Shown here: in pieces, positions 1 through 64,000 of the stretch
How the letters are laid out: each line of letters starts with the position of its first letter
Position numbering within the stretch: position 1 is the first letter of the stretch
From: Firmicutes bacterium AM41-11
GTDB taxonomy: Bacteria; Bacillota_I; Bacilli_A; Erysipelotrichales; Erysipelotrichaceae
NCBI GenBank assembly: GCA_003480165.1
Contig: QUIQ01000004.1
Coordinates: forward strand, 71,756 to 135,755
Direction: 5' to 3'
Length of the DNA stretch: 64,000 bases
Made by a program: the position numbers and the translations under genes
The notes under the pieces: model-generated
Seen by the model: the letters and a program-made list of their open reading frames with translations, nothing else
The model's database searches: none
What the model was told of the DNA's origin: nothing

Positions 1-980
1 TTTTCTTTTTTAGCCAGGGCATAGCCATCTTCAAAGTTTAAAGAGAATAGAGCAGTGCTTAAACCATCGGCTTTGGTAGAATTCTTGGTAAGTACTGTTA
101 CGCTACGACATTGTTTTGCGGGCATCAAAGTATCCGGATCAATGATATGAGAATAGCGGGTACCATTTACGGTGTAGTATCTTTGATAGTCACCACTTGT
201 TACAATGGCTTGATTTGTTTGATCGACTTCTATATTTAATAGGGAATCGGAACTATCTGGATTTTGTACACCGATGTTCCAATTTGATCCATCGGATTTC
301 TTGCCAATCAATACAACATTTCCTCCCGCATTGATAAAGCCGTTATGAAGACCTGCTTTATTGAGTTTTTCTTTGGTCAGCTGGGCTGTATATCCTTTGG
401 CTATGCCACCTAGATCCAACATACATTGTGAATCCGTAAGGGAGATGGTATTGCCCTGAATCTGGATTTTATCCATGCCAGTGTGTTGACTGGCTGCATT
501 TAGTTCTTCTTGGCTGGGAAGGTTTCCACTTTTTCCTTTTTCATTTAAGGTCATGCCTTGTTCACGATAGTCATGCCAAATATTCATAACACTACCGTAA
601 CTGATATCAAATTTTGAACATACTTGATTGATCTTTATCGCATCTTTGATACATTTCATTGTCGTTTGATCAACTTCGATGAGATGATTTGCCGCTTCGT
701 GATTGATCGTATATATATTATTGATCTTCGAATAGGCATGGTATTGATCAAAGCGTTTGTTGTTTTCTTTGAATGTGTTTTCTACGATTTTTGTGTATTT
801 TGCGAACTCTTCATCCGTACAATCTGCTTGGAAGGTGATAGAGGTATCAAAGCCTACATCGGTAAGGGTAATACTCTGGGTGCTGCTTTTGGATCGGGAT
901 TGAATAAAACAGACAATAGAGACCATAATTAAAAGGAAACAAAGGGATAAAATCAGCCAGCTTTTACTATTTTTTTTCAT
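1..980 (-). CDS. apbE: FAD:protein FMN transferase (ApbE family), cut by the left window edge
   Basis: ApbE enzymes transfer FMN from FAD to a Thr/Ser in target proteins outside the membrane; RnfG and RnfD are known targets. The reading frame starts at the ATG ending at 980 and runs off the left edge, so about 326 residues are visible and the C-terminus is missing. Residues 8-27 are a hydrophobic N-terminal anchor or signal (LILSLCFLLI...). Family hallmarks are visible: LDLGGIAKGY, NAGGN, and SHIIDP close to the left edge. It diverges from the rnf operon, which supports a role in Rnf flavinylation. There is no Shine-Dalgarno sequence; a -10 box ends six bases before the ATG, so the mRNA may be leaderless. 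Confidence 0.9.
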   Translation of the reverse strand, partial: MKKNSKSWLILSLCFLLIMVSIVCFIQSRSKSSTQSITLTDVGFDTSITFQADCTDEEFAKYTKIVENTFKENNKRFDQYHAYSKINNIYTINHEAANHLIEVDQTTMKCIKDAIKINQVCSKFDISYGSVMNIWHDYREQGMTLNEKGKSGNLPSQEELNAASQHTGMDKIQIQGNTISLTDSQCMLDLGGIAKGYTAQLTKEKLNKAGLHNGFINAGGNVVLIGKKSDGSNWNIGVQNPDSSDSLLNIEVDQTNQAIVTSGDYQRYYTVNGTRYSHIIDPDTLMPAKQCRSVTVLTKNSTKADGLSTALFSLNFEDGYALAKKE

Positions 981-986
981 GTGGAC

Positions 987-1015
987 ATTATATGCTTTTT
1001 GCCTGATTTTGTCGA
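987..1015 (-). promoter_or_regulatory. apbE promoter, probably giving a leaderless mRNA
   Basis: Read leftward: -35 TCGACA (1015-1010), a 17-base spacer and -10 TATAAT (992-987). Only six bases separate the -10 from the ATG at 980, so transcription should start at or next to the start codon. Confidence 0.65.
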
Positions 1016-1026
1016 ATAAGTTCAGC

Positions 1027-1055
1027 TTGAATCTACTTTTAAAAAGGGTTATGAT
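1027..1055 (+). promoter_or_regulatory. rnf operon promoter
   Basis: -35 TTGAAT (1027-1032), a 17-base spacer and -10 TATGAT (1050-1055), 35 bases before rnfC. The GGAAGGAGAGG ribosome binding site follows. It is back to back with the apbE promoter. Confidence 0.7.
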
Positions 1056-1090
1056 GTGTACTGATTAAATGGAAGGAGAGGAATAGATCT

Positions 1091-2383
1091 ATGTCACTAT
1101 TTTTAGGATCTATGCGACAACATATTCCAGGTCGAAAAGAACTGACAGAAAAATCTCAAGTGCTATCTTTAATGCCTAAAGAGAATGTTTACATTCCTTT
1201 GATTCATGGTCGAAGCACGGCAGATGATTTTGAAGTTTTCGTTTCCGAGGGAGATGAGGTCAAAGTTGGAACAAAACTTGCCCAAACTAAAGGAGGTTTA
1301 TTTGTTCCAATCTATTCAAGTGTTTCTGGAGTTTATCGTGGAACCGCAAAAAGAATGCACAATTCAATGCGTCCACAAGTACATATGGTAATTGAACCGG
1401 ATGGAAAACAAGAAACCATTCAGGCATTTGAACCAAAGGATTATACTTCTTTAACAGAACAAGAGTGTGTTGATTTTGTCAAAGAAGCAGGAATTATTGG
1501 TTTAGGAGGTGCTGGTTTCCCTACTTATGTAAAATATGGAAAACCAGATGGAGTTCAATGTGTTCTTATCAACGCTGTTGAATGTGAACCATATATTACA
1601 GCTGATTATCGAAATGTCATGGATGATGTGGATGATTTGATTACCGGTTGTCTTATTATGAAAAAGATGGCTAAAGTTGATACGGTTTATATATGTATCA
1701 AAGAATCCCATCCTGATTTGATTGAAAAAGTAAAAGCTGCTTGTAAAGACGGTGTGCAAGTACGTCCTGTACCAGATGTATATCCAATGGGATGGGAACG
1801 TGTTCTTGTACGTGAAATCTTACATAAAGAATATGGTATGTTACCAGCTGAAGCCGGTGCTATTGTAGACAATGCGACAACAGCTATTGCCATGGCTCGT
1901 GCCTTTAGATTGGGAGAACCAATTGTACGTAAGACGATTACCGTAAGTGGTGATGGTGTAAAAAATCCAATGAACGTATCCGTTCCTGTAGGTATGCCAG
2001 TTAATGAAATTATTGAAGCATGTGGTGGATATACATGCGATAGTGTTCGTTTGATTGCTGGTGGACCTATGATGGGTAAAACGATTTTAAATGATCAATT
2101 TGTGATTGACCGTGCCATGAACGCTTTGACGATTTTAAAGCATGTTGAAGACGATGCCATTGAATGTTTACGTTGTGGACGTTGTTCCGATCATTGTCCA
2201 TCTGGCTTACAACCAGTTCGTATTGCGGCTGCCGTAAAAGCCAATGATGTCGATGAAATGATTAAACGTGGGGCATCTAGTTGTATTGAATGTGGTTTAT
2301 GTACATATGTTTGTCCAAGTCATATCAATGTTACGGAAAATGTACGTAAGGCAAAACGTGTAATTGCCTTGAAGAAGAAATAG
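1091..2383 (+). CDS. rnfC: Rnf complex subunit RnfC
   Basis: RnfC is the peripheral NADH-dehydrogenase subunit of the Rnf complex, which couples ferredoxin:NAD+ electron transfer to Na+ or H+ movement. At 430 residues it is of normal length. GLGGAGFPT (about residues 137-145) marks the NADH/FMN-binding domain. Two tetra-cysteine motifs, CxxCxxCxxxCP near residues 359 and 398, bind two [4Fe-4S] clusters. The start at 1091 follows a strong GGAAGGAGAGG site. First gene of an operon that runs to about 5791, with the next cistron six bases on. Confidence 0.96.
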   Translation: MSLFLGSMRQHIPGRKELTEKSQVLSLMPKENVYIPLIHGRSTADDFEVFVSEGDEVKVGTKLAQTKGGLFVPIYSSVSGVYRGTAKRMHNSMRPQVHMVIEPDGKQETIQAFEPKDYTSLTEQECVDFVKEAGIIGLGGAGFPTYVKYGKPDGVQCVLINAVECEPYITADYRNVMDDVDDLITGCLIMKKMAKVDTVYICIKESHPDLIEKVKAACKDGVQVRPVPDVYPMGWERVLVREILHKEYGMLPAEAGAIVDNATTAIAMARAFRLGEPIVRKTITVSGDGVKNPMNVSVPVGMPVNEIIEACGGYTCDSVRLIAGGPMMGKTILNDQFVIDRAMNALTILKHVEDDAIECLRCGRCSDHCPSGLQPVRIAAAVKANDVDEMIKRGASSCIECGLCTYVCPSHINVTENVRKAKRVIALKKK

Positions 2384-2394
2384 GGAGGATGAAT

Positions 2395-3546
2395 ATGAAG
2401 TTTAGTTTTCATGTGAGCCCAAGCTTAAAAGGTAATTTAACAACCAAAGAGATCATGAAAGAATTGACTCTTGGCTTATTGCTAGTATTTGTCTTGGCGG
2501 TTTTCTATTATGCAAGTGCATATGGATCTCGTTATGCACTTCAAGCGATTCTTTTATTAGTTTGTTCATTAGTCACAACTCTTGTTTGTGAATTCTTATT
2601 TGCGAAAATTCGTAAAAGAGATCCTAAAAAAGAAATTCAAAATTCATTTGGATGGGTAACAGCTATTATCTTGACGTTAATGGTTCCTATTTCAACACGT
2701 CCATATGCTTTGATTATTTCTACAGCTTTCGCAATTATCTTCGGTAAGATGTTATTTGGTGGTTTTGGCCATAATATCTTTAACCCTGCAGCTGTTGGTC
2801 GTGCCGTTATCTTTGCGACATTTACTGGTGCTTCTACAAATTTAGTAACAAGTGCTACACCAACTGCTTTAATTGCCAATTCTTATGGATGGGTTCCTGC
2901 CAATGCTGATGCTTTGGATGGCTTCCTTTCTCAAGTAGGTGGATGGTCTAGCTTATTTTTAGGAACATATCCTGGAGCTTTAGGCGAAACCTTTACAATT
3001 GCGATTGTCTTAATTGGTATTTTCTTAATTGTTCGTAAGATTATTGACTGGCGTGTTCCAGTTGTATATTTAGGTACGATCTTTGTGATGACGGCAATTG
3101 TTGCCATTATTACCGGTGTTGGATCTTACCATGGTATTCCAGGCTTTATTTGGTATCCTGTACTTCATCTTATTTTAGGTGGTGTTGTTTTTGGAGCCTT
3201 CTTTATGTTGACCGATCCTGTTACAAGTCCTACAAGTGCAGCTGGTCGTACGATCTTTGCCTTGGGTGCTGGAATCTTAACAGTATTGATTCGTTTAACA
3301 GGTAACTTACCTGAAGGTTGTTTATATTCTATCTTATTGATGAATATGATGACGCCATTAATTGAATCTTTATTAGATGGAAAACAATTAGATATCTTAA
3401 AGAAAGCAAAACATGGTTTCATCTACTTAGCTTTAGTTGGCTTAGCTATTACGATTTTTGCCGCTTGCTCTGTACATCCTGTTTCAAATCCAAAGGGTGA
3501 AAAAGAAGCAAAAGTTGTTGAAAATGTGGAGGTGAATGTTCTATGA
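2395..3546 (+). CDS. rnfD: Rnf complex subunit RnfD
   Basis: Integral membrane subunit with a series of hydrophobic helices; in the family it carries a covalent FMN. TDPVTSPTS (about residues 273-281) corresponds to the region where FMN is linked to Thr in RnfD/NqrB proteins. The exact acceptor here is inferred, and the motif differs from the usual SGAT form. An ATG at 2389 is in frame but touches the GGGAGG site directly; the ATG at 2395 has proper spacing and is preferred. The stop overlaps the rnfG start (ATGA), which implies translational coupling. Confidence 0.95.
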   Translation: MKFSFHVSPSLKGNLTTKEIMKELTLGLLLVFVLAVFYYASAYGSRYALQAILLLVCSLVTTLVCEFLFAKIRKRDPKKEIQNSFGWVTAIILTLMVPISTRPYALIISTAFAIIFGKMLFGGFGHNIFNPAAVGRAVIFATFTGASTNLVTSATPTALIANSYGWVPANADALDGFLSQVGGWSSLFLGTYPGALGETFTIAIVLIGIFLIVRKIIDWRVPVVYLGTIFVMTAIVAIITGVGSYHGIPGFIWYPVLHLILGGVVFGAFFMLTDPVTSPTSAAGRTIFALGAGILTVLIRLTGNLPEGCLYSILLMNMMTPLIESLLDGKQLDILKKAKHGFIYLALVGLAITIFAACSVHPVSNPKGEKEAKVVENVEVNVL

Positions 3547-4058
3547 ACAAGATCTTACATTTAACGATTTTCTTAGCAATTATTTCTGCAATTGCTGGTG
3601 GAGCATTGGCTTTTGCCAATAACTTGACAGCTCCTGTTATTGCGGAAAACGAATTGAAACAAGAACAAGAATCTTTGCAAAAAATGTATAAGTCAGCAGC
3701 TTTAGACGATTTTAAACAAGTGAAGTTTACGGAAGATTCTAAAACTGTGCAAAAGGTTTATTCTTATAAAGACTTTTATATCTTTAATATGTCTGTATCT
3801 GGATATAAGGATGGAACAACTTTCTTAGTATCTATTAATAAAGATACAGGTGTTGTTGATAAGTATTTAGCTTTATCTAATGGAGATACAAAAGGTTTAG
3901 GTTCAAAAGTTATGGATAGTCCTTTCCGTAAGAGCATTGAAGGAAAGAAAGCTTCTGATCATTTAGATACGATTTCCGGAGCAACCATTTCTTCGAGTGC
4001 TGTAACGGCAGGTATTAATGAAGCTGCTGGTTACGTAGATGAGTTGAAAGGAGAATAG
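3543..4058 (+). CDS. rnfG: Rnf complex subunit RnfG (FMN-binding)
   Basis: RnfG has one N-terminal membrane helix (about residues 5-25) and an extracytoplasmic FMN-binding domain. The flavinylation motif SGATIS is at residues 145-150, making Thr148 the expected FMN acceptor, modified by ApbE, whose gene lies at the left of the operon. At 171 residues it is slightly shorter than many RnfG proteins. It overlaps rnfD by four bases, and rnfE follows two bases after its stop. Confidence 0.95.
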   Translation: MNKILHLTIFLAIISAIAGGALAFANNLTAPVIAENELKQEQESLQKMYKSAALDDFKQVKFTEDSKTVQKVYSYKDFYIFNMSVSGYKDGTTFLVSINKDTGVVDKYLALSNGDTKGLGSKVMDSPFRKSIEGKKASDHLDTISGATISSSAVTAGINEAAGYVDELKGE

Positions 4059-4060
4059 AT

Positions 4061-4720
4061 ATGTCAAAATTTCAAAGTTTTAAAAATGGATTATTGAAAG
4101 AAAATCCAGTATTCTCTTTATTCTTAGGTATTTGTTCGACTTTAGCAATCACTACAACAGTAGATAATGCGATTGGTATGGGTATTGCGGTAATTGTTGT
4201 CTTGATTATGTCAAACGTAATTATTTCTTTATTACGTAATATCATTCCAGATGAAGTACATATTCCGGTATATATCGTTATTATTGCGACATTGGTTAAA
4301 ATTGTTCAAATGTTGATTGCAGCCTATGCGCCTGCATTAAATACCAGTCTTGGTGTATTTATTCCATTGATCGTTGTTAACTGTATTATCTTAGGTCGTG
4401 CCGAAGCTTATGCGTGCAACCATAATCCTATGGATGCTGCATTAGATGGTTTAGGTATGGGTTGTGGATATACATTAGCTGTATTATCTATGAGTTTTAT
4501 TCGTGAAGTAATCTCTACGGGAGGCTTTAAAGTTTCTAACCCATTTAATACAAGCCAGGTTTTCTTGAATGTACATATTATCCCAAGTAATTTTACTATC
4601 AGCATGTTCTCTTCAGCTGTAGGTGCTTTCTTAACTTTCGCTATGTTGGCAGCCTTTGTTGGATGGTATAAAGATCGTGCTGCGAAAAAAGAAGCAGAAG
4701 CTGCTAAGGAGGGAAAATAG
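4061..4720 (+). CDS. rnfE: Rnf complex subunit RnfE
   Basis: RnfE is a polytopic membrane protein homologous to NqrD and RnfA. Together RnfA and RnfE form the membrane core that holds an intramembrane iron centre. The 219 residues show about six hydrophobic helices. The conserved segments INVNCIILGRAEA-like (here VVNCIILGRAEAYA) and DGLGMGCGYT supply the expected cysteines. A charged Lys/Glu-rich tail follows. It sits between rnfG and rnfA with minimal spacing. Confidence 0.95.
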   Translation: MSKFQSFKNGLLKENPVFSLFLGICSTLAITTTVDNAIGMGIAVIVVLIMSNVIISLLRNIIPDEVHIPVYIVIIATLVKIVQMLIAAYAPALNTSLGVFIPLIVVNCIILGRAEAYACNHNPMDAALDGLGMGCGYTLAVLSMSFIREVISTGGFKVSNPFNTSQVFLNVHIIPSNFTISMFSSAVGAFLTFAMLAAFVGWYKDRAAKKEAEAAKEGK

Positions 4721-4723
4721 TTT

Positions 4724-5299
4724 ATGTCTGAATTATTTGGCTTATTATTTACCAGCTTAATTGTTAATAACGTTATCTTAACCCAGTTCTTAGGTATGTG
4801 CCCATTCATGGGTGTTTCGAAAAAACGTACTAGTGCATTAGGTATGGGTGTTGCCGTTGTCTTTGTTATCGTTGCCGCATCTATTATTACATTTGGTTTA
4901 TATTATCTTGTCCTTGTTCCTTTGAAATTGGAATTTATGGATTTGATTACCTTTATTCTAGTTATCGCGTCTTTGGTACAATTAACGGAAATGTTTATTA
5001 AAAAGACAAGTCCTGCTCTATATAAGAGTTTAGGTGTTTATCTTCCTTTGATTACTACAAACTGCGTTGTATTAAATGTATGTTTAGTAAATATTCAAAA
5101 TGGATATGATTTTGCGCACATGATTATGTATTCTGTTGGTACACCAATGGGATTTGCCCTTGTTCTTTATATTTTCTCTACAATTCGTGAACGTTTGGAA
5201 TTAAGCGATGTTCCAGAATTCTTTAAGGGAAATCCAATTGCCTTGGTTGTAGCAGCTATTATGTCTATGGCCTTTACTGCCTTTGCGGGAGTTATTTAA
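4724..5299 (+). CDS. rnfA: Rnf complex subunit RnfA
   Basis: RnfA is the second homologous membrane subunit (191 residues, about six helices) and pairs with RnfE. Conserved features are NNVILTQFLGMCPFMGVS near the N-terminus and TTNCVVLN in mid-protein; each supplies a cysteine of the predicted intramembrane Fe site. The start is preceded by AAGGAGGG at the end of rnfE. Its TAA overlaps the ATG of the next small gene (TAATG). Confidence 0.95.
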   Translation: MSELFGLLFTSLIVNNVILTQFLGMCPFMGVSKKRTSALGMGVAVVFVIVAASIITFGLYYLVLVPLKLEFMDLITFILVIASLVQLTEMFIKKTSPALYKSLGVYLPLITTNCVVLNVCLVNIQNGYDFAHMIMYSVGTPMGFALVLYIFSTIRERLELSDVPEFFKGNPIALVVAAIMSMAFTAFAGVI

Positions 5300-5475
5300 T
5301 GTTTCGAATTCTTGCAGCTATACTGTTTGTTGGCGCATTGATTGGCATTTATATTTGGGCTTATTTAAATAACAAAAAAACCCCTGTTCCAAAAGGGTGT
5401 GAAAATTTAAAAACAGACTGTGATGGATGTAAACTGGTTTCTTGCTCTTTACATCCAGATCACGATAAAAAGTAG
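5299..5475 (+). CDS. small Cys-rich membrane protein inside the rnf operon
   Basis: A 58-residue ORF whose ATG overlaps the rnfA stop; its own stop lies inside the rnfB ribosome binding site, so it is locked into the operon. Residues 2-22 form one membrane helix (FRILAAILFVGALIGIYIWAY). After KKTPVPKG come four cysteines in the order C-x6-C-x2-C-x4-C and a His/Lys-rich tail. I do not recognise a named family with certainty. The layout (one helix plus a short four-Cys tail) resembles NqrM, a maturation factor for the iron site of Na+-NQR, and FeoB-associated Cys-rich proteins. A role in loading iron into RnfA/RnfE is inference. Confidence 0.75.
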   Translation: MFRILAAILFVGALIGIYIWAYLNNKKTPVPKGCENLKTDCDGCKLVSCSLHPDHDKK

Positions 5476-5485
5476 GAGGAATACA

Positions 5486-5791
5486 ATGATTGCAGCAATC
5501 GTAATGATGCTTGTTCTTGGTGGTCTTCTTGGTTTGGGATTAGGAATTGCTGATTCTAAATTAAAGGTTGAAGTGGATGAACGAGTTGAACATGTAACGG
5601 GCATGCTTCCTGGTTATAACTGTGGAGGTTGTGGTTACCCTGGTTGTTCTGGATTTGCAGAAGGCATGGTTTCTGGAGAAACAAATCAATTCTTATGTAA
5701 ACCAACAAAACCAGATCAAAAAGCTAAAATTATCCAATATTTAAAAGAAACCCCAGGTCCTGATGGTAGTACCATCGATATTAAAGGGTAA
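5486..5791 (+). CDS. rnfB: short RnfB-like protein (N-terminal helix and first Fe-S domain only)
   Basis: RnfB normally receives electrons from ferredoxin. Here it has 101 residues: a membrane helix (2-22), then NCGGCGYPGCSGFAEGM and FLC, which is the C-x2-C-x4-C-x(n)-C cluster motif typical of RnfB. The ferredoxin-like 2[4Fe-4S] domains that usually follow are absent. The gene ends cleanly at TAA, and a terminator and a convergent gene come next, so there is no missing piece downstream. The ATG at 5486 follows AGGAGGA; an upstream in-frame extension lacks such a site and overlaps the small Cys-rich gene. Confidence 0.9.
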   Translation: MIAAIVMMLVLGGLLGLGLGIADSKLKVEVDERVEHVTGMLPGYNCGGCGYPGCSGFAEGMVSGETNQFLCKPTKPDQKAKIIQYLKETPGPDGSTIDIKG

Positions 5792-5793
5792 TG

Positions 5794-5821
5794 AAAAAGT
5801 CGGCTGTTAAGCCGGCTTTTT
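5794..5821. terminator. bidirectional terminator between rnf operon and rqcH
   Basis: An 11-bp stem (AAAAAGTCGGC with GCCGGCTTTTT, one G-T pair) around a short loop, with A and T tracts on the two sides. It can end both the rightward rnf and the leftward rqcH transcripts. Confidence 0.8.
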
Positions 5822-7447
5822 ATATGTTTGGAGAATTTCTTGTACTTGTTCTTGGTTTGGATCAATATAAATTGTTTTATATTTTTTCATTGTCACAAAG
5901 CCAATTTTGGAACCAGGTACTTTTTTTAACTGGTTGATGGGACAATAGTCTACAGGAACACTACTTGATAGTTGACCTTTGGAATAATAGGCAGCAAGTA
6001 AGGCACACATTCGAATCAGTTCTTCATTTACTTCCTCACATTTTAGTAAAACATGAGAACCATGATAGTCTTTGACGTGAAACCATAAATCTTCTTTGCG
6101 TGCGAGTTTATGGGTGATGTAGTTGTTTTGAATATTATTCTTACCTACATAAATATCTGCCTCATTAACTTTTAGATGAATGAGGTTTGGTACATTTTTC
6201 TTTTTAACTTTGCGCTTCGTATTCTTTTGGAAGAGCACACGATTATTTACGAGTTCTTCTCGGATTTCTAAAGCGTCTTCAATAGATGCATATTTTAATT
6301 GGTCACTTAACTGGGTATAGTATTCAATTTCATCTTTACATATTTGTATTTGTTCTTCCAAGATACTCTGAGAGCGTTTTAGTTTATGATATTTCTGGTA
6401 ATACTTGTTGGCATTGCCTTTGATATCTAGTCGCATATCAATCGGAATTGTGACTTCTTCACCTGTTTCAAAAGATGTAAGTACAATATTTGGCTGTTTC
6501 TTGATTTGACTCATATACGCAAACAATAAGTCACCATATTCTTGATACTTTTTATAATCTTTTGATTTATCTAAGGTTTGCAGCAACTTAGGTAATTTTT
6601 TCTTTTCGCGTTTTAATTCTTTTTCTACGGTTCGATATACATCACCACATTGTTCCTTGATGCGAATTTTATGTTCCTTTTCTGTATAGAGGGCATTTAG
6701 TCCTTCCATAAGCGGATACACTTTGGCTTGTTTATGTAAATGGGTTAATTCAATACAATGATAGTCTGTATCATAGACATATAAGGTTTGACTATGAATG
6801 ACTTCTTGGATTAGATCGGCATATTTTTCTCCTTGGTGAATTCGATAAGCAAACTCGGTAGATAAAATAGGAGAAAAACCATAGACCTGGGAAACTAAAC
6901 TTTGGTCAAAATCGAGATTTTTCGCCTGGGTGGGAATTTGTTTCTGGCCTTGTTCAGGATATTTATAGACGGCACCAGGGTGTATAAATCGTTTGGAGTT
7001 TTCATATACAGGAATACGCTTTAATGCATCAATGATGACTTCTTTCTCATTCACTAAAATCATATTTGCGTATTTTCCCATTAATTCTACATATAAGTTA
7101 AATCCAACGTAATCTCCCAGTTCATTTCTTGTTGCCAGATGAAAACATAAGATGCGGTCATAGTTCATTTGTTCGATTGATTCAATGATACAATTCGCAC
7201 ATTGTTTACGTAAGACCATAACAAAATTGCTAGGATTTGCCTGGGTTGTTTCGCGTTGGTTTGTTAGGTATAAACGATTTGTGTTTGAGTGTACATTAAT
7301 CAATAACTTTTGATTTCCATGATTTCGAGTATGGAGTTGAAAGAGGATTTCTTCGTCACTAATATTTTGAAATTTATTGATTTTACATGGGCAAAGCTCA
7401 TTTAATTGTTTTGTGATTGTCACAAGTAAAAGTCCATCCATTGCCAT
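5807..7447 (-). CDS. rqcH: Ribosome quality control factor RqcH (NEMF/Rqc2/FbpA family)
   Basis: RqcH binds stalled 50S subunits and recruits tRNA-Ala to add C-terminal alanine tails that mark nascent chains for degradation. At 546 residues it has the family layout: NFACT-N (1-190), helical coiled-coil middle (about 250-420) and a C-terminal NFACT-R domain with DLWFHVKDYHGSHV. The functionally important Asp-Arg pair is present as D97-R98. Older annotations call this fibronectin-binding protein. The start is preceded by GGAGG seven bases upstream. It is convergent with rnf. Confidence 0.94.
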   Translation of the reverse strand: MAMDGLLLVTITKQLNELCPCKINKFQNISDEEILFQLHTRNHGNQKLLINVHSNTNRLYLTNQRETTQANPSNFVMVLRKQCANCIIESIEQMNYDRILCFHLATRNELGDYVGFNLYVELMGKYANMILVNEKEVIIDALKRIPVYENSKRFIHPGAVYKYPEQGQKQIPTQAKNLDFDQSLVSQVYGFSPILSTEFAYRIHQGEKYADLIQEVIHSQTLYVYDTDYHCIELTHLHKQAKVYPLMEGLNALYTEKEHKIRIKEQCGDVYRTVEKELKREKKKLPKLLQTLDKSKDYKKYQEYGDLLFAYMSQIKKQPNIVLTSFETGEEVTIPIDMRLDIKGNANKYYQKYHKLKRSQSILEEQIQICKDEIEYYTQLSDQLKYASIEDALEIREELVNNRVLFQKNTKRKVKKKNVPNLIHLKVNEADIYVGKNNIQNNYITHKLARKEDLWFHVKDYHGSHVLLKCEEVNEELIRMCALLAAYYSKGQLSSSVPVDYCPINQLKKVPGSKIGFVTMKKYKTIYIDPNQEQVQEILQTYKKPA

Positions 7448-7492
7448 ATTTTTTCCTCCAATCTTTCGTATTGTAACATATTGATAAATTCT

Positions 7493-7521
7493 TTGACACT
7501 CTTATCTTTCGAGGATACAAT
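7493..7521 (+). promoter_or_regulatory. gmk promoter
   Basis: A consensus-like promoter: TTGACA (7493-7498), a 17-base spacer and TACAAT (7516-7521), 27 bases before the gmk start. Confidence 0.75.
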
Positions 7522-7548
7522 GGGGTATATAAAAAAGGGAGATTGTGC

Positions 7549-8127
7549 ATGAAACGTGGATTATTAATCATTTTAAGTGGTCCGAGTGGTGTAGGAAAAG
7601 GGACAATTCGTAAGTTTTTTGAAAAGAGTACCAAATTAAATTTAGCTTATTCTACATCTATGACAACAAGAAAACCACGTGTGGGTGAAGTTGATGGTGT
7701 CGATTACTTTTTTACAACACGCGATAAGTTTGAACAGGCTATTAAGAATGGCGACTTGTTGGAATATGCGGAGTTTGTCGGTAACTATTATGGCACACCA
7801 CTGAAAGAAGTGAACCGTTTACGTGATGAAGGGAAAAATGTTTTATTGGAAATTGAAGTACAAGGGGCTATACAAGTTCAGAAACGTTGTCCAGATGCCT
7901 TGAGTATTTTTATCATTCCACCTTCCATGGATGAATTAGAACGACGTATTCGTGGTCGTCGTAGTGAACCAGAAGAAATCATTCAACAGCGTTTAGCTAA
8001 AGCCAACCATGAAATGAAAATGATCAAAGAATATAAGTATATTGTTTGTAATGATGATCCAAAACTTGCAGCAGAACTCATTGAGACGATTATTCTTCGT
8101 CACATTGAATTAGAGGAAAATAAATAA
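7549..8127 (+). CDS. gmk: Guanylate kinase
   Basis: Phosphorylates GMP to GDP with ATP in the cytoplasm. The P-loop GPSGVGKG is at residues 11-18. The GMP-binding segment STSMTTRKPRVGEVDGVDYFF follows in two parts, and GRRSEPEE lies in the lid region. The 192 residues match the usual length. The ATG at 7549 has a GGGAG site; a TTG six bases earlier is in frame but less likely. The gene has its own strong promoter. No rpoZ follows; the rimP-nusA operon comes next. Confidence 0.96.
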   Translation: MKRGLLIILSGPSGVGKGTIRKFFEKSTKLNLAYSTSMTTRKPRVGEVDGVDYFFTTRDKFEQAIKNGDLLEYAEFVGNYYGTPLKEVNRLRDEGKNVLLEIEVQGAIQVQKRCPDALSIFIIPPSMDELERRIRGRRSEPEEIIQQRLAKANHEMKMIKEYKYIVCNDDPKLAAELIETIILRHIELEENK

Positions 8128-8174
8128 ATTTGCAAGTTCGTAGGTTTTGTGGTATTAAATATATGTATAGTTAG

Positions 8175-8204
8175 TAAGGAGTGGGTCATCCCACTCCTTA
8201 ATTT
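8175..8204 (+). terminator. strong hairpin before rimP (terminator or leader attenuator)
   Basis: A perfect 11-bp inverted repeat, TAAGGAGTGGG and CCCACTCCTTA, around a four-base loop, followed by only ATTTT. It ends 19 bases before the rimP ATG. The weak T tract leaves open whether it ends gmk transcripts, attenuates the nusA operon or protects the mRNA end. Confidence 0.55.
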
Positions 8205-8219
8205 TGGAAGGAGAAATGT

Positions 8220-8678
8220 ATGGATCGTTTGAAAAAATGGATTGAACCCATTTTGGCTGAGAATGGTTGTCGTTTGTATGACTTAGAATGGCTAACCAAT
8301 GAAAAACCACCTTTGTTGCGAATTTCGATTGAGAAATTAGAAGGTGCTGTGGATTTAGATACTTGCGCTAGTTGTAGCGATGCCATTGGTACATTCTTAG
8401 ATGAAAAAGACTGGTATGACAAAGAATACAATTTGGAAGTTTGTTCACCTGGTGCTGAACGCGAACTGAAGAATGAAGAACAAATGCAGAACGCAATTGG
8501 TAGCTATGTCTATGTAAAACTTAAAAATCCGAAACAAGGATTGGATCATGTGTTTGGAGATTTAAAAGAAGTACAAGAAGAGTCTGTAACGATTCAATAT
8601 AAAGATAAAACGCGAAATAAAGAAATTGAAATTGATCGAGAAAATATTTCTTTAATTATGACGGCAGTAAAAGTATAG
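8220..8678 (+). CDS. rimP: Ribosome maturation factor RimP
   Basis: RimP helps assemble the 30S subunit. The 152 residues show the family pattern: an N-terminal alpha/beta domain with LYDLEW and LRISIE, then NLEVCSPGAERELK (the conserved VSSPGxxRPL-like motif) and a C-terminal SH3-like barrel. It is the first gene of the rimP-nusA-ylxR-ylxQ-infB-rbfA operon, with a GGAAGGAG site after the leader hairpin. Confidence 0.93.
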   Translation: MDRLKKWIEPILAENGCRLYDLEWLTNEKPPLLRISIEKLEGAVDLDTCASCSDAIGTFLDEKDWYDKEYNLEVCSPGAERELKNEEQMQNAIGSYVYVKLKNPKQGLDHVFGDLKEVQEESVTIQYKDKTRNKEIEIDRENISLIMTAVKV

Positions 8679-8687
8679 GAGCTATGT

Positions 8688-10328
8688 ATGAAAGTAAAAG
8701 TTAGTGATTTAAAAAACGCATTATTAGGTATTGAATCCAATCGACAATTATCTTCTGATATTGTTGAAGGAGCATTGGTTGAAGCTTTATCGAAAGCGTA
8801 TCGTAAACACGTAAATATTCCTGATGGATATGTACATGTTGCGATTGAAAATGGTCACATTCATATCTATCCACAACGTATGGTGGTAGAAGAAGTCGAA
8901 GATGATGCTTTGGAATTCTCTCTAGAAGATGCCCAAAAATACAAAAAAGACGCTAAGATTGGTGATTTAGTTGATGAAGACGAAGTAGATTTTACAGAAT
9001 TTGACCGTGCAGATGTTAACTTGGCTAAAAATGTCATGAAACAAAAAATTCGTGAAGCGGAAAAACAATTGGTTTACGAAGAATATTGTGACAAAGTCGA
9101 TGATATGGTTTTAGGTACAGTTGAAACCGTAGAAGACAAATTCGTTATCGTTAATATTGGAAAAACTTTAGCAATGATGCGTCGTGTAGACCAAATTCCT
9201 ACTGAACACTATTATGAAGGCCAAAACTTATTAGTTGTGATTCGGGAAGTAAATAAAGAAACTCGTGGAGCTCAAGTTTTAGTTAGTCGTTCAACACCTG
9301 TTTTTGTTCGTCGTTTATTTGAACGTGAAGTTCCAGAAATCTATCAAGGAACTATTGAAATTAAAGCCATTGCACGTGAAGCTGGGGAACGTTGTAAAAT
9401 TGCGGTTTATTCACACAATGAAAACATTGATCCAATTGGGGCATGTATTGGTCCAAGAGGGCAACGTGTCCAAACCATTATTAATGAATTAAATGGTGAA
9501 AAAATTGATATTTTTGAATGGTCGGATAACATCAGTGAATTGATTCAAAATGCATTGAGTCCAAGTGAATCAGTTGCCGTATTTAAGAATCCTAATGTCG
9601 ATGATGGATTAGTAGTTGTTGTTCCTGACAATCAACTTTCTTTAGCCATTGGTAAACGTGGTAAAAATGCGCGTTTAGCGGTTCGTTTATCTAACCATAA
9701 GATTGATATTAAATCCGTATCAGAAATGGAAGAAAATGGTGTGGATTACATGGCACTTTCCCAACAGATGCAAGATGAATACAATCAGAAGAAAGCCGAA
9801 GAACGTGCTTATAAACAACAATTGCGTATTGAAGAGTTGAAGAATCAAGATTCTGATCTGGAATCAGTTGAATTACCAGATTTTGAATATGATGATGAGC
9901 CAGAAGAAGCAGAAATCATTTTAACGGATTCAGAAAGCGAAGAAGCTGTAGTACAAGAAGAAGCACCTGCCCAAGAAGAGGTTGTCATTGAGCAACCACA
10001 AAAAGAAGAAGATGACATGGAAATTGCTGCGCGTATTGCCAAAGAGGCTCGTAGTAAAGAGCGTGCTTCTGAAGTAAAAGAGTATACTTCTAAATTCGAA
10101 AACTTTGCCGATGCTTCTCACAAAGAAGAAGTGAAACCAGTTAAGAAAAAGGTTGAAGAACCTAAGAAGAAAGAAGAACCAAAAGAAGAAAAGAAACCGC
10201 AATTTGAACAAATGAAGCCAATTTATTCGGATGAAGAATTAGCGGAAATTGAAGCGGAAGAAGAATACGAAGACAATCGTTGGGATGATGATGTAGATTA
10301 CGAAGAGTATGATGAATACTACGATTAG
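8688..10328 (+). CDS. nusA: Transcription factor NusA with a long charged C-terminal tail
   Basis: NusA binds RNA polymerase and controls pausing, termination and antitermination. An N-terminal polymerase-binding domain (about 1-125), an S1 domain (about 135-205) and two KH domains (about 210-350, with IGACIGPRGQRVQ and LAIGKRGKNARLA) are all recognisable. Beyond about residue 355 there is an extra 190-residue region rich in Glu, Asp and Lys, with KKKVEEPKKKEEPKEEKK-like stretches and an acidic DDDVDYEEYDEYYD end. Most Firmicute NusA proteins stop near 350-400 residues, so the tail is a lineage-specific, probably disordered extension. Confidence 0.95.
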   Translation: MKVKVSDLKNALLGIESNRQLSSDIVEGALVEALSKAYRKHVNIPDGYVHVAIENGHIHIYPQRMVVEEVEDDALEFSLEDAQKYKKDAKIGDLVDEDEVDFTEFDRADVNLAKNVMKQKIREAEKQLVYEEYCDKVDDMVLGTVETVEDKFVIVNIGKTLAMMRRVDQIPTEHYYEGQNLLVVIREVNKETRGAQVLVSRSTPVFVRRLFEREVPEIYQGTIEIKAIAREAGERCKIAVYSHNENIDPIGACIGPRGQRVQTIINELNGEKIDIFEWSDNISELIQNALSPSESVAVFKNPNVDDGLVVVVPDNQLSLAIGKRGKNARLAVRLSNHKIDIKSVSEMEENGVDYMALSQQMQDEYNQKKAEERAYKQQLRIEELKNQDSDLESVELPDFEYDDEPEEAEIILTDSESEEAVVQEEAPAQEEVVIEQPQKEEDDMEIAARIAKEARSKERASEVKEYTSKFENFADASHKEEVKPVKKKVEEPKKKEEPKEEKKPQFEQMKPIYSDEELAEIEAEEEYEDNRWDDDVDYEEYDEYYD

Positions 10329-10336
10329 GAGGATCT

Positions 10337-10594
10337 ATGCGTAAAATTCCTATGAGAAAATGTGTGGTTACACAAGAAAGATTTCCAAAAAAAGAATTGA
10401 TTCGTGTGGTACGTACACCAGAAAAGACCATTGAAGTTGATCCTACCGGAAAAATGAATGGACATGGTGCATATGTTTCAAAGCGGAAAGAGACAATTTC
10501 TTTAGCTAAGAATAATCATGCGTTAGATCGAGCTTTGGAAATGGAAATTCCTGAAGAAGTGTATACCAAACTTTTGGAGTATGTAGATGAATAA
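10337..10594 (+). CDS. ylxR: YlxR/RnpM family RNA-binding protein
   Basis: An 85-residue basic protein of the YlxR family (recently named RnpM), reported to bind RNase P RNA. The family motif is seen as MRKCVVTQERFPKKELIRVVR near the N-terminus (given in part) and GHGAYVSK in mid-protein. It lies between nusA and ylxQ as in most Firmicutes. Its end overlaps the next start by eight bases. Confidence 0.9.
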   Translation: MRKIPMRKCVVTQERFPKKELIRVVRTPEKTIEVDPTGKMNGHGAYVSKRKETISLAKNNHALDRALEMEIPEEVYTKLLEYVDE

Positions 10595-10871
10595 TACGAT
10601 TTCCTTATTACAGATTGCCTGGAAAGCAGGTAAGGTTGTTTTTGGAGATCGTTTGATTCCTGCTATTCAAAAGAATGAAGTTTTTTTGGTTATCATGTCC
10701 AGTTCTTGTGGCAATAACCGGAAAAAGAAATTAAAAGATAAGTGTGCGTTTTATCAGATTCCTTTGATGGAAATAGATGCTTTGCGATTCAATTGCATTT
10801 CATCGCGTTCCGTGAATTCATTTGGAATCACGGATAAGCATTTTGTAGAAGCGATAGAGAAGAAAGGATAG
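10587..10871 (+). CDS. ylxQ: YlxQ-like L7Ae/L30e family RNA-binding protein
   Basis: A 94-residue protein of the L7Ae fold. The motif WKAGKVVFGDRLIPAIQK near the N-terminus is typical of the YlxQ/YbxF group, which can bind kink-turn RNA. Position between ylxR and infB supports the call. The usual G-x-D-x-S segments are weak, so the exact RNA target is unknown. Confidence 0.85.
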   Translation: MNNTISLLQIAWKAGKVVFGDRLIPAIQKNEVFLVIMSSSCGNNRKKKLKDKCAFYQIPLMEIDALRFNCISSRSVNSFGITDKHFVEAIEKKG

Positions 10872-10877
10872 GTGGCT

Positions 10878-12752
10878 ATGGCATATAACAATAACAACAG
10901 TAAAAAACCGCAACGTAAAAAGAAACCGTCAAAACATAACAAGGGTAGAGGTAATCAGCGGAACAAACAACCTGTGCGTCCTGTCAAAAAGGATGAGGTT
11001 AAAGAAATTACGTATCATGATACTCTAACCGTTGGTCAGTTAGCGGAATTGATGCATAAAAATAGTTCGGAAATTATTAAGTTCTTATTCCTTTTAGGTA
11101 ATATGTCTACAATTAATACCGTATTATCAGATGATGATATTGAATTGATTTGTGCAGAATTCAATGTCGAAGTGCATAAAGAAGTTATTATTGAAGAAGA
11201 CAATATCGAAGATCAATTGGATAACATTGAAGAAGATGAATCCAAATTAGTTTCACGTCCACCTGTTGTAACGATCATGGGACATGTTGACCATGGTAAA
11301 ACAACATTATTGGATACAATTCGTAATACGAATGTAACGGGAGATGAATTCGGTGGTATTACCCAACATATTGGTGCTTACCAGGTAAATGTTGGTGATC
11401 GTAAGGTTACTTTCTTAGATACGCCAGGTCACGAGGCTTTTACAGCTATGCGTGCGCGTGGAGCACAAGTAACGGATGTCGTTATCATTGTCGTTGCTGC
11501 GGATGATGGTGTTATGCCACAAACCAAAGAAGCCGTTGACCATGCCAAAGCCGCTGGAGTGCCAATTATTGTTGCTGTCAACAAGATTGATAAACCCGGC
11601 GCTAATCCAGATCGTGTAATGAGTGAAATGTCTGAATTAGGTGTTATGCCAGAAGAATGGGGTGGCGATACGATTTTCCAACCTGTTTCCGCAAAAACTG
11701 GAGAAGGTGTGCAAGACTTATTGGAAACTATTCTATTAGTTTCGGATATGCAAGAATTAAAAGCCAATCCTGATGCCATGGCTAGTGGTACCGTTATTGA
11801 AGCTAAATTGGATAAAGGTCGTGGACCAGTAGCTACATTGTTAGTGCAACGTGGTTCGCTTCATTCTGGCGATAGTGTTGTTGTTGGTACTTCTTATGGT
11901 CGAGTTCGTCGTATGACGAACGATAAAGGAAAAGAAATCAAATGTGCGACACCAAGTATGCCAGTTGAAATTATTGGTTTGAATGAGGTTCCTCGTGCAA
12001 GTGATGTCTTTATGACTTATTCGACATATAAACAAGCACAATCTATTGCACAATCACGTGAAGAAAAACAAATTGAAAAAGAACGTAACAGTACATCTGC
12101 TATGTCACTAGAAGACTTAGCTCGTAAAATTAATGAAGAAGACATGAAAGAAATTAATGTCATCATCAAAGCCGATGTGCAAGGTTCTGCGGAGGCTTTA
12201 AAGGCTTCTATGGAAAAATTGGATGTAGATACTGTTCGTATTAATGTTATCCGTTCGACGGTTGGTACGATTAGTGAATCGGATATCTTATTAGCTAGTG
12301 CTTCGAATGCCATTATTTATGGATTTAATATTCGACCTACAGCTGCTGTACGTAAGAAAGCCGAAGAAGAAAATGTTGAAATTCGTCTACACAACATTAT
12401 CTATAAAGCTTTGGAAGAATTAGAAGCAGCGATGAAAGGTCTTCTTGCACCAGTTTATCAAGAAGTGGTTATTGGACAAGCTGAAGTTCGTGAAACATAT
12501 AAGGCTAGTAAAGTTGGTACGATTGCCGGATGTATGGTTACTGATGGGGTTGCGAAACGTGATGCCAAAGTTCGTGTCATTCGTGATGGTATTGTGATCT
12601 ATGAAGGGGTTCTTGGTTCTTTACAACGTTTCAAGGATTCTGTTAAAGAAGTACAATCGGGCTATGAATGTGGTTTAACTGTCGAAAACTATAATGATAT
12701 CAAAGTTGGAGATTTGATTGAATTATATGAAGACCAGGAAGTAGAACAATAA
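10878..12752 (+). CDS. infB: Translation initiation factor IF-2
   Basis: IF-2 is the GTPase that brings fMet-tRNA to the 30S subunit and drives subunit joining. At 624 residues it is a short form, with only a brief Lys/Asn-rich N-terminal region. The G1 motif GHVDHGKT is at residues 135-142, and DTPGHEAF (G3) and NKID (G4) follow. The C-terminal half carries the beta-barrel domains that bind fMet-tRNA. A GTG six bases upstream is a possible earlier start, but the ATG at 10878 has better spacing from AAAGGA. Confidence 0.96.
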
Positions 12753-12753
12753 T

Positions 12754-13092
12754 ATGTCATTAAAACAAGAACGTTTAGATATGGTTCTTCAAAGAGAAAT
12801 TTCTAATATTCTCCAATTTGATTTGAAGAATCCAAAACTTGGTTTTGTCACCGTTACCGATGTTCAATGTACTAAAGACTTATCCATTGCGAAAGTCTAT
12901 GTCTCTTTTCTAGGAAAACAAGAAAGAAACGATGCCGGAATGCGGGTGTTAAATCATTCCAAAGGGTATATTCGTTCCGAATTAGCCAAACGTTTAACAA
13001 TTCGTAAAACACCAGATCTTATTTTCTTACAAGATAAGAGTCTCGAACGTGGTAATCGAATTGAATCTATCTTACATGATTTAGATAAATAG
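12754..13092 (+). CDS. rbfA: 30S ribosome-binding factor RbfA
   Basis: RbfA binds the 30S subunit during 16S rRNA 5' end maturation. The 112 residues show the KH-like fold signature: QREISNILQFDLKNPKLG at the N-terminus, VTVTDVQCTKDLSIAKVYVS and a central RSELAKRLTIRKTPDL-type segment. It follows infB directly and closes the operon before a strong terminator. Confidence 0.94.
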   Translation: MSLKQERLDMVLQREISNILQFDLKNPKLGFVTVTDVQCTKDLSIAKVYVSFLGKQERNDAGMRVLNHSKGYIRSELAKRLTIRKTPDLIFLQDKSLERGNRIESILHDLDK

Positions 13093-13100
13093 AAGATTTT

Positions 13101-13143
13101 AGGTTAAAATGAGTTAAGGTCTAACTTGTTTTAACCTTTTTTT
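13101..13143 (+). terminator. terminator of the rimP-nusA-infB-rbfA operon
   Basis: AGGTTAAAA pairs with TTTTAACCT (13101-13136) with an inner GAGTTA/TAACTT extension, followed by a run of seven T. Confidence 0.8.
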
Positions 13144-13174
13144 ATAATAAAACTGTTTTGGGAGGTGATGCCTA

Positions 13175-14251
13175 GTGAAGATTTTACATTGTGCCGATAT
13201 ACATTTAGATTCTGCGATGCAAACGCATATGGATAAAGATCAGGCAATCCAAAGAAATGCAGAAATATTAAAAACTTTTACACGCATGATTGATTATGCG
13301 AAAAGCCATCAAATTGCGGTAGTTTTAATTGCGGGTGATTTATTTGATCGAGATCGAGTGACCAGACGTACAGTTGAATCCGTATTGGATTCCATTCAAT
13401 CTGCCCCACAAATTGACTTTCTTTATGTCAGTGGTAATCACGATGCCAAAGCCAATGCCTTTCTGGATAAGGATATTCCAGAAAACTTTAAAGTATTTAC
13501 AAATGATTGGACAACGTTTGATTATGGAGATGTCTCTATTTCGGGTATAGAGATGACAAAGGACAATGCGACTACGTTATATGATCAACTTCCAGTTCAA
13601 AACAATCGCATTAATATCGTGATGCTGCATGGACAGATTGCATCGAATTCTGGTGTGGATCTTGTGAATCTTAGTTTATTAAAACAGAAGAACATCCAAT
13701 ATCTAGCTTTAGGTCATATTCATAGTTATGCCTGTGATAGAATCGATGAAAATGGAATCTATTGTTATCCAGGATGTTTAGAAGGCAGGGGTTTTGATGA
13801 ATGTGGACCTAAAGGTTTTGTGACGATTGATACCGATACTAGAAATTTATCTTGTACCTTTATTCCTTTTGCTTCACGAATGCTTCATCGTGTAAATGTA
13901 GATGTTTCTGGTGCAGCCACAAATCATGCCGTTTATCAAAAAATGAAAGAAGCAGCTGCCGATATTTCAAAAAATGATATGGTGGAATTTGTTTTGAAGG
14001 GGCAAACGGATTTTTCTAGCCAAATTGCTTCAGAATATCTTTATAGTCTCATTCATAATGATTATTACTTTGTGAAGTTAAAAGATGAAATGAAACCGGC
14101 TTATGATCCGGATGTCTATTCGAAGGATATATCCTTAAAGGGTGAATTTATTCGTTTGGTTATGCAAAATAAGGATCTTAGTGAGGAAGAAAAACTACAA
14201 ATTATTCGTACAGGACTAGAAGCTTTGTCGGATGAGGAGATTACCGTATGA
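13175..14251 (+). CDS. yhaO: DNA repair metallophosphoesterase, YhaO/SbcD-like
   Basis: Belongs to the SbcD/Mre11-type nuclease family. Metal-binding motifs of the calcineurin-like fold are seen in order: CADIHLDS (about residues 6-13), AGDLFDRD, SGNHD and LGHIHS. At 358 residues it matches YhaO rather than larger SbcD proteins. The start is a GTG, supported by GGGAGGTGAT five bases upstream. It overlaps the ATPase partner gene by four bases (ATGA), so the two are almost certainly made together. Confidence 0.9.
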   Translation: MKILHCADIHLDSAMQTHMDKDQAIQRNAEILKTFTRMIDYAKSHQIAVVLIAGDLFDRDRVTRRTVESVLDSIQSAPQIDFLYVSGNHDAKANAFLDKDIPENFKVFTNDWTTFDYGDVSISGIEMTKDNATTLYDQLPVQNNRINIVMLHGQIASNSGVDLVNLSLLKQKNIQYLALGHIHSYACDRIDENGIYCYPGCLEGRGFDECGPKGFVTIDTDTRNLSCTFIPFASRMLHRVNVDVSGAATNHAVYQKMKEAAADISKNDMVEFVLKGQTDFSSQIASEYLYSLIHNDYYFVKLKDEMKPAYDPDVYSKDISLKGEFIRLVMQNKDLSEEEKLQIIRTGLEALSDEEITV

Positions 14252-17200
14252 AACTATTAAAGTGTCATGTAGAAAACTTTGGAAAATTATCAAATTTCGA
14301 TTATACATTTTCCGATGGCTTAAATGTTTTTCAAGCACCAAATGGTTTTGGGAAAAGTACGCTAGCGGCCTTTATTAAAGCGATGTTGTATGGTTTCAAT
14401 AAAACAAGTTCCCAAGATCTTCAAAAAAATGATCGTAAAAAGTTTCTACCTTGGCAAGGTGGTAAATATGGTGGAAGTTTAGATTTTCAGATTGCGGATA
14501 CAAAGTATCGGGTTTGGCGAAGTTTTGGGAAAACAGCGAAAAAAGATGCGTTTTCCTTGTATGATTTAACGCATCGTAAAGATAGCACTTTGTATAGTGA
14601 AAACCTTGGCGAAGAGATTTTTCAATTGGATGCCGAGTCTTTTATGCGGAGTATTTATTTGCCCCAAATCATGCGTACAGATACTTCATTGACAACATCG
14701 ATTCGAACGAAACTAAATAATTTAGTAGATAATACGGATGATTTAAATAATTATGAATCAGCCATTACGAGAATCGAAACGGCGCGAAAAGCTTATAAAA
14801 AATTTCGTGGAAGCGGGGGAAAGGTGGATGAAATCCAAAACCAAATCCTACAATTGGAAGAAACATTAGCGGATTTAGAGGCTAAAAAAATTCCTTTGGA
14901 AGATCTTACGCAACAATTAACGGATCTTTTAGTTCTGCATAAACAATATGAACACGAGCTATCGTCTTTGCATCAAAGAATTCTCGATACATCCAGCTAT
15001 GAAAGAGATAAAACGATACAGGATCAGTTATCAAAATTAAAGCAAGATCTTTCAAATGTGGAAGCAGACATACAAAAGATTGAAAAGCTTTATCCAAAGG
15101 GTTTGCCGTTAAAAGAAGAAGTTCTACAAATGAACCGGAATTTGGAAACTTTGCATCAAACCGAGGACTCTTTGGAACATCTGGCTCTTAATCAAGAAGA
15201 TATAGAGACAAAAGAAAGCGGGCAATTGCTTTTTTCGGATGCTGAAAAATGCAATAAGGATATTCAAACTTGCCAAGAAAAGATTCATGCCTTAGTTCAA
15301 GTAGATGCACAATCCAATCCATCTTTTTCAAAGGAAGAAGTCTTGGAAAGAGAGACACTAAATCAACGCTTTATGGATGGTGTGCCTAGTAAGGAAGAGA
15401 TGGATAAATGGGAGGCAGAACTACAAAGTCTTGCCCAGAAACAAGGGGCTTTACAGGCACAAGAATTAAGTGCAACTGAGGCGGAAAGTTTATCTAAGCT
15501 GACTAGATTCTTTAAGGATAAACCAGTTCATGAAGCAGAATTGCAGCGCTGTGAAGAAACAATAAATGAAGTGCATGCACTAGAAAATAAACAAAAGGCC
15601 TTACATCTTTCTTTGGCTGATCAAAAGGAATGGGAACGATTAAGTCAGATTTTTTCTCTAGAAGTTCCAGATGATGAGATAATCTATCAGAAACAAAAAG
15701 CCTGTTCGCATATAGATGAATTAACTCGTAAACAAGATGAACTTGCAATGGATGTTCAATCTGAAACAGATAAGAAAAATTCCCTGGCTTTGAAATCTCT
15801 TCTTCTATTTGGTGGTTTACTACTTTGTATCAGTATTCTTTGTTTCGTTCTGGCAAAGATTTCTCTAGGGGCTATTTTTGTCGTTGTGGGATTTGGAATG
15901 ATTCTTTGTGCGATTTGGATGCATACCAAACAAATAGTAAATCAAGGCTCTTCTAAGCAGAATCGTTCGATAAGTGATGAGCAGATGCAAGAGCTTTATT
16001 CGATGCAAAAAGATCTTAAAGCGTTCTTATTAAAGTTTTATGCGGATGCTTCTTGTCCAAATGAAAAGCTTACACAGTTATTAGTAGATAAGAGTCATTA
16101 TTTGCAGTTAGAAACACGACTTAATGAAATGGATAATGAGCGTTTGCTTCTGGAAAAAGAACGAGATGCCAAACAAGCCTTTATTTTAAATTTGTATCAT
16201 CGTTATTATCCAAACCAACCGTATCAAGAACATTTTTTGACGGATTTGAGAAACAACTGGCAAATGGTTCAATCGCTACATTCTAGACAAAAGGAAATTC
16301 AAGTTGCACGTAATAAGTTGTACCAAGAAATCATTGAAATCGAGTCGGATTTAGAAACTGTATTAATGAAATACAAGGTTGTAGAAAAAGGTGATTTGGC
16401 AGATCAAATACAGAGCTTGGAAGAAGATGTGAAAACAGCTTCCAGATATAATGCCAAGTGGGCAAAGACAAAAGAAAACAGAGAAAGAGTCCATGCCCAA
16501 AAACAGCAATTTCAGTGTGAAATTGAAGCAATCTTTCAGTCTTATGATGTCTATTCGCCAGATGAAACGTATGAAAACTTGTTGGAGCAATTAAGAGAAA
16601 AATTTGATGCGTATTTAAATGCGTCAAAACATATTAATGAATATCATACAAAGAAAGAAGGCTTGGAAAAACAAGCAGCCCTATTGCATCAAGCACTTGA
16701 ACTTTTTATGGATACCTATGCTTTGCAGGCTCCGTTAAATGAACAAAAGCTTTCTAGGATTTTAGATGATCTCACGAATTATTCCTTTCAGCTTGGTCAA
16801 AAAACAAATTTAGAACAGGAAATAGAGAAGTTTAAGTTGAAGTATCCGGAATGGTCAGGGCTTATGAGTGATACAGTTGTATCAGAGCCATCTTTATCTT
16901 TGGAAGAATTAAAAGTACAAGAAGAAAAAAAGATGCAAGAATTTAAAGATTGTGAGAAGAATCTTCAAGTCATCCGGCAAAAACGCAAATTGCTCTTAGA
17001 AGAAGTTGAACAGATTCCTCAACTGAATGATCAAGTTGTCTATTTAAAAGACAAGTTACTCGAATCGCAACACAGCTGTGAAGTCTTAGATACAACGAAA
17101 CATTTCTTAGAACAAGCCAAGGACAATCTTTCCAATCGATATCTTGGCCCGGTCGAACAGCGTTTTCTTTTCTATGTGAAGGAACTATTCGGCGATTCTT

Positions 17201-17496
17201 TTCATTCCTTGTTGGTGGATCAGGATTTACATGTTCAAATCGATGAGCAGGGCAGCAATCGAAAAGTCGATTATTTTAGTACAGGTACGATTGATTGCAT
17301 TATGCTTTGTATGCGACTTGCATTAATGGATGTTTTATTTAAACAGGAAAAACCATTTTTACTTTTGGATGATCCTTTTGTGAATTTAGATGATATCCAT
17401 ACCAAACGGGTTCTAAAAATGTTAGACACGATTGCCAAAGAAAAACAAGTCATCTATATGGTTTGCCATAGCATTCGAGGAAAGGCTTGTTTATAA
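14248..17496 (+). CDS. yhaN: SMC-like ATPase with long coiled coil, YhaN-like
   Basis: The likely partner ATPase of the preceding nuclease. The Walker A motif APNGFGKST is at residues 30-38. Long heptad-rich coiled coils follow (about 175-510 and 570-950), and near the C-terminus an ABC-type signature region FSTGTIDC and Walker B FLLLDDPF (about 1036-1043) complete the split ATPase head. Two adjacent hydrophobic helices lie in the middle of the coiled coil (about 515-560), as in YhaN and unlike SbcC or Rad50, which carry a zinc hook there. The 1082-residue length fits YhaN. A terminator follows. Confidence 0.88.
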   Translation: MKLLKCHVENFGKLSNFDYTFSDGLNVFQAPNGFGKSTLAAFIKAMLYGFNKTSSQDLQKNDRKKFLPWQGGKYGGSLDFQIADTKYRVWRSFGKTAKKDAFSLYDLTHRKDSTLYSENLGEEIFQLDAESFMRSIYLPQIMRTDTSLTTSIRTKLNNLVDNTDDLNNYESAITRIETARKAYKKFRGSGGKVDEIQNQILQLEETLADLEAKKIPLEDLTQQLTDLLVLHKQYEHELSSLHQRILDTSSYERDKTIQDQLSKLKQDLSNVEADIQKIEKLYPKGLPLKEEVLQMNRNLETLHQTEDSLEHLALNQEDIETKESGQLLFSDAEKCNKDIQTCQEKIHALVQVDAQSNPSFSKEEVLERETLNQRFMDGVPSKEEMDKWEAELQSLAQKQGALQAQELSATEAESLSKLTRFFKDKPVHEAELQRCEETINEVHALENKQKALHLSLADQKEWERLSQIFSLEVPDDEIIYQKQKACSHIDELTRKQDELAMDVQSETDKKNSLALKSLLLFGGLLLCISILCFVLAKISLGAIFVVVGFGMILCAIWMHTKQIVNQGSSKQNRSISDEQMQELYSMQKDLKAFLLKFYADASCPNEKLTQLLVDKSHYLQLETRLNEMDNERLLLEKERDAKQAFILNLYHRYYPNQPYQEHFLTDLRNNWQMVQSLHSRQKEIQVARNKLYQEIIEIESDLETVLMKYKVVEKGDLADQIQSLEEDVKTASRYNAKWAKTKENRERVHAQKQQFQCEIEAIFQSYDVYSPDETYENLLEQLREKFDAYLNASKHINEYHTKKEGLEKQAALLHQALELFMDTYALQAPLNEQKLSRILDDLTNYSFQLGQKTNLEQEIEKFKLKYPEWSGLMSDTVVSEPSLSLEELKVQEEKKMQEFKDCEKNLQVIRQKRKLLLEEVEQIPQLNDQVVYLKDKLLESQHSCEVLDTTKHFLEQAKDNLSNRYLGPVEQRFLFYVKELFGDSFHSLLVDQDLHVQIDEQGSNRKVDYFSTGTIDCIMLCMRLALMDVLFKQEKPFLLLDDPFVNLDDIHTKRVLKMLDTIAKEKQVIYMVCHSIRGKACL

Positions 17497-17508
17497 AGAA
17501 AGATTTTA

Positions 17509-17546
17509 TGTCATAACTAAGTTTCTCTTAGTTATGGCATTTTTTT
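17509..17546 (+). terminator. terminator after yhaN
   Basis: A 13-bp stem, TGTCATAACTAAG with CTTAGTTATGGCA (one G-T pair), around TTTCT, then seven T. Confidence 0.85.
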
Positions 17547-17591
17547 GATTTTGTGTAGAGGAAAAGCTACATGAAATGGGAGATGGTTGGC

Positions 17592-17597
17592 TATAAT
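17592..17597 (+). promoter_or_regulatory. possible -10 box of the PfkB-type kinase gene
   Basis: A perfect TATAAT lies six bases before the ATG at 17604. No good -35 is seen at the right distance, so the assignment is weak; if used, the message would be leaderless. Confidence 0.3.
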
Positions 17598-17603
17598 AGG
17601 GTT

Positions 17604-18506
17604 ATGAGTATATTAGGTATAGGACAATCGGTTTATGACATCTATTTTGTCGTAGATGGATTGCCAATGAATGCAAAAAAACGCGTTCGTTCAAGTCGAA
17701 AATGTATGGGAGGACCTGCGAGTTGTGCGATGTATCTCTGTGGTAAATGGGGCGCCCAGGTCTCTATTTGTACACGTATTGGAAAGGATGCCTTTGGTCA
17801 GAAAATAGAAAATACGTTAAAAAGTGTAAATGTGTGTACAGATTATATGTTTATCGATGAGAATGATTCTACATCCATCAGTGGGATTCTTGTGGATCAA
17901 AAAAATGGTAATCGATCCATTTTGAATATCCCTATGAATTATCTTCCGCCTTTTCCAAAAAAATTACCAGAATCTTGCGATGTGCTGTTCTTTGATGGGC
18001 ATGAAATGGAATTGTCTTTATTTGCGTATCAAAAATATCCGCAAGCCATAACGATTTTTGATGGAGATAAATATAAACCTGAAACACTTCTGTTATTGAA
18101 ACAGGTTGATTATTTGATTTGTTCGGTAGAATTTGCCCAAGAGATTACTGGCCATACTATGAATGAGGATACGTATCAAGAATTGTGTGCTATCAATTCG
18201 CATCATGTCATTCTTACAATGGGAGATCAAGGTTGTATGTATCAAAATCGTATTTACCCAGCTTATCCAGCAAAGGTAGTGGATACAACCGGGGCAGGGG
18301 ATGTCTTCCATGGGGCTTTTGCCTTTGGATTAGATCAGCACTGGGATATTGAAAAAACAATTCATGTAGCAAGTGCTGCCAGTTCCTTATGTTGTGAAGG
18401 TCTTGGTGGTGTAGTAAGTGTGCCTGATTTAGATGATGTTTTTATGCGTATGCAAATGAATTGTGAATTTTATAACAAAACTTGTGAAAATTTTGACAAT
18501 AAGTGA
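17604..18506 (+). CDS. PfkB/ribokinase-family sugar kinase
   Basis: A carbohydrate or nucleoside kinase of the PfkB family; the substrate cannot be read from sequence. The first signature GGPASCAMYLCGKWG is near residue 36, and the second signature DTTGAGDVFHGAFAFGL, with the catalytic Asp in GAGD, is near residue 225. Family proteins usually begin as MSILGIGQ does here, which favours the ATG at 17604 (about 300 residues). An in-frame ATG at 17571 has an AGAGGA site and would add 11 residues. The 3' end of the gene holds the thl promoter and a Rex-like operator. Confidence 0.85.
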   Translation: MSILGIGQSVYDIYFVVDGLPMNAKKRVRSSRKCMGGPASCAMYLCGKWGAQVSICTRIGKDAFGQKIENTLKSVNVCTDYMFIDENDSTSISGILVDQKNGNRSILNIPMNYLPPFPKKLPESCDVLFFDGHEMELSLFAYQKYPQAITIFDGDKYKPETLLLLKQVDYLICSVEFAQEITGHTMNEDTYQELCAINSHHVILTMGDQGCMYQNRIYPAYPAKVVDTTGAGDVFHGAFAFGLDQHWDIEKTIHVASAASSLCCEGLGGVVSVPDLDDVFMRMQMNCEFYNKTCENFDNK

Positions 18507-18521
18507 ACGCTGTGGTAATTT
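18482..18521 (+). promoter_or_regulatory. thl promoter overlapped by a Rex-like operator
   Basis: TTGTGAAAATTTTGACAA (18482-18499) is an 18-bp near-palindrome of the Rex type. It overlaps a -35 TTGACA (18493-18498); a 17-base spacer and an extended -10 TGGTAATTT (18513-18521) follow. Rex represses at low NADH/NAD+, so binding here would block polymerase. The site lies inside the end of the upstream kinase gene. Confidence 0.6.
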
Positions 18522-18562
18522 AGTTTTGTGAAAGAATGATTATATAAAATCATGGAGGTCTT

Positions 18563-19786
18563 ATGGAAACAAAAGAAGTTGTTATTGTAAGTGCTTGCCG
18601 TACTGCAATTGGTAAATTCTGCGGAGAATTTAAAAATGTATCTGCACGTGATTTAGCAATCGAAGTCGGAAAAGAAGCCATCAAACGTGCTGGTGTAGAT
18701 GCCAAGGACGTTGATGAAATTGTTATGGGTGAAGTTTACCAAGGTATGCAAGGTTCTTTACCTGCTCGTCAAGTTTCAATGCGTATTGGAATGAGCGTAG
18801 AATCAAATGCAGTTGTAGTTAACCAAAACTGTGCATCTGGTATGCGTGCATTGGAAATCGCTTGTAACGACATCCAATTAGGAAAAACAGATATTGGATT
18901 AGTTGTTGGAACAGAAAACATGACGCAAGTTCCTTTCTTACTACCAAAAGCTCGTATGGGATATCGTATGGGAAGTATTCCTGAAGAAGGTGCTGCTCCT
19001 ATGTATGATGCTTTATTGCATGATGCTTTATACGATGAATTAAGTGGTGGACACATGGGTTCAACAGCTGATAATGTTGCGAAATTGTACAACATTACAC
19101 GTGAAGAATGTGATGAATTAGCTGTTATGTCTCATAAACGTGCTTGTGCTGCTACGGATGCAGGTAAATTTAAAGATGAAATCATTCCTATCGTAGAACA
19201 TACACGTAAAGGTGATATTGTTCATGATACAGATGAACATATGATTCGTGACTGCAACTTAGAAACTATTTCTAAATTACGTACAGTATTCAACAAAGAT
19301 GGTGTTACAACAGCTGCCAATGCTTCTGGTATTAATGATGCCGCTGCTGCTGTTATCGTAATGTCTTTGGATAAAGCAAAAGAATTAGGTATTAAACCTA
19401 TGGCTAAAATGCTTTATATGTGTGGTAAAGGTGTTGAACCTAAATATATGGGTCTTGGACCTGCAGTAGCAATCCCTGAATGCTTGGATCGTGCTGGTGT
19501 TAAATTTGATGATGTAGATTACTGGGAAGTAAACGAAGCGTTCGCTGCACAATTTATTGGTGTTGAACGTAAGTTAAAAGAAGATCATGGTTACATCGTT
19601 GATCGTAACAAAACGAACTTAAATGGTTCTGGTATCTCTTTAGGTCACCCAGTTGGATGTAGTGCATTACGTATCATCGTTACAATGTTATATGAAATGC
19701 AAAGACAAGATGCAAAAATTGGTTGTGCATCACTTTGTGTTGGTGGTGGACCTGCTATGGCTTCACTTTGGACACGTGAATTTTAA
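18563..19786 (+). CDS. thl: Acetyl-CoA C-acetyltransferase (thiolase)
   Basis: Condenses two acetyl-CoA to acetoacetyl-CoA, the first step of butyrate formation. The acyl-accepting Cys is C90 in NQNCASGM; H362 in GHPVGCSA and C392 in CVGGGPAM complete the active site. At 407 residues it is slightly longer than the common 392-395. TGGAGG precedes the ATG. Like the following genes, it uses a narrow codon set (GCT, GGT, GTT, CGT), which suggests high expression. A dedicated promoter separates it from the upstream kinase. Confidence 0.95.
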   Translation: METKEVVIVSACRTAIGKFCGEFKNVSARDLAIEVGKEAIKRAGVDAKDVDEIVMGEVYQGMQGSLPARQVSMRIGMSVESNAVVVNQNCASGMRALEIACNDIQLGKTDIGLVVGTENMTQVPFLLPKARMGYRMGSIPEEGAAPMYDALLHDALYDELSGGHMGSTADNVAKLYNITREECDELAVMSHKRACAATDAGKFKDEIIPIVEHTRKGDIVHDTDEHMIRDCNLETISKLRTVFNKDGVTTAANASGINDAAAAVIVMSLDKAKELGIKPMAKMLYMCGKGVEPKYMGLGPAVAIPECLDRAGVKFDDVDYWEVNEAFAAQFIGVERKLKEDHGYIVDRNKTNLNGSGISLGHPVGCSALRIIVTMLYEMQRQDAKIGCASLCVGGGPAMASLWTREF

Positions 19787-19829
19787 GCCTTTGTGAAAAA
19801 AAAATTGTGAAAAAAGATTAAACGTTAAC

Positions 19830-19881
19830 TTGTAAAAACTTTCACAATATATTTGACGGTTGGTTTATTTGTGTATAGAAT
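19830..19881 (+). promoter_or_regulatory. bcd promoter with an upstream Rex-like operator
   Basis: TTGTAAAAACTTTCACAA (19830-19847) is a palindrome with one mismatch and fits the Rex operator form TTGTGAAA-N2-TTTCACAA. Five bases on comes -35 TTGACG (19853-19858), a 17-base spacer and -10 TAGAAT (19876-19881). Two further TTGTGAAA half-sites lie just upstream (19791 and 19805), in direct orientation. Confidence 0.7.
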
Positions 19882-19952
19882 AACAAATGTATGAATTAGC
19901 ATTTCATGCATGAACTTGAAGTTGAATAAGAAGGAAAGGAGAACTTCAATTT

Positions 19953-21092
19953 ATGGATTTCAATTTTACACCACAACAAGAAATGATGCAGACTTTGTTC
20001 AGAGAAGTTGCGAATGGTGAAGTAAAAGAAAACGCAGCTGATGTTGATGAACAAGAAAGATTTCCAAAAGAATCTGTAGAAGTAATGCGTCAAGCAAAAA
20101 TGCTAGGTATTCCATATTCTCGCGAATATGGTGGAGCTGGTGCTGATTACTTAAGCTATGTATTAGCTGTAGAAGAATTAGCAAAAACATGTGCTACAAC
20201 ATCGGTTGTATTAAGTGCACACACTTCTTTGTGTACTTGGCCAATCAGTGCATTTGGTAGCGAAGAAATTAAAAACAAATATTTACCTGACTTATGTTCT
20301 GGTAAAAAATTAGGAGCATTTGGTTTAACTGAACCTAATGCAGGTACTGATGCTGCTGGTCAACAAACGACTGCAGTATTAGAAGGTGACCATTACGTAT
20401 TAAATGGTACTAAGATCTTTATTACAAATGCTGGAGAAGCTGATATCTATGTTATCTTTGCGATGACAGATAAGACAAAAGGTACTCATGGTATCTCTGC
20501 ATTCGTAGTTGAAAAAGGATGGGAAGGATTCACTTTCGGTCTTCATGAAAAGAAATTAGGTATTCGTGGTTCAGCTACTCGTGAATTAATTTTCAATAAT
20601 GTTAAAGTACCTAAGGAAAACTTATTAGGAAAAGAAGGAAAAGGTTTCAGCATTGCCATGCAAACACTTGATGGTGGACGTATTGGTATCGCAGCACAAG
20701 CTGTAGGTATTGCTCAAGGTGCTCTTGATGAAGCTGTTCCTTATGTAAAACAACGTAAACAATTTGGTCGTCCAATTGCTAAGTTCCAAAACACTCAATT
20801 CCAATTAGCTGACATGCAAACAAAAGTTGATGCTGCTCGTTTATTGGTTTATAGAGCTGCTATGGCTAAAGAAGAAGGTAAACCTTATACAGTATTAGCT
20901 GCAGAAGCAAAATTATTTGCTGCTGAAACAGCTATGGAAGTTACAACGAAAGCCATCCAATTATTAGGTGGATATGGTTATACTCGTGACTTACCTGTAG
21001 AAAGAATGTTTAGAGATGCTAAGATCACTGAAATCTACGAAGGTACTTCAGAAGTACAACGTATGGTAATCTCAGGATCTATGTTGCGATAA
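19953..21092 (+). CDS. bcd: Butyryl-CoA dehydrogenase (short-chain acyl-CoA dehydrogenase)
   Basis: Reduces crotonyl-CoA to butyryl-CoA with electrons from EtfAB; contains FAD. The acyl-CoA dehydrogenase signatures AFGLTEPNAGTDA and QLLGGYGYTRDLPVERMFRD (in part) are clear. The catalytic Glu is E363 in IYEGTSEVQRM. The 379 residues are standard. It leads the bcd-etfB-etfA-hbd block behind its own promoter with a leader of about 65 bases. Specificity for C4 rests on the gene context. Confidence 0.95.
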   Translation: MDFNFTPQQEMMQTLFREVANGEVKENAADVDEQERFPKESVEVMRQAKMLGIPYSREYGGAGADYLSYVLAVEELAKTCATTSVVLSAHTSLCTWPISAFGSEEIKNKYLPDLCSGKKLGAFGLTEPNAGTDAAGQQTTAVLEGDHYVLNGTKIFITNAGEADIYVIFAMTDKTKGTHGISAFVVEKGWEGFTFGLHEKKLGIRGSATRELIFNNVKVPKENLLGKEGKGFSIAMQTLDGGRIGIAAQAVGIAQGALDEAVPYVKQRKQFGRPIAKFQNTQFQLADMQTKVDAARLLVYRAAMAKEEGKPYTVLAAEAKLFAAETAMEVTTKAIQLLGGYGYTRDLPVERMFRDAKITEIYEGTSEVQRMVISGSMLR

Positions 21093-21112
21093 GAAAGGAT
21101 TGAGGAAAGAAT

Positions 21113-21907
21113 ATGAAAGTCGTTGTTCTAGAAAAACAAGTTCCCGATTCAACTGAGATCACAGTTGACAAAAAAACTGGTGCGTTAGTTCGTGACGGTG
21201 TTCCTGCAATTACTAACCCAGATGATTTAGCTGGTTTGGAAGCTGCATTGGAGTTAAAAGATAAGAACCCTGATACAGAAGTTGTTGTAATGACAATGGG
21301 ATTACCTAAAGCAAGCGAAATGTTAAAACAAGGTATTGCTATGGGTGCTGACAAAGGTGTTTTATTAACAGACCGTGTATTAGGTGGATCTGATACATGT
21401 GCTACTAGTATCGCCTTAGCTGCTGCTTTGAAAAAAGTTGGATTTGACTTAGTTATCGCTGGTCGTCAAGCTATCGATGGTGATACAGCTCAAGTTGGTC
21501 CTCAAACAGCAGAACGTTTGGATATCCCTCAAATTACATATGTTGATGAAATCATCGATGTAAAAGAAGATTCAATCACAGTTAAGAGATCATTAGAAGA
21601 TGTTGAACAAATCGTAACTGCTAAGTTACCTTGTGTTATCACAACATTATCTGAAATGAACACACCTCGTTATATGCAATGTGATAACATTGTTGATTTG
21701 TGTAAAGAAGACAAGATTGAAGTATTAACAAATGCAGAATTAGGTATTGATCCAGCTACAGTTGGATTCAAAGGTTCACCTACATCTGTAAAAACTACTT
21801 TCACAAAAGATGTTACTGATGAAACAGAAACATTTACATTGTCTGAGCAGGAAACTGCAGATATGATTGCTAAAACTTTGAAAGAAAAGCAAATCATTAC
21901 GAAGTAG
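21113..21907 (+). CDS. etfB: Electron transfer flavoprotein subunit beta
   Basis: The smaller subunit of the Bcd partner flavoprotein. MKVVVLEKQVPD at the N-terminus and the VIAGRQAIDGDTAQVGPQ segment are family signatures. The 264 residues match the EtfB proteins found beside bcd in anaerobic butyrate producers, where Bcd/EtfAB complexes bifurcate electrons from NADH to crotonyl-CoA and ferredoxin. Whether this one bifurcates is inferred from context. Confidence 0.94.
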   Translation: MKVVVLEKQVPDSTEITVDKKTGALVRDGVPAITNPDDLAGLEAALELKDKNPDTEVVVMTMGLPKASEMLKQGIAMGADKGVLLTDRVLGGSDTCATSIALAAALKKVGFDLVIAGRQAIDGDTAQVGPQTAERLDIPQITYVDEIIDVKEDSITVKRSLEDVEQIVTAKLPCVITTLSEMNTPRYMQCDNIVDLCKEDKIEVLTNAELGIDPATVGFKGSPTSVKTTFTKDVTDETETFTLSEQETADMIAKTLKEKQIITK

Positions 21908-21920
21908 GAGGGAAAGAGAA

Positions 21921-22952
21921 ATGGCTAGATTTGAAGAATATAAAGATATCTTCGTTTTCGTTGAACAAGAAAATGGAAATATAGCAGAAGTAAGTTATGA
22001 ACTTATTTCTGAAGCAAGAAAACTGGTTGCTTCTATTCCTGAATTCGGATACAAAGTAGTTGGTGTATTGCTTGGAGAAAATGTAAAAGACAAAGCCCAA
22101 GAAGTAATCGCTCATGGTGCTGACAAAGTAATCGTTGTAGATGATGCTTTGTTAAAAGATTATTCAACTCAATTTTATGCTGATGCATTAACACAAGTTG
22201 TAAATGCTTATAAACCAGATGCAATGTTAACTGGTGCCACTCCATTAGGACGTGACTTAGCACCACGTGTTGCTGCTCGTTTAAATGTTGGTTTAACTGC
22301 TGATGCAACTAAGATTGAAGTCGATTTAGATTACGCAAAAGAAAATGGTGAATCATTGTTAGACGTTACTCGTCCTACATTCGGTGGTAACTTATTCGGT
22401 ACTATCGTTTGTAAAGACACTCGTCCACAAATGGCTACTATTCGACCAAAAGTATTTGAATTAGCTCCTACTGATGAAAGTCGTACTGGAGAAGTTGAAA
22501 CTTTTGAACCAAAATGGACAACTACAGATCCTCAAGTATTTGTAGAAAAAGTTATTGAAAAAGTAAAAGCTGATGTAGATATCACAAAAGCTGACATCTT
22601 AGTTGGTGCTGGACGTGGAGCTGAAAACTGTTTAGACGTTGTTCAAAAAGTTGCTGACGAATTAGGTGGAGTTGTATGTTGTACACGTGCCGTTGTAGAA
22701 GACGGATACATGGACAAAGCTCGCCAAGTTGGTCAAACTGGTAAAACTGTTCGTCCTTCACTTTATATCGCTTGTGGTATTTCAGGAGCTGTTCAACACT
22801 GTGCTGGTATGGATAAATCAGATTTGATTATCTCTATTAACCGTGACCCTCAAGCTGAAATCTTCACAATCTCTAACATGGGATTTGTAGGCGATGTACA
22901 AAAAGTATTACCTTTATTAGTTGAATCAATTAAAGCTGCTAAAGCTGAATAA
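21921..22952 (+). CDS. etfA: Electron transfer flavoprotein subunit alpha
   Basis: The large Etf subunit, which binds FAD through its C-terminal domain: [36 protein letters not shown] (in part), and [11 protein letters not shown]. At 343 residues it is of normal length and lacks an N-terminal ferredoxin domain. It sits 13 bases after etfB with a GGAGGG site. With EtfB it passes electrons to Bcd. Confidence 0.94.
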
Positions 22953-22971
22953 TAAACAAGGAGAATTGAAC

Positions 22972-23811
22972 ATGAGTAAAATTGGTGTTGTTGGTGCCGG
23001 AACAATGGGGCAAGGAATTGCTCAAGCTTTCGCACAAGCAGGAAATCAAGTGACTGTATGTGACATTAAAATTGAATGGGCACAAGGTGGAATTGATAAA
23101 ATTGGTGCTAAATTAGACAAATTAGTATCACGTGGAAAAGTTGAAGAAGCTGCTGCTAACGAAGTTAAAGGAAACTTAAAAGCAGGTGAATATGCTGATT
23201 TAGCTGATGCAGATTACATTGTTGAAGCTGTATTGGAAAAAGTTGAAGTTAAACAAGAATTGTTCAAAACATTAGATGAAATCTGTAAAGATAGCACAAT
23301 CTTCTGTACAAATACTTCTTCTTTATCTGTTACGGAAATCGCAAACGGAATTAAACACGAAGTAATTGGTATGCATTTCTTTAACCCAGCTGATCGTATG
23401 AAATTAATCGAAGTAATCCGTGGTGGAGCTACTAAAGATGAAACAAACGCAAACATTGTTGAGTTATCAAAATCTATCGGAAAAACTCCTGTAGAAGTTA
23501 ATGAAGCTCCTGGATTTGTTGTTAACCGTATTTTGGTTCCTATGATCAATGAAGCTGCATTCATCCTTCAAGAAGGTGTTGCTTCAGCTGAAGACATTGA
23601 TACGGCAATGAAATTAGGTGCTAACCATCCTATGGGACCTCTTGCTTTAGGTGACTTTATAGGATTAGACATCGTATTAGCTGTTATGAATGTTCTTTAC
23701 ACTGAAACTGGTGATTCTAAATACCGTCCATGTACTTTATTAAAGAAAATGGTTCGTGCTGGTAAATTAGGTTGTAAGACTGGTGTAGGTTTCTACGATT
23801 ATTCTAAATAA
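22972..23811 (+). CDS. hbd: 3-hydroxybutyryl-CoA dehydrogenase
   Basis: Reduces acetoacetyl-CoA to 3-hydroxybutyryl-CoA with NAD(P)H. The Rossmann motif [20 protein letters not shown] opens the protein (residues 4-23). The catalytic His lies in [17 protein letters not shown], and the C-terminal domain has [11 protein letters not shown]. The 279 residues are usual. The ATG at 22972 follows AAGGAG. A strong hairpin with a T tract follows the gene. Confidence 0.95.
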
Positions 23812-23824
23812 GGTTTAGACATCG

Positions 23825-23861
23825 AGAAGTGGAACATTAGAAGTGTTTCACTTCTTTTTTT
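23825..23861 (+). terminator. terminator-like hairpin between hbd and crt
   Basis: A 12-bp stem (AGAAGTGGAACA with TGTTTCACTTCT) around a seven-base loop and seven T. The crt ribosome binding site starts right after the T run, so crt must rely on read-through or processing. Confidence 0.8.
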
Positions 23862-23878
23862 AAAGGAAAGGTAAAACT

Positions 23879-24658
23879 ATGGAAAACGTATTATTAGAAA
23901 AACAAGGACACGTTAGTATTATTACAATTAACCGTCCAAAAGCATTAAACGCTTTAGCTACAGAAGTTCTTAAAGATTTAGAAGCAGTAGTAAAAACAGT
24001 TGAAGCAGATAAAGATACTTATGTTGCTGTTATTACTGGTGCTGGTGATAAATCCTTTGTTGCCGGAGCTGACATTGTCGAAATGAAAGACAAAGACGTT
24101 GCTCAAGCAAAAGAATATTCTGCTTATGGTAACCAAATTTTCAGAGCTATCGAACAATTACATTGTCCAGTTATCGCTGCTGTAAATGGATTTGCTTTAG
24201 GTGGCGGATGTGAATTGTCTCTATCTTGTGATATCCGTATTGCTAGTGAAAATGCTGTATTCGGACAACCAGAAGTTGGATTAGGTATTACTCCAGGATT
24301 TGGTGGTACACAACGTTTAGCTCGTACAGTTGGTGTTGGTTTTGCTAAAGAAATGATTTACACTGCTCGTAATATTAAAGCAGATAAGGCTTTAGCTATT
24401 GGTTTAGTTAATAAAGTCGTTCCTCAAGAAGAATTAATGCCTACAGTTTTAAAGATGGCAAATGGTATTGCGAAGAATGCTCCAATTGCTGTTGCTCAAT
24501 CTAAGAAGGCAATCAACAATGGTTTACAATTAGACATCGATGGTGGTGTGGCAGAAGAAGTAAAAGACTTCGCTGAATGCTTCAATACCGAAGATCAAAA
24601 ATATGGTATGGAATGCTTTGTAAACCGTGTAAAAGAAAAAGAATTTAAAAATAAATAA
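23879..24658 (+). CDS. crt: Enoyl-CoA hydratase (crotonase)
   Basis: Dehydrates 3-hydroxybutyryl-CoA to crotonyl-CoA. The crotonase fold is clear: the oxyanion-hole segments KSFVAGADI and GFALGGGCELSL, and catalytic glutamates E112 (GGGCE) and E132 (GQPEVGLG). The 259 residues are typical. It lies between two intrinsic terminator-like hairpins with no promoter space upstream, so its level is probably set by read-through from hbd. Confidence 0.95.
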   Translation: MENVLLEKQGHVSIITINRPKALNALATEVLKDLEAVVKTVEADKDTYVAVITGAGDKSFVAGADIVEMKDKDVAQAKEYSAYGNQIFRAIEQLHCPVIAAVNGFALGGGCELSLSCDIRIASENAVFGQPEVGLGITPGFGGTQRLARTVGVGFAKEMIYTARNIKADKALAIGLVNKVVPQEELMPTVLKMANGIAKNAPIAVAQSKKAINNGLQLDIDGGVAEEVKDFAECFNTEDQKYGMECFVNRVKEKEFKNK

Positions 24659-24664
24659 CATTGA

Positions 24665-24696
24665 AAAATCGTCTTGGTTTTCCAGGACGATTTTTT
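24665..24696 (+). terminator. terminator-like hairpin between crt and the CoA-transferase
   Basis: A 13-bp stem, AAAATCGTCTTGG with CCAGGACGATTTT, around TTTT, with a six-T run. The next gene's AAAGGATG site begins three bases later. Confidence 0.85.
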
Positions 24697-24712
24697 AGAA
24701 AGGATGATACAT

Positions 24713-26065
24713 ATGGATTATTCAAAAGAATATCAATCAAAATTATGTTCTGCGCAAGAAGCTGTGGCAGATATCAAAAGTGGTGATTGGGTAGATTATG
24801 GTTTCTGTACCGGTACACCTGTTGTTTTAGATGCTGCTTTAGCGCAAAGAATGCCTTCCTTAGAGAATGTGAATATTCGTGGAGCTATTCTTATGCAAGT
24901 GCCAGAAATCTTTAAAATCGAATCTCCAGAAAAACACTTTACTTGGAATTCTTGGCATATGTCTGGTATCGAAAGACGTGCCATTAAACAAGGTTTTGTT
25001 TACTATAGTCCTATTCGTTTCTCAGAACTTCCACGCTACTATCGTGAAAATGTTGCTGACATCGATGTAGCTTTATTCCAAGTTGCTCCAATGGATCAAT
25101 TTGGCTATTTTAACTTTGGTCCAAATGCGACATATATGGCTGATATGTGTACGCGTGCTAAGAAAATTGTTGTCGAAGTGAATGAAAATATGCCACGTAC
25201 TTTAGGTGGTTTCAGTGATTCTATCCATATTTCTCAAGTGGACTGCATCGTTGAAGGAAACAATGATCCAATTAATGAAATGCCTGCAGGTGGTCCAGCT
25301 ACTGAAGTTGATCAAAAGGTAGCCGAATTAATTGTAAATGAAATTCCTGATGGCGCTTGTTTACAATTAGGTATTGGTGGAATGCCAAATGCGGTTGGTT
25401 CTTTAATCGCAAAATCGGATTTAAAACATTTAGGTATTCATACTGAAATGTATGTTGATGCTTTTGTTGATATCGCAAAGGCTGGTAAAATTGATGGATC
25501 GCATAAAAACTTTGATAAGGGTCGTCAAACATTTGCCTTTGGTGCAGGTACAAAGAAATTATATGATTACATCAATGATAACCCAGAATGTATGTCAGCT
25601 CCGGTTGATTATGTAAACGATATTCATCGTATTTCTTGTTTAGATAATTTCATCTCTATTAATAATACGGTTGATATTGATTTGTTTGGTCAAGTTAGTG
25701 CGGAAACCAGTGGTATTAAACAAATCAGTGGTGCTGGTGGACAATTAGACTTTGTCATGGGTGCATATTTATCGAAGGGTGGTAAGAGCTTTATTTGTTG
25801 TTCTTCTACTTTTAAAGGTAAAGATGGTACTGTACAATCGCGTATTTTACCAACCTTACATCCAGGTTCTGCCGTAACCGATACACGTGCAAATACACAT
25901 TATGTTGTTACCGAATATGGAATGGTTAACTTAAAAGGTTTAAGTACTTGGCAAAGAGCGGAAGCACTTATCAGTATTGCTCATCCACAATTCCAACAAC
26001 AATTGATTGATGAAGCCGAAAAGATGCATATCTGGAATGCGGCTAATGCTCATTTAAATTTCTAA
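24713..26065 (+). CDS. but: Butyryl-CoA:acetate CoA-transferase-like protein
   Basis: A family I CoA-transferase of the acetyl-CoA hydrolase/4-hydroxybutyrate CoA-transferase group. The likely catalytic Glu is E245 in [19 protein letters not shown] and the glycine-rich SGAGGQLDF are the group's signatures. The 450 residues match butyryl-CoA:acetate CoA-transferases, and its place after thl-bcd-etf-hbd-crt supports release of butyrate with formation of acetyl-CoA. Other acyl acceptors cannot be excluded. The ATG at 24713 fits AAAGGATG; earlier in-frame ATGs are too close to or before that site. Confidence 0.88.
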
Positions 26066-26093
26066 AATTCTATCGCAAAGATAGAATTTTTTT
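26064..26093 (+). terminator. terminator after the CoA-transferase
   Basis: AAAATTCTATC pairs with GATAGAATTTT around GCAAA, then more T. The stem overlaps the stop codon. Confidence 0.8.
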
Positions 26094-26146
26094 CACTTAT
26101 TTCGAAGTTTTAATTGTGATATGATGTTAGTAAAAGGAGGACGTTT

Positions 26147-27181
26147 ATGCTTTATTTTCGTAATGATTATCAAGTTTCCTGTATTCCAGAAATTAATGAG
26201 GCTTTTTCTTCGTTAAATAATCAAATTTATGAACCTTACGGTACGGACTCAATTACTGAACACGCAAAAGAAATTTTAAAAAGCAAAATGAAAGATCATG
26301 ATGTTGACATTCAGTTTGTATATGGAGGCACAATTGCGAATATCACAATGATTCGCTCTCTTTTAGCTTCTTATGAAGGTATTATTGCTTGTAAGACAGG
26401 TCATATTGTTATGCATGAGACCGGTTCCATCGAAGCTACGGGGCATAAAATTATTGTTGTCGACGACTGTGATGGAAAAGTTACAGCAGATGCAGTTCAA
26501 AAGGTAGTGAACCAACATCAGATTTCTTTTGAGCATATGGTATTTCCTAAAGCAGTTTATATTTCCAATGCAACTGAACTCGGCACAATTTATTCCGAAG
26601 ATGAACTTCATGCCTTACACGATAAATGTAAGGAATTAGGTTTATACCTTATTTTAGATGGAGAGAGATTAGGCGCTGCTCTAATGTCTGGAGTTGGATA
26701 TACATTAAATGATATTGCAGCATGTTGTGATATGTTTACCATCGGAGGCACAAAGAATGGAGCTCTATTTGGTACAGCTATTGTCATTACCAATCCAGAT
26801 CTTCGTGATAAGTTCCGCTATGTTATGAAGCAGTCAGGAGCTTTAATGGCTAAGAGTTGGTTAATTGCTTTACAATTCATTGCCTTATTTGAAAATGATG
26901 CTTTCTATAAAAATGCTAAGAAAGCCAATGAGTTTGCTTTGCAGATTCAAAACAGTTTGCATAATCTAGGTTATCCGCTTTTGGTCAAAGGATACACCAA
27001 TCAGGTTTTTCCTGCTTTGACATTGAAACAATATGACTTCTTAAAAGAGTATGTTAGTTTTGAAATATGGGATAAACGTGACGATTATATTATTGTTCGT
27101 TTTGTCACAAGTTTCTCGACAACGCAAGAGGAAGTCAATGAACTTTCGGAATATCTAAAACAAGCTGCTAAGCTAGGATAA
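26147..27181 (+). CDS. ltaE: Low-specificity L-threonine aldolase (PLP-dependent)
   Basis: Cleaves threonine or allo-threonine to glycine and acetaldehyde in the beta-eliminating-lyase family. YGGTIANI, HIVMHETGSIEATGHK, LYLILDGERLGAAL and the PLP-lysine segment GGTKNGALFG are seen. At 344 residues it has normal length. It has its own extended -10 (TGATATGAT, 26117-26125) and an AAAGGAGG site. It stands alone, in front of a convergent operon. The substrate could be another beta-hydroxy amino acid. Confidence 0.87.
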   Translation: MLYFRNDYQVSCIPEINEAFSSLNNQIYEPYGTDSITEHAKEILKSKMKDHDVDIQFVYGGTIANITMIRSLLASYEGIIACKTGHIVMHETGSIEATGHKIIVVDDCDGKVTADAVQKVVNQHQISFEHMVFPKAVYISNATELGTIYSEDELHALHDKCKELGLYLILDGERLGAALMSGVGYTLNDIAACCDMFTIGGTKNGALFGTAIVITNPDLRDKFRYVMKQSGALMAKSWLIALQFIALFENDAFYKNAKKANEFALQIQNSLHNLGYPLLVKGYTNQVFPALTLKQYDFLKEYVSFEIWDKRDDYIIVRFVTSFSTTQEEVNELSEYLKQAAKLG

Positions 27182-27206
27182 AAAAAGAATTCCTTAAAGG
27201 AATTCT
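27181..27206 (-). terminator. terminator of the leftward amidase-phosphatase operon
   Basis: Read leftward, AGAATTCC pairs with GGAATTCT around a five-base loop and is followed by a run of six T (27186-27181). Confidence 0.7.
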
Positions 27207-28276
27207 AAATGGTCGATATAGGTCCAACCTAAACGACCATTTTTTTTGATTTGCGCTCTTTTTTGATCAATGCGAACTAATTCAACTATTTCGCCTTTTT
27301 CTAAGGGCATTTCATAGTTCGTATATTCATTGGCTTTGCCATTGACTAAATAGCTTTTTGGTACCCAAAACTCACGATTTAGATAGCTGTTGTAGACTAA
27401 GAGCTGATGGCCTTTTTCTTTCCGAATTTCTACTTGTCCTTTATTCCATGTTATGAAAAAGGGCAGGGCGTTTTTCGGACGAGTCGTATGTTTAACCTTT
27501 ATTTTAGGTAAGTGGGAAACATAGTCCATACTGACATGATTGTCTTGAAAGATTAAGGCATTTAGTTGCCCAATCTTTCCTTTTACGACATTGCCGCCAT
27601 CTATACTGTATACATTCATTCTAGAATTATAGTAGGGATTAAAATCGGCAATTCTATGACAGTATTCGGTTACCGGCATATGACCAACGATAACCCGTTT
27701 AGGAAAATAGGTATTACCTTCACTAAAAAATGAGGCATTGATTACTTCTTTAAAGTCATCGCCAAAGTGTTCGGGTGTTTGTAAAGCGGCATGCACATAT
27801 AGACTATCATTAGTTTCAATCACATGGGGCAAATCATTGACAAAACTGAGCTCTTTAAGAAAGTGTTGTCTAAGTTTTTGTGCGAATACTTCCATATTCG
27901 TCTGTTCATTGAAAGTGATGCCAATCGCTTGTGCCATTTCATGTAAAATAGATTCTTTGCGTTGTAATAAGACTTTTTTTAGAAAATTCAAACGATACGA
28001 ATAGAGGGCATTTTTACATACAAAATCACAATTTCCCATAACGAGATGGATATCTTCGGTTTCTGCTTGTTTCATCAATAGATGTAAAATTTCCAGGTTT
28101 TGGATACCTTTTTCTAAAAAGTCTCCTACGATTATTAGACGGTCAACATTCTTTTGATAATGGATTTTATCTAAAAGAGCTAGATAGGAATCACAGTCGG
28201 CATGAATGTCGCTAATCGCAATCGTTCTGCCTTTTGGATCTGTATCTAGTTTTTTTACTTTTATAGACCGGTCCAT
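27194..28276 (-). CDS. PPP-type metallophosphoesterase with a C-terminal SH3-like domain
   Basis: A calcineurin-like phosphoesterase. Motifs in order: AISDIHAD (about 19-26), IIVGDFLEKG, VMGNCD, VHAAL, VGHMPVTEY and YSIDGGNV, which cover the metal-binding Asp, Asn and His positions of Ser/Thr or dinucleotide phosphatases. About 100 C-terminal residues (WVPKSYLVNG...GWTYIDHLEFL) look like a small beta-rich SH3-type domain. The substrate is unknown. The start overlaps the end of the esterase gene by 16 bases and lacks a clear ribosome binding site, so translational coupling is likely. Confidence 0.82.
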   Translation of the reverse strand: MDRSIKVKKLDTDPKGRTIAISDIHADCDSYLALLDKIHYQKNVDRLIIVGDFLEKGIQNLEILHLLMKQAETEDIHLVMGNCDFVCKNALYSYRLNFLKKVLLQRKESILHEMAQAIGITFNEQTNMEVFAQKLRQHFLKELSFVNDLPHVIETNDSLYVHAALQTPEHFGDDFKEVINASFFSEGNTYFPKRVIVGHMPVTEYCHRIADFNPYYNSRMNVYSIDGGNVVKGKIGQLNALIFQDNHVSMDYVSHLPKIKVKHTTRPKNALPFFITWNKGQVEIRKEKGHQLLVYNSYLNREFWVPKSYLVNGKANEYTNYEMPLEKGEIVELVRIDQKRAQIKKNGRLGWTYIDHLEFL

Positions 28277-29022
28277 AAAAAATCAAAGATTTCTGGAACT
28301 TCTTTTTCCCAATCTTCTTCACAATGGCGACCGTCTTCTTTTACATTGAAGTGAATGGAAATGTGATTCTGAATTAAAACATTCGCAAGAGATAAACAAT
28401 CAATCGTTTCTTTGACAAAGCCATGACTCCCTGTTTCTTTGGAGCCCCAAGAAAGATAAAAAGCGGTATTTTTATTCATCCGGGTATTTTTTGTATCTTG
28501 GTAAAGATACGCCATAGTTGGATGAAAATATGGCGAGACACATACGGCTTTGGAATAGGTTCGGCTAAATTTAATGCCGGCATAATACGCCATTAAACCA
28601 CCACAACTTGATCCAGCAATCCAAGTATACTTTCTTTCTTTTTTGGTACGATAGTTCGCATCGATATAAGGCTTTAATGTATCAACGAAAAAGTGCATTG
28701 TATCTAGTCCGTGGCCGGAAAAACTTTCTTCGGCAAATTCTGAATGAAACGGGTAGGGACCATATTCATCGAGGCGCTTTTTGCCTTGATGACTGCATTC
28801 TTGTCCTACTACAATGCAATCTATATGATTGCTTTGTAAGTATTGTCCTATGCGCCATGAACGGCCATAGGTAGCCATACTATCATCAAATAAATTATGC
28901 CCATCAAACATATAGAGAACAGGATAGCGTTTAGTCGTATTTGGGTAGTCATCCGGTAAATACATATGGATCATGCGCTCTTCTTGAAACTGAGGCATAT
29001 ATAAAGGAAATAATTTAAGCAC
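28261..29022 (-). CDS. Alpha/beta-hydrolase esterase (esterase D/enterochelin-esterase-like)
   Basis: The nucleophile elbow is GSSCGG (GxSxG), and FDGHNLFDD and YLPDDY near the N-terminus mark the putative esterase (PF00756-like) family. GRHCEEDWEKE supplies the likely catalytic His. The frame is open further upstream into the ATP-grasp gene. A GTG at 29022 overlaps that gene's stop (GTGCTTAA) and gives 253 residues; an ATG at 28998 is the alternative. The substrate is unknown. Neighbours are an ATP-grasp ligase and a phosphatase in one operon. Confidence 0.82.
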   Translation of the reverse strand: MLKLFPLYMPQFQEERMIHMYLPDDYPNTTKRYPVLYMFDGHNLFDDSMATYGRSWRIGQYLQSNHIDCIVVGQECSHQGKKRLDEYGPYPFHSEFAEESFSGHGLDTMHFFVDTLKPYIDANYRTKKERKYTWIAGSSCGGLMAYYAGIKFSRTYSKAVCVSPYFHPTMAYLYQDTKNTRMNKNTAFYLSWGSKETGSHGFVKETIDCLSLANVLIQNHISIHFNVKEDGRHCEEDWEKEVPEIFDFLWTGL

Positions 29023-30232
29023 GTTCTTTATTTCCTTTCTCTTTTTCGATAACCGCAAAAGCATCTTTAAAGAAATTGCTGCGCGTTTTTTCATTGGTGA
29101 ATTTCATGATAATAGCTTCATCTCCCATAGCTTGGGCATAAGCTGCGGGAAGATAGGTTGTAGAAATCCATTCGTCCGCATATTTTTCTTTTAAGGCATT
29201 GGCACTATTTTTATAGTGAAGGGAATTTCTTCTTCCTGCAAAAGCACCTGAGAAGCGGTGCAGTTTCGAATAGGATGCGTTTTGGGTTAAGAGTACTTCA
29301 GCCCATAATTCATATACATCTAGACTTCCTGCATAGTTCATCAAATCAGGACAAAAGCCTCCAGGTGGACGGAAGTTCAGTTCAAGTCCAATGACATCGC
29401 CTTTTTTGCCTAAGCCTTTTTTGGCATTTCGTAAGCGGAAGTATTCGCCGTGAAAGAAACGGTTCTTTAAGCCAAAGGCACTGACAACGCGTTGGGCAAT
29501 ATCTTTTTCATTTTGAGGAATCTCAAATTCCGTATAACAACCAATGCTTAATTGATAAACAACACTGTCCATGACATTTCCAACATATTCAAAGCTGGAT
29601 AAATAACGGATGTCACCTTTTTCATCGACAATACCATCTAAAGTAAAGACATCTCCATCGATGTATTCTTCGATAATCATGGTGTAGTTTTCCGTGATTT
29701 TATAGAATTTTTGTAGTTCTCGCATGCTTTCAATTTGGTAAGTGAAACCTGCACCTACGCCATGATCGGGTTTCATGACAACTGGGAAACCGACTTCTTT
29801 GACAAAGGCTTTCGCATCTTCTAGCGAGTTAATAACTTTATAGCGAGCGGTTGGAATTCCGGCTTTCGCATAGTATTTTTTCATGCCGGCTTTGGATTGA
29901 AATTCTTCGATGGTTTTACAATCAAATCCGGTTGTGACATGAAAGTCTTCCCGAAGTTTGGCATCGAGTTGCATCCAAGCTTCATTGTTGGATTCAATCC
30001 AATCAATTTTTCCATATTTAAACGTAAAATATGCGACAGCGCGTAACATCGCATCATAGTTGTAGTACGTATCTACGACATAGATTTCATCGCAATACTT
30101 TTTTAATTCCTCGGATAAGCTGTTGTAGGGTTGGTCGACTATCGCTAATACGGTAGCTCCATATTTTTTTAATCCGCGGCAAAACATCCAGTAGTTTTCT
30201 GGATAATTGGGACTAATAAAGACAAAATTCAT
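29015..30232 (-). CDS. ATP-grasp family ligase
   Basis: A 405-residue stand-alone ATP-grasp enzyme. PVVMKPDHGVGAGFTYQI is the ATP-binding glycine-rich loop, EEYIDGDVFTLDGIVDE matches the second ATP site, and GLELNFRPPGGFCPDLMN carries the Mg2+-binding Glu and Asn. An N-terminal Rossmann-like preATP-grasp region (1-110) comes first. Such proteins join a carboxylate to an amine or thiol; the substrates cannot be told. The start follows GGAGGAAGGAAC and overlaps the NUDIX stop (ATGA). Confidence 0.85.
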   Translation of the reverse strand: MNFVFISPNYPENYWMFCRGLKKYGATVLAIVDQPYNSLSEELKKYCDEIYVVDTYYNYDAMLRAVAYFTFKYGKIDWIESNNEAWMQLDAKLREDFHVTTGFDCKTIEEFQSKAGMKKYYAKAGIPTARYKVINSLEDAKAFVKEVGFPVVMKPDHGVGAGFTYQIESMRELQKFYKITENYTMIIEEYIDGDVFTLDGIVDEKGDIRYLSSFEYVGNVMDSVVYQLSIGCYTEFEIPQNEKDIAQRVVSAFGLKNRFFHGEYFRLRNAKKGLGKKGDVIGLELNFRPPGGFCPDLMNYAGSLDVYELWAEVLLTQNASYSKLHRFSGAFAGRRNSLHYKNSANALKEKYADEWISTTYLPAAYAQAMGDEAIIMKFTNEKTRSNFFKDAFAVIEKEKGNKERA

Positions 30233-30747
30233 AGTGTTCCTTCCTCCAATTTCGCATGTTGAATCGCAATGACGGTTTTCGCATCATCTATTTTTCCATC
30301 CATGCACATTTGATATGCTGCATCTAAATCGAGCCAAACTTGTTCAATATCTTCATCCTCATCGAGGGGTAAATGAACTTTTGCTTTTTCGGGTTCAATG
30401 GCTTGATAGATCCAGATTCTTTCATCACAAAAACCTGGTGTTGATACAAAAGATAGAATGAGCTTTAGCTTTTTACAAGTGAATCCGGTTTCTTCATTGA
30501 GCTCACGGAAACCACATGCTTCAGGATCTTCACCATATTCTAACTTTCCTGCAGGTATTTCTAGAGTGGTTTTATTGATGGCGTGACGAAATTGGCTGAC
30601 GAGTAATATTTTATGGTTTTGGATTAAAAGAATGCCAACGCCACCGGGATGGTGAATGATATCACGTTGACATTTTAAATGATTGATTTCGACTTCTTTT
30701 TGACACAAGGTAAAGATCGCACCTTTGTAGATTTCTTTTTCTTCCAT
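30229..30747 (-). CDS. NUDIX hydrolase (ADP-ribose pyrophosphatase-like)
   Basis: The Nudix box GX5EX7REUXEEXGU is complete: GKLEYGE, REL and EETGF in correct spacing around residues 73-95. The LEIPAGKLE lead-in is typical of ADP-sugar pyrophosphatases. The 172 residues fit. The start has an AGGAG site. It is second in the leftward operon, and its stop overlaps the next start. The substrate is inferred from the box context only. Confidence 0.88.
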   Translation of the reverse strand: MEEKEIYKGAIFTLCQKEVEINHLKCQRDIIHHPGGVGILLIQNHKILLVSQFRHAINKTTLEIPAGKLEYGEDPEACGFRELNEETGFTCKKLKLILSFVSTPGFCDERIWIYQAIEPEKAKVHLPLDEDEDIEQVWLDLDAAYQMCMDGKIDDAKTVIAIQHAKLEEGTL

Positions 30748-30756
30748 AGAGAACTC

Positions 30757-31437
30757 CTATTTTTGTGCAATCACAAAAGCTTTAGTGATTGCCTCCGCAA
30801 TTTTATTTTGGGTTAAATCATTGGATAAATTGCTTAAATCTGTATCGTTGGATGTATAGCCAACTTCAATTAATATAGCAGGTACTTTCGCATTGGTAAG
30901 AATAGGAAAATTCGCATAGTGATCGGTATCCAAACCTTGATAAACGGTATAGTTAATCGCATCCAATTGATTGGAAATGGTATTGGATAAAGAAATTAAC
31001 TTTTTGTTCTCCTGGGTCATAATGGAGTAACCACGTTGCAGGCCATCGGTATCACTATTGGTTGTAATGGATAAAAGATAGTCGGCTTTTGCCTTAGAGG
31101 CAATCTGTATTCTTTCGGTGTTCGTTAATGTGGTATCACTAGAGCGAGTATAAACGACTTTAAAGCCAACATTTTCCAAGGCTTGACCTATTTTTTCGGT
31201 GAGCTCTAAGTTGATATCTACATCACTATTTTCATTGGTATTATTGGCTGCATCTAAACAGATTGTCGTATCTTTTACATCGGTTTTGTATTCCACATTT
31301 TCATTGGTGATGACTGCTCCATTATGCGCATTTTTGGGAACTCTTTGATTTCCTTTGGTGAGTTTTGAATTGATATTCGGTTGAACGACAAAAGCTAGAA
31401 ATAGGGCAATGATTAAGTAAATGAGGGATTTTTTCAT
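30757..31437 (-). CDS. N-acetylmuramoyl-L-alanine amidase (Amidase_3 family)
   Basis: Cleaves the bond between MurNAc and L-Ala in peptidoglycan. An N-terminal hydrophobic helix (about 5-20) suggests export or anchoring. TICLDAANN corresponds to the first metal-binding motif, in which the usual His is replaced; VVYTRSSDTTLTNTERIQIA (in part) and ADYLLSITTNSD follow, and AILIEVGYTSN carries the catalytic Glu. The first motif normally reads LDPGHGG, and the second metal His also looks replaced (ITTN for IHAN), so enzymatic activity is doubtful. The ATG at 31437 lacks a ribosome binding site and follows an extended -10 by six bases. Confidence 0.82.
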   Translation of the reverse strand: MKKSLIYLIIALFLAFVVQPNINSKLTKGNQRVPKNAHNGAVITNENVEYKTDVKDTTICLDAANNTNENSDVDINLELTEKIGQALENVGFKVVYTRSSDTTLTNTERIQIASKAKADYLLSITTNSDTDGLQRGYSIMTQENKKLISLSNTISNQLDAINYTVYQGLDTDHYANFPILTNAKVPAILIEVGYTSNDTDLSNLSNDLTQNKIAEAITKAFVIAQK

Positions 31438-31443
31438 GGATAC

Positions 31444-31452
31444 ATGATACCA
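31444..31452 (-). promoter_or_regulatory. extended -10 of the amidase operon, probably leaderless
   Basis: Read leftward: TGG then TATCAT (31449-31444), an extended -10. Six bases separate it from the ATG at 31437. No clear -35 is seen, as is usual for extended -10 promoters. Confidence 0.5.
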
Positions 31453-31487
31453 CATTTTTGTATTAGATATATTTTTAAGTGAAAATT

Positions 31488-31496
31488 TGTTATAAT
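31488..31496 (+). promoter_or_regulatory. scpA promoter (extended -10)
   Basis: TGT followed by a perfect TATAAT at 31491-31496, 17 bases before the scpA ATG at 31513, with GGTGAT as the ribosome binding site. Confidence 0.55.
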
Positions 31497-31512
31497 ACAG
31501 CCTGGTGATTTG

Positions 31513-32268
31513 ATGAAATTTGAAGTGTCGATAGAACAATTTGATGGACCATTGGATTTGATGCTCCATTTAGTGAAAGAAAATAAATTGGATTTGTTTG
31601 ATTTGGATATGGATGTGTTGGCGAGTCAATACATCACTTTTATTCATGAAATGCAGACACTTCATTTGGAAATCGCAAGTGAATATTTAGAAGAATTAGC
31701 GAGTTTGATTGAGTATAAGTCAAAAAAACTCTTACCGCGAGAAGAAGTCGAGGTCCAAGAAGAATATGAAGAAGATCATCGTGATCGCTTAGTGGCACGT
31801 TTGATCGAGTACCAACAATATAAGGAAATTACCAGTTATTTTAAAGATTCCTTTGAAGATCGACAAAAACATTTTTCGCGTCCCAGCGCTAGTTTAATTA
31901 GCTATTGGCAAAAGGCTAATGAAAATTCACCGATTGAAAATCAATCGGCTTATTATTTAATGAAAGCAATGCATCGTGTAATCAAGCGGCATACACTATT
32001 AAAACCCTATGAAACCAAGATTACCATTAAAGAGCTTTCTACCGAAGAGCGTGTCGAACAAGTGAAAAAGATGTTTATGGGCAGTGTAGAACGTCGCAGC
32101 TTTGATCAATGCTGTCAAGACTGCATAAACTTGCATATGGTGATCGTTACTTTTTTAGCTATTTTAGATTTAATTCATCAGAAATGGTTGATGTATACTG
32201 TGGATGAAAATGATACTATTTGGATATGGAAAGGATGTACAGATGACAAATCAGAAAGCAATTATTGA
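31513..32268 (+). CDS. scpA: Segregation and condensation protein A
   Basis: ScpA is the kleisin of the SMC-ScpAB condensin. FEVSIEQFDGPLDLMLHLVKE at the N-terminus (in part) is the family signature for SMC-neck binding. SEYLEELASLIEYKSKKLLP follows, and a C-terminal winged-helix region closes the protein. The 251 residues are usual. It overlaps scpB by 26 bases, so the two are coupled. Confidence 0.94.
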   Translation: MKFEVSIEQFDGPLDLMLHLVKENKLDLFDLDMDVLASQYITFIHEMQTLHLEIASEYLEELASLIEYKSKKLLPREEVEVQEEYEEDHRDRLVARLIEYQQYKEITSYFKDSFEDRQKHFSRPSASLISYWQKANENSPIENQSAYYLMKAMHRVIKRHTLLKPYETKITIKELSTEERVEQVKKMFMGSVERRSFDQCCQDCINLHMVIVTFLAILDLIHQKWLMYTVDENDTIWIWKGCTDDKSESNY

Positions 32269-32791
32269 GGGTCTGCTTTTTTTAAGTGGCGAAGATGGCC
32301 TGACTTTGTTTCAAATTCAATCGGCTTTAGAACAATCGGATGTTGATGCGATTTTTGCGGATTTGGAAGCTTTAAAAGAAGAGTACAGTCATGCCGATAA
32401 AGGCTTTGAATTAGTGGAATATGCTAATCGTTATAAATTTGTAACAAAAGAATTTGTATATCCTTATGGGGAAAAGCTCTTCTCGGAAGAGAAACCTGTG
32501 GCCTTAAGTCAACCAGCCCTTGAGACTTTAGCTATTGTGGCTTATCGTCAACCGATTACACGCGTTGAAATCGAAGAAATTCGTGGGGTCAGCTGTGAGG
32601 TTATGTTAAAAAAACTCCAAGCCAGAGGCTTAATTGAAGCCAAAGATCGTTTGGATACTGTTGGCAAGCCCTTGCTCTATACGGTAACGGATACTTTTTT
32701 AGATGCATTTCAACTAGAAACTTTACAAGAATTACCTGAGTTACCCGTGCAAAAACACGATGATGATTTATTTGAAACAGAGGATGAATAA
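32243..32791 (+). CDS. scpB: Segregation and condensation protein B
   Basis: ScpB dimerises and binds ScpA through two winged-helix domains. AIIEGLLFLSGEDGLT opens the first, and the conserved ALETLAIVAYRQPITR and IEEIRGVSCEV segment marks the second. The ATG at 32243 follows AAAGGATG inside scpA; 182 residues result. Its TAA overlaps the rluB ATG. Confidence 0.94.
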   Translation: MTNQKAIIEGLLFLSGEDGLTLFQIQSALEQSDVDAIFADLEALKEEYSHADKGFELVEYANRYKFVTKEFVYPYGEKLFSEEKPVALSQPALETLAIVAYRQPITRVEIEEIRGVSCEVMLKKLQARGLIEAKDRLDTVGKPLLYTVTDTFLDAFQLETLQELPELPVQKHDDDLFETEDE

Positions 32792-33507
32792 TGGAACGAC
32801 TACAAAAAGTAATGGCAAAATCCGGTGTATGTTCACGTCGTAAGGCGGAACAATACATCTTAGATGGAAGAGTAAAAGTAAATGGAATCGTATGTACTGA
32901 ACTTGGTACGAAGGTAGATGGCAATGATCAAGTAGAAGTCGATGGTCAAATTATTGAACGAGAAGACTATGTCTATTATCTATTAAACAAACCGAAAGGT
33001 TGTGTTTGTACCGTTTCGGATGAATATGATCGTAAAACGGTTTTAGATTTTATGCCAAAAGATAAACGTATCTATCCTGTAGGACGGCTAGACTATGATA
33101 CCAGTGGTGTTTTATTACTGACAAATGATGGGCAATTTACCAATGAGATGACCCATCCTCGCTATCATTTACCAAAGACCTATGTTGTCAATCTTCAAGG
33201 GACCTTACAAAAGGAAGATGTGAAAAAGATCCGCAAAGGTTTTTCCCATTATCAACCCGCCAAGATTTATTTCTTGGAAAATGATGTTACCCGAGATCGC
33301 ATGCGTTTTGAATTGACAATTCATGAAGGTAAAAACCACGAAGTAAAAAATATGATGGCCGACCTTGGCTATGAGGTTCGTCGCTTACATCGTAAATCTT
33401 TTGGTGGTATTGAGTTAGGTAATTTGAAACCAGGTGAATATCGAACACTAAAAGTTCATGAAGTAAAACAATTGAAAGCCTTGGCAAAACAGGGAGAAAA
33501 GCTATGA
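32791..33507 (+). CDS. rluB: 23S rRNA pseudouridine synthase, RluB family
   Basis: An N-terminal S4 RNA-binding domain (RLQKVMAKSGVCSRRKAEQYI, in part) is followed by the pseudouridine synthase domain, with the catalytic Asp in GRLDYDTSGVLLLTNDG. The 238 residues are usual for RluB/RsuA-type enzymes. Position after scpB is the standard Firmicute order and favours RluB (23S rRNA, near position 2605 in E. coli numbering). Confidence 0.92.
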   Translation: MERLQKVMAKSGVCSRRKAEQYILDGRVKVNGIVCTELGTKVDGNDQVEVDGQIIEREDYVYYLLNKPKGCVCTVSDEYDRKTVLDFMPKDKRIYPVGRLDYDTSGVLLLTNDGQFTNEMTHPRYHLPKTYVVNLQGTLQKEDVKKIRKGFSHYQPAKIYFLENDVTRDRMRFELTIHEGKNHEVKNMMADLGYEVRRLHRKSFGGIELGNLKPGEYRTLKVHEVKQLKALAKQGEKL

Positions 33508-34220
33508 AACAAGTTTTTGTAGACCAGGATTGTCAACTGCATTCGCGTATTTATTTAGATGAACAACAAGCCCATCATCTTTTTGATGTTTTACGAATTC
33601 AAAAAAAAGAGGTGGTTCGTGTTGTTGCGAATCAACAAGTCTTTTTAGCCCATCCCGAACAACGAGGTTATCTATACCTTTTTGATAAGATGACAACCGA
33701 ACAGAATATGCAGCATATTACGCTTTGTGCTTCCTTGATTAAACAAGATAAGTTTGAATGGATGCTACAGAAAGCGTGTGAATTAGGGGTTACGCGTGTT
33801 GTGCCGTTTGTGAGCCGCAATACGGTTATTCGCTTAGATGAAAAAAAAGCCGAAAAGAAGTTAGAAAGATGGTCAAAGATCTTATTGGAAGCTTGTAAAC
33901 AATGCAACCGGAATGATCTTGTAGAATTGAGCCCGATTCAAACTATCTCATCACTACTTTCTTTTCAATCGGAATGTAATTTAGTCGCTTATGAAAAAGA
34001 GAATGATCCTTCTAAGCATTTAGCTCATTATCTAAAAGATAATCCGGAATCAATTACCCTTTGCATCGGACCCGAAGGGGGATTTGAAACCTTTGAAATT
34101 GCTGAGTTTGAAGCCAATCATTTTCAGTTGTGTTCTTTAGGTCCAAGAATTCTTCGCGCTGAAACGGCCGCTTGTTACGCTTTGGCTGCGATAGAATATC
34201 AACAACATGTAAAGGAGTAA
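33504..34220 (+). CDS. rsmE: 16S rRNA m3U1498 methyltransferase RsmE
   Basis: A SPOUT-class methyltransferase. An N-terminal PUA-like domain (HHLFDVLRIQKKEVVRV) is followed by the knot region with LCIGPEGGFETFE and SLGPRILRAETA, the SAM-binding signatures. The 238 residues match. It overlaps rluB by four bases. The gene starts an RNA-modification pair with mtaB. Confidence 0.93.
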   Translation: MKQVFVDQDCQLHSRIYLDEQQAHHLFDVLRIQKKEVVRVVANQQVFLAHPEQRGYLYLFDKMTTEQNMQHITLCASLIKQDKFEWMLQKACELGVTRVVPFVSRNTVIRLDEKKAEKKLERWSKILLEACKQCNRNDLVELSPIQTISSLLSFQSECNLVAYEKENDPSKHLAHYLKDNPESITLCIGPEGGFETFEIAEFEANHFQLCSLGPRILRAETAACYALAAIEYQQHVKE

Positions 34221-34222
34221 CT

Positions 34223-35518
34223 ATGCGTTTTTCTATTACTACTTTAGGCTGTAAAGTGAATGCGTATGAATCACAATTTTATGCCGAAGAGTTAAAAAAA
34301 TTAGGTTTTACGGAAGTAGAGGATGATCAGGAAAGTGATATTTGTATCATTAATACTTGTACCGTAACGAATACCGCCGCTCATAAATCCCGTCAAAAAA
34401 TTCATCAAGCGAAAAAGAAGAATCCGCATGCATATTGTGTCGTTGTTGGATGTTATGCACAATTTGCCAAGGAAAAAGAGCGCGATGAATTAGATGCGGA
34501 CTTAGTGATTGGGGCAAATCATAAAAACCAGTTAGCGAGCTTAGTGCAAGAAATGGTTGCCAAAGATAAAAAACAAGATGTTGTGAATGACTTGGTGCAA
34601 TTCAATGATTTTGAAGCAATGCCGATTCATTATTTTGGTTCCAAACATCGTGCCTTTTTAAAGGTGGAAGATGGATGTAATCAATTTTGTTCCTATTGTG
34701 CCATTCCATTTGCGCGGGGTAGAGAACGCTCGTTAAAATATGATCAAGTGCTTTCGATTGCCCAAGAATTAGTTAAAAAAGGACATTCGGAAATTGTTTT
34801 AACGGGAATTCATACCGGACGCTATAAAGATGGTAGTTTAAAACTTGCCGATTTATTGAAAGGCTTGTTGGAAAGTACCCCAGATACGGTTTACTATCGT
34901 ATTTCCAGTATTGAAATTACGGAAGTTGATCATGATTTGATTGACTTAATGAAGGAAAATCGACGCATTTGTCGCCATCTACATATTCCTATTCAATCAG
35001 CTTGTGATGAAACATTAAAGCGTATGCATCGTCCTTATACTGTTGATGAATTTAAAGAACATGTTGCCTGGATTCGTAAAGAACTTCCTGATATTTCTAT
35101 TTCAACCGATGTGATTGCTGGCTTTGTCCAAGAATCGGACCAAGAATTTGAAACAACATATAATAATTTAGCGGATATTGCTTTTTCTTTCTTACATGTT
35201 TTTCCTTATTCTAAACGAAACGGAACTGCAGCTAGTCAGATGAAGGGGGAAGTGAATGGAAAGATTGCCAAAGAACGTGTGGCAAAATTGCTTGCACTTT
35301 CCAAACAATTACGCTTAAATGATATGAAGAGATTTCAACCTGTAGAAGTTTTAATAGAAAAACACGAAGGCAATGTCTATACTGGTTATACGAACCAGTA
35401 TCATCCAATTCGTATCGAGAGCGACACGCCTTTAGAAGGACGTATTACGCTTCGTTGGACTTCTATAGATGAAGATGGGTATTTGGTAAGAAAGGTCGAT
35501 GAAAATGCGATTAAGTAA
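34223..35518 (+). CDS. mtaB: tRNA N6-threonylcarbamoyladenosine methylthiotransferase MtaB
   Basis: A radical-SAM enzyme that turns t6A37 into ms2t6A37. The N-terminal UPF0004 domain has LGCKVNAYES and INTCTVTN with its cluster cysteines. The radical-SAM motif CxxxCxxC is CNQFCSYC, followed by AIPFARGRERS. A C-terminal TRAM domain closes the protein. The 431 residues are normal. The ATG at 34223 follows AAAGGAG. Confidence 0.94.
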   Translation: MRFSITTLGCKVNAYESQFYAEELKKLGFTEVEDDQESDICIINTCTVTNTAAHKSRQKIHQAKKKNPHAYCVVVGCYAQFAKEKERDELDADLVIGANHKNQLASLVQEMVAKDKKQDVVNDLVQFNDFEAMPIHYFGSKHRAFLKVEDGCNQFCSYCAIPFARGRERSLKYDQVLSIAQELVKKGHSEIVLTGIHTGRYKDGSLKLADLLKGLLESTPDTVYYRISSIEITEVDHDLIDLMKENRRICRHLHIPIQSACDETLKRMHRPYTVDEFKEHVAWIRKELPDISISTDVIAGFVQESDQEFETTYNNLADIAFSFLHVFPYSKRNGTAASQMKGEVNGKIAKERVAKLLALSKQLRLNDMKRFQPVEVLIEKHEGNVYTGYTNQYHPIRIESDTPLEGRITLRWTSIDEDGYLVRKVDENAIK

Positions 35519-36992
35519 ATTATTTAAAAATGCACCTACCACAAATGTTACAGGACTCTGTTTTGACTCCCGTAAAGTCAAAGAAGGGAATGTTTATTTC
35601 TGTTTACCTGGGATTATGCATGATGGGCACGAATTTATTAGTCAGGCAGTAGAAAATGGGGCAATTTGTGTTGTTTATTCGAAAGAATTAACCCGGGAAC
35701 AAATGCCGGAAGGCGCTATTTATATTCGTGTGGATAATGTTACGGATGCCATGAATCAAGTGGCTAGAATCTTTTATTCTAAACCAAGCGATAAGATGTT
35801 GATGTATGGGGTAACCGGAACGAATGGAAAGAGTACGATTACTAACATTATTCGTAATATCCGTAATTTAAAAGAACCATGTGGATACATCGGAACCATT
35901 GCAATCGAATATGGAAATGTTCGTTTACAACCCGATTTAACAACGCCAGATGCACTTTTCTTACAAGAAAAGTTATCTGAAATGGTACGTCATGGCATGA
36001 AAGCTTGTGCCTTGGAAGTATCTAGTCATGGTCTTGCGCAACACCGTGTTGATGGAATTGATTTTGATGTTGCTATCTTCACCAATTTAACCTATGATCA
36101 CTTGGATTATCATGGAACTATGGAAAGTTATTTTGAAGCAAAATCACTCTTGTTCTCACAACGTGTTAAACCCGATGGCATTGCGATTTTAAATATTGAT
36201 GATGCCAAATATGAAGATTTATGTAAGATCAGCCAAGCCCGGGTCATCTCTTATGGTATTGAAAAAGAATGTGATTATCGGGCTATCAATATTAATATTT
36301 ATTCAGATTGTACAAAGTTTGATTTGATTTATCGTGGTAAGACTTATCCGGTTACGACAAATCTTGTTGCTATGTATAATGTATATAATTTACTAGCTGC
36401 AATTGCTGCTTTAAATGAAACTGACATGGACTTGGAATTAATCCTTCAAGCTTGTCGTAAATTGGATCAAATCGATGGGCGTATGGAACAAATCAATTTA
36501 GGTCAACCATTCCATGTGATCGTAGACTTTGCACATACCCCAGATGGTATGGAACAGATGTTACAATTTGGTCGTAAGATTGCCAAGAATCATAAAGTTA
36601 TTTCGGTTTTTGGTTCAGCGGGAAAAAGAGATGTGCATAAACGAAAAGTTTTCGGTGAATTAGCGGATAAATATGCGGACTATATTATCTTAACGGAAGA
36701 TGATCCACGTGACGAAGATCCAGCTCAAATTGCCGATCAAATTAAAGAAGGTATTAAAAATACCAATCAGGTATTTATTCAAAATCGTTATGAGGCCATT
36801 CGTCAAGCAATTGAGAGTGCCGATAAAGGCGATGTTGTTCTGTTATTAGGAAAAGGGGATGAACCTTTTATCTATCGTGAAGAAGGTCGTGCACCTTATA
36901 TGGGCGACAACAAGATTGCCAAAGAATGCATTTTGAAATATTCAAAATATGCTTCTGAATGCACAGATACGCAAGAAGAAAAGAAAAGCTGA
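35505..36992 (+). CDS. murE: UDP-MurNAc-tripeptide synthetase MurE
   Basis: Adds the third amino acid to UDP-MurNAc-L-Ala-D-Glu. FDSRKVKEGNVYFC marks the N-terminal domain, GTNGKST the ATP site, and ALEVSSHGL the substrate region. The amino-acid selectivity motif reads DDPRDED, which is neither the DNPR of meso-DAP enzymes nor the DNPA of S. aureus, so the residue added (Lys, DAP or other) is open. The ATG at 35505 has better spacing from AGAAAGG than the ATG at 35499. The start lies inside the end of mtaB. Confidence 0.92.
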   Translation: MRLSKLFKNAPTTNVTGLCFDSRKVKEGNVYFCLPGIMHDGHEFISQAVENGAICVVYSKELTREQMPEGAIYIRVDNVTDAMNQVARIFYSKPSDKMLMYGVTGTNGKSTITNIIRNIRNLKEPCGYIGTIAIEYGNVRLQPDLTTPDALFLQEKLSEMVRHGMKACALEVSSHGLAQHRVDGIDFDVAIFTNLTYDHLDYHGTMESYFEAKSLLFSQRVKPDGIAILNIDDAKYEDLCKISQARVISYGIEKECDYRAININIYSDCTKFDLIYRGKTYPVTTNLVAMYNVYNLLAAIAALNETDMDLELILQACRKLDQIDGRMEQINLGQPFHVIVDFAHTPDGMEQMLQFGRKIAKNHKVISVFGSAGKRDVHKRKVFGELADKYADYIILTEDDPRDEDPAQIADQIKEGIKNTNQVFIQNRYEAIRQAIESADKGDVVLLLGKGDEPFIYREEGRAPYMGDNKIAKECILKYSKYASECTDTQEEKKS

Positions 36993-37012
36993 AGTGAAAA
37001 GTCTGAATTTTA

Positions 37013-37041
37013 TTGATTTTTTAAATGTTGTCGTTTATAAT
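37013..37041 (+). promoter_or_regulatory. rpsU promoter
   Basis: TTGATT (37013-37018), a 17-base spacer and a perfect TATAAT (37036-37041), 31 bases before the rpsU ATG, with a GGGAGG site in between. Confidence 0.75.
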
Positions 37042-37072
37042 CAAAAAGGACTCGGGAAGGGAGGTTTGTCAG

Positions 37073-37255
37073 ATGCCAAAAGTAGTAGTTAAAGAGAACG
37101 AGCAATTGGATGACGCTTTAAGAAGATTTAAACGTCAGGTTTCTCGTAACGGAACCCTTGCTGAGGCGCGTAAAAGAGAATTTTACGTTAAACCAGGTGT
37201 TCGCAGAAAATTAAAATCTGAAGCAGCACGTAAGGCACGTAGAGGTAAGAAATAA
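37073..37255 (+). CDS. rpsU: 30S ribosomal protein S21
   Basis: A 60-residue basic protein beginning [20 protein letters not shown], with the S21 pattern of a variable N-terminus and an Arg/Lys-rich C-terminus ([13 protein letters not shown]). The ATG at 37073 is right for the family; a longer in-frame extension upstream overlaps the promoter and is not real. It has a strong promoter and is followed by a terminator. Confidence 0.95.
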
Positions 37256-37279
37256 TCTGCATATAATGCAGATTTTTTT
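37254..37279 (+). terminator. terminator between rpsU and phoH
   Basis: AATCTGCAT pairs with ATGCAGATT around a three-base loop, followed by seven T in total. The phoH start is 22 bases further on. Confidence 0.8.
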
Positions 37280-37301
37280 CGTATTGGAAAGGATCGTAAC
37301 T

Positions 37302-38249
37302 ATGATTGAAATCGATTTATCCGAACATTCATACGAACAAATTCAGATTTTTACTGGCGATAGAGATCAAAATCTTGATGTCCTGGCGAAACATTATAAA
37401 ACTTCTTTTATCTTGCGTTCTTCGATTTTGAAATTCAATTCTTGTTCGGAAGATGAACAAATTCAAGCTGTGATTAAGAGCTGTTTTGATTTAATTGATA
37501 TGCAGAATCGTTTGAGTCATCAAGATCTTATCTATTTAATATCTTTAGCTGGTCAGCATCGTCTTCAAGATTTTAAGGTGAATCAATTGGTTCCGATTGG
37601 AAAGACGAAATCGGGAAAACTAATCTATCCTAAAACTTTAGGACAAGCCAATTATTGTGATGCTTTAAAACATAATCCTATTGTTTTTGCCACAGGTGTA
37701 GCAGGTACCGGTAAAACTTATTTAGCAGTGGCTTATGCCGTACATCAATTAAAACAAGAGGCAATTCAAAAAATCATTTTAACGCGTCCGGCGGTCGAAG
37801 CTGGCGAATCACTGGGCTTTTTGCCAGGTGATATGAAAGAAAAGGTAGATCCGTATCTTCGTCCTTTATATGATGCCCTTTATGAAATGCTAGGGAAAGA
37901 TTGTGTTGATCGCTATTTAGAAAAACAGGTTATCGAAATTGCTCCATTGGCTTTTATGCGTGGTCGTACATTAAACGATGCAGTTGTGATTTTGGATGAA
38001 GCACAGAACACAACACAAGCCCAGATGAAGATGTTTCTAACCCGTATGGGTAAAAATACGCAGTTAATTATTAATGGGGATATTACCCAAATCGATTTGG
38101 TTCAAGAAAGACAGTCTGGTTTAAAGCAGGCTTGTTCGATTTTGAAACATATCCACGGAATTGAAATCGTGACTTTTGATAGTCATGATGTTGTGCGCCA
38201 TCCATTGGTGCAAAAAATTATCGAGCGATATGCAGAGATTGAAAAATAA
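37302..38249 (+). CDS. phoH: PhoH-like ATPase
   Basis: A cytoplasmic P-loop ATPase related to the helicase superfamily and often linked to RNA metabolism. Walker A is GVAGTGKTYLA, Walker B VILDEAQN, and TRPAVEAGESLGFLPGD (in part) is the PhoH signature. The 315 residues fit the PhoL type. GGAAAGGA precedes the ATG. It is followed by yebC rather than by ybeY. Confidence 0.92.
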   Translation: MIEIDLSEHSYEQIQIFTGDRDQNLDVLAKHYKTSFILRSSILKFNSCSEDEQIQAVIKSCFDLIDMQNRLSHQDLIYLISLAGQHRLQDFKVNQLVPIGKTKSGKLIYPKTLGQANYCDALKHNPIVFATGVAGTGKTYLAVAYAVHQLKQEAIQKIILTRPAVEAGESLGFLPGDMKEKVDPYLRPLYDALYEMLGKDCVDRYLEKQVIEIAPLAFMRGRTLNDAVVILDEAQNTTQAQMKMFLTRMGKNTQLIINGDITQIDLVQERQSGLKQACSILKHIHGIEIVTFDSHDVVRHPLVQKIIERYAEIEK

Positions 38250-38293
38250 ACGAAGGATTGTTATACTTATAAAGAAATTTGGAAGGTGATAGT

Positions 38294-39019
38294 ATGGGAA
38301 GACATTTTGAAGTCCGTGCCGCTGCTATGCAAAAAACCGCAAACGCAAAGGCAAAAGTTTATTCAAGATATTCTAAAGAAATATTGGTTGCAGCTAAAAC
38401 TGGTGATACAAACCCAGATATGAACCAAGCATTAAAGAAAGCAATTGAACGTGCAAAAGCGAACGATGTTCCTGCTAACGTTATTAAAAGAGCAATTGAT
38501 AAAGCAAAATCAAGTGCTGATGAAAGTTTCAACAGTGCGCGTTATGAAGGTTTTGGAAATAGTGGTTCTACCATTATTATTGATTGTTTAACTGACAATG
38601 CCAATCGTACAATTGCCGATTTACGTGCATGTTTTAACAAGGCTCACGCAAAATTAGGTGTTGCCAACTCCGTTTCTTTTGGTTACGAACACTTAGGTGT
38701 TATCGTTATTAAATACGAAGATGAAGAAGCGATGATGGATGCTTTATTAGAAGCTGGCGTTGAATTAAATGATATTGAAGTAGAAGATGGTTATATGACA
38801 ATTACAACCGATCCTACGGTATTAGATGATGCCAAAGTTGTCATCGATCAATTGATTCCAGGTGTGAAATATGAAGTATTTGAAGACCGTATGGTTGCCA
38901 ATGATACTGTTTCTCTGGAAGGCGAAGACAAAGTGTTATTTAAACGTTTGGTTACATTGTTGGATGATGTAGATGATGTCCAACAAGTTTATCACAACGT
39001 TGACAATTTAGATGATTAA
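38294..39019 (+). CDS. yebC: YebC/PmpR-family protein
   Basis: A 241-residue member of the YebC family, described as a transcriptional regulator and more recently as a factor that helps translation of proline-rich stretches. It carries MGRHFEVRAAAMQKTANAKAKVYSR-like start (the family has GRGHSKWANI or GRKWANI forms), GYEHLGVIVIK and ALEAGVELND-type segments. AAGGTGAT precedes the ATG at 38294. A T-box leader follows. Confidence 0.88.
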   Translation: MGRHFEVRAAAMQKTANAKAKVYSRYSKEILVAAKTGDTNPDMNQALKKAIERAKANDVPANVIKRAIDKAKSSADESFNSARYEGFGNSGSTIIIDCLTDNANRTIADLRACFNKAHAKLGVANSVSFGYEHLGVIVIKYEDEEAMMDALLEAGVELNDIEVEDGYMTITTDPTVLDDAKVVIDQLIPGVKYEVFEDRMVANDTVSLEGEDKVLFKRLVTLLDDVDDVQQVYHNVDNLDD

Positions 39020-39036
39020 TCCTGTGAAAAAGAAGA

Positions 39037-39228
39037 AGTGAGTTATTCTATTTTAGAGAGAAACTGTTGGGTGGAAAGTTTTATAGAATACTGACTAGTG
39101 ACACTTTGGAGGAATCAAGTGATGAAGCTTGATCGTTGGTCTCGTTACGACTTGAGTGTTCAAGAATGATTCTTGAAAAGTAAGGTGGTACCGCGTTTAT
39201 GACGTCCTTATATAGGGCGTTTTTTTAT
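39037..39228 (+). promoter_or_regulatory. T-box riboswitch leader of hisS-aspS
   Basis: The T-box core AAGGTGGTACCGCG is at 39182-39195. AAGTG (39036-39040) can pair with CACTT (39102-39106), and TATTCTA with TAGAATA above it, forming Stem I. GACAC (39100-39104), followed by TTTGGAG, contains both a His codon (CAC) and an Asp codon (GAC). The terminator stem ACGTCC/GGGCGT (39202-39220) ends in seven T. Uncharged tRNA would bind and allow transcription of the synthetase genes. Confidence 0.88.
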
Positions 39229-39249
39229 TTATTTTAAGGAGGAAAAATT

Positions 39250-40530
39250 ATGGCTTATAAGATTCCAAGAGGTTGCCAGGATATTTATGGAAGTTCAAGC
39301 TATCAATGGCAAACTTTAGAAAACACATTGCGTTCGATTTGTGAATTGTACAACTATGATGAAATTCGTACACCGATTTTTGAACATACCAATGTATTTA
39401 AACGTGAAAATGATTCAAGTGATATGGTCAATAAAGAAATGTATACATTCCAGTTAGAAAACTCAAAGACTTCTTTGACCATTCGTCCGGAAGGAACCGC
39501 TGGGGTAGTACGAAGCTTTGTTGAAAATAAGATGTATGCCAACCCAGATCTACCTGTTAAACAATACTATATGGGCCCTATGGCACGTCATGAAAGACCC
39601 CAAAAAGGACGTTTACGTATCTTCCATCAATTTGGTGTAGAAGCACTAGGAGAAAAGTCTCCTTATGTAGATGTTGAGACAATCGTTCTTGCCTATACAA
39701 TTTTAAGTACGGTTGGTTTAAAAGACATTAAAGTATGTATTAATACTTTAGGGGATGATGCATCTAGACAAGCTTACCGCAGTGCTTTAAAGGAATACTT
39801 TAAACCGTATTATGATCAATTGTGCCCGGATTGTAAGCGTCGTTATGAACAAAATCCTTTACGTATTTTAGATTGTAAAGTTGATCATGATTTGGAATGC
39901 ATGAAAAATGCACCAAGTATGGCCGATTATTTAAATGAAGAAAGTCAAACGTATTTTAATACCGTTTTACATCTATTAGATACTTTAGGTATTCCTTATG
40001 AAGTAGATGATAAACTTGTTCGTGGTTTGGATTATTATACCCATACGGTTTTTGAAATCGTTTCAATGAATAAAGAAATGGGTGCCCAGTCTACTGTATT
40101 AGCTGGCGGCCGTTATGATGGCTTGATTTCTTATTTTGGTGGTCCTGAACAAATGAGTGGTATTGGTTGGGCACTAGGTATGGAGCGTTTGTTGATTGCC
40201 TTAGAAGCAGAAAATGGTCCATTAGCAGAAAAGCCATCCTTAGATGCTTATGTTATGTGTCTTGATAGTGAAGCGCGTACCTATGCATTTGAAGTAGTAA
40301 CCCAACTTCGTGCCTATGGTTTCCGTGCTGAAATGGATATGATGGGACGTTCTTTTAAAGCCCAGTTTAAGGCCGTTGATCGTATGAAGTCTAGAACAGC
40401 TATTTTAATTGGAAATACAGAAAAAGATGCGCAACAAGTCACGATTAAAAATTTAAAAGAAAGAAGCCAGGAAACGGTTTCTATCGATGATTTAATCACG
40501 AAAATGGATGCACTTTTAGGGGAGGAATAA
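39250..40530 (+). CDS. hisS: Histidyl-tRNA synthetase
   Basis: A class II synthetase charging tRNA-His. IPRGCQDI opens the protein; motif 2 is seen in YMGPMARHERPQKGRLRIFHQFGVEALG (in part), RPEGTAGVVR lies just before it, and the His-binding segments are RGLDYYTHTVFE and GGRYDGLI. The 426 residues are typical. It follows the T-box leader with an AAGGAGG site and lies two bases from aspS. Confidence 0.95.
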   Translation: MAYKIPRGCQDIYGSSSYQWQTLENTLRSICELYNYDEIRTPIFEHTNVFKRENDSSDMVNKEMYTFQLENSKTSLTIRPEGTAGVVRSFVENKMYANPDLPVKQYYMGPMARHERPQKGRLRIFHQFGVEALGEKSPYVDVETIVLAYTILSTVGLKDIKVCINTLGDDASRQAYRSALKEYFKPYYDQLCPDCKRRYEQNPLRILDCKVDHDLECMKNAPSMADYLNEESQTYFNTVLHLLDTLGIPYEVDDKLVRGLDYYTHTVFEIVSMNKEMGAQSTVLAGGRYDGLISYFGGPEQMSGIGWALGMERLLIALEAENGPLAEKPSLDAYVMCLDSEARTYAFEVVTQLRAYGFRAEMDMMGRSFKAQFKAVDRMKSRTAILIGNTEKDAQQVTIKNLKERSQETVSIDDLITKMDALLGEE

Positions 40531-40531
40531 G

Positions 40532-42271
40532 ATGTTACGAACAATTGAAAATGGAAATTTACGTTTGGAACATGTCGACAAAGAAGTTGAATTAGTTGGC
40601 TGGGTTGCAAAGAAAAGAAACTTTGGTCAATTGGTTTTTATTGATTTACGCGACCGCAGTGGAATTTGTCAATTGGTCTTTGATGAAGCATTTTCTGAAC
40701 AAACAAAGGAAATTCGTAATGAATATGTATTACATGTAAAAGGTGTTGTAAAAGCAAGAAAAGATGCCAATCCAAATTTGGCAACAGGGCAAGTGGAAGT
40801 ACAAGTTGAAGCTTTTGATATTGTCAATGAAGCTTTAACCCCACCAATGATCATTGCCGATGAAACTGATGCCTTAGAAGATACTCGTTTAAAATATCGT
40901 TATTTGGATTTACGTCGTCCTTGTCTGCAAAAGAATTTGATTTTGCGAAATAAAGTAACTCTTTTGGTACGTAACTATTTGGCAAAACATGGTTTTGTGG
41001 AAGTAGAAACGCCGATTCTATGTCGTTCTACACCGGAAGGAGCACGCGACTATTTAGTTCCAAGTCGTATCAGCAAAGGCGAATTTTATGCCTTGCCACA
41101 ATCTCCACAATTGTATAAACAATTGCTGATGGTTGGTGGTATGGACCGCTATTTCCAAATTGCCCGTTGTTTCCGTGATGAAGACTTACGGGCCGATCGT
41201 CAACCAGAATTCTCGCAAATTGATATTGAGATGAGTTTCATCGAAGAAGAAGATATTTGGCAAATGACCGAAGGTTTGATGAAGGAAATCTTCAAGGAAA
41301 TCAAAGGTATTGATTTACCTGCATTCAAACGTATTCCTTATGATACATGTATGGAAAAATATGGATCCGATAAACCGGATTTACGTTTTGATATGCCATT
41401 AGTCAATGTAAGTGATATTTTCTCTTCTACGGAATTTAAAGTCTTTGCCTCTACTTTAGAAAATGGTGGCATTATTCAAGCGATGAATGTCAAAGGTGGA
41501 GCAAACAAATTCAGCCGTAAACAATTGGATAAGTTACAAGATTATGTAAAGGTTTATGGGGCCAAAGCGCTTGCTAATTTAAAATATACGGAAGCAGGTT
41601 TTGCGGGTTCGGTTCATAAGGTTTTATCGGATCAAGAAAAAGCGGACTTAACGAAAGCTTTAAACATTGAACCAAACGATATTGTTTTCTTTATCGCAGA
41701 TAAAAAGAAAGTAGCTCAAACGGCATTGGGTGCTTTACGTGTGAAATTAGGTCATGACCTTGATTTGATTGATAAAGATGCTTTCGAATTCTTATGGGTA
41801 ACGGATTTCCCAATGTTTGAATTCGATGAAAATGAGAATCGTTATGTGGCTGCGCATCATCCATTTACTTCACCAAACTTAGAAGATGTCGATAAATTGA
41901 TGACGGATCCAGCGCATTGTTACAGCCGTGCCTATGACCTTGTATTAAATGGCTATGAACTGCTTTCTGGTTCTATTCGTATTCATGATCAAAAACTTCA
42001 AGAAAAAGTATTTGAAGCTATTGGTATGACAATGGAAGAAGCCCATGAAAAATTTAGTTGGTTTATGGATGCCTTCCAATATGGAACACCACCTCATGGA
42101 GGTGTTGGTATTGGACTAGAACGTCTAGTGATGATTTTAGCTGGCACCGACAATATTCGTGATGTTGTGGCATTCCCCAAAACAGCGAGTGCTTCTGACT
42201 TGATGGCACAAGCTCCATCTACCGTTGATGAAAAACAATTAAAAGAATTAGGTATAGATATTTCTGATTAA
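40532..42271 (+). CDS. aspS: Aspartyl-tRNA synthetase
   Basis: A class IIb synthetase of the bacterial type with an N-terminal OB fold, a catalytic core and a GAD insertion. FRDEDLRADRQPEFSQIDIEMSF (in part) is motif 2, and GIGLERLVMIL is motif 3. The 579 residues are usual. Presence or absence of a separate Asn route (discriminating or not) cannot be told here. It shares the T-box leader with hisS and ends at a terminator. Confidence 0.95.
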   Translation: MLRTIENGNLRLEHVDKEVELVGWVAKKRNFGQLVFIDLRDRSGICQLVFDEAFSEQTKEIRNEYVLHVKGVVKARKDANPNLATGQVEVQVEAFDIVNEALTPPMIIADETDALEDTRLKYRYLDLRRPCLQKNLILRNKVTLLVRNYLAKHGFVEVETPILCRSTPEGARDYLVPSRISKGEFYALPQSPQLYKQLLMVGGMDRYFQIARCFRDEDLRADRQPEFSQIDIEMSFIEEEDIWQMTEGLMKEIFKEIKGIDLPAFKRIPYDTCMEKYGSDKPDLRFDMPLVNVSDIFSSTEFKVFASTLENGGIIQAMNVKGGANKFSRKQLDKLQDYVKVYGAKALANLKYTEAGFAGSVHKVLSDQEKADLTKALNIEPNDIVFFIADKKKVAQTALGALRVKLGHDLDLIDKDAFEFLWVTDFPMFEFDENENRYVAAHHPFTSPNLEDVDKLMTDPAHCYSRAYDLVLNGYELLSGSIRIHDQKLQEKVFEAIGMTMEEAHEKFSWFMDAFQYGTPPHGGVGIGLERLVMILAGTDNIRDVVAFPKTASASDLMAQAPSTVDEKQLKELGIDISD

Positions 42272-42297
42272 GGAGTTGAATTTCAACTCCTTTTTTT
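42270..42297 (+). terminator. terminator of hisS-aspS
   Basis: AAGGAGTTG pairs with CAACTCCTT around AATTT, followed by more T. It overlaps the aspS stop by two bases. Confidence 0.85.
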
Positions 42298-42326
42298 GCT
42301 AGACAGATTTTAAAAAATATGCTTAC

Positions 42327-42355
42327 TTGTACAGAGAATCGAAAGCTGTTAACAT
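42327..42355 (+). promoter_or_regulatory. promoter of the structured RNA
   Basis: TTGTAC (42327-42332), a 17-base spacer and extended -10 TGTTAACAT (TAACAT at 42350-42355). The predicted start at about 42362 coincides with the first base of the RNA's closing stem. Confidence 0.6.
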
Positions 42356-42361
42356 GTGTTT

Positions 42362-42520
42362 GCCTGGAGATGCTAACATTTTTCCTACGCTTAGAGATAA
42401 GGGAGACCGGACGTTGTCTTTCTGTGTTGAATACCTTTTCATCGATCAGGGATCCTAAGGCTAGACACAGGTCACCCACCTGGATATACCGGGAAAGATC
42501 TCTCGTCTTCAGGCTTTTTT
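42362..42520 (+). ncRNA. ssrS: structured non-coding RNA, candidate 6S RNA
   Basis: About 159 bases with no credible ORF. The ends pair: GCCTGGAGA (42362-42370) with TCTTCAGGC (42506-42514), followed by six T as a terminator tract. Nested pairings follow inward: AGAGAT/ATCTCT, CCGG/CCGG, CTGTGT/ACACAG and CCTT/AAGG, giving a long imperfect rod as in 6S RNA, which binds the RNA polymerase holoenzyme. B. subtilis also has a 6S RNA gene beside aspS. It lacks RNase P, tmRNA and SRP RNA landmarks. The RNA gene is well supported; the 6S identity is moderate. Confidence 0.55.
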
Positions 42521-42530
42521 AGGTGATAGT

Positions 42531-43115
42531 ATGACCAATCAAGAAAAGTTTATTGAGATTTACCAAAAACATATTCACCGACCTGGTGCAGACAAGTTTT
42601 TAGAATATTTAATGAGTGATCAAAGTGATTTTTTTCAAGCACCTTGTTCAACACGCTTTCATGGCTCTCATACCGGAGGCTTAGTGGAACATAGTATTCA
42701 TGTCTATGAATGTTTAGATGCGTATCTGAAACGGGAACGATGTAAAGATCTTTACCATATGGATTATTCTGATGATACGATTGCGACAGTTAGCTTATTA
42801 CATGATGTCTGTAAAATTAATGTTTATAAATCATCAGTACGAAATAAGAAGGTAGATGGCAATTGGATTCAAGTTCCATATTATGAATTTGATGATAAGA
42901 TGCCTTATGGACATGGCGAAAAAAGTGTTTATATGATTACACCATTTATGAAGTTATCACGCGAAGAAGCTTTTGCGATTCGTTATCATATGGGCTTTTC
43001 CAATAATGATTCTGCCAATGCGGTCGGCTATACCTTTGAACATTTTCCTTTAGCTTTCGCATTGAGTACGGCGGATATGGAAGCAACTTACTTTTTAGAC
43101 AAGAAGGGCGAATAA
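42531..43115 (+). CDS. HD-domain phosphohydrolase
   Basis: A 194-residue HD-superfamily protein. The metal-binding set is visible: H in GGLVEHSIHVYE, the HD doublet in SLLHDVCKI and the later H in YGHGEKS. Similar HD domains form the C-terminal part of the YhaM exoribonuclease, but the N-terminal OB fold is missing here. The substrate is unknown. AGGTGAT directly follows the T run of the upstream RNA gene, so it may be expressed by read-through of that terminator. Confidence 0.82.
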   Translation: MTNQEKFIEIYQKHIHRPGADKFLEYLMSDQSDFFQAPCSTRFHGSHTGGLVEHSIHVYECLDAYLKRERCKDLYHMDYSDDTIATVSLLHDVCKINVYKSSVRNKKVDGNWIQVPYYEFDDKMPYGHGEKSVYMITPFMKLSREEAFAIRYHMGFSNNDSANAVGYTFEHFPLAFALSTADMEATYFLDKKGE

Positions 43116-43128
43116 TCGTCCTTTTTTT
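43104..43128 (+). terminator. terminator after the HD hydrolase gene
   Basis: AAGGGCGA pairs with TCGTCCTT around ATAA, with a T run to 43128. It includes the stop codon. Confidence 0.75.
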
Positions 43129-43141
43129 ACGTTCTAAAAAC

Positions 43142-43150
43142 TGTTAGAAT
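43142..43150 (+). promoter_or_regulatory. extended -10 of truB, probably leaderless
   Basis: TGT followed by TAGAAT (43145-43150). The ATG of truB is seven bases further, and no ribosome binding site lies in between. Confidence 0.55.
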
Positions 43151-43157
43151 AGAATAC

Positions 43158-43982
43158 ATGGATGGAATATTAGTGATTAATAAACCGGCTGGTATGACCA
43201 GTCACGATGTACTCAATCGATTACGCAAGATGTATCACCAAAAGAAGTTTGGGCATACAGGGACTTTGGATCCGGATGCAACAGGGGTTCTAGTCGTTTT
43301 ATGTGGTAAAGCTTGTAAGGTGCTACAATTCTTGCGCGATACCGATAAAAAATATATTGGGCAAATAGCTTTAGGTTTTTCTACGACAACCGATGATATT
43401 TCTGGGGAAGTCCTGGAAAGAAAACCAGTGAATGAAGATTTTGATTTTGCGGAAGTTCTGGCTTCTTTTAAAGGGGAACTGCATCAAAAAGTTCCGGCTA
43501 CTTCGAATAAGAGAGTCAATGGACAAAAACTCATTGATTTACAACGAAAGGGAAAAGAAGTACCCGATGTTTATCAAGATGTGACGATTTATGATATCCA
43601 AGCCTTGGATGATTACCGTTTTGAAGTATCTTGTTCCAGTGGAACGTATGTACGCAGTATTTGTCGCGACTTTGCCCTGAAGACAAATAATCTTGGCTGT
43701 ATGAAATCTTTACAGCGAATTCAAGTTGGGCGTTTTTCGATTGAACAGGCACAGACCTTAGAAGACTTAGAGCATCAAGAACCGATTCTTTATCCAATCG
43801 AGATGGTATTAGATCATTTTCCAATGATTGAGTTTGAAAAAATTCAAGATGTCTATCAAGGAAAACGGATATCTTTAGATTGTGAGGCGGATATGGTTTG
43901 TATTACTGAAAATCATCATCCGGTAGCCATCTACCAAAGAGAAAACGGATCGACTTTTCGTTCCAAAAGGGGGTTGTGGTAA
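43158..43982 (+). CDS. truB: tRNA pseudouridine55 synthase
   Basis: Makes pseudouridine 55 in the T loop of tRNAs. MDGILVINKPAGMTSHDVL is the standard family start, so the ATG at 43158 is firm. The catalytic Asp lies in GHTGTLDPDATGVL, and GTYVRSICRDF is the later conserved motif. The 274 residues are slightly short. It has no Shine-Dalgarno sequence; an extended -10 is seven bases upstream. Its stop overlaps the ribF ATG (TAATG). Confidence 0.94.
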   Translation: MDGILVINKPAGMTSHDVLNRLRKMYHQKKFGHTGTLDPDATGVLVVLCGKACKVLQFLRDTDKKYIGQIALGFSTTTDDISGEVLERKPVNEDFDFAEVLASFKGELHQKVPATSNKRVNGQKLIDLQRKGKEVPDVYQDVTIYDIQALDDYRFEVSCSSGTYVRSICRDFALKTNNLGCMKSLQRIQVGRFSIEQAQTLEDLEHQEPILYPIEMVLDHFPMIEFEKIQDVYQGKRISLDCEADMVCITENHHPVAIYQRENGSTFRSKRGLW

Positions 43983-44956
43983 TGAAAGTAGTACGCATTG
44001 ATTTCCGTGAAATACCTACATTAGAAGCTAGTGCGGCTTGTATTGGATATTTTGATGGAATGCATAAAGGCCATCAAAAACTTTTGAATTTATGCTTAAA
44101 AACAGCGAAGAAAAAACATTTAAAAAGTGCTGTTTGTACTTTTGATCCCGATCCTTGGACGGTTTTTTATCCAGAAAAAAAGGTTCATCACTTATTTACT
44201 TTAGAAGATAAAATTCATTTTGCCCAAAAACAGGGATTTGATGCCTTTTATATATTAACTTTTACGAAGGAATTTGCATCTAATGATGTGGCATCTTTTC
44301 ATGAAATTGTGAAGAAAATGCATATCGAGCATTTGATTTGTGGCTTTGATTTTCAATATGCTTGTAGGAATCAAGGCAATGTTCATACTTTGCAGCAACA
44401 ATCAGATTTTGCGGTTTCGGTTGTCGAAAGTGTGAATGAAAAACAAATCAAAATTTCTTCCAGCCGGATTGAACCATTGGTTTGCCAGGGACAAGTTTTA
44501 AAGGCCAATCGTTTATTGGGTGTGGTTTATTCCATTGAAGGAACGATTGTCAAAGGTTTTCAAAGAGGATCAAAGATTTTAGGGATTCCTACCGCAAATC
44601 TCAATGCCAATTCTGAATATATTCAACCAATGGTCGGCGTTTATGCTGGAATGGTGAGTGTAGAAGATCGTTTATATGGAGCAATGATCAATATCGGCAA
44701 TAATCCGACTTTTGAGAATAAATTTCAAACGATAGAAGCAAATATCTTTCATTTCAATGAAGATATTTATGGAAAAACGGTCCGAGTTTTCTTTTTTGAT
44801 AAAATCCGGGACGAAAAGAAATTTTCTGGAGCCAAAGAATTAAAAGAGCAGTTATTAGCGGATATTGAAACGAGTAAAAAACGCTTGCAGAATCATCCTC
44901 GTTTATTGGAAAATACCGCGGAATTATGGGATAAGAAGCTCTTTATCGATGCATAA
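43982..44956 (+). CDS. ribF: Bifunctional riboflavin kinase/FAD synthetase
   Basis: Makes FMN then FAD from riboflavin. The N-terminal adenylyltransferase domain has YFDGMHKGHQKLL and TFDPDPWTVF; the C-terminal kinase domain has GSKILGIPTANL and GVYAGMV. The 324 residues are typical. The ATG at 43982 follows AAAGGGGG. Its products supply the flavins used by Rnf, Bcd and Etf in this window. Confidence 0.94.
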   Translation: MKVVRIDFREIPTLEASAACIGYFDGMHKGHQKLLNLCLKTAKKKHLKSAVCTFDPDPWTVFYPEKKVHHLFTLEDKIHFAQKQGFDAFYILTFTKEFASNDVASFHEIVKKMHIEHLICGFDFQYACRNQGNVHTLQQQSDFAVSVVESVNEKQIKISSSRIEPLVCQGQVLKANRLLGVVYSIEGTIVKGFQRGSKILGIPTANLNANSEYIQPMVGVYAGMVSVEDRLYGAMINIGNNPTFENKFQTIEANIFHFNEDIYGKTVRVFFFDKIRDEKKFSGAKELKEQLLADIETSKKRLQNHPRLLENTAELWDKKLFIDA

Positions 44957-44961
44957 ATTTT

Positions 44962-44970
44962 TGATATAAT
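44962..44970 (+). promoter_or_regulatory. promoter (extended -10) of the Asp23-family gene
   Basis: TGA followed by a perfect TATAAT (44965-44970), 24 bases before the ATG, with AAGGAAGTGAAGGTG as the ribosome binding region. Confidence 0.5.
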
Positions 44971-44993
44971 TTAAAGGAAGTGAAGGTGAAATT

Positions 44994-45323
44994 ATGGCAC
45001 AAGAATATATAACTTTTGAACCTCAAAATGAATATGGTTCCGTACGATTAAATAAAACAGTTTTTTCTAGTATTGCAGTAAATACCATTGAAGAGGAAGA
45101 GAATGTTCAATTGGTGGAAGGAAATCGTCCATTTAAAGGCGGTGTTACAACTGTGATTGAAGAGAATCATCTTCGTCTTACGATTCCTGTAAAAGTTCAC
45201 TATAAAGCGAACGTTACGGATGTTTGCGCAAAATTACAAAACAAGATCTTTGAAAGTATTTCTTATATGACAGAATTTAAACCGGATTCAATTGAAATCC
45301 AGGTGGTTGGCTTTATCTTTTAG
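44994..45323 (+). CDS. Asp23/Gls24 family protein
   Basis: A 109-residue cytoplasmic protein of the Asp23 (DUF322) family, linked to cell-envelope homeostasis in Gram-positive bacteria. It shows the usual pattern: GSVRLNKTVFSSIAVNTIEE at the N-terminus and VKVHYKANVTDVCAKLQNKI with ending VVGFIF. It may be the YqhY type, which lies near nusB and xseA in Bacillus, as it does here. It is followed by a terminator. Confidence 0.85.
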   Translation: MAQEYITFEPQNEYGSVRLNKTVFSSIAVNTIEEEENVQLVEGNRPFKGGVTTVIEENHLRLTIPVKVHYKANVTDVCAKLQNKIFESISYMTEFKPDSIEIQVVGFIF

Positions 45324-45349
45324 GAAATCTTTCAAGGTTTCCTTTTTTT
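45322..45349 (+). terminator. terminator after the Asp23-family gene
   Basis: AGGAAATC pairs with GGTTTCCT around six bases, then a run of seven T. The next gene's AAAAGGAGGG follows at once. Confidence 0.8.
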
Positions 45350-45364
45350 AAAAGGAGGGATTGG

Positions 45365-46264
45365 ATGAGCGTTTCTTTTGATGATTTTCTAGTTGTAGGA
45401 ATTTCGAGTCGAGCTTTATTTAATCTGGAACTCGCAAATCAAATCTTTGAAAAAGAAGGACTGGATGCGTATCGGGATTATCAACTGGCTCATGAAGAAG
45501 AGGTCCTGGAACCAGGCCCTGGCTTTTCTTTGGTGAAGAAGCTTTTAGATTTAAATCAAACCTTAGGTAAAAAAGCGGTGGAAGTGATTGTCATGTCACG
45601 TAATTCGGCAGAAACTTCTCTGCGAATCATCCATTCTCTTGATCATTATCAATTGGATATTGGGCGTATGGTTATGAGTGGCGGACAGAGTATTTCGCGT
45701 TACTTAAAGGCTTTCGGTGTGGATCTTTTTCTTTCGGTGAATGAAGAAGATGTGGCCAATGCCATTAATGATGGCTTTCCAGCTGGTTTGATTTATACGC
45801 ATGAATCGTATCCTTTTGTCCCGGATCACCAGATTCGTATTGCTTTTGATGCAGATGCAGTTCTTTTCTCAGCGGATTCTGAGAAAATCTACAAACAATC
45901 TGGTTTGGATGCATTTGTAGAAAACGAAGTCTTAAAACAGGATGAAGTTATGCAACAAGGACCAATGGCCCATTTTTTGTTTCGCTTATCCAAGCTTCAA
46001 GCTTTATCGAAAGATCATGAATGTATCCGTACCGCAATTGTGACGGCACGAGATCGCAATGCGGGAATTCGTGTTATCAAAACATTAAGAGCATGGAAAA
46101 TTGATATTGATGAAGTTTTCTTTTTACAAGGTGCCAATAAAGCGGAAGTCTTAGCTTGTTTTGGCGCAGATATTTTCTTTGATGATCAAGATGTACATGC
46201 CAAACCTGCTAGTCAGGTTGTACCTAGTGCAAGAGTTTTATATAAAAGTGAGGGAAATGAATGA
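45365..46264 (+). CDS. 5'-nucleotidase (cytosolic nucleotidase I-like family)
   Basis: A 299-residue protein resembling the PF06189 5'-nucleotidase family. VVGISSRALFNLE opens it, EVIVMSRNSAETSLRIIHSL and MVMSGGQSISRYLKAF follow, and IAFDADAVLFSADSE holds the HAD-like DxD catalytic Asp pair. It would remove phosphate from nucleoside monophosphates. It is unusual among nusB neighbours. Its stop overlaps the nusB ATG, so it is co-translated with the nusB-xseA group. Confidence 0.83.
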   Translation: MSVSFDDFLVVGISSRALFNLELANQIFEKEGLDAYRDYQLAHEEEVLEPGPGFSLVKKLLDLNQTLGKKAVEVIVMSRNSAETSLRIIHSLDHYQLDIGRMVMSGGQSISRYLKAFGVDLFLSVNEEDVANAINDGFPAGLIYTHESYPFVPDHQIRIAFDADAVLFSADSEKIYKQSGLDAFVENEVLKQDEVMQQGPMAHFLFRLSKLQALSKDHECIRTAIVTARDRNAGIRVIKTLRAWKIDIDEVFFLQGANKAEVLACFGADIFFDDQDVHAKPASQVVPSARVLYKSEGNE

Positions 46265-46638
46265 ACAGACATCAACAACGAGAAGTAGCTATCAATAGCT
46301 TATATCAACATCTATTATTAAATAAGGACATCCGGAAATGCGTCTTTGATGCAATGCATGGATCGAATGAAATCGATGGATACCTTTATAGTATTACGAT
46401 TGGTACAGCGGAAAATAAATATCCGTATATCCAAAAGATTAATGACTTGCTGCGGAAGGATTGGGATTTTAATCGTTTAAGTGTTTTGGAACAAGCCATC
46501 CTTTTGATGGGTTGTCAAGAAATTCTTGTCAATGAAACACCAAAGTCTGTTGTCATTGATGAAGCTGTTCGCTTAGCAAAAAAATACTGTGATGATGATT
46601 CTTATAAATTGATTAATGGGGTCTTGGATCAACTATGA
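46261..46638 (+). CDS. nusB: Transcription antitermination factor NusB
   Basis: An all-helical RNA-binding protein that works with NusA, NusE and NusG on rRNA operons. RHQQREVAINSLYQHLL and LSVLEQAILLMGCQEIL with NGVLDQL at the end are the family's conserved regions. The 125 residues are slightly short. Both ends overlap neighbouring genes by four bases. Confidence 0.92.
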   Translation: MNRHQQREVAINSLYQHLLLNKDIRKCVFDAMHGSNEIDGYLYSITIGTAENKYPYIQKINDLLRKDWDFNRLSVLEQAILLMGCQEILVNETPKSVVIDEAVRLAKKYCDDDSYKLINGVLDQL

Positions 46639-48044
46639 GTAAAGAGATGATTTTTCCTGTTTCGCGAATTGTGTATCGTATTAAAGAAATCATCGAAGAT
46701 ACGGTTCGTTTAGATAGCTTATGGATTCAAGGAGAAATCTCTAATTTAAAAAAGCATCGTAGTGGCACTTATTACTTTTCTATTAAAGATGATAAAGCAG
46801 CGATGAGTTGTGTGATGTTTTCTTCTTATGTCAAACACCTTAAGTTTGATTTAGAAGAAGGCATGAAGGTTTTAATTTCTGCAAGTGCATCGGTTTATCC
46901 GGAACGAGGAAGCTTACAGTTGTATGTTAAACAAGTCCGACCGGATGGAATTGGTGCTTTGTATTTGGAATTGGAACAAAGAAAACAACGCTTATTGAAA
47001 GAAGGTTATTTTGACCCAGCTCATAAATTACATAAGCCGAGTTATATTGGAAATGTTGGTGTAATTACGGCTAAAGAAGGGGCTGCTTTACAAGATGTAT
47101 TATCTACGATTCGCATGCGTTGGCCGATGATGCAAATTACGCTTTATCCAGCTTTAGTACAAGGCAATCAGGCGGCCCAATCAATCATCGCACAATTAGC
47201 CAAAGCAGATTGTGCAGGGCATGATGCGATTTTAATTGTGCGTGGTGGCGGAAGCTTTGAAGACTTGTTCTGTTTTAACGATGAGGCATTGATTCATGCA
47301 GTATATGCATGTAAGACTTATACGATTTGTGGTGTGGGTCATAAAACGGATACTACTTTAATTGATTTTGTTGCCGATATGTCTTGTCCAACGCCTACTG
47401 CAGCAGCGCAATTTGCCAGTTTGGATCAAAGGGAAGTGCTACAAAAATTGGCACAATCCCAACAATATATGTCACAGCGAATGGAACAAATTCTTGCGCT
47501 GAAACAACAACAATTATCTACGCTATTATCTAACCCATATATGAAGGATCCAAAATCCTGGGTTTTTCAAAAGCGTTTATTGTTGGATTCCTATCTTCAA
47601 TCGATGGATCAAACCAAAGATGCGCTCTTATCTAAATCGGCCGATTTAGAGTATAAGAAGTCGCTTATCTTGCAATCGGTTCAACATCTCTGTGATAAAA
47701 AAGGGGGAGAACTTACTTCCATAAAACGTCAACTTATTCCTTTGATGCAGAGAATCGATGGACAAAATCAGCAGACTTATATACAAGTAAACCAGAATTT
47801 CATGCAGGCGATGCAACAGTATAGGGAACTTAACCGCCAAGCATGTGCAAAATATATTTCCTTATTAGATGCTTACAGCCCTTTAAAGACGATGCAAAGA
47901 GGGTATTCCATTACGACTTGTCAGAATACTTTAGTGCGTTCGATTGATGGGGTTTCGAAAGATATGATTCTATATACCCAAGTGGGGGATGGAACGATTG
48001 AATCTAAAGTTATAGATAAAAGGAGGATGAAAGATGCCAAATAA
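46635..48044 (+). CDS. xseA: Exodeoxyribonuclease VII large subunit
   Basis: Degrades single-stranded DNA in mismatch and repair pathways. The N-terminal OB fold has LWIQGEISNLKKHRSGTYYF (in part). The catalytic domain shows GVITAKEGAALQDVL, ILIVRGGGSFEDL and CGVGHKTDTTLIDFVAD, the conserved Gly/His motifs, followed by a coiled coil (about 270-400). The 469 residues are normal. It overlaps nusB and xseB. Confidence 0.94.
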   Translation: MSKEMIFPVSRIVYRIKEIIEDTVRLDSLWIQGEISNLKKHRSGTYYFSIKDDKAAMSCVMFSSYVKHLKFDLEEGMKVLISASASVYPERGSLQLYVKQVRPDGIGALYLELEQRKQRLLKEGYFDPAHKLHKPSYIGNVGVITAKEGAALQDVLSTIRMRWPMMQITLYPALVQGNQAAQSIIAQLAKADCAGHDAILIVRGGGSFEDLFCFNDEALIHAVYACKTYTICGVGHKTDTTLIDFVADMSCPTPTAAAQFASLDQREVLQKLAQSQQYMSQRMEQILALKQQQLSTLLSNPYMKDPKSWVFQKRLLLDSYLQSMDQTKDALLSKSADLEYKKSLILQSVQHLCDKKGGELTSIKRQLIPLMQRIDGQNQQTYIQVNQNFMQAMQQYRELNRQACAKYISLLDAYSPLKTMQRGYSITTCQNTLVRSIDGVSKDMILYTQVGDGTIESKVIDKRRMKDAK

Positions 48045-48249
48045 GAAATTAAAATTTCAAGAAGCGATGACGCGCTTAGATGAAATTGTGACAAAACTTT
48101 CTTCCAATGATTTAGATTTAGAAGAAGCGATGGACTTATTTACGGAAGGTTTAAAGCTTTCTACACAATGTGAAAAACAATTAAAAGAATTTGAAACAAA
48201 AATTGAGGCGATTACGCATCAGGAGGCACAAGATGGAACTGCTGAATGA
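48034..48249 (+). CDS. xseB: Exodeoxyribonuclease VII small subunit
   Basis: A 71-residue helical protein with KFQEAMTRLDEIVTKLSSNDLDLEEAM in the N-terminal half (in part) and LFTEGLKLSTQCEKQL, the XseB signature. It starts inside xseA behind AAAGGAGGATG and overlaps ispA at its end. Confidence 0.93.
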   Translation: MPNKKLKFQEAMTRLDEIVTKLSSNDLDLEEAMDLFTEGLKLSTQCEKQLKEFETKIEAITHQEAQDGTAE

Positions 48250-49081
48250 ATTTGAAACATACTTAAAGGAAAAAGTTACGCAAGGTCATAATTCCAAAGT
48301 AAAAGATGCGATGGCATATTCTTTGTTGCAAGGAGGAAAGCGAATTCGTCCGCAACTCTTGTTTGCGACTTTGATGGCGTATGGTCTTGATCCAAAAGTT
48401 GGTTTTCCTTGTGCAGCAGCTATTGAAATGATTCATACTTACTCTTTGATTCATGATGATTTGCCTGCTATGGATGATGATGACTTACGGCGTGGAAAAC
48501 CAAGCTGCCATAAGGCATATGGGGAAGCTTTTGCGATTTTAGCAGGAGATGGTCTTCTAACGCGTGCTTTTGATGTAGTTTTGGAGAGTGATGCTTCAAG
48601 TGATCAAAAAGTGCAATTGGTTCACTTATTAAGTGATTATGCGGGTGTTTATGGCATGGTCTATGGCCAGGAATTAGATTTGTTGGCAGAAGATGATACT
48701 GCTATGACGATTGATAAAGTCTTTGCGATTGATGCTTATAAGACAGCTAAGCTTTTAACGCTTCCTTTATTGTGTGGTGCAACTCTTGCGGATAAAGAAA
48801 AAGATTATCCTCATTGGGAAAAGATTGGCTATGATTTAGGAATTCAATTTCAAATTCAAGATGATATTTTAGATCAAACACAATCCAGTCAAGCTCTGGG
48901 TAAATCAACGAGTGATCAAGAAAATCATAAACAAACCTTTGTTTCTCTATTGGGTTTAGAAAAGGCTAAAGCTGAAGTCGTTCGTTTTGAAAAGGAAATT
49001 CAATCCGAGTTACAATATTTCCAAGGAGATACTTCGTATCTCAAATCGCTGATTCGTTTTATGGTTTATCGTACGTATTGA
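48233..49081 (+). CDS. ispA: Polyprenyl (farnesyl) diphosphate synthase
   Basis: Condenses isopentenyl diphosphate units. The first aspartate-rich motif is DDLPAMDDDDLRRG and the second is QIQDDILD. YSLLQGGKRIRPQL is the IPP-binding region. The 282 residues fit farnesyl- or geranylgeranyl-type chain length. The ATG at 48233 follows AGGAGG. It precedes the Dxs-like gene as in the standard Firmicute order. Confidence 0.93.
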   Translation: MELLNEFETYLKEKVTQGHNSKVKDAMAYSLLQGGKRIRPQLLFATLMAYGLDPKVGFPCAAAIEMIHTYSLIHDDLPAMDDDDLRRGKPSCHKAYGEAFAILAGDGLLTRAFDVVLESDASSDQKVQLVHLLSDYAGVYGMVYGQELDLLAEDDTAMTIDKVFAIDAYKTAKLLTLPLLCGATLADKEKDYPHWEKIGYDLGIQFQIQDDILDQTQSSQALGKSTSDQENHKQTFVSLLGLEKAKAEVVRFEKEIQSELQYFQGDTSYLKSLIRFMVYRTY

Positions 49082-49095
49082 AAAGAGGGATAATT

Positions 49096-50919
49096 ATGCG
49101 TTTATACGACCTTGAGTCTCCGGAACAGATTCAATATTTATCATTGGATCAACTCAAAGAACTTTGTGATGACATTCGTTATTTTTTAATCGATTCACTT
49201 TCGAAAACGGGAGGCCAATTGGCAAGTAATTTAAGTATTGTAGATGCAACGGTTGCGATGCATTACGTTTTTCATGTGCCACAAGATCGTGTTTTATTTG
49301 ATGTAGGATATCAGTGTTTAACGCATAAAATCCTTACGGGACAGTCAACGCGTTTTGCGACATTAAATCGTTTTGAAGGCCTTGATCCTTATTGTGATCC
49401 GCATACGAGTCGTTTTGATACTTGGAAAGCTACGCATGCAGGACAGTCTCTTTCGATTGCCAGTGGTCTAGCCAGTGCTAGAGATTTATCGAATGAAACG
49501 TATCAAGTTCTTTGTGTGATTGGCGATGAAGCCCTTCATGCTGGTGCAAGTTTAGAAGCCCTGGAGCGCATTGGAGAAAGGAAACAGAAAGTTATTTTGA
49601 TTTATAATGATAATCAATACTCTGATGCACAGAATCATCATTTACAACAAGCGCTCTCTAATTTACGTTCGACAAAATTGTTCCGTCAAGCAGGTAATGG
49701 AATGAAGTCCAGTCTGGCTTCGAATCGTTTAGGTAAATCGGTTTTGCATACGTTTGGTTCGGTAAAAGATTCAATTAAAGAATCGGTCTCCAAACAGTCT
49801 TTATTTGATGTTTTGAATTTTCATACAATTGGTCCGATTGATGGACATAATTTAGAAGATTTAATAGCTGCCTTCCAACATGCCAAAGAATGCGAAGGAC
49901 CGGTTGTCGTTCACCTTCATACGCAAAAAGGTTATGGTTCACGCTTTGCGGATCAACAAGCAGATTGGAATCCCCTTGTTCCTTTTAACAAAGAGACTGG
50001 TAAACCACTGTTCTTATTACCTAAGTCGCAAATTACTTGGTCTGAATATGTTGAAATGCTTTTAATTGAGCAGGCAAAAGATGATGGGAAGCTGGTCGTA
50101 ATTAGTTCTAAACAATCGAGTTTTAAACACTTTGCGCATTGTTATCCAAAGCGGACTTTTATCTTTCCTTGCTCGGACCAGCATTGCATAAGTTTTGCGT
50201 GTGGCTTCGCTGCTGAGGGCTATCATCCTTTTGTTGCGATGCCAAGTGCTTATATTTTAAAGAGCTTAGATGCCATTCAAGCCAATCTGGCTTATATGAA
50301 CTTGCCTATTGTTTTAGGTATTTCGGATATTGGTTTAAATGGGCAGGCAGGTTCCATCTTCCATGGAATCGATGATTTGCTACATCTAGAGACAATTCCT
50401 AATTTAGTTTTGGCAACTGCGAAAGATGCTAAGGAATTTAAGGATTTATTCTATACAGCTTTTCAATCTAATCAGCCATTTGTCTTGCGTTATCCAAATC
50501 AAAGTACTTCTTTTGATTTAGAGAGTGAGGCAAATATAATTGAACTTGGATCTTGGTCCCAGTTCCAAATTGGCATGCAGCCAAAGTCGATTGTTTTCTG
50601 TTATGGTGATACAGTTGATCGCTTACTGGCAAAGGCAAAAGAAAATAATTTAGAGATGATCATTGTTAACGCACGTTTCTTTAAACCAATCGATACAAAG
50701 ATCTTACGCGAATTGTTTGCCTTGCATCTACCGATTCATATTTGTGAAACCGACCGCAGGGGTTCTTTAGCCAGGGCCATTGAAGCGGAATTATCGCATT
50801 GTTCTGTTTTAGGTATTGATGACCATTTTGTTGGCCAGGGATCGGTGCGGACTTTGCGAATTTGTGAACATATTTCGATAGAGAGTTTTCTTGAGGATAT
50901 ATTGAGTGATGCAGACTAG
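49096..50919 (+). CDS. Dxs-family (1-deoxy-D-xylulose-5-phosphate synthase-like) protein with altered active site
   Basis: A 607-residue transketolase-fold protein at the usual dxs position (ispA-x-tlyA). Overall it aligns with Dxs from end to end (KILTG, GPIDGH, RYP, C-terminal ICETDRRGS). Many functional residues differ. Against E. coli Dxs (numbers from memory): His49 is Q41, His80 is Y72, the TPP motif GDG is GDE (143-145), Glu370 is D361, Tyr392 is P383, Arg398 is K389, Arg420 is D411, Asp427 is A418, His431 is F422. The second half aligns here without gaps, so these are real substitutions. It may bind TPP weakly or act on something else; DXS activity is doubtful. Confidence 0.85.
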   Translation: MRLYDLESPEQIQYLSLDQLKELCDDIRYFLIDSLSKTGGQLASNLSIVDATVAMHYVFHVPQDRVLFDVGYQCLTHKILTGQSTRFATLNRFEGLDPYCDPHTSRFDTWKATHAGQSLSIASGLASARDLSNETYQVLCVIGDEALHAGASLEALERIGERKQKVILIYNDNQYSDAQNHHLQQALSNLRSTKLFRQAGNGMKSSLASNRLGKSVLHTFGSVKDSIKESVSKQSLFDVLNFHTIGPIDGHNLEDLIAAFQHAKECEGPVVVHLHTQKGYGSRFADQQADWNPLVPFNKETGKPLFLLPKSQITWSEYVEMLLIEQAKDDGKLVVISSKQSSFKHFAHCYPKRTFIFPCSDQHCISFACGFAAEGYHPFVAMPSAYILKSLDAIQANLAYMNLPIVLGISDIGLNGQAGSIFHGIDDLLHLETIPNLVLATAKDAKEFKDLFYTAFQSNQPFVLRYPNQSTSFDLESEANIIELGSWSQFQIGMQPKSIVFCYGDTVDRLLAKAKENNLEMIIVNARFFKPIDTKILRELFALHLPIHICETDRRGSLARAIEAELSHCSVLGIDDHFVGQGSVRTLRICEHISIESFLEDILSDAD

Positions 50920-51622
50920 ATTAGATAAATATTGTAGTTCTTTGTGTGAGTCTCGTACCAAAGCACAAGATTTAATAAAAAAAGGGAATGTTAAGGTTAA
51001 TGGTGTTGTGATAAAAAAAGCCAGTACACTTTTAGAACCGGAAGATAGAGTGGAGATTGTACAGGATGACCCTTATGTTTCTAGAGCGGCTTATAAGTTA
51101 TTAGGTGCGGTAGAAAACTATGCAATCAACTTAAAAGAAAAAACGGTTTTAGATGTAGGGGCGAGCACTGGTGGTTTTACCGATGTTTGTTTACAACATG
51201 GGGCCAAAAAAGTCTATGCACTTGATGTAGGACATTTACAACTTGCTAAACGACTAGACCAAGATAGTCGTGTTATCAAAATGGAAGGGCGAAATGCTCG
51301 CTATATGGAAGCAGACTGGTTTGATACAAAGATTGATTTTCTTTGTATGGATGTAAGCTTTATTCAAGCCAAAACGATTTTAGACCGTGTCTTTGAAGTT
51401 TTAACGATTGATTCGATGGTTATTCTAATTAAGCCGCAATTTGAATGTGGTCCTTCCTTTTTAAATAAACAAGGCATTTTAAAAGATAAAAAACTGGCGA
51501 AAAAAATTGTGAATCAATATGTTCAATATTTATTGGTTCATTATCCGAAAGTTGACTGGATGCCTAGTCCCATACAAGGACGTCATGGTAACCAAGAATT
51601 TGTGCTATATGCTAGAAAGTGA
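50909..51622 (+). CDS. tlyA: TlyA-family rRNA 2'-O-methyltransferase
   Basis: An N-terminal S4 domain (RLDKYCSSLCESRTKAQDLIKKG, in part) joins a FtsJ-like methyltransferase domain with the SAM motif DVGASTGGFTDVCLQ and the K-D-K-E type residues in MDVSF and LIKPQFE. It is the YqxC type of Firmicutes. A GTG at 50906 is an alternative start. It overlaps the Dxs-like gene. Confidence 0.92.
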   Translation: MQTRLDKYCSSLCESRTKAQDLIKKGNVKVNGVVIKKASTLLEPEDRVEIVQDDPYVSRAAYKLLGAVENYAINLKEKTVLDVGASTGGFTDVCLQHGAKKVYALDVGHLQLAKRLDQDSRVIKMEGRNARYMEADWFDTKIDFLCMDVSFIQAKTILDRVFEVLTIDSMVILIKPQFECGPSFLNKQGILKDKKLAKKIVNQYVQYLLVHYPKVDWMPSPIQGRHGNQEFVLYARK

Positions 51623-51630
51623 GAAATTTC

Positions 51631-53271
51631 ATGATCGAACAACTGATGGTTAAAGATTACATATTATTTGATTATGCCCTAGTTGATTTTACCCATGGAA
51701 TGCATGTCATTACTGGTGAAACAGGGGCAGGGAAATCACTATTAATTGATGCAATTGGATATCTCAGTGGTAAGCGGATTAATGGCAATATTGTTCGCAA
51801 AGGGAAAGATAAAGCGATTCTGCAAATGGTATGTTCGACATCAAGTCCGAAAATTTCTCAAATGTTGGAAGAAAATGGCTTTGAAGTAGAAGATTCTATT
51901 CTTATTACGCGTACGGTTCAAGCTAATCAAAAAAGTACGATTCGCATCAACCAACAGATAACAACTCTTTCTTTTGTGCGTGAATTAGTTTCTTATATGA
52001 TTGATATGCATTCGCAAATGGATACCTATCAATTAATGCAGCCCTCGGTTCAATTAGATTTATTAGACGCTCTTGCCCAGACTAAAGATTTAAGAGAAGA
52101 AGTGGCTCAGCAATACACAACATTAAAGGCTATCGAAAAAGAATATCATACATGTAAAAATGAATCCTTATCTGATGATGAACTGGATTATTTAACCGCG
52201 CAATTGAATCGTATTGATGAATTAAATATTCAAGAAGGCGAATTAGAGTCTTTACAAGAAAAGGTAAAAATCTGTGCCGAAATGGAAAAGAATACGGAAC
52301 TTTTTTCCCAATCGATTTATCAATTGAATAAAGAAAATGGATTGATGGATACTTGTTATGACTTATCTAAAGAATTAAGTAAAACGAATTCTACTTCAGA
52401 AATTGCCAATCAATTGATGGATATCTATTATCGTTTTGATGAAATAAAAGAGAATCTTCAAGAACAATTGAATCAATTTGATCAATCAAGTGAATCGATA
52501 GATGAGATGGAATCTCGCATTTATACAATCAAAGCGATGTATAAGCGCTATGGTGGTTCATTTTCTTCACTGATGGAAGCAAAAGCTAATCTTGAAAAGA
52601 AAATTGAACGCTTTCTTTCGCGTGAACATATTCTAGCGGAAATGGAAACAAATCTATCTAAGGCTAGAAAAGCGTATGATCAACTAGCTGAAGAACTTTC
52701 ACAAAAACGTAAAGCGATTTTTAGCTCGGTAGAACAACAAGTGAATCAACATTGTCATGATTTAATGTTGGAACACGCAGATTTTCATATTTCATCTCAG
52801 GAAAAAGAAGCGAGTAAAGATGGTAAAGATGCCATAGAATTTTTAATTTCTATGAATCCAGGACAACCTTTGGTCCCTTTAAAAGATTCAGCTTCTGGCG
52901 GAGAGCTATCGCGTTTGATGTTAGCTTTAAAGGTTGTCTTCCAAGCCCAACAAGGGGTGGATACCATCATCTTTGATGAAATTGATACAGGTGTTAGTGG
53001 TAAAGTTGCTTTTGCGATGGGGCATAAGATGCATACTTTAGCGCAACATTATCAAGTTTTATGTATCACGCATTTAGCCAGTGTTGCTTGTTTCGGCGAC
53101 AGGCATTATTGTGTGCAAAAAACGAGTGAAGATGGTAGTACCCAGACTTCTATTCATCTACTTAATGAGAAAGAGACCTTGGAAGAATTAGCTGTAATGT
53201 CAAGTGGGCAAATGAATCAGGCTTCTTTGCAGGCTGCGCAAGAATTAAAGGATCGTGCAATCCATGGCTAG
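51631..53271 (+). CDS. recN: DNA repair protein RecN
   Basis: An SMC-like ATPase that acts early in double-strand break repair. Walker A is GETGAGKSLLIDAI near residue 30; DMHSQMDTYQL, a coiled coil (about 150-380), the signature ASGGELSRLMLALK and Walker B TIIFDEIDTGVSG follow. With the ATG at 51631 it has 546 residues. The argR gene usually found between tlyA and recN is absent. Confidence 0.94.
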   Translation: MIEQLMVKDYILFDYALVDFTHGMHVITGETGAGKSLLIDAIGYLSGKRINGNIVRKGKDKAILQMVCSTSSPKISQMLEENGFEVEDSILITRTVQANQKSTIRINQQITTLSFVRELVSYMIDMHSQMDTYQLMQPSVQLDLLDALAQTKDLREEVAQQYTTLKAIEKEYHTCKNESLSDDELDYLTAQLNRIDELNIQEGELESLQEKVKICAEMEKNTELFSQSIYQLNKENGLMDTCYDLSKELSKTNSTSEIANQLMDIYYRFDEIKENLQEQLNQFDQSSESIDEMESRIYTIKAMYKRYGGSFSSLMEAKANLEKKIERFLSREHILAEMETNLSKARKAYDQLAEELSQKRKAIFSSVEQQVNQHCHDLMLEHADFHISSQEKEASKDGKDAIEFLISMNPGQPLVPLKDSASGGELSRLMLALKVVFQAQQGVDTIIFDEIDTGVSGKVAFAMGHKMHTLAQHYQVLCITHLASVACFGDRHYCVQKTSEDGSTQTSIHLLNEKETLEELAVMSSGQMNQASLQAAQELKDRAIHG

Positions 53272-54436
53272 AGTACTCTTTCATATTGATATCAATGCCT
53301 TTTTTGCCTCAGCAGAAATCTTAAAGAAACCATCGCTTGCCGGTAGGCCAATTGCGATTGGTTCAGTGAGTCGCCATGGGGTTTTATCTACCGCCAGCTA
53401 TGAAGCTAGAGACTATGGGGTTCATAGTGCCATGCCAGTTTATGAGGCCTTACGGCTTTGTCCGGACTTAGAACTGGTTCAACCAGACTTTGTGTATTAT
53501 CGTGAGTTAAGTGCGAAGTTTTTCCATTATCTATATCAATATACCAATCAGATTGAACCAGCAAGTATTGATGAATGTTACATGGATGTAACAGAAATTA
53601 TCAAAGCGTATAAGCGGCCTATGGATTTAGCTTTCCAAATTCAAAATGGGGTATATAAAGAAACCGGCTTGCATGTTTCGATTGGCGTAGCACCAACTAA
53701 GTTTTTAGCGAAGATGGCTAGTGATATGCGTAAACCAAATGGAATTACGATTCTTAGAAAAGTGGAATTATCCACTAAACTGTGGCCTTTACCGATTGAA
53801 GATATGGTTGGTATTGGTAAAAAAACGGTACCTAAATTAAAAAAGCAGGGCATTATGACGATTGGTGATTTTGCCAGTGAAGAAAATGAAAATACGGTTT
53901 TATCAATTTTGGGTCGAAGTGGATATAGCTTGTTGTTAAAGGCTAGAGGGAAGAGTACCAATCGACTCTCTTATTCGAATACCCGGCAATCGATTTCTCT
54001 AGGGAAAACGTATGAAAATGATTTATATTCGATGGATGAAATTCTATCTTGTGTTCGCTTATTAACTTTAAAATTATCTGAAAAGATGAAACGAAAGAAT
54101 TATAAAGGGAAATTGGTCTCTTTAACTTTACGTGATTTAGATTTTCATAATATTGTGCGAAGTCAATCTTTAAAAGAATACACGAATGAATTTGCGTATC
54201 TATATGAGGCTTTGCAGGAAATTATTGAACAGAACTATATCGAAGATCATGGCTATCGGCATATAACGATTCATGTAGGTTCTTTAAAAAATGCTTCCGA
54301 GATTATCGAACAACCTACTTTATTTGAAAAGCCTTTGGATTCTACTTCGATGATCTTAAAGGAATTAAATCATAAAATCGATGGAATTCATTTGATAAAA
54401 GCAAGTGATTTGTTGAAGGAGGATTTGGATGAGTGA
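53264..54436 (+). CDS. dinB: DNA polymerase IV (Y-family)
   Basis: Translesion polymerase. The catalytic motifs HIDINAFFASAE (first Asp pair; V/MD replaced by ID as in some members) and ASIDECYMDVTE are intact. GVAPTKFLAKMASD and the helix-hairpin-helix MVGIGKKTVPKL follow, and the little-finger domain ends the protein. The 390 residues are usual. It overlaps the recN end. A C-terminal beta-clamp-binding type segment, QPTLF, is seen near residue 350. Confidence 0.92.
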   Translation: MARVLFHIDINAFFASAEILKKPSLAGRPIAIGSVSRHGVLSTASYEARDYGVHSAMPVYEALRLCPDLELVQPDFVYYRELSAKFFHYLYQYTNQIEPASIDECYMDVTEIIKAYKRPMDLAFQIQNGVYKETGLHVSIGVAPTKFLAKMASDMRKPNGITILRKVELSTKLWPLPIEDMVGIGKKTVPKLKKQGIMTIGDFASEENENTVLSILGRSGYSLLLKARGKSTNRLSYSNTRQSISLGKTYENDLYSMDEILSCVRLLTLKLSEKMKRKNYKGKLVSLTLRDLDFHNIVRSQSLKEYTNEFAYLYEALQEIIEQNYIEDHGYRHITIHVGSLKNASEIIEQPTLFEKPLDSTSMILKELNHKIDGIHLIKASDLLKEDLDE

Positions 54437-55085
54437 TTTAGAGAAGAATTATCTATTAGACGAATCAATGGTTTTATACCAACATAAAGATCATTTTCAT
54501 TTCAATACGGATACGAAGCTTTTAGCGCAATTTATGCAGGTAAAAAAGAATGAGAGAGTGCTGGATATTGGAACCAATAACGGTGCTCTTTTATTAGCAG
54601 CAGATCAATATCCGGTTAAAGAATTAATTGGTGTAGAAGTATTAGAACCGGCTTGTTTAGTGGCACAAAAGAATGCGGATACTTTTTTTCACCATCCTAC
54701 TAGAATTATTCATTCACGAGTACAGGAATTACAGATTGATCCTGTGGATGTCATTGTTTGTAATCCACCGTATTTTTCTAAAAAGGCTACAAATCCCAAT
54801 ACCGAACTCTCGTATCGTCAATTGGGGCGGATTGAAGAAAATTTAACGTTAGAGGAACTGGCATTTCATGCCAATCGTTTATTGAAGAGCAATGGGCGCT
54901 TTTATATGGTGCATCGGATTCATCGTTTAAATGATATCTTTACCTATTTATTAAAGAATCATTTTCATGTCAAAACGTTTCAAATTGCATATGATTCACG
55001 GGATAAACAAGCTAAATCGGTTTTGATTGAAGCTATCAAAGAATCCAATTGTGACTGTTTTTGTAAGGAAGCTTTAATGATTTAG
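54429..55085 (+). CDS. tRNA1(Val) A37 N6-methyltransferase-like protein
   Basis: A class I SAM methyltransferase with the N6-adenine signature NPPYF (about residue 115) and the SAM motif VLDIGTNNGALLLAA. The 218 residues and the opening DxxxxYQHKDHFHFNTDTKLL resemble the YfiC/TrmN6 family, which in Firmicutes sits next to small GIY-YIG genes. It overlaps dinB by eight bases. The target RNA is inferred. Confidence 0.85.
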   Translation: MSDLEKNYLLDESMVLYQHKDHFHFNTDTKLLAQFMQVKKNERVLDIGTNNGALLLAADQYPVKELIGVEVLEPACLVAQKNADTFFHHPTRIIHSRVQELQIDPVDVIVCNPPYFSKKATNPNTELSYRQLGRIEENLTLEELAFHANRLLKSNGRFYMVHRIHRLNDIFTYLLKNHFHVKTFQIAYDSRDKQAKSVLIEAIKESNCDCFCKEALMI

Positions 55086-55094
55086 AGGTCCAGT

Positions 55095-55997
55095 ATGAAT
55101 TTTCAAGAAGCTATTAGTGATTACTTGATTTATATTCAAGTCGTTCAACATCGCAGTGTTAAAACGATTCATGCCTATCAACACAATTTGGCTGTTTATC
55201 AAGCTTTTATGGAAAGCAAAGGACTGAAAGAAGTAGATGCGATTACGGTTCCTTATTTGGATGAATTCTTACAGGCGTTTCATCAAAATCATAGTTCAGA
55301 AAGTACCAATCAAATTCTTTCAACGATTCGTTCCTTTCATAAATATACATCTTTAAACCATCCGAATATTTCGAATCCTTCACGCTATTTACATAGTTTT
55401 TCGAAAGAGAAGAAATTACCGATTTATTGTTCGAAAGAAGATATGCGCATCCTATTTGATTCTTTTGATGATTCCCAAACAGGTATTTACCAAAAGACGA
55501 TTTTAATGACTTTATATTCTTGTGGATTGCGGGTCAGCGAATGTTGCACTTTAGAGTTGAATCAGGTGCATCTTTCTAATAAAATAGTAAAGGTATATGG
55601 CAAAGGAGATAAAGAACGTTTGATTCCGATTGCTGATCCTTGTATTGCACAAATGGAAGTGTATTTGAATACGGTTCGGAATGAATGGGATGTGAATCAT
55701 AGTCCTAATTTCTTTATCAATCATTTGGGTCATGTTTGTACCCGACAATATGTTCATACGTTCATCAAAAAACATGTAGAAGCTTGTGGTTTAGATCCCA
55801 GGATTTCAGCACATAGTTTTCGTCACAGTTTTGCGACGCATCTTTTAGATGGACAAGCAGATTTGCGTGTTGTGCAAGAGCTCTTAGGGCATAGTGATAT
55901 TCAAACGACACAAATCTATACACATATTCAAAACGAACGCTTAAAATCGGCCTACGATCAGTTTTTCGACTGGAAAGGCAAAAAGGAGGATAAATAA
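55095..55997 (+). CDS. Tyrosine recombinase, XerC/XerD-like
   Basis: A 300-residue tyrosine recombinase with an N-terminal SAM-like core-binding domain (1-90). The catalytic set is complete: R in YSCGLRVSE, K in VYGKGDKERLIPI, HxxR in AHSFRHSFATH, H in LLGHSDI and the nucleophile Tyr in TTQIYTH. Location among housekeeping repair genes and lack of att-like repeats favour the chromosome-dimer resolvase XerD or XerC over a phage integrase. Confidence 0.87.
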   Translation: MNFQEAISDYLIYIQVVQHRSVKTIHAYQHNLAVYQAFMESKGLKEVDAITVPYLDEFLQAFHQNHSSESTNQILSTIRSFHKYTSLNHPNISNPSRYLHSFSKEKKLPIYCSKEDMRILFDSFDDSQTGIYQKTILMTLYSCGLRVSECCTLELNQVHLSNKIVKVYGKGDKERLIPIADPCIAQMEVYLNTVRNEWDVNHSPNFFINHLGHVCTRQYVHTFIKKHVEACGLDPRISAHSFRHSFATHLLDGQADLRVVQELLGHSDIQTTQIYTHIQNERLKSAYDQFFDWKGKKEDK

Positions 55998-55999
55998 GT

Positions 56000-56857
56000 A
56001 TGTCATGTGAAGGATGTCCTAGTGCAGGAAAATGTGGAAAAGATGCATCTAGTTGTGGTGTCGTTTCCAATCCAAATAATTCTATAAAAAATGTCGTTGC
56101 GGTTATGAGTGGTAAAGGTGGCGTTGGTAAGTCAAGTATGACTGTTTTACTTGCCAAGGCACTTGCCAAAAAAGGCTTGAAAGTTGGTATCATGGATGCG
56201 GATATTACTGGTCCTAGTATTCCGCGTTTAATGGGTGTAGAGAAAGAACAAGCCTATGGAAACAAGGATAATGAAATTATTCCTATTGAAGTAGAAGGCG
56301 TTAAATTAATGTCTTTAAACTTCATGATGGAAAATGAAAGTGATCCGGTTATTTGGCGTGGACCAATCGTAGGAAATGTCGTAAAACAGTTCTATACCGA
56401 TGTTTGTTGGTCGGATTTAGATGTTTTATTGATTGATATGCCTCCTGGTACGGGAGATGTAGCTTTAACGGCTTTACAATCTTTACCAGTATCTGGTGTG
56501 GTTATGGTTTCTACACCACAACCAATGGTTTCTATGATTGTGGAAAAAGCCATCCGTATGTGTGAAAAGATGGATGTAGATGTCTTTGGTGTAATTGAAA
56601 ATATGGCTTATTTACAATGTCCAAATTGTAAGGAAAAGATTGAATTTTATAAACAAGAAGACTTAGATACATTTAAACAAGAGAGTGGATGTAAAATCTA
56701 TGGTACTTTACCTATGGTTGATTTGATTCGTGATGTGAATGGTTTTGAAAATTATTCTTTAGCTCAAAGAGAACAAACTCTTGCATATATGGATGATATT
56801 GCGGGTCAATTATTGGCTGATTTAGAAGCTCATGCAAGTACTGTGGAAGAAAAGTAG
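56000..56857 (+). CDS. mrp: Mrp/NBP35-family Fe-S carrier ATPase
   Basis: A deviant-Walker P-loop ATPase that carries Fe-S clusters. SGKGGVGKSSMT is near residue 37, and the conserved CPNC motif, which binds a bridging cluster, is near residue 211. An N-terminal Cys-rich leader (C3, C6, C12, C19) resembles Nbp35-type proteins. The 285 residues fit. DMPPGTGD is the switch region. It may serve Fe-S proteins such as Rnf and MtaB. Confidence 0.92.
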   Translation: MSCEGCPSAGKCGKDASSCGVVSNPNNSIKNVVAVMSGKGGVGKSSMTVLLAKALAKKGLKVGIMDADITGPSIPRLMGVEKEQAYGNKDNEIIPIEVEGVKLMSLNFMMENESDPVIWRGPIVGNVVKQFYTDVCWSDLDVLLIDMPPGTGDVALTALQSLPVSGVVMVSTPQPMVSMIVEKAIRMCEKMDVDVFGVIENMAYLQCPNCKEKIEFYKQEDLDTFKQESGCKIYGTLPMVDLIRDVNGFENYSLAQREQTLAYMDDIAGQLLADLEAHASTVEEK

Positions 56858-57452
56858 TCGTAATAAAAGAATGATTCTTAAAGTTTCGAATGGTGTGGTT
56901 ATTGTTTCCACACCTTATTCTGTTTCTAGAGTGGAAGTCGAAGCATTTGTCAAAAAAAACCAAGCCTGGATCGCAAAACAATTAAAAAAGGATGCGGCTA
57001 GTATTTTACAAGCAGGCCAAACTATTTCTTTATTAGGCCAAACTTATGTTCTAAAGGAAGCGGATAGCTGTTTTACGATGGATGATTCTTGTTATTTCTG
57101 CCGAGATGAAAAAAAGTGGAAAGCTTTTTTATTGGCTTATGCACAAGATTTTATCGCAGAACGTTTTGTCTATTGGTCAACAAAGATGGGACAGGATTCG
57201 CTTTCTTTAAAATTTGGTTTTTATAAATCAAAGTGGGGAAGTTGTCGTAGAGATACTCGAGAGATTCGTTTGAATGGATATTTGGCGCTTTGTTCACCGC
57301 GTATGATTGATGCGGTGATTGTACATGAACTATGTCATTTGAAATTTCCCAATCATTCTTCGAGATTTTATCAGGAAGTTCTTTTCTGGTTTCCTGATTA
57401 CTACAAAGAATATAAAAAATTGCGGTCCATTAAAATGGTCCGCACAAAATAA
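56832..57452 (+). CDS. YgjP-like zinc metallopeptidase (M48/WLM-type)
   Basis: A 206-residue protein of the DUF45/YgjP family. The zinc motif is VIVHELCHL followed by NHSSRFY, and SKWGSC is the conserved upstream motif. The family's N-terminal pattern (RS-x-RK... V..P) matches residues from the ATG at 56832, so this start, overlapping the mrp end, is preferred over the ATG at 56871, which also lacks a ribosome binding site. The substrate is unknown. Confidence 0.85.
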   Translation: MQVLWKKSSRNKRMILKVSNGVVIVSTPYSVSRVEVEAFVKKNQAWIAKQLKKDAASILQAGQTISLLGQTYVLKEADSCFTMDDSCYFCRDEKKWKAFLLAYAQDFIAERFVYWSTKMGQDSLSLKFGFYKSKWGSCRRDTREIRLNGYLALCSPRMIDAVIVHELCHLKFPNHSSRFYQEVLFWFPDYYKEYKKLRSIKMVRTK

Positions 57453-57456
57453 AGAT

Positions 57457-57485
57457 GGTGCCAACATAGTGTTGACACCTTTTTC
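57457..57485. terminator. terminator between the YgjP-like gene and purB
   Basis: GGTGCCAACA pairs with TGTTGACACC (one C-A mismatch) around TAG, followed by TTTTTC on the + strand. The genes converge here. Confidence 0.6.
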
Positions 57486-58922
57486 TTATACATTGATTTC
57501 TGCTTCGATACCTAATTCATCTTTATGTTTGGCTAGAATTGGATCAATATAATCTCTAAAGAATTCTTCGGTTTGTTGAACGGAACGACCAACGTAATGA
57601 ATTGGTTGCATATGTGCTTCGATTTCTTCTTTTGTTAAACCGAATTTTGGATCATTGGCAATTCGTTCAATCAAATCATTTGGCTTTCCTTCTTCTTTTA
57701 CGACTTTTCCTGCTGCCATCGAATGTTGGCGAACGAGTTCATGAAGTTCTTGACGGTCACCACCAGCTTTAACTGCATCCATCATAATGTTTTCGGTAGC
57801 CATGAATGGTAACTCTTTTAAGATATCTGCTTCAACAACTTTTGGATAAACAACCATACCATCGGTAATGTTTAAATATAAATCAAGGATTCCATCGGTT
57901 GCTAAAAAGGCTTCTGCAATACTAATACGTTTATTAGCTGAGTCATCGAGTGTTCTTTCAAACCATTGTGCACTAGCTGTAATAGCTGGGTTTAATGAAT
58001 CACTAATCACATAACGTGCGAGGGCTCCCATTCGTTCAGAACGCATTGGATTTCGTTTATAAGCCATAGCAGAGGAACCAATTTGTCCTTTTTCGAATGG
58101 TTCTTCAACTTCTTTCATATGTTGTAATAAACGAATATCGTTTGAGAATTTGTGGGCACTTTGGGCAATGCCAACTAAGACAGACATGACTTGGGTATCA
58201 TATTTACGTGTATAGGTTTGACCTGATACAGGGAAGTATGAATCATACCCTAACTTTTCGCAAATCTTTTTATCGAGTTCTTTAACTTTATCGGTATCGT
58301 TATTGAAAAGTTCCATAAAGCTTGCCTGGGTACCAGTTGTTCCTTTACATCCAAGCAATTTCTTATTGTCGAGTAAATGTTGGATTTCTAAAACATCCAT
58401 ATATAAGTCTTGTGCCCATAGAGAAGCACGTTTTCCGACTGTCGTTGGTTGGGCAGGTTGGAAATGCGTAAATGCTAAACAAGGCATATCTTTATATTCT
58501 AAGGCGAATTTCTTTAGTTGTGCTAAAACATTAATACATTTCTTTTCGAGTAATTCTAATGCTTCATGCATAATGATTAAATCCGTATTGTCGCCTACAT
58601 AACAAGATGTAGCACCTAAATGAATGATTCCTTTTGCTTTAGGACATTGTACGCCATAGGCATAGACGTGACTCATAACGTCGTGGCGAACGATTTTTTC
58701 TCTTTCTTTCGCTACATCGTAATTGATGTCATCTTTGTGTGCGATTAATTCGTCGATTTGTTCCTGGGTAATGTCTAAACCGAGTTCCTTTTCCGTTTGT
58801 GCAAGGGCAATCCATAGTCTTCTCCAAGTACGAAATTTCTTATCGTTTGAGAATAAAGCTTGCATTTCCTTTGAAGCATAACGTTGGCTTAAAGGGGATT
58901 GGTAATATTCGTTTTGTGCCAT
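57486..58922 (-). CDS. purB: Adenylosuccinate lyase
   Basis: Acts twice in purine synthesis (SAICAR to AICAR, and adenylosuccinate to AMP). The fumarase/aspartase-superfamily signature is GSSAMAYKRNPMRSE; the catalytic His is in TSCYVGDN/HxGATS (IHLGATS) and the segment FTHFQPAQPTTVGKR. The 478 residues are typical. The ATG at 58922 has GGAGG seven bases upstream; a longer in-frame start is not needed. It is a single gene with its own promoter. Confidence 0.94.
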   Translation of the reverse strand: MAQNEYYQSPLSQRYASKEMQALFSNDKKFRTWRRLWIALAQTEKELGLDITQEQIDELIAHKDDINYDVAKEREKIVRHDVMSHVYAYGVQCPKAKGIIHLGATSCYVGDNTDLIIMHEALELLEKKCINVLAQLKKFALEYKDMPCLAFTHFQPAQPTTVGKRASLWAQDLYMDVLEIQHLLDNKKLLGCKGTTGTQASFMELFNNDTDKVKELDKKICEKLGYDSYFPVSGQTYTRKYDTQVMSVLVGIAQSAHKFSNDIRLLQHMKEVEEPFEKGQIGSSAMAYKRNPMRSERMGALARYVISDSLNPAITASAQWFERTLDDSANKRISIAEAFLATDGILDLYLNITDGMVVYPKVVEADILKELPFMATENIMMDAVKAGGDRQELHELVRQHSMAAGKVVKEEGKPNDLIERIANDPKFGLTKEEIEAHMQPIHYVGRSVQQTEEFFRDYIDPILAKHKDELGIEAEINV

Positions 58923-58945
58923 TTGATTTCCTCCATACATGCTTT

Positions 58946-58974
58946 ATTATACTTTGTCTTAAAACCCAATTCAA
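58946..58974 (-). promoter_or_regulatory. purB promoter
   Basis: Read leftward: TTGAAT (58974-58969), a 17-base spacer and TATAAT (58951-58946), 23 bases before the purB ATG. It overlaps the divergent murT promoter. Confidence 0.7.
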
Positions 58975-58983
58975 TGCTATAAT
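58954..58983 (+). promoter_or_regulatory. murT-gatD promoter
   Basis: TTGTCT (58954-58959), an 18-base spacer and a perfect TATAAT (58978-58983), then an AAAAGGAG site before the ATG at 59010. It is interleaved with the purB promoter on the other strand, so the two may compete. Confidence 0.6.
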
Positions 58984-59009
58984 GGAAGTCAAAAGGAGAT
59001 TTATAAGCT

Positions 59010-60326
59010 ATGAAAGCTTTTTCTATATTTTCTACAAAACTTAGTTCAAAAATGCTTCATCTTATTGGTCATGGTGGATCTATGCCGGGATCAATTGGTT
59101 TGAAGCTTGATCCAAATATCTTATCGAAATTACATTTTTCAGGACCAGTTATTCTTGTGACGGGTACGAATGGAAAAACTAGTACGGCAAATATGGTTGC
59201 CGATTTATTTATGCGTGCTGGCTATCGGGTTATTACCAATCGGAAAGGGGATAATCTTAAAGCTGGAATTACTACGACTTTATTGACACATTGTTCGGTT
59301 TCAGGACAAGTTAAAGCGGATGTTGTGGTACTAGAAGTCGATGAATTAAATATTCGGCATATTTTACCTTTTATTCCGGTTTCGGCTTTAATTGTGAATA
59401 ATTTCTTCCGCGATCAATTAGATCGTGCACGAGAAATGGAACAATTGATTGAATCAATTGAAAAGGTTCTGCCAAATTATTCGGGTAAACTTATTCTAAA
59501 TGGCAATGATCCAAACGTTGTTCGACTCGCAACCAAAGCCAAACAAGCTAAGCCGTATTATTTTGGAATGGCAGAAAATACATATAGTGTCAAACATACC
59601 AGTGAGGCAAGTGAAGGGAAGTTCTGTCCTGTTTGTGGAGCAAAGTTAACGTATGACTATTATCAATATTCACATATTGGTTCTTTTCATTGTACAAAGT
59701 GCGCTTTTCAAACACCGGAATTATCAATTTGTTTAAAAGATATTGACTTAAATAAAGAAAACTTTTCTTGTGAGGGTACGGTTTATCATTCCCCTTATGA
59801 GGGCATGTATTCGATGTATAATTGTGCCGCTGTCTTAACGGTTGCCAAAGCGTTTTCTATTTCCAATGAGGTTGTCAAAGAAGTCTTCCAGCATGCCCCA
59901 CAACCAAAAGGACGAAATGAAAAGTTTGAAAAAGATGGGCATACTTGTATTTTAAATTTAGTGAAAAACCCTACGGGTGCCAATGAAGTAATGAAAGTCA
60001 TTGAAAAAGATCATAATGAAAAGAAAATCTGTATTGTTCTAAATGATCGGGAACAAGATGGAACGGATGTTTCTTGGATTTACGATACTTTCTTTGAAAA
60101 GATCATGGATGAAAAGACTAAAGAAATATATTGTACAGGCTTACGTGCGAATGATATGGCTCTACGAATCTATTATGGGGGATATAAAGGAAAAATTACT
60201 GTAATCAATGATTTACAAGAGGCTGTACATCACGCAAATGAAAACATTGATACGACTTATGTGGTTGCGACGTATACGGCATTATTGCCTTCTAGAAATG
60301 CGATTGTGAAAGAGATGGAGGCGTAA
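59010..60326 (+). CDS. murT: Lipid II isoglutaminyl synthase subunit MurT
   Basis: A Mur-ligase-type ATPase that with GatD amidates the D-Glu of lipid II to D-isoglutamine. GTNGKTSTANM (about residues 52-62) binds ATP. A four-Cys zinc ribbon is inserted at C206-x2-C209 and C228-x2-C231, a MurT hallmark. The C-terminal DUF1727 domain (about 310-430) contacts GatD. The 438 residues are normal. The gatD gene follows two bases after. Confidence 0.94.
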   Translation: MKAFSIFSTKLSSKMLHLIGHGGSMPGSIGLKLDPNILSKLHFSGPVILVTGTNGKTSTANMVADLFMRAGYRVITNRKGDNLKAGITTTLLTHCSVSGQVKADVVVLEVDELNIRHILPFIPVSALIVNNFFRDQLDRAREMEQLIESIEKVLPNYSGKLILNGNDPNVVRLATKAKQAKPYYFGMAENTYSVKHTSEASEGKFCPVCGAKLTYDYYQYSHIGSFHCTKCAFQTPELSICLKDIDLNKENFSCEGTVYHSPYEGMYSMYNCAAVLTVAKAFSISNEVVKEVFQHAPQPKGRNEKFEKDGHTCILNLVKNPTGANEVMKVIEKDHNEKKICIVLNDREQDGTDVSWIYDTFFEKIMDEKTKEIYCTGLRANDMALRIYYGGYKGKITVINDLQEAVHHANENIDTTYVVATYTALLPSRNAIVKEMEA

Positions 60327-60328
60327 GT

Positions 60329-61072
60329 ATGGAACTTAAAGTATGTTGGATGTATCACGATATCATGGACCTTTATGGAGATAAAGGAAATATTTTAACG
60401 TTAAAAAAACGCTGTATGGACCGCAATATTGACTTTCAATTAAGTACTTGTGGAATTGGTCAAAGTGCGGATTTATCCGATTTTGATTTGGTTTTCCTTG
60501 GTGGAGGAGCCGATAAAGAACAGATGAGTTTGATTCCAGATTTGTTGTCAAGAAAAGAGAATATTCAAAAAGCTTTAGATTCGCATACGTTCTTCTTATT
60601 GATTTGTGGTGGCTATCAATTATTTGGTCAATATTATATTGCGGCTGATGGTTCTAAAATGGAAGGATTGGGCTTTAATTCCTACTATACGGATACTGGT
60701 AAAGCGGGAAGTCGTTGTATTGGAAATATTATTATTGATGCAAACTTAGATGGTCTACAAACCAAAATTGTTGGTTTTGAAAATCATGGAGGACAAACCC
60801 TACATGTTGATCATCCTTTAGGAAAAGTTTGTAAAGGCTATGGAAATGCCTTTGATGCCGGGTTAGAAGGATATTACGATGGTCGTATGTTAGGAACCTA
60901 TTTACATGGTCCTTTACTTCCAAAGAATCCCTTAGTTGCGGATTTTGTGATTACCAAAGCTTTAAAGAAGCGTAATCCAGATTTTACGATGGAACAGCTT
61001 CCACATTTAGAAAATCCGTTTGATCAGGCAGCGCGTAAAGCTTTATTTGATCGTTTTGAAATCAAAGAATAA
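60329..61072 (+). CDS. gatD: Lipid II isoglutaminyl synthase glutaminase subunit GatD
   Basis: A class I (CobB/CobQ-like) glutamine amidotransferase that supplies ammonia to MurT. The nucleophile is C93 in LLICGGYQLFG. The catalytic His lies in GTYLHGPLLPKNP (near residue 190). The 247 residues are typical. A strong terminator follows. Together with MurE here, it shapes the stem peptide of the cell wall. Confidence 0.94.
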   Translation: MELKVCWMYHDIMDLYGDKGNILTLKKRCMDRNIDFQLSTCGIGQSADLSDFDLVFLGGGADKEQMSLIPDLLSRKENIQKALDSHTFFLLICGGYQLFGQYYIAADGSKMEGLGFNSYYTDTGKAGSRCIGNIIIDANLDGLQTKIVGFENHGGQTLHVDHPLGKVCKGYGNAFDAGLEGYYDGRMLGTYLHGPLLPKNPLVADFVITKALKKRNPDFTMEQLPHLENPFDQAARKALFDRFEIKE

Positions 61073-61082
61073 GGGTTTTATT

Positions 61083-61119
61083 ATCCCATCTATGTGCAAG
61101 CACGTAGGTGGGATTTTTA
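61083..61119 (+). terminator. terminator of murT-gatD
   Basis: A 15-bp stem (ATCCCATCTATGTGC with GCACGTAGGTGGGAT, some G-T pairs) around AA, then a T-rich tail. Confidence 0.85.
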
Positions 61120-61217
61120 TTTGGCAAATTGCAGTATATAGAACTGTCTTACGTTGAATAAAAAAGTATAATACTTATAAAGAACGTAAGGATTACGATT
61201 CGGAATGGGAGTTCTAT

Positions 61218-61563
61218 ATGGCGAATTCTTTAAAATTTAACAAAGAAAAGAAAATAGAAATTGTTCAATACTGTATAGATCATAATCATGATTATAAAGG
61301 TACAGCTGAATTTTATGGTGGAAATTATGCGCAAATTTATAATTGGGTCAAGAAATATGAATCTAAGGGTGCAGATGGTCTGGAAGATAGACGCGGTAAG
61401 CGTAAACCAGAAGAACAATTAACTGATTTGGAAAAGCCCAACGTAGAATAGCGGAGCTTGAAAGAATGAACAAACGATATCAGATGGAGATTGAGCTATT
61501 AAAAAAAGAAAAAGCCTTCGAGAAGAGCTGTTTGGCGAGTCTTTCGAAGACTTAGAAAATTGA
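61218..61563 (+). pseudogene. broken IS3-type transposase orfA (helix-turn-helix protein)
   Basis: The first 71 residues read as an intact IS3-type OrfA helix-turn-helix start (FNKEKKIEIVQYCIDH, YGGNYAQIYNWVKKYES). At about 61435 the frame is lost: one missing A in GAAAAGCCC turns EKAQRRIAELERMNKRYQ into a stop. A second shift near 61519 is needed to recover REELFGESFEDLEN before a stop at 61561-61563. Joined, the product would be about 115 residues with the usual C-terminal leucine zipper. No orfB, inverted repeats or target duplication are seen. It is a decayed remnant. Confidence 0.75.
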
Positions 61564-61633
61564 ATTTATTAGAAAACAAAGGGATAATAGATTAATTTTT
61601 CATGCAATCATTAGATCAGATAGATTGTATCAT

Positions 61634-62167
61634 TTAATCTTTATCTTCTTTTTGTATACAATCATACATTTCAAATTCGGTATGAATCTTATAAACAATG
61701 GTTTTAACGACGCTATTCATTAATAATTGTTCTTTATTTGGATTGGCAAAGGTATATTCTTCCTTGACAGTTCCATACGCCATGATTTGATGGAGATAAT
61801 GATCAAAGCAGGCACTAAAGGAATCATAGACATCTCCAATTGAGGGAGCTTCCATGGCTTGTTCAATTTCAATGAGTTGCGTAATTTCCGTTAAGGAATA
61901 ACAACGCTTTAAAATACATACCGCAATTAAAAAAGCTAAGTGATAGGGTTTATAGTGCTTTTTTATTGGTGGCTTAACGATACTGTTTTTTACATAATTA
62001 TTAACCATATTGGATGTAATGACATTTTTTTCTGAATCAAAATAAAGTGGTTTTAAGCGATCGTTAATAAAAAAGATGACTTGATCCATATATATATCAA
62101 AGCTTGGTAAGTCTTTCCATTTAGGACATTGAAAATTTTTGAGCTGTTCATATTGTTCTTTTTTCAT
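61634..62167 (-). CDS. DUF1836-like putative DNA-binding regulator
   Basis: A 177-residue protein. VITSNMVNNYVKNSIVKPPIKKHY followed by HLAFLIAVCILKRCYSLTEI matches the DUF1836 layout, a MerR-like helix-turn-helix with an added helical part (sequence given in part). No effector can be named. It diverges from degV, whose promoter contains a palindrome, so it may control degV and itself. It lacks a ribosome binding site; a promoter lies six bases before the ATG. Confidence 0.75.
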   Translation of the reverse strand: MKKEQYEQLKNFQCPKWKDLPSFDIYMDQVIFFINDRLKPLYFDSEKNVITSNMVNNYVKNSIVKPPIKKHYKPYHLAFLIAVCILKRCYSLTEITQLIEIEQAMEAPSIGDVYDSFSACFDHYLHQIMAYGTVKEEYTFANPNKEQLLMNSVVKTIVYKIHTEFEMYDCIQKEDKD

Positions 62168-62173
62168 ACTGTA

Positions 62174-62202
62174 AAAATACCATAATCTTTTAAACCTTTC
62201 AA
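62174..62202 (-). promoter_or_regulatory. promoter of the DUF1836-like gene, probably leaderless
   Basis: Read leftward: TTGAAA (62202-62197), a 17-base spacer and extended -10 TGGTATTTT (TATTTT at 62179-62174), then six bases to the ATG at 62167. Confidence 0.5.
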
Positions 62203-62225
62203 TATAGTTTTAAGAACTAGATGTA

Positions 62226-62254
62226 TTGACTTATAACTCTATATAAGTTAGAAT
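62226..62254 (+). promoter_or_regulatory. degV promoter with an internal palindromic operator
   Basis: TTGACT (62226-62231), a 17-base spacer and TAGAAT (62249-62254). The inverted repeat ACTTATA-N6-TATAAGT (62229-62248) fills the spacer and overlaps the -35, an arrangement expected for a repressor or a MerR-type activator site. Confidence 0.65.
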
Positions 62255-62275
62255 TCGAAATATAGGAGAATATAT

Positions 62276-63124
62276 ATGATAAAAATTGTTTCTGATTCGG
62301 CTTGTGAGTTAAGTAAAGTACAAGCAGATGAATTAGGAGTAGAAATTACTCCATTAATTGTGACTGTTTCGCAAAAAAGTTATCGTGAAAATGAAGAGAT
62401 TACGGATATACAACTATTAAAAATGATTGAAGAAGGTGCTACACCATCGAGTTCACAACCATCCATTGGTGAGAAAATGGATTTATATAATCGTTTAATT
62501 GCCGAAGGTTACCAAGTTTTAGATATTACTATGGCAGATGGTTTGAGTGGAACCTATCAATCGGCTTGTATGGCAAAAGATGCTTGTGACAATCCTGATC
62601 AAGTTACCGTATTTAATACGCGTACCCTTTGTGTTCCACAATATGTACTCGTAACCAAGGCAGCAAAAATGGCGCAGGATGGTGCATCTTTAGATGAAAT
62701 TTTGGCCTTTTTAGAAAAAGCTTGCGCGACAAGTCATAGTTTTTTGATTCCGATTGATTTTGATTTCTTGTTAAGAGGGGGAAGAACTTCCAATGCTTCG
62801 GCATTCTTAGGTGGTTTATTAAAATTGATTCCAGTGATTCGTGCAAATGATCAAGGCACAAAGCTTGAAAAGTACACGATTGTTCGTACCTACAAAAAAG
62901 CCTTTGCACAAATGTTGGCATATTTAAAGGATCATCAAGTAGATGAAAACTATACAATTTGTCTGGCACATGCCCATAATCAAGAATTAGTTGACAAGGG
63001 AATTGAATGGATTAAAAAAGAATATCCTAATAATCCGATTATCGTTTTACCATTAACACCGGTTCTAATTGCCCAAGGTGGACCGGGTTGTGTAGCACTT
63101 CAGACAATTAACGTGAAATTCTAA
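62276..63124 (+). CDS. DegV-family fatty-acid-binding protein
   Basis: DegV/FakB proteins bind fatty acids, and FakB forms present them to the kinase FakA for phosphorylation. IVSDSACELS at the N-terminus, PSSSQPSIGE and DGLSGTYQSA are the family's ligand-binding motifs, and LLRGGRTSNASAFLGGLLKLIPV is the second conserved part (in short). The 282 residues fit. AGGAG precedes the ATG. No fakA is in the window. Confidence 0.9.
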   Translation: MIKIVSDSACELSKVQADELGVEITPLIVTVSQKSYRENEEITDIQLLKMIEEGATPSSSQPSIGEKMDLYNRLIAEGYQVLDITMADGLSGTYQSACMAKDACDNPDQVTVFNTRTLCVPQYVLVTKAAKMAQDGASLDEILAFLEKACATSHSFLIPIDFDFLLRGGRTSNASAFLGGLLKLIPVIRANDQGTKLEKYTIVRTYKKAFAQMLAYLKDHQVDENYTICLAHAHNQELVDKGIEWIKKEYPNNPIIVLPLTPVLIAQGGPGCVALQTINVKF

Positions 63125-63151
63125 AAATCTATGTTATAATTCTGCTAATCG

Positions 63152-63170
63152 AATAAGAGGAAGACTCTTA
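63152..63170 (+). promoter_or_regulatory. leader hairpin before the Bax-inhibitor-1-like gene
   Basis: ATAAGAG pairs with CTCTTAT around GAAGA, ending just before the AGAAGGAGG site. A TGTTATAAT extended -10 (63132-63140) lies upstream, so this is the 5' leader. Confidence 0.4.
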
Positions 63171-63187
63171 TAGAAGGAGGTTTTAGT

Positions 63188-63880
63188 ATGTTTGATAATA
63201 CTTCAACTATTACAGATTATTCGCATAAAAGTGCGTTAACAAAGTCTTTTTTATGGATGTTTTTAGGTTTAACTATAACAGCAGTTGTAGCTGGTGTTAC
63301 TTTTACGACAGGGTTTATCTATACCTTATTTAGCATTCCATTTGTGAATTTAGTCGTCATCTTTTTTCCATTTATTCTTTGCATCTTTTTTGGTTCAGCA
63401 ATGCGTTCTAGTTCAAGTACAAAGATCAAAGTGATGTTTTTACTATATGCATTTAGTTTAGGTTTTTCGATGTCAACTTTAGCTCTATCCTACAATTTAG
63501 GAATGATTGCTACGGCTTTTGGAATTAGCGCTTTATATTTCTTATGTTTAACCTTCATTGGTTTTACCACAAAGAAAGATTTATCGAAACTAGGAACGAT
63601 TTGTATGGTGGGAATCTTTGTGATTATTTTTTCACAACTCTTATTTATGCTTTTCCATGTCACCTATAGTGTTCGTCTTTATTCTATTGTTGGTTTAATC
63701 TTGTTTACAGGAATTACAGCATGGGATGTACAAAGAATGAATAAAATCTTAATGATTACTAGTTCACAAGCTGTAGAGCAAGAAAAAATAGCAATCTATT
63801 TTGCCTTGCAGTTATATTTGGATTTCTTGAATATATTCTTATATATTCTTCAATTATTAGGTTTACACTCTGACAACTAA
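63188..63880 (+). CDS. Bax inhibitor-1/YccA-family membrane protein
   Basis: A 230-residue protein with about seven membrane helices. SALTKSFLWMFLGLTITAVVAG at the N-terminus (in part), GITAWDVQRMNKI and the end ALQLYLDFLNIFLYILQLLG are typical of the BI-1/YccA (UPF0005) family. Bacterial members include a pH-sensitive calcium leak channel (YetJ) and an FtsH modulator (YccA); the role here is open. GAAGGAGG precedes the ATG. Confidence 0.9.
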   Translation: MFDNTSTITDYSHKSALTKSFLWMFLGLTITAVVAGVTFTTGFIYTLFSIPFVNLVVIFFPFILCIFFGSAMRSSSSTKIKVMFLLYAFSLGFSMSTLALSYNLGMIATAFGISALYFLCLTFIGFTTKKDLSKLGTICMVGIFVIIFSQLLFMLFHVTYSVRLYSIVGLILFTGITAWDVQRMNKILMITSSQAVEQEKIAIYFALQLYLDFLNIFLYILQLLGLHSDN

Positions 63881-63906
63881 GCCATTTTAATATTTTTATT
63901 TATACT

Positions 63907-63950
63907 AGACCAAACATTTGATGTCTTTTATCAAAGTTTGGTCTTTTTTT
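63907..63950 (+). terminator. terminator after the Bax-inhibitor-1-like gene
   Basis: AGACCAAAC-A-TTTGAT pairs with ATCAAA-GTTTGGTCT (one bulged A) around GTCTTTT, then seven T. Nothing else is seen from here to 64000. Confidence 0.85.
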
Positions 63951-64000
63951 TATGAAATTTTATCCTTTTTTCTAAAAGAATCGTATTAATAAATAGACAC

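Follow-up and report, generated by a model that had tools for sequence, protein, structure and literature searches.

The window, by which we mean the entire 64,000-nucleotide stretch of Erysipelotrichaceae DNA analyzed here, carries a gene for a full-length homologue of DXP synthase (Dxs) (Table 1). Its open reading frame contains no internal stops, and AAAAGAGGG stands upstream of the ATG at 49096; the ORF listing places the start at a TTG farther upstream, at 49078. The gene order is nusB-like, xseA, xseB, ispA, the dxs-like gene, tlyA, and recN, where ispA and tlyA were named by family search and the other neighbors by a look at their sequences. The listed start of tlyA overlaps the 3' end of the dxs-like gene. 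This is a Dxs-type neighborhood on both sides: xseB, ispA, and dxs are adjacent in E. coli, and the tlyA and recN side is what we take to be the arrangement in Bacillus. The translation of ispA has both aspartate-rich motifs. Its closest named relatives come from Floccifex and Catenisphaera, which are Erysipelotrichaceae, and from Faecalicoccus (58-62% identity), and other relatives reach up to 99%. GC3 and codon use of the dxs-like gene lie inside the range of 17 other genes of the window. Elsewhere in the window, a look at the sequence points to an Rnf-type electron transport gene cluster at 1091-5791 (from ORFs only) and to butyrate-pathway-like genes at 18563-26065 (thiolase, acyl-CoA dehydrogenase, two Etf subunits, hydroxyacyl-CoA dehydrogenase, crotonase, and CoA transferase).

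Table 1. Features of the dxs-like locus, in positions of the window; domain limits follow E. coli Dxs numbering, and identities are mean pairwise values
Feature	Positions	Strand	Basis
xseB, 71 aa	48034..48249	+	sequence look and position
ispA (farnesyl diphosphate synthase), directly upstream of the dxs-like gene	48230..49081	+	NF045485, 308.3 bits (cut-off 275)
Gene for a Dxs-derived protein without the Dxs active site	49096..50919 (stop included)	+	607 aa; TIGR00204, Pfam, alignment with E. coli Dxs
N-terminal subdomain (E. coli 1-110), most conserved part of the clade	49096..49401	+	identity 66.6% in clade vs 73.6% in active-type sisters
Former TPP/Mg half, domain I (E. coli 111-200)	49402..49668	+	identity 44.2% in clade vs 72.5% in active-type sisters
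Former catalytic domain II (E. coli 319-492)	50032..50541	+	alignment
Domain III (E. coli 493-620), constraint persists	50542..50916	+	identity 56.5% in clade vs 56.4% in active-type sisters
tlyA	50906..51622	+	TIGR00478, 199.3 bits (cut-off 185.8)

The original prediction had called this gene dxs from its gene order and full-length similarity, and both observations hold. Specifically, matches to the NCBIfam model TIGR00204 span the whole length of the protein, with a score of 418.8 bits that falls under the curated cut-off of 465.95. A Pfam search found PF13292 and PF02779, and no PF02780 at E <= 0.001. Furthermore, the protein is predicted to adopt the full-length Dxs fold with its three domains. 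The AF2 model of the window protein (pLDDT 87.1, pTM 0.83) falls below a pLDDT of 50 at 175-204 and 216-233, and that of a relative, P0014, reached 86.3 and 0.81. The first Foldseek matches of both models were DXS, with TM scores by query length of 0.86 (window) and 0.84 (P0014), and all 50 matches listed for the window model were DXS or DXPS-like. These models lean toward the Dxs fold because both were built on a 52-row alignment with many active-type Dxs.

The active site, in contrast to the predicted fold, has largely been lost. We take E370, H49, H299, Y392, and R398 to be active-site positions of Dxs, with E370 as the catalytic glutamate; to our knowledge, ThDP enzymes as a rule require a glutamate equivalent to E370. 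The window protein has Asp at this place. When it was aligned with E. coli K-12 Dxs (L005), all nine substitutions that had been reported from the sequence proved real (H49Q, H80Y, G153E, E370D, Y392P, R398K, R420D, D427A, and H431F), and the alignment was indeed free of gaps across those in the second half, the closest gap being three residues at E. coli 347-349. Further changes are G121T, S123A, S124G, T125Q, M183Y, I185D, H299N, F395Y, and R478N. In the substrate pocket, positions 49, 299, 392, 420, 427, 431, and 478 thus read Q, N, P, D, A, F, and N instead of H, H, Y, R, D, H, and R. The Mg/TPP motif GDG...N is altered at G153, which is Glu, and keeps the Mg ligands D152 and N181; K284, H372, S393, and D401 are also retained. 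At the level of motifs, the former TPP/Mg half has GDE for GDG and THAGQ for GHSST with NDN kept, and domain II has SDQH for AEQH, MPSAYILKSLD for IYSTFLQRAYD, and SDIGLNGQAGSIFHG for DRAGIVGADGQTHQG.

Experiments on E. coli Dxs, described in excerpts of a preprint (PMC11908136), indicate how such changes may matter. There, R420 and R478 are important for D-GAP binding, D427 and H431 are part of an active-site network, and R420A is described as extremely inefficient. According to the same excerpts, turnover persists when the D427A and H431A variants are assayed in coupled reactions, and our case therefore rests on the whole set of changes and on no single one. Taken together, these changes strongly support the view that the window protein has lost DXS activity.

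Erosion on this scale is unusual among Dxs. Of the 111 sites at which 26 reference Dxs show no variation, 39 are substituted and 1 is gapped in the window protein, and six other full-length proteins of its clade (described below) have 40-47 substituted and 7-8 gapped. Among 87 held-out Dxs-like proteins, the median was 2 substituted sites and the maximum 25 (P0093), followed by 11 (P0116, P0118, and P0119). P0116 nevertheless retains H49, D152, N181, H299, E370, Y392, F395, R398, R420, D427, and H431. Twelve of the Dxs in this comparison were chosen for a GHSST-like motif, and their retention of GHSST is thus no test. A broader view comes from a protein search in which 2417 of 8000 scored candidates qualified as relatives at E <= 1e-20; the best 120 of these relatives were examined. 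In the 112 other proteins among these 120, the named positions are retained in 99 to 112, with the exception of R420 (89 R and 23 H); R478 is R in 76 and K in 34. H80, G121, D152, N181, H299, F395, R398, and D427 are invariant in all 112 among the matches listed, and H49, E370, Y392, and H431 are retained in 111, the sole exception each time matching P0093. This protein (621 aa, also among the best 120 of 2417) carries H49Y, S123N, E370Q, Y392A, R420H, H431Q, and R478D, and retains GDG, N181, H299, R398, F395, and D427. It groups with P0082 and P0084, and its erosion is therefore independent of that in the window clade. On its residues, P0093 is a second, independent, and milder case, a partly degenerate Dxs.

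The losses in the window protein are common to at least eight protein clusters with 572 member sequences among the best 120 of 2417 relatives, examined through their representatives: P0001 (396 members), P0002, P0003, P0004, P0005, P0009, P0014 (125 members), and P0103 (4 members). P0001 is the largest cluster of the clade, and its representative differs from the window protein at one of 607 residues. All 72 proteins listed by a profile search at E <= 1e-150 had already come up in the protein search. The original prediction had suggested that a Dxs tree might reveal a clade with conserved substitutions, and the window protein does belong to one: seven full-length members with conserved derived substitutions group together with support of 100/100, within active-type Erysipelotrichaceae-like Dxs. 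Besides the window protein, which stands for P0001, and E. coli Dxs, the tree took in 40 proteins drawn from the 120 listed; seven of its 42 rows belong to the clade. The stem of the clade measures 0.64 changes per column, and the larger grouping in which it sits also contains eight rows of active type (P0006-P0008, P0010-P0013, and P0015). The clade holds as well when the alignment is restricted to E. coli positions 1-110 and 493-620 (100/99), so the lost pocket by itself does not create the grouping. The eighth cluster, P0103 (482 aa), was excluded from the trees and the seven-row counts and included in the position, replacement, and 111-site comparisons. It resembles P0014 for about 460 residues and then reads frame-shifted near its end, which would reflect either a damaged gene or a fault in assembly. 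We conclude that, as far as their sequences tell, these proteins are a conserved, single-origin set of Dxs homologues without catalytic residues.

Other searches addressed the distribution of the clade. The IspA matches P0125 and P0128 come from contigs of 7521 and 90264 nucleotides, lengths that P0004 and P0003 show too; by this agreement in length alone, ispA may share a contig with the dxs-like gene in these two relatives. A scan of genome contigs matched 29 stretches, one of which, from Enterococcus timonensis, encodes a relative, and 109 matching stretches of viral contigs encode none. In genomes around Enterococcus timonensis, no clade Dxs was found among the listed rows (398 of its class, and 199 and 398 of its phylum, which overlap), where the best identities were 38% for Dxs (class search) and 57% for AspRS (398-genome phylum search). 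The close kin of the window therefore seem to lie outside that group.

Comparison within the clade suggests an order in which function was lost. Invariant sites, which number 112 in this alignment and 111 in the one above because the two alignments of 26 reference Dxs differ, were followed through the seven rows: 30 are changed in all seven, 44 are retained in all seven, and 38 are mixed. Sites changed in every row include H49, S123-S124-T125, S186, H299, E370, Y392, F395, R398, D427, and H431. Furthermore, twelve states that are rare in the 26 reference Dxs are fixed in all seven rows (e.g., S47, D50, L75, G116, Y280, Q395, and L398). D152 and N181 are present in the window protein and are both changed in the six other full-length members. 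These six also lack 18-21 residues around E370, and the ends of the deletion differ among P0002, P0003-P0005, and P0009/P0014. E370 itself is a gap in all six, and three of them show Y, L, and F in a differently built alignment. An acidic residue occupies position 151, one place before D152, in all six, and a shifted metal ligand is thus possible. By parsimony, the ancestor would have lost the substrate side first; the cofactor site would have gone afterwards, in two or more separate events, since both branches of the deepest split are affected.

Despite these losses, the proteins retain signs of constraint. Identity and rates were compared among the seven clade rows, eight active-type sisters, and 17 outer Dxs, to which E. 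coli Dxs was added for the invariant sites. Mean identity in domain II is 45.0% in the clade, compared with 72.4% in the sisters and 63.6% in the outer Dxs. Domain III is as conserved in the clade as in its sisters (Table 1), and reaches 43.7% in the outer Dxs. The difference of differences between domains III and II is 0.26, with a 95% interval of 0.14-0.38 from a site-block bootstrap, which resamples sites and not lineages. Four deep representatives show this reversal. Not every pair does: between P0009 and P0014, which form a shallow pair, domain III is less conserved than any other part. Rates vary over sites in the clade (log-likelihood gain of 76 over equal rates). The gamma shape is 1.31, whereas the two active-type sets have 0.55 and 0.56, and constraint in the clade, measured on proteins, is weaker than in active-type Dxs.

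The replacements themselves are conservative. In two close clade pairs, pooled from the four that were computed, 14 of 115 were radical (10/59 and 4/56, derived from printed shares), compared with 28-31% expected without selection from the gene's own codons (p of 3.8e-5 or less); the first close pair alone gives p = 0.036 at 28% expected. The four clade pairs have radical shares of 17, 7, 15, and 13%. In five other pairs, the shares are 8, 12, 0, 11, and 10%, and a single pair among these five shows just 3 differences. Moreover, the clade has accumulated about 2.8 changes per site in total, yet its seven rows stay at 583-607 aa. Given the conservative replacements, and given that domain II has dropped in conservation whereas domain III matches the level of the active-type sisters, the clade does not look like a case of plain decay. 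The protein-level tests indicate that it is maintained by selection, mainly in the N-terminal part and domain III, with the reservation that broken copies would be undercounted because the protein database contains predicted proteins only.

We think it reasonably probable that the window encodes a conserved Dxs pseudoenzyme of single origin, derived from the organism's own Dxs and probably acting as a regulator or scaffold. By sequence, the seven full-length members descend from one ancestor inside an active-type Dxs lineage, and the protein would no longer be able to make DXP. We favor a noncatalytic role because constraint has been retained away from the pocket. The protein would thus work by binding, using domain III and the N-terminal part to regulate or structurally support a partner. 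This partner would most simply be a true Dxs, another isoprenoid enzyme, or one that uses DXP, encoded elsewhere in the genome. Dxs is a dimer, which one study is said to have found monomerized by pathway products. This dimeric state and the interaction of two tomato DXS, described in excerpts of PMC10675008, make pairing with a true Dxs the simplest guess. Because an intact-looking ispA adjoins, the cell presumably still needs IPP. DXP would then be supplied by a second Dxs, unless the pathway has been replaced or lost, and the IPP for IspA would derive from that second Dxs, from mevalonate, or from an external source. Some bacteria are described as lacking dxs or as having partial MEP routes (PMC13001223, in excerpt).

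An argument can be made that the gene is a relic in slow decay. Dxs would have become dispensable through a second Dxs, mevalonate, or isoprenoid uptake, and translational coupling between ispA and tlyA would hold the frame open. The overlap with tlyA, the relaxed constraint in the clade (gamma shape and radical share), the apparent frameshift in P0103, the stepwise loss of cofactor ligands, and the independent erosion of P0093 are all consistent with this scenario. Coupling, however, fails to explain the conserved residues, including the 44 of 112 sites kept in all seven rows, the sister-like conservation of domain III, and the conservative replacements. Nor does decay sit easily with uniform protein lengths after so many changes per site, and we judge it unlikely, though it deserves weight.

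We are more doubtful that the pocket has been rebuilt for another TPP-dependent reaction, at least in the window's lineage, an idea that we regard as improbable. The original prediction had raised both a new substrate and a regulatory role. The latter fits the parts where constraint remains and stands as a candidate, while the former is plausible mainly for the window copy with its Mg ligands. This copy also retains K284, an aromatic residue at 395, and an acid at 370; the twelve fixed states and the size of cluster P0001 point the same way. A TPP reaction is nevertheless unlikely as a shared function of the clade, because D152, N181, and E370 are absent at the aligned places in the six other full-length members, and few regions of the clade are less conserved than those facing TPP. 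It is very improbable that the protein is still a DXP synthase in which other residues have taken over the missing roles. Its canonical locus and predicted full-length fold would agree with such a function, as would the turnover by the E. coli D427A and H431A variants in the preprint excerpts (PMC11908136). This reading must contend with the combination of E370D, R420D, R478N, H49Q, H299N, Y392P, and R398K, when R420A alone was extremely inefficient (same excerpts), with the deletion of the E370 loop in the six relatives, and with the score under the TIGR00204 cut-off. A sequencing or assembly artefact was rejected as having practically no chance of being correct, given that P0001, from its own source and representing 396 sequences, is nearly identical to the window protein and that the relatives share the losses.

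The putative pseudoenzyme can be placed among known systems. It resembles DXP synthase (Dxs, EC 2.2.1.7) in full-length homology, predicted fold, and gene neighborhood, and differs in its lost active site and its family score. Plant class 3 DXS (DXS3, e.g., tomato SlDXS3) is another Dxs branch, which fails to replace DXS in E. coli according to excerpts of PMC10675008. Tomato DXS3 stands beside two active DXS, whereas the window gene occupies the dxs locus of a bacterium, and the six full-length relatives of the window protein have the E370 loop deleted. A separate origin from DXS3 is suggested by the placement of the clade among bacterial Dxs, in trees built without DXS3 sequences. The DXPS-like subfamily (NF008968/PRK12315, and presumably PDB 9kpq, titled ThDP-dependent enzyme of DXPS-like subfamily) is, like the window protein, Dxs-related and nonstandard. 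Membership of the window protein in this subfamily was rejected at 292.1 bits, below the cut-off of 510. Unlike the window protein, the Enterococcus homologue L001, assigned to the subfamily by length and divergence only, retains H49, GDG, N181, H299, and E370, and the window protein does not branch with it. L001 (Enterococcus timonensis, 10001-11743, 581 aa) has a retained TPP site with L at 420, N at 427, and V at 478, and therefore possibly another substrate. P0093 is like the window protein in its changes at H49, S123, E370, Y392, R420, H431, and R478, and unlike it in its independent origin and in retaining GDG, H299, R398, F395, and D427. For the terms searched, titles and abstract openings of the open-licence literature yielded no report of an inactive Dxs at the main bacterial locus.

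The MEP pathway is entered and controlled at Dxs, and these organisms would be credited with it if they were annotated by homology or gene order. A conserved but inactive Dxs at the main locus would thus mislead pathway reconstruction. Tentatively, and with rather low confidence, we suggest that Dxs at its home locus was turned once, in the ancestor, into a dedicated noncatalytic subunit, which would have retained the N-terminal part and domain III in order to bind and control a second, true Dxs or an enzyme handling DXP or IPP. If this were true, a dead copy of the first enzyme would set the isoprenoid supply. The graded series of active-type sisters, the window protein with its cofactor ligands, and members without them suggests in what order a TPP enzyme came to lose its site. 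More generally, the clade may serve as a natural experiment on the purpose of the noncatalytic parts of Dxs, domain III above all.
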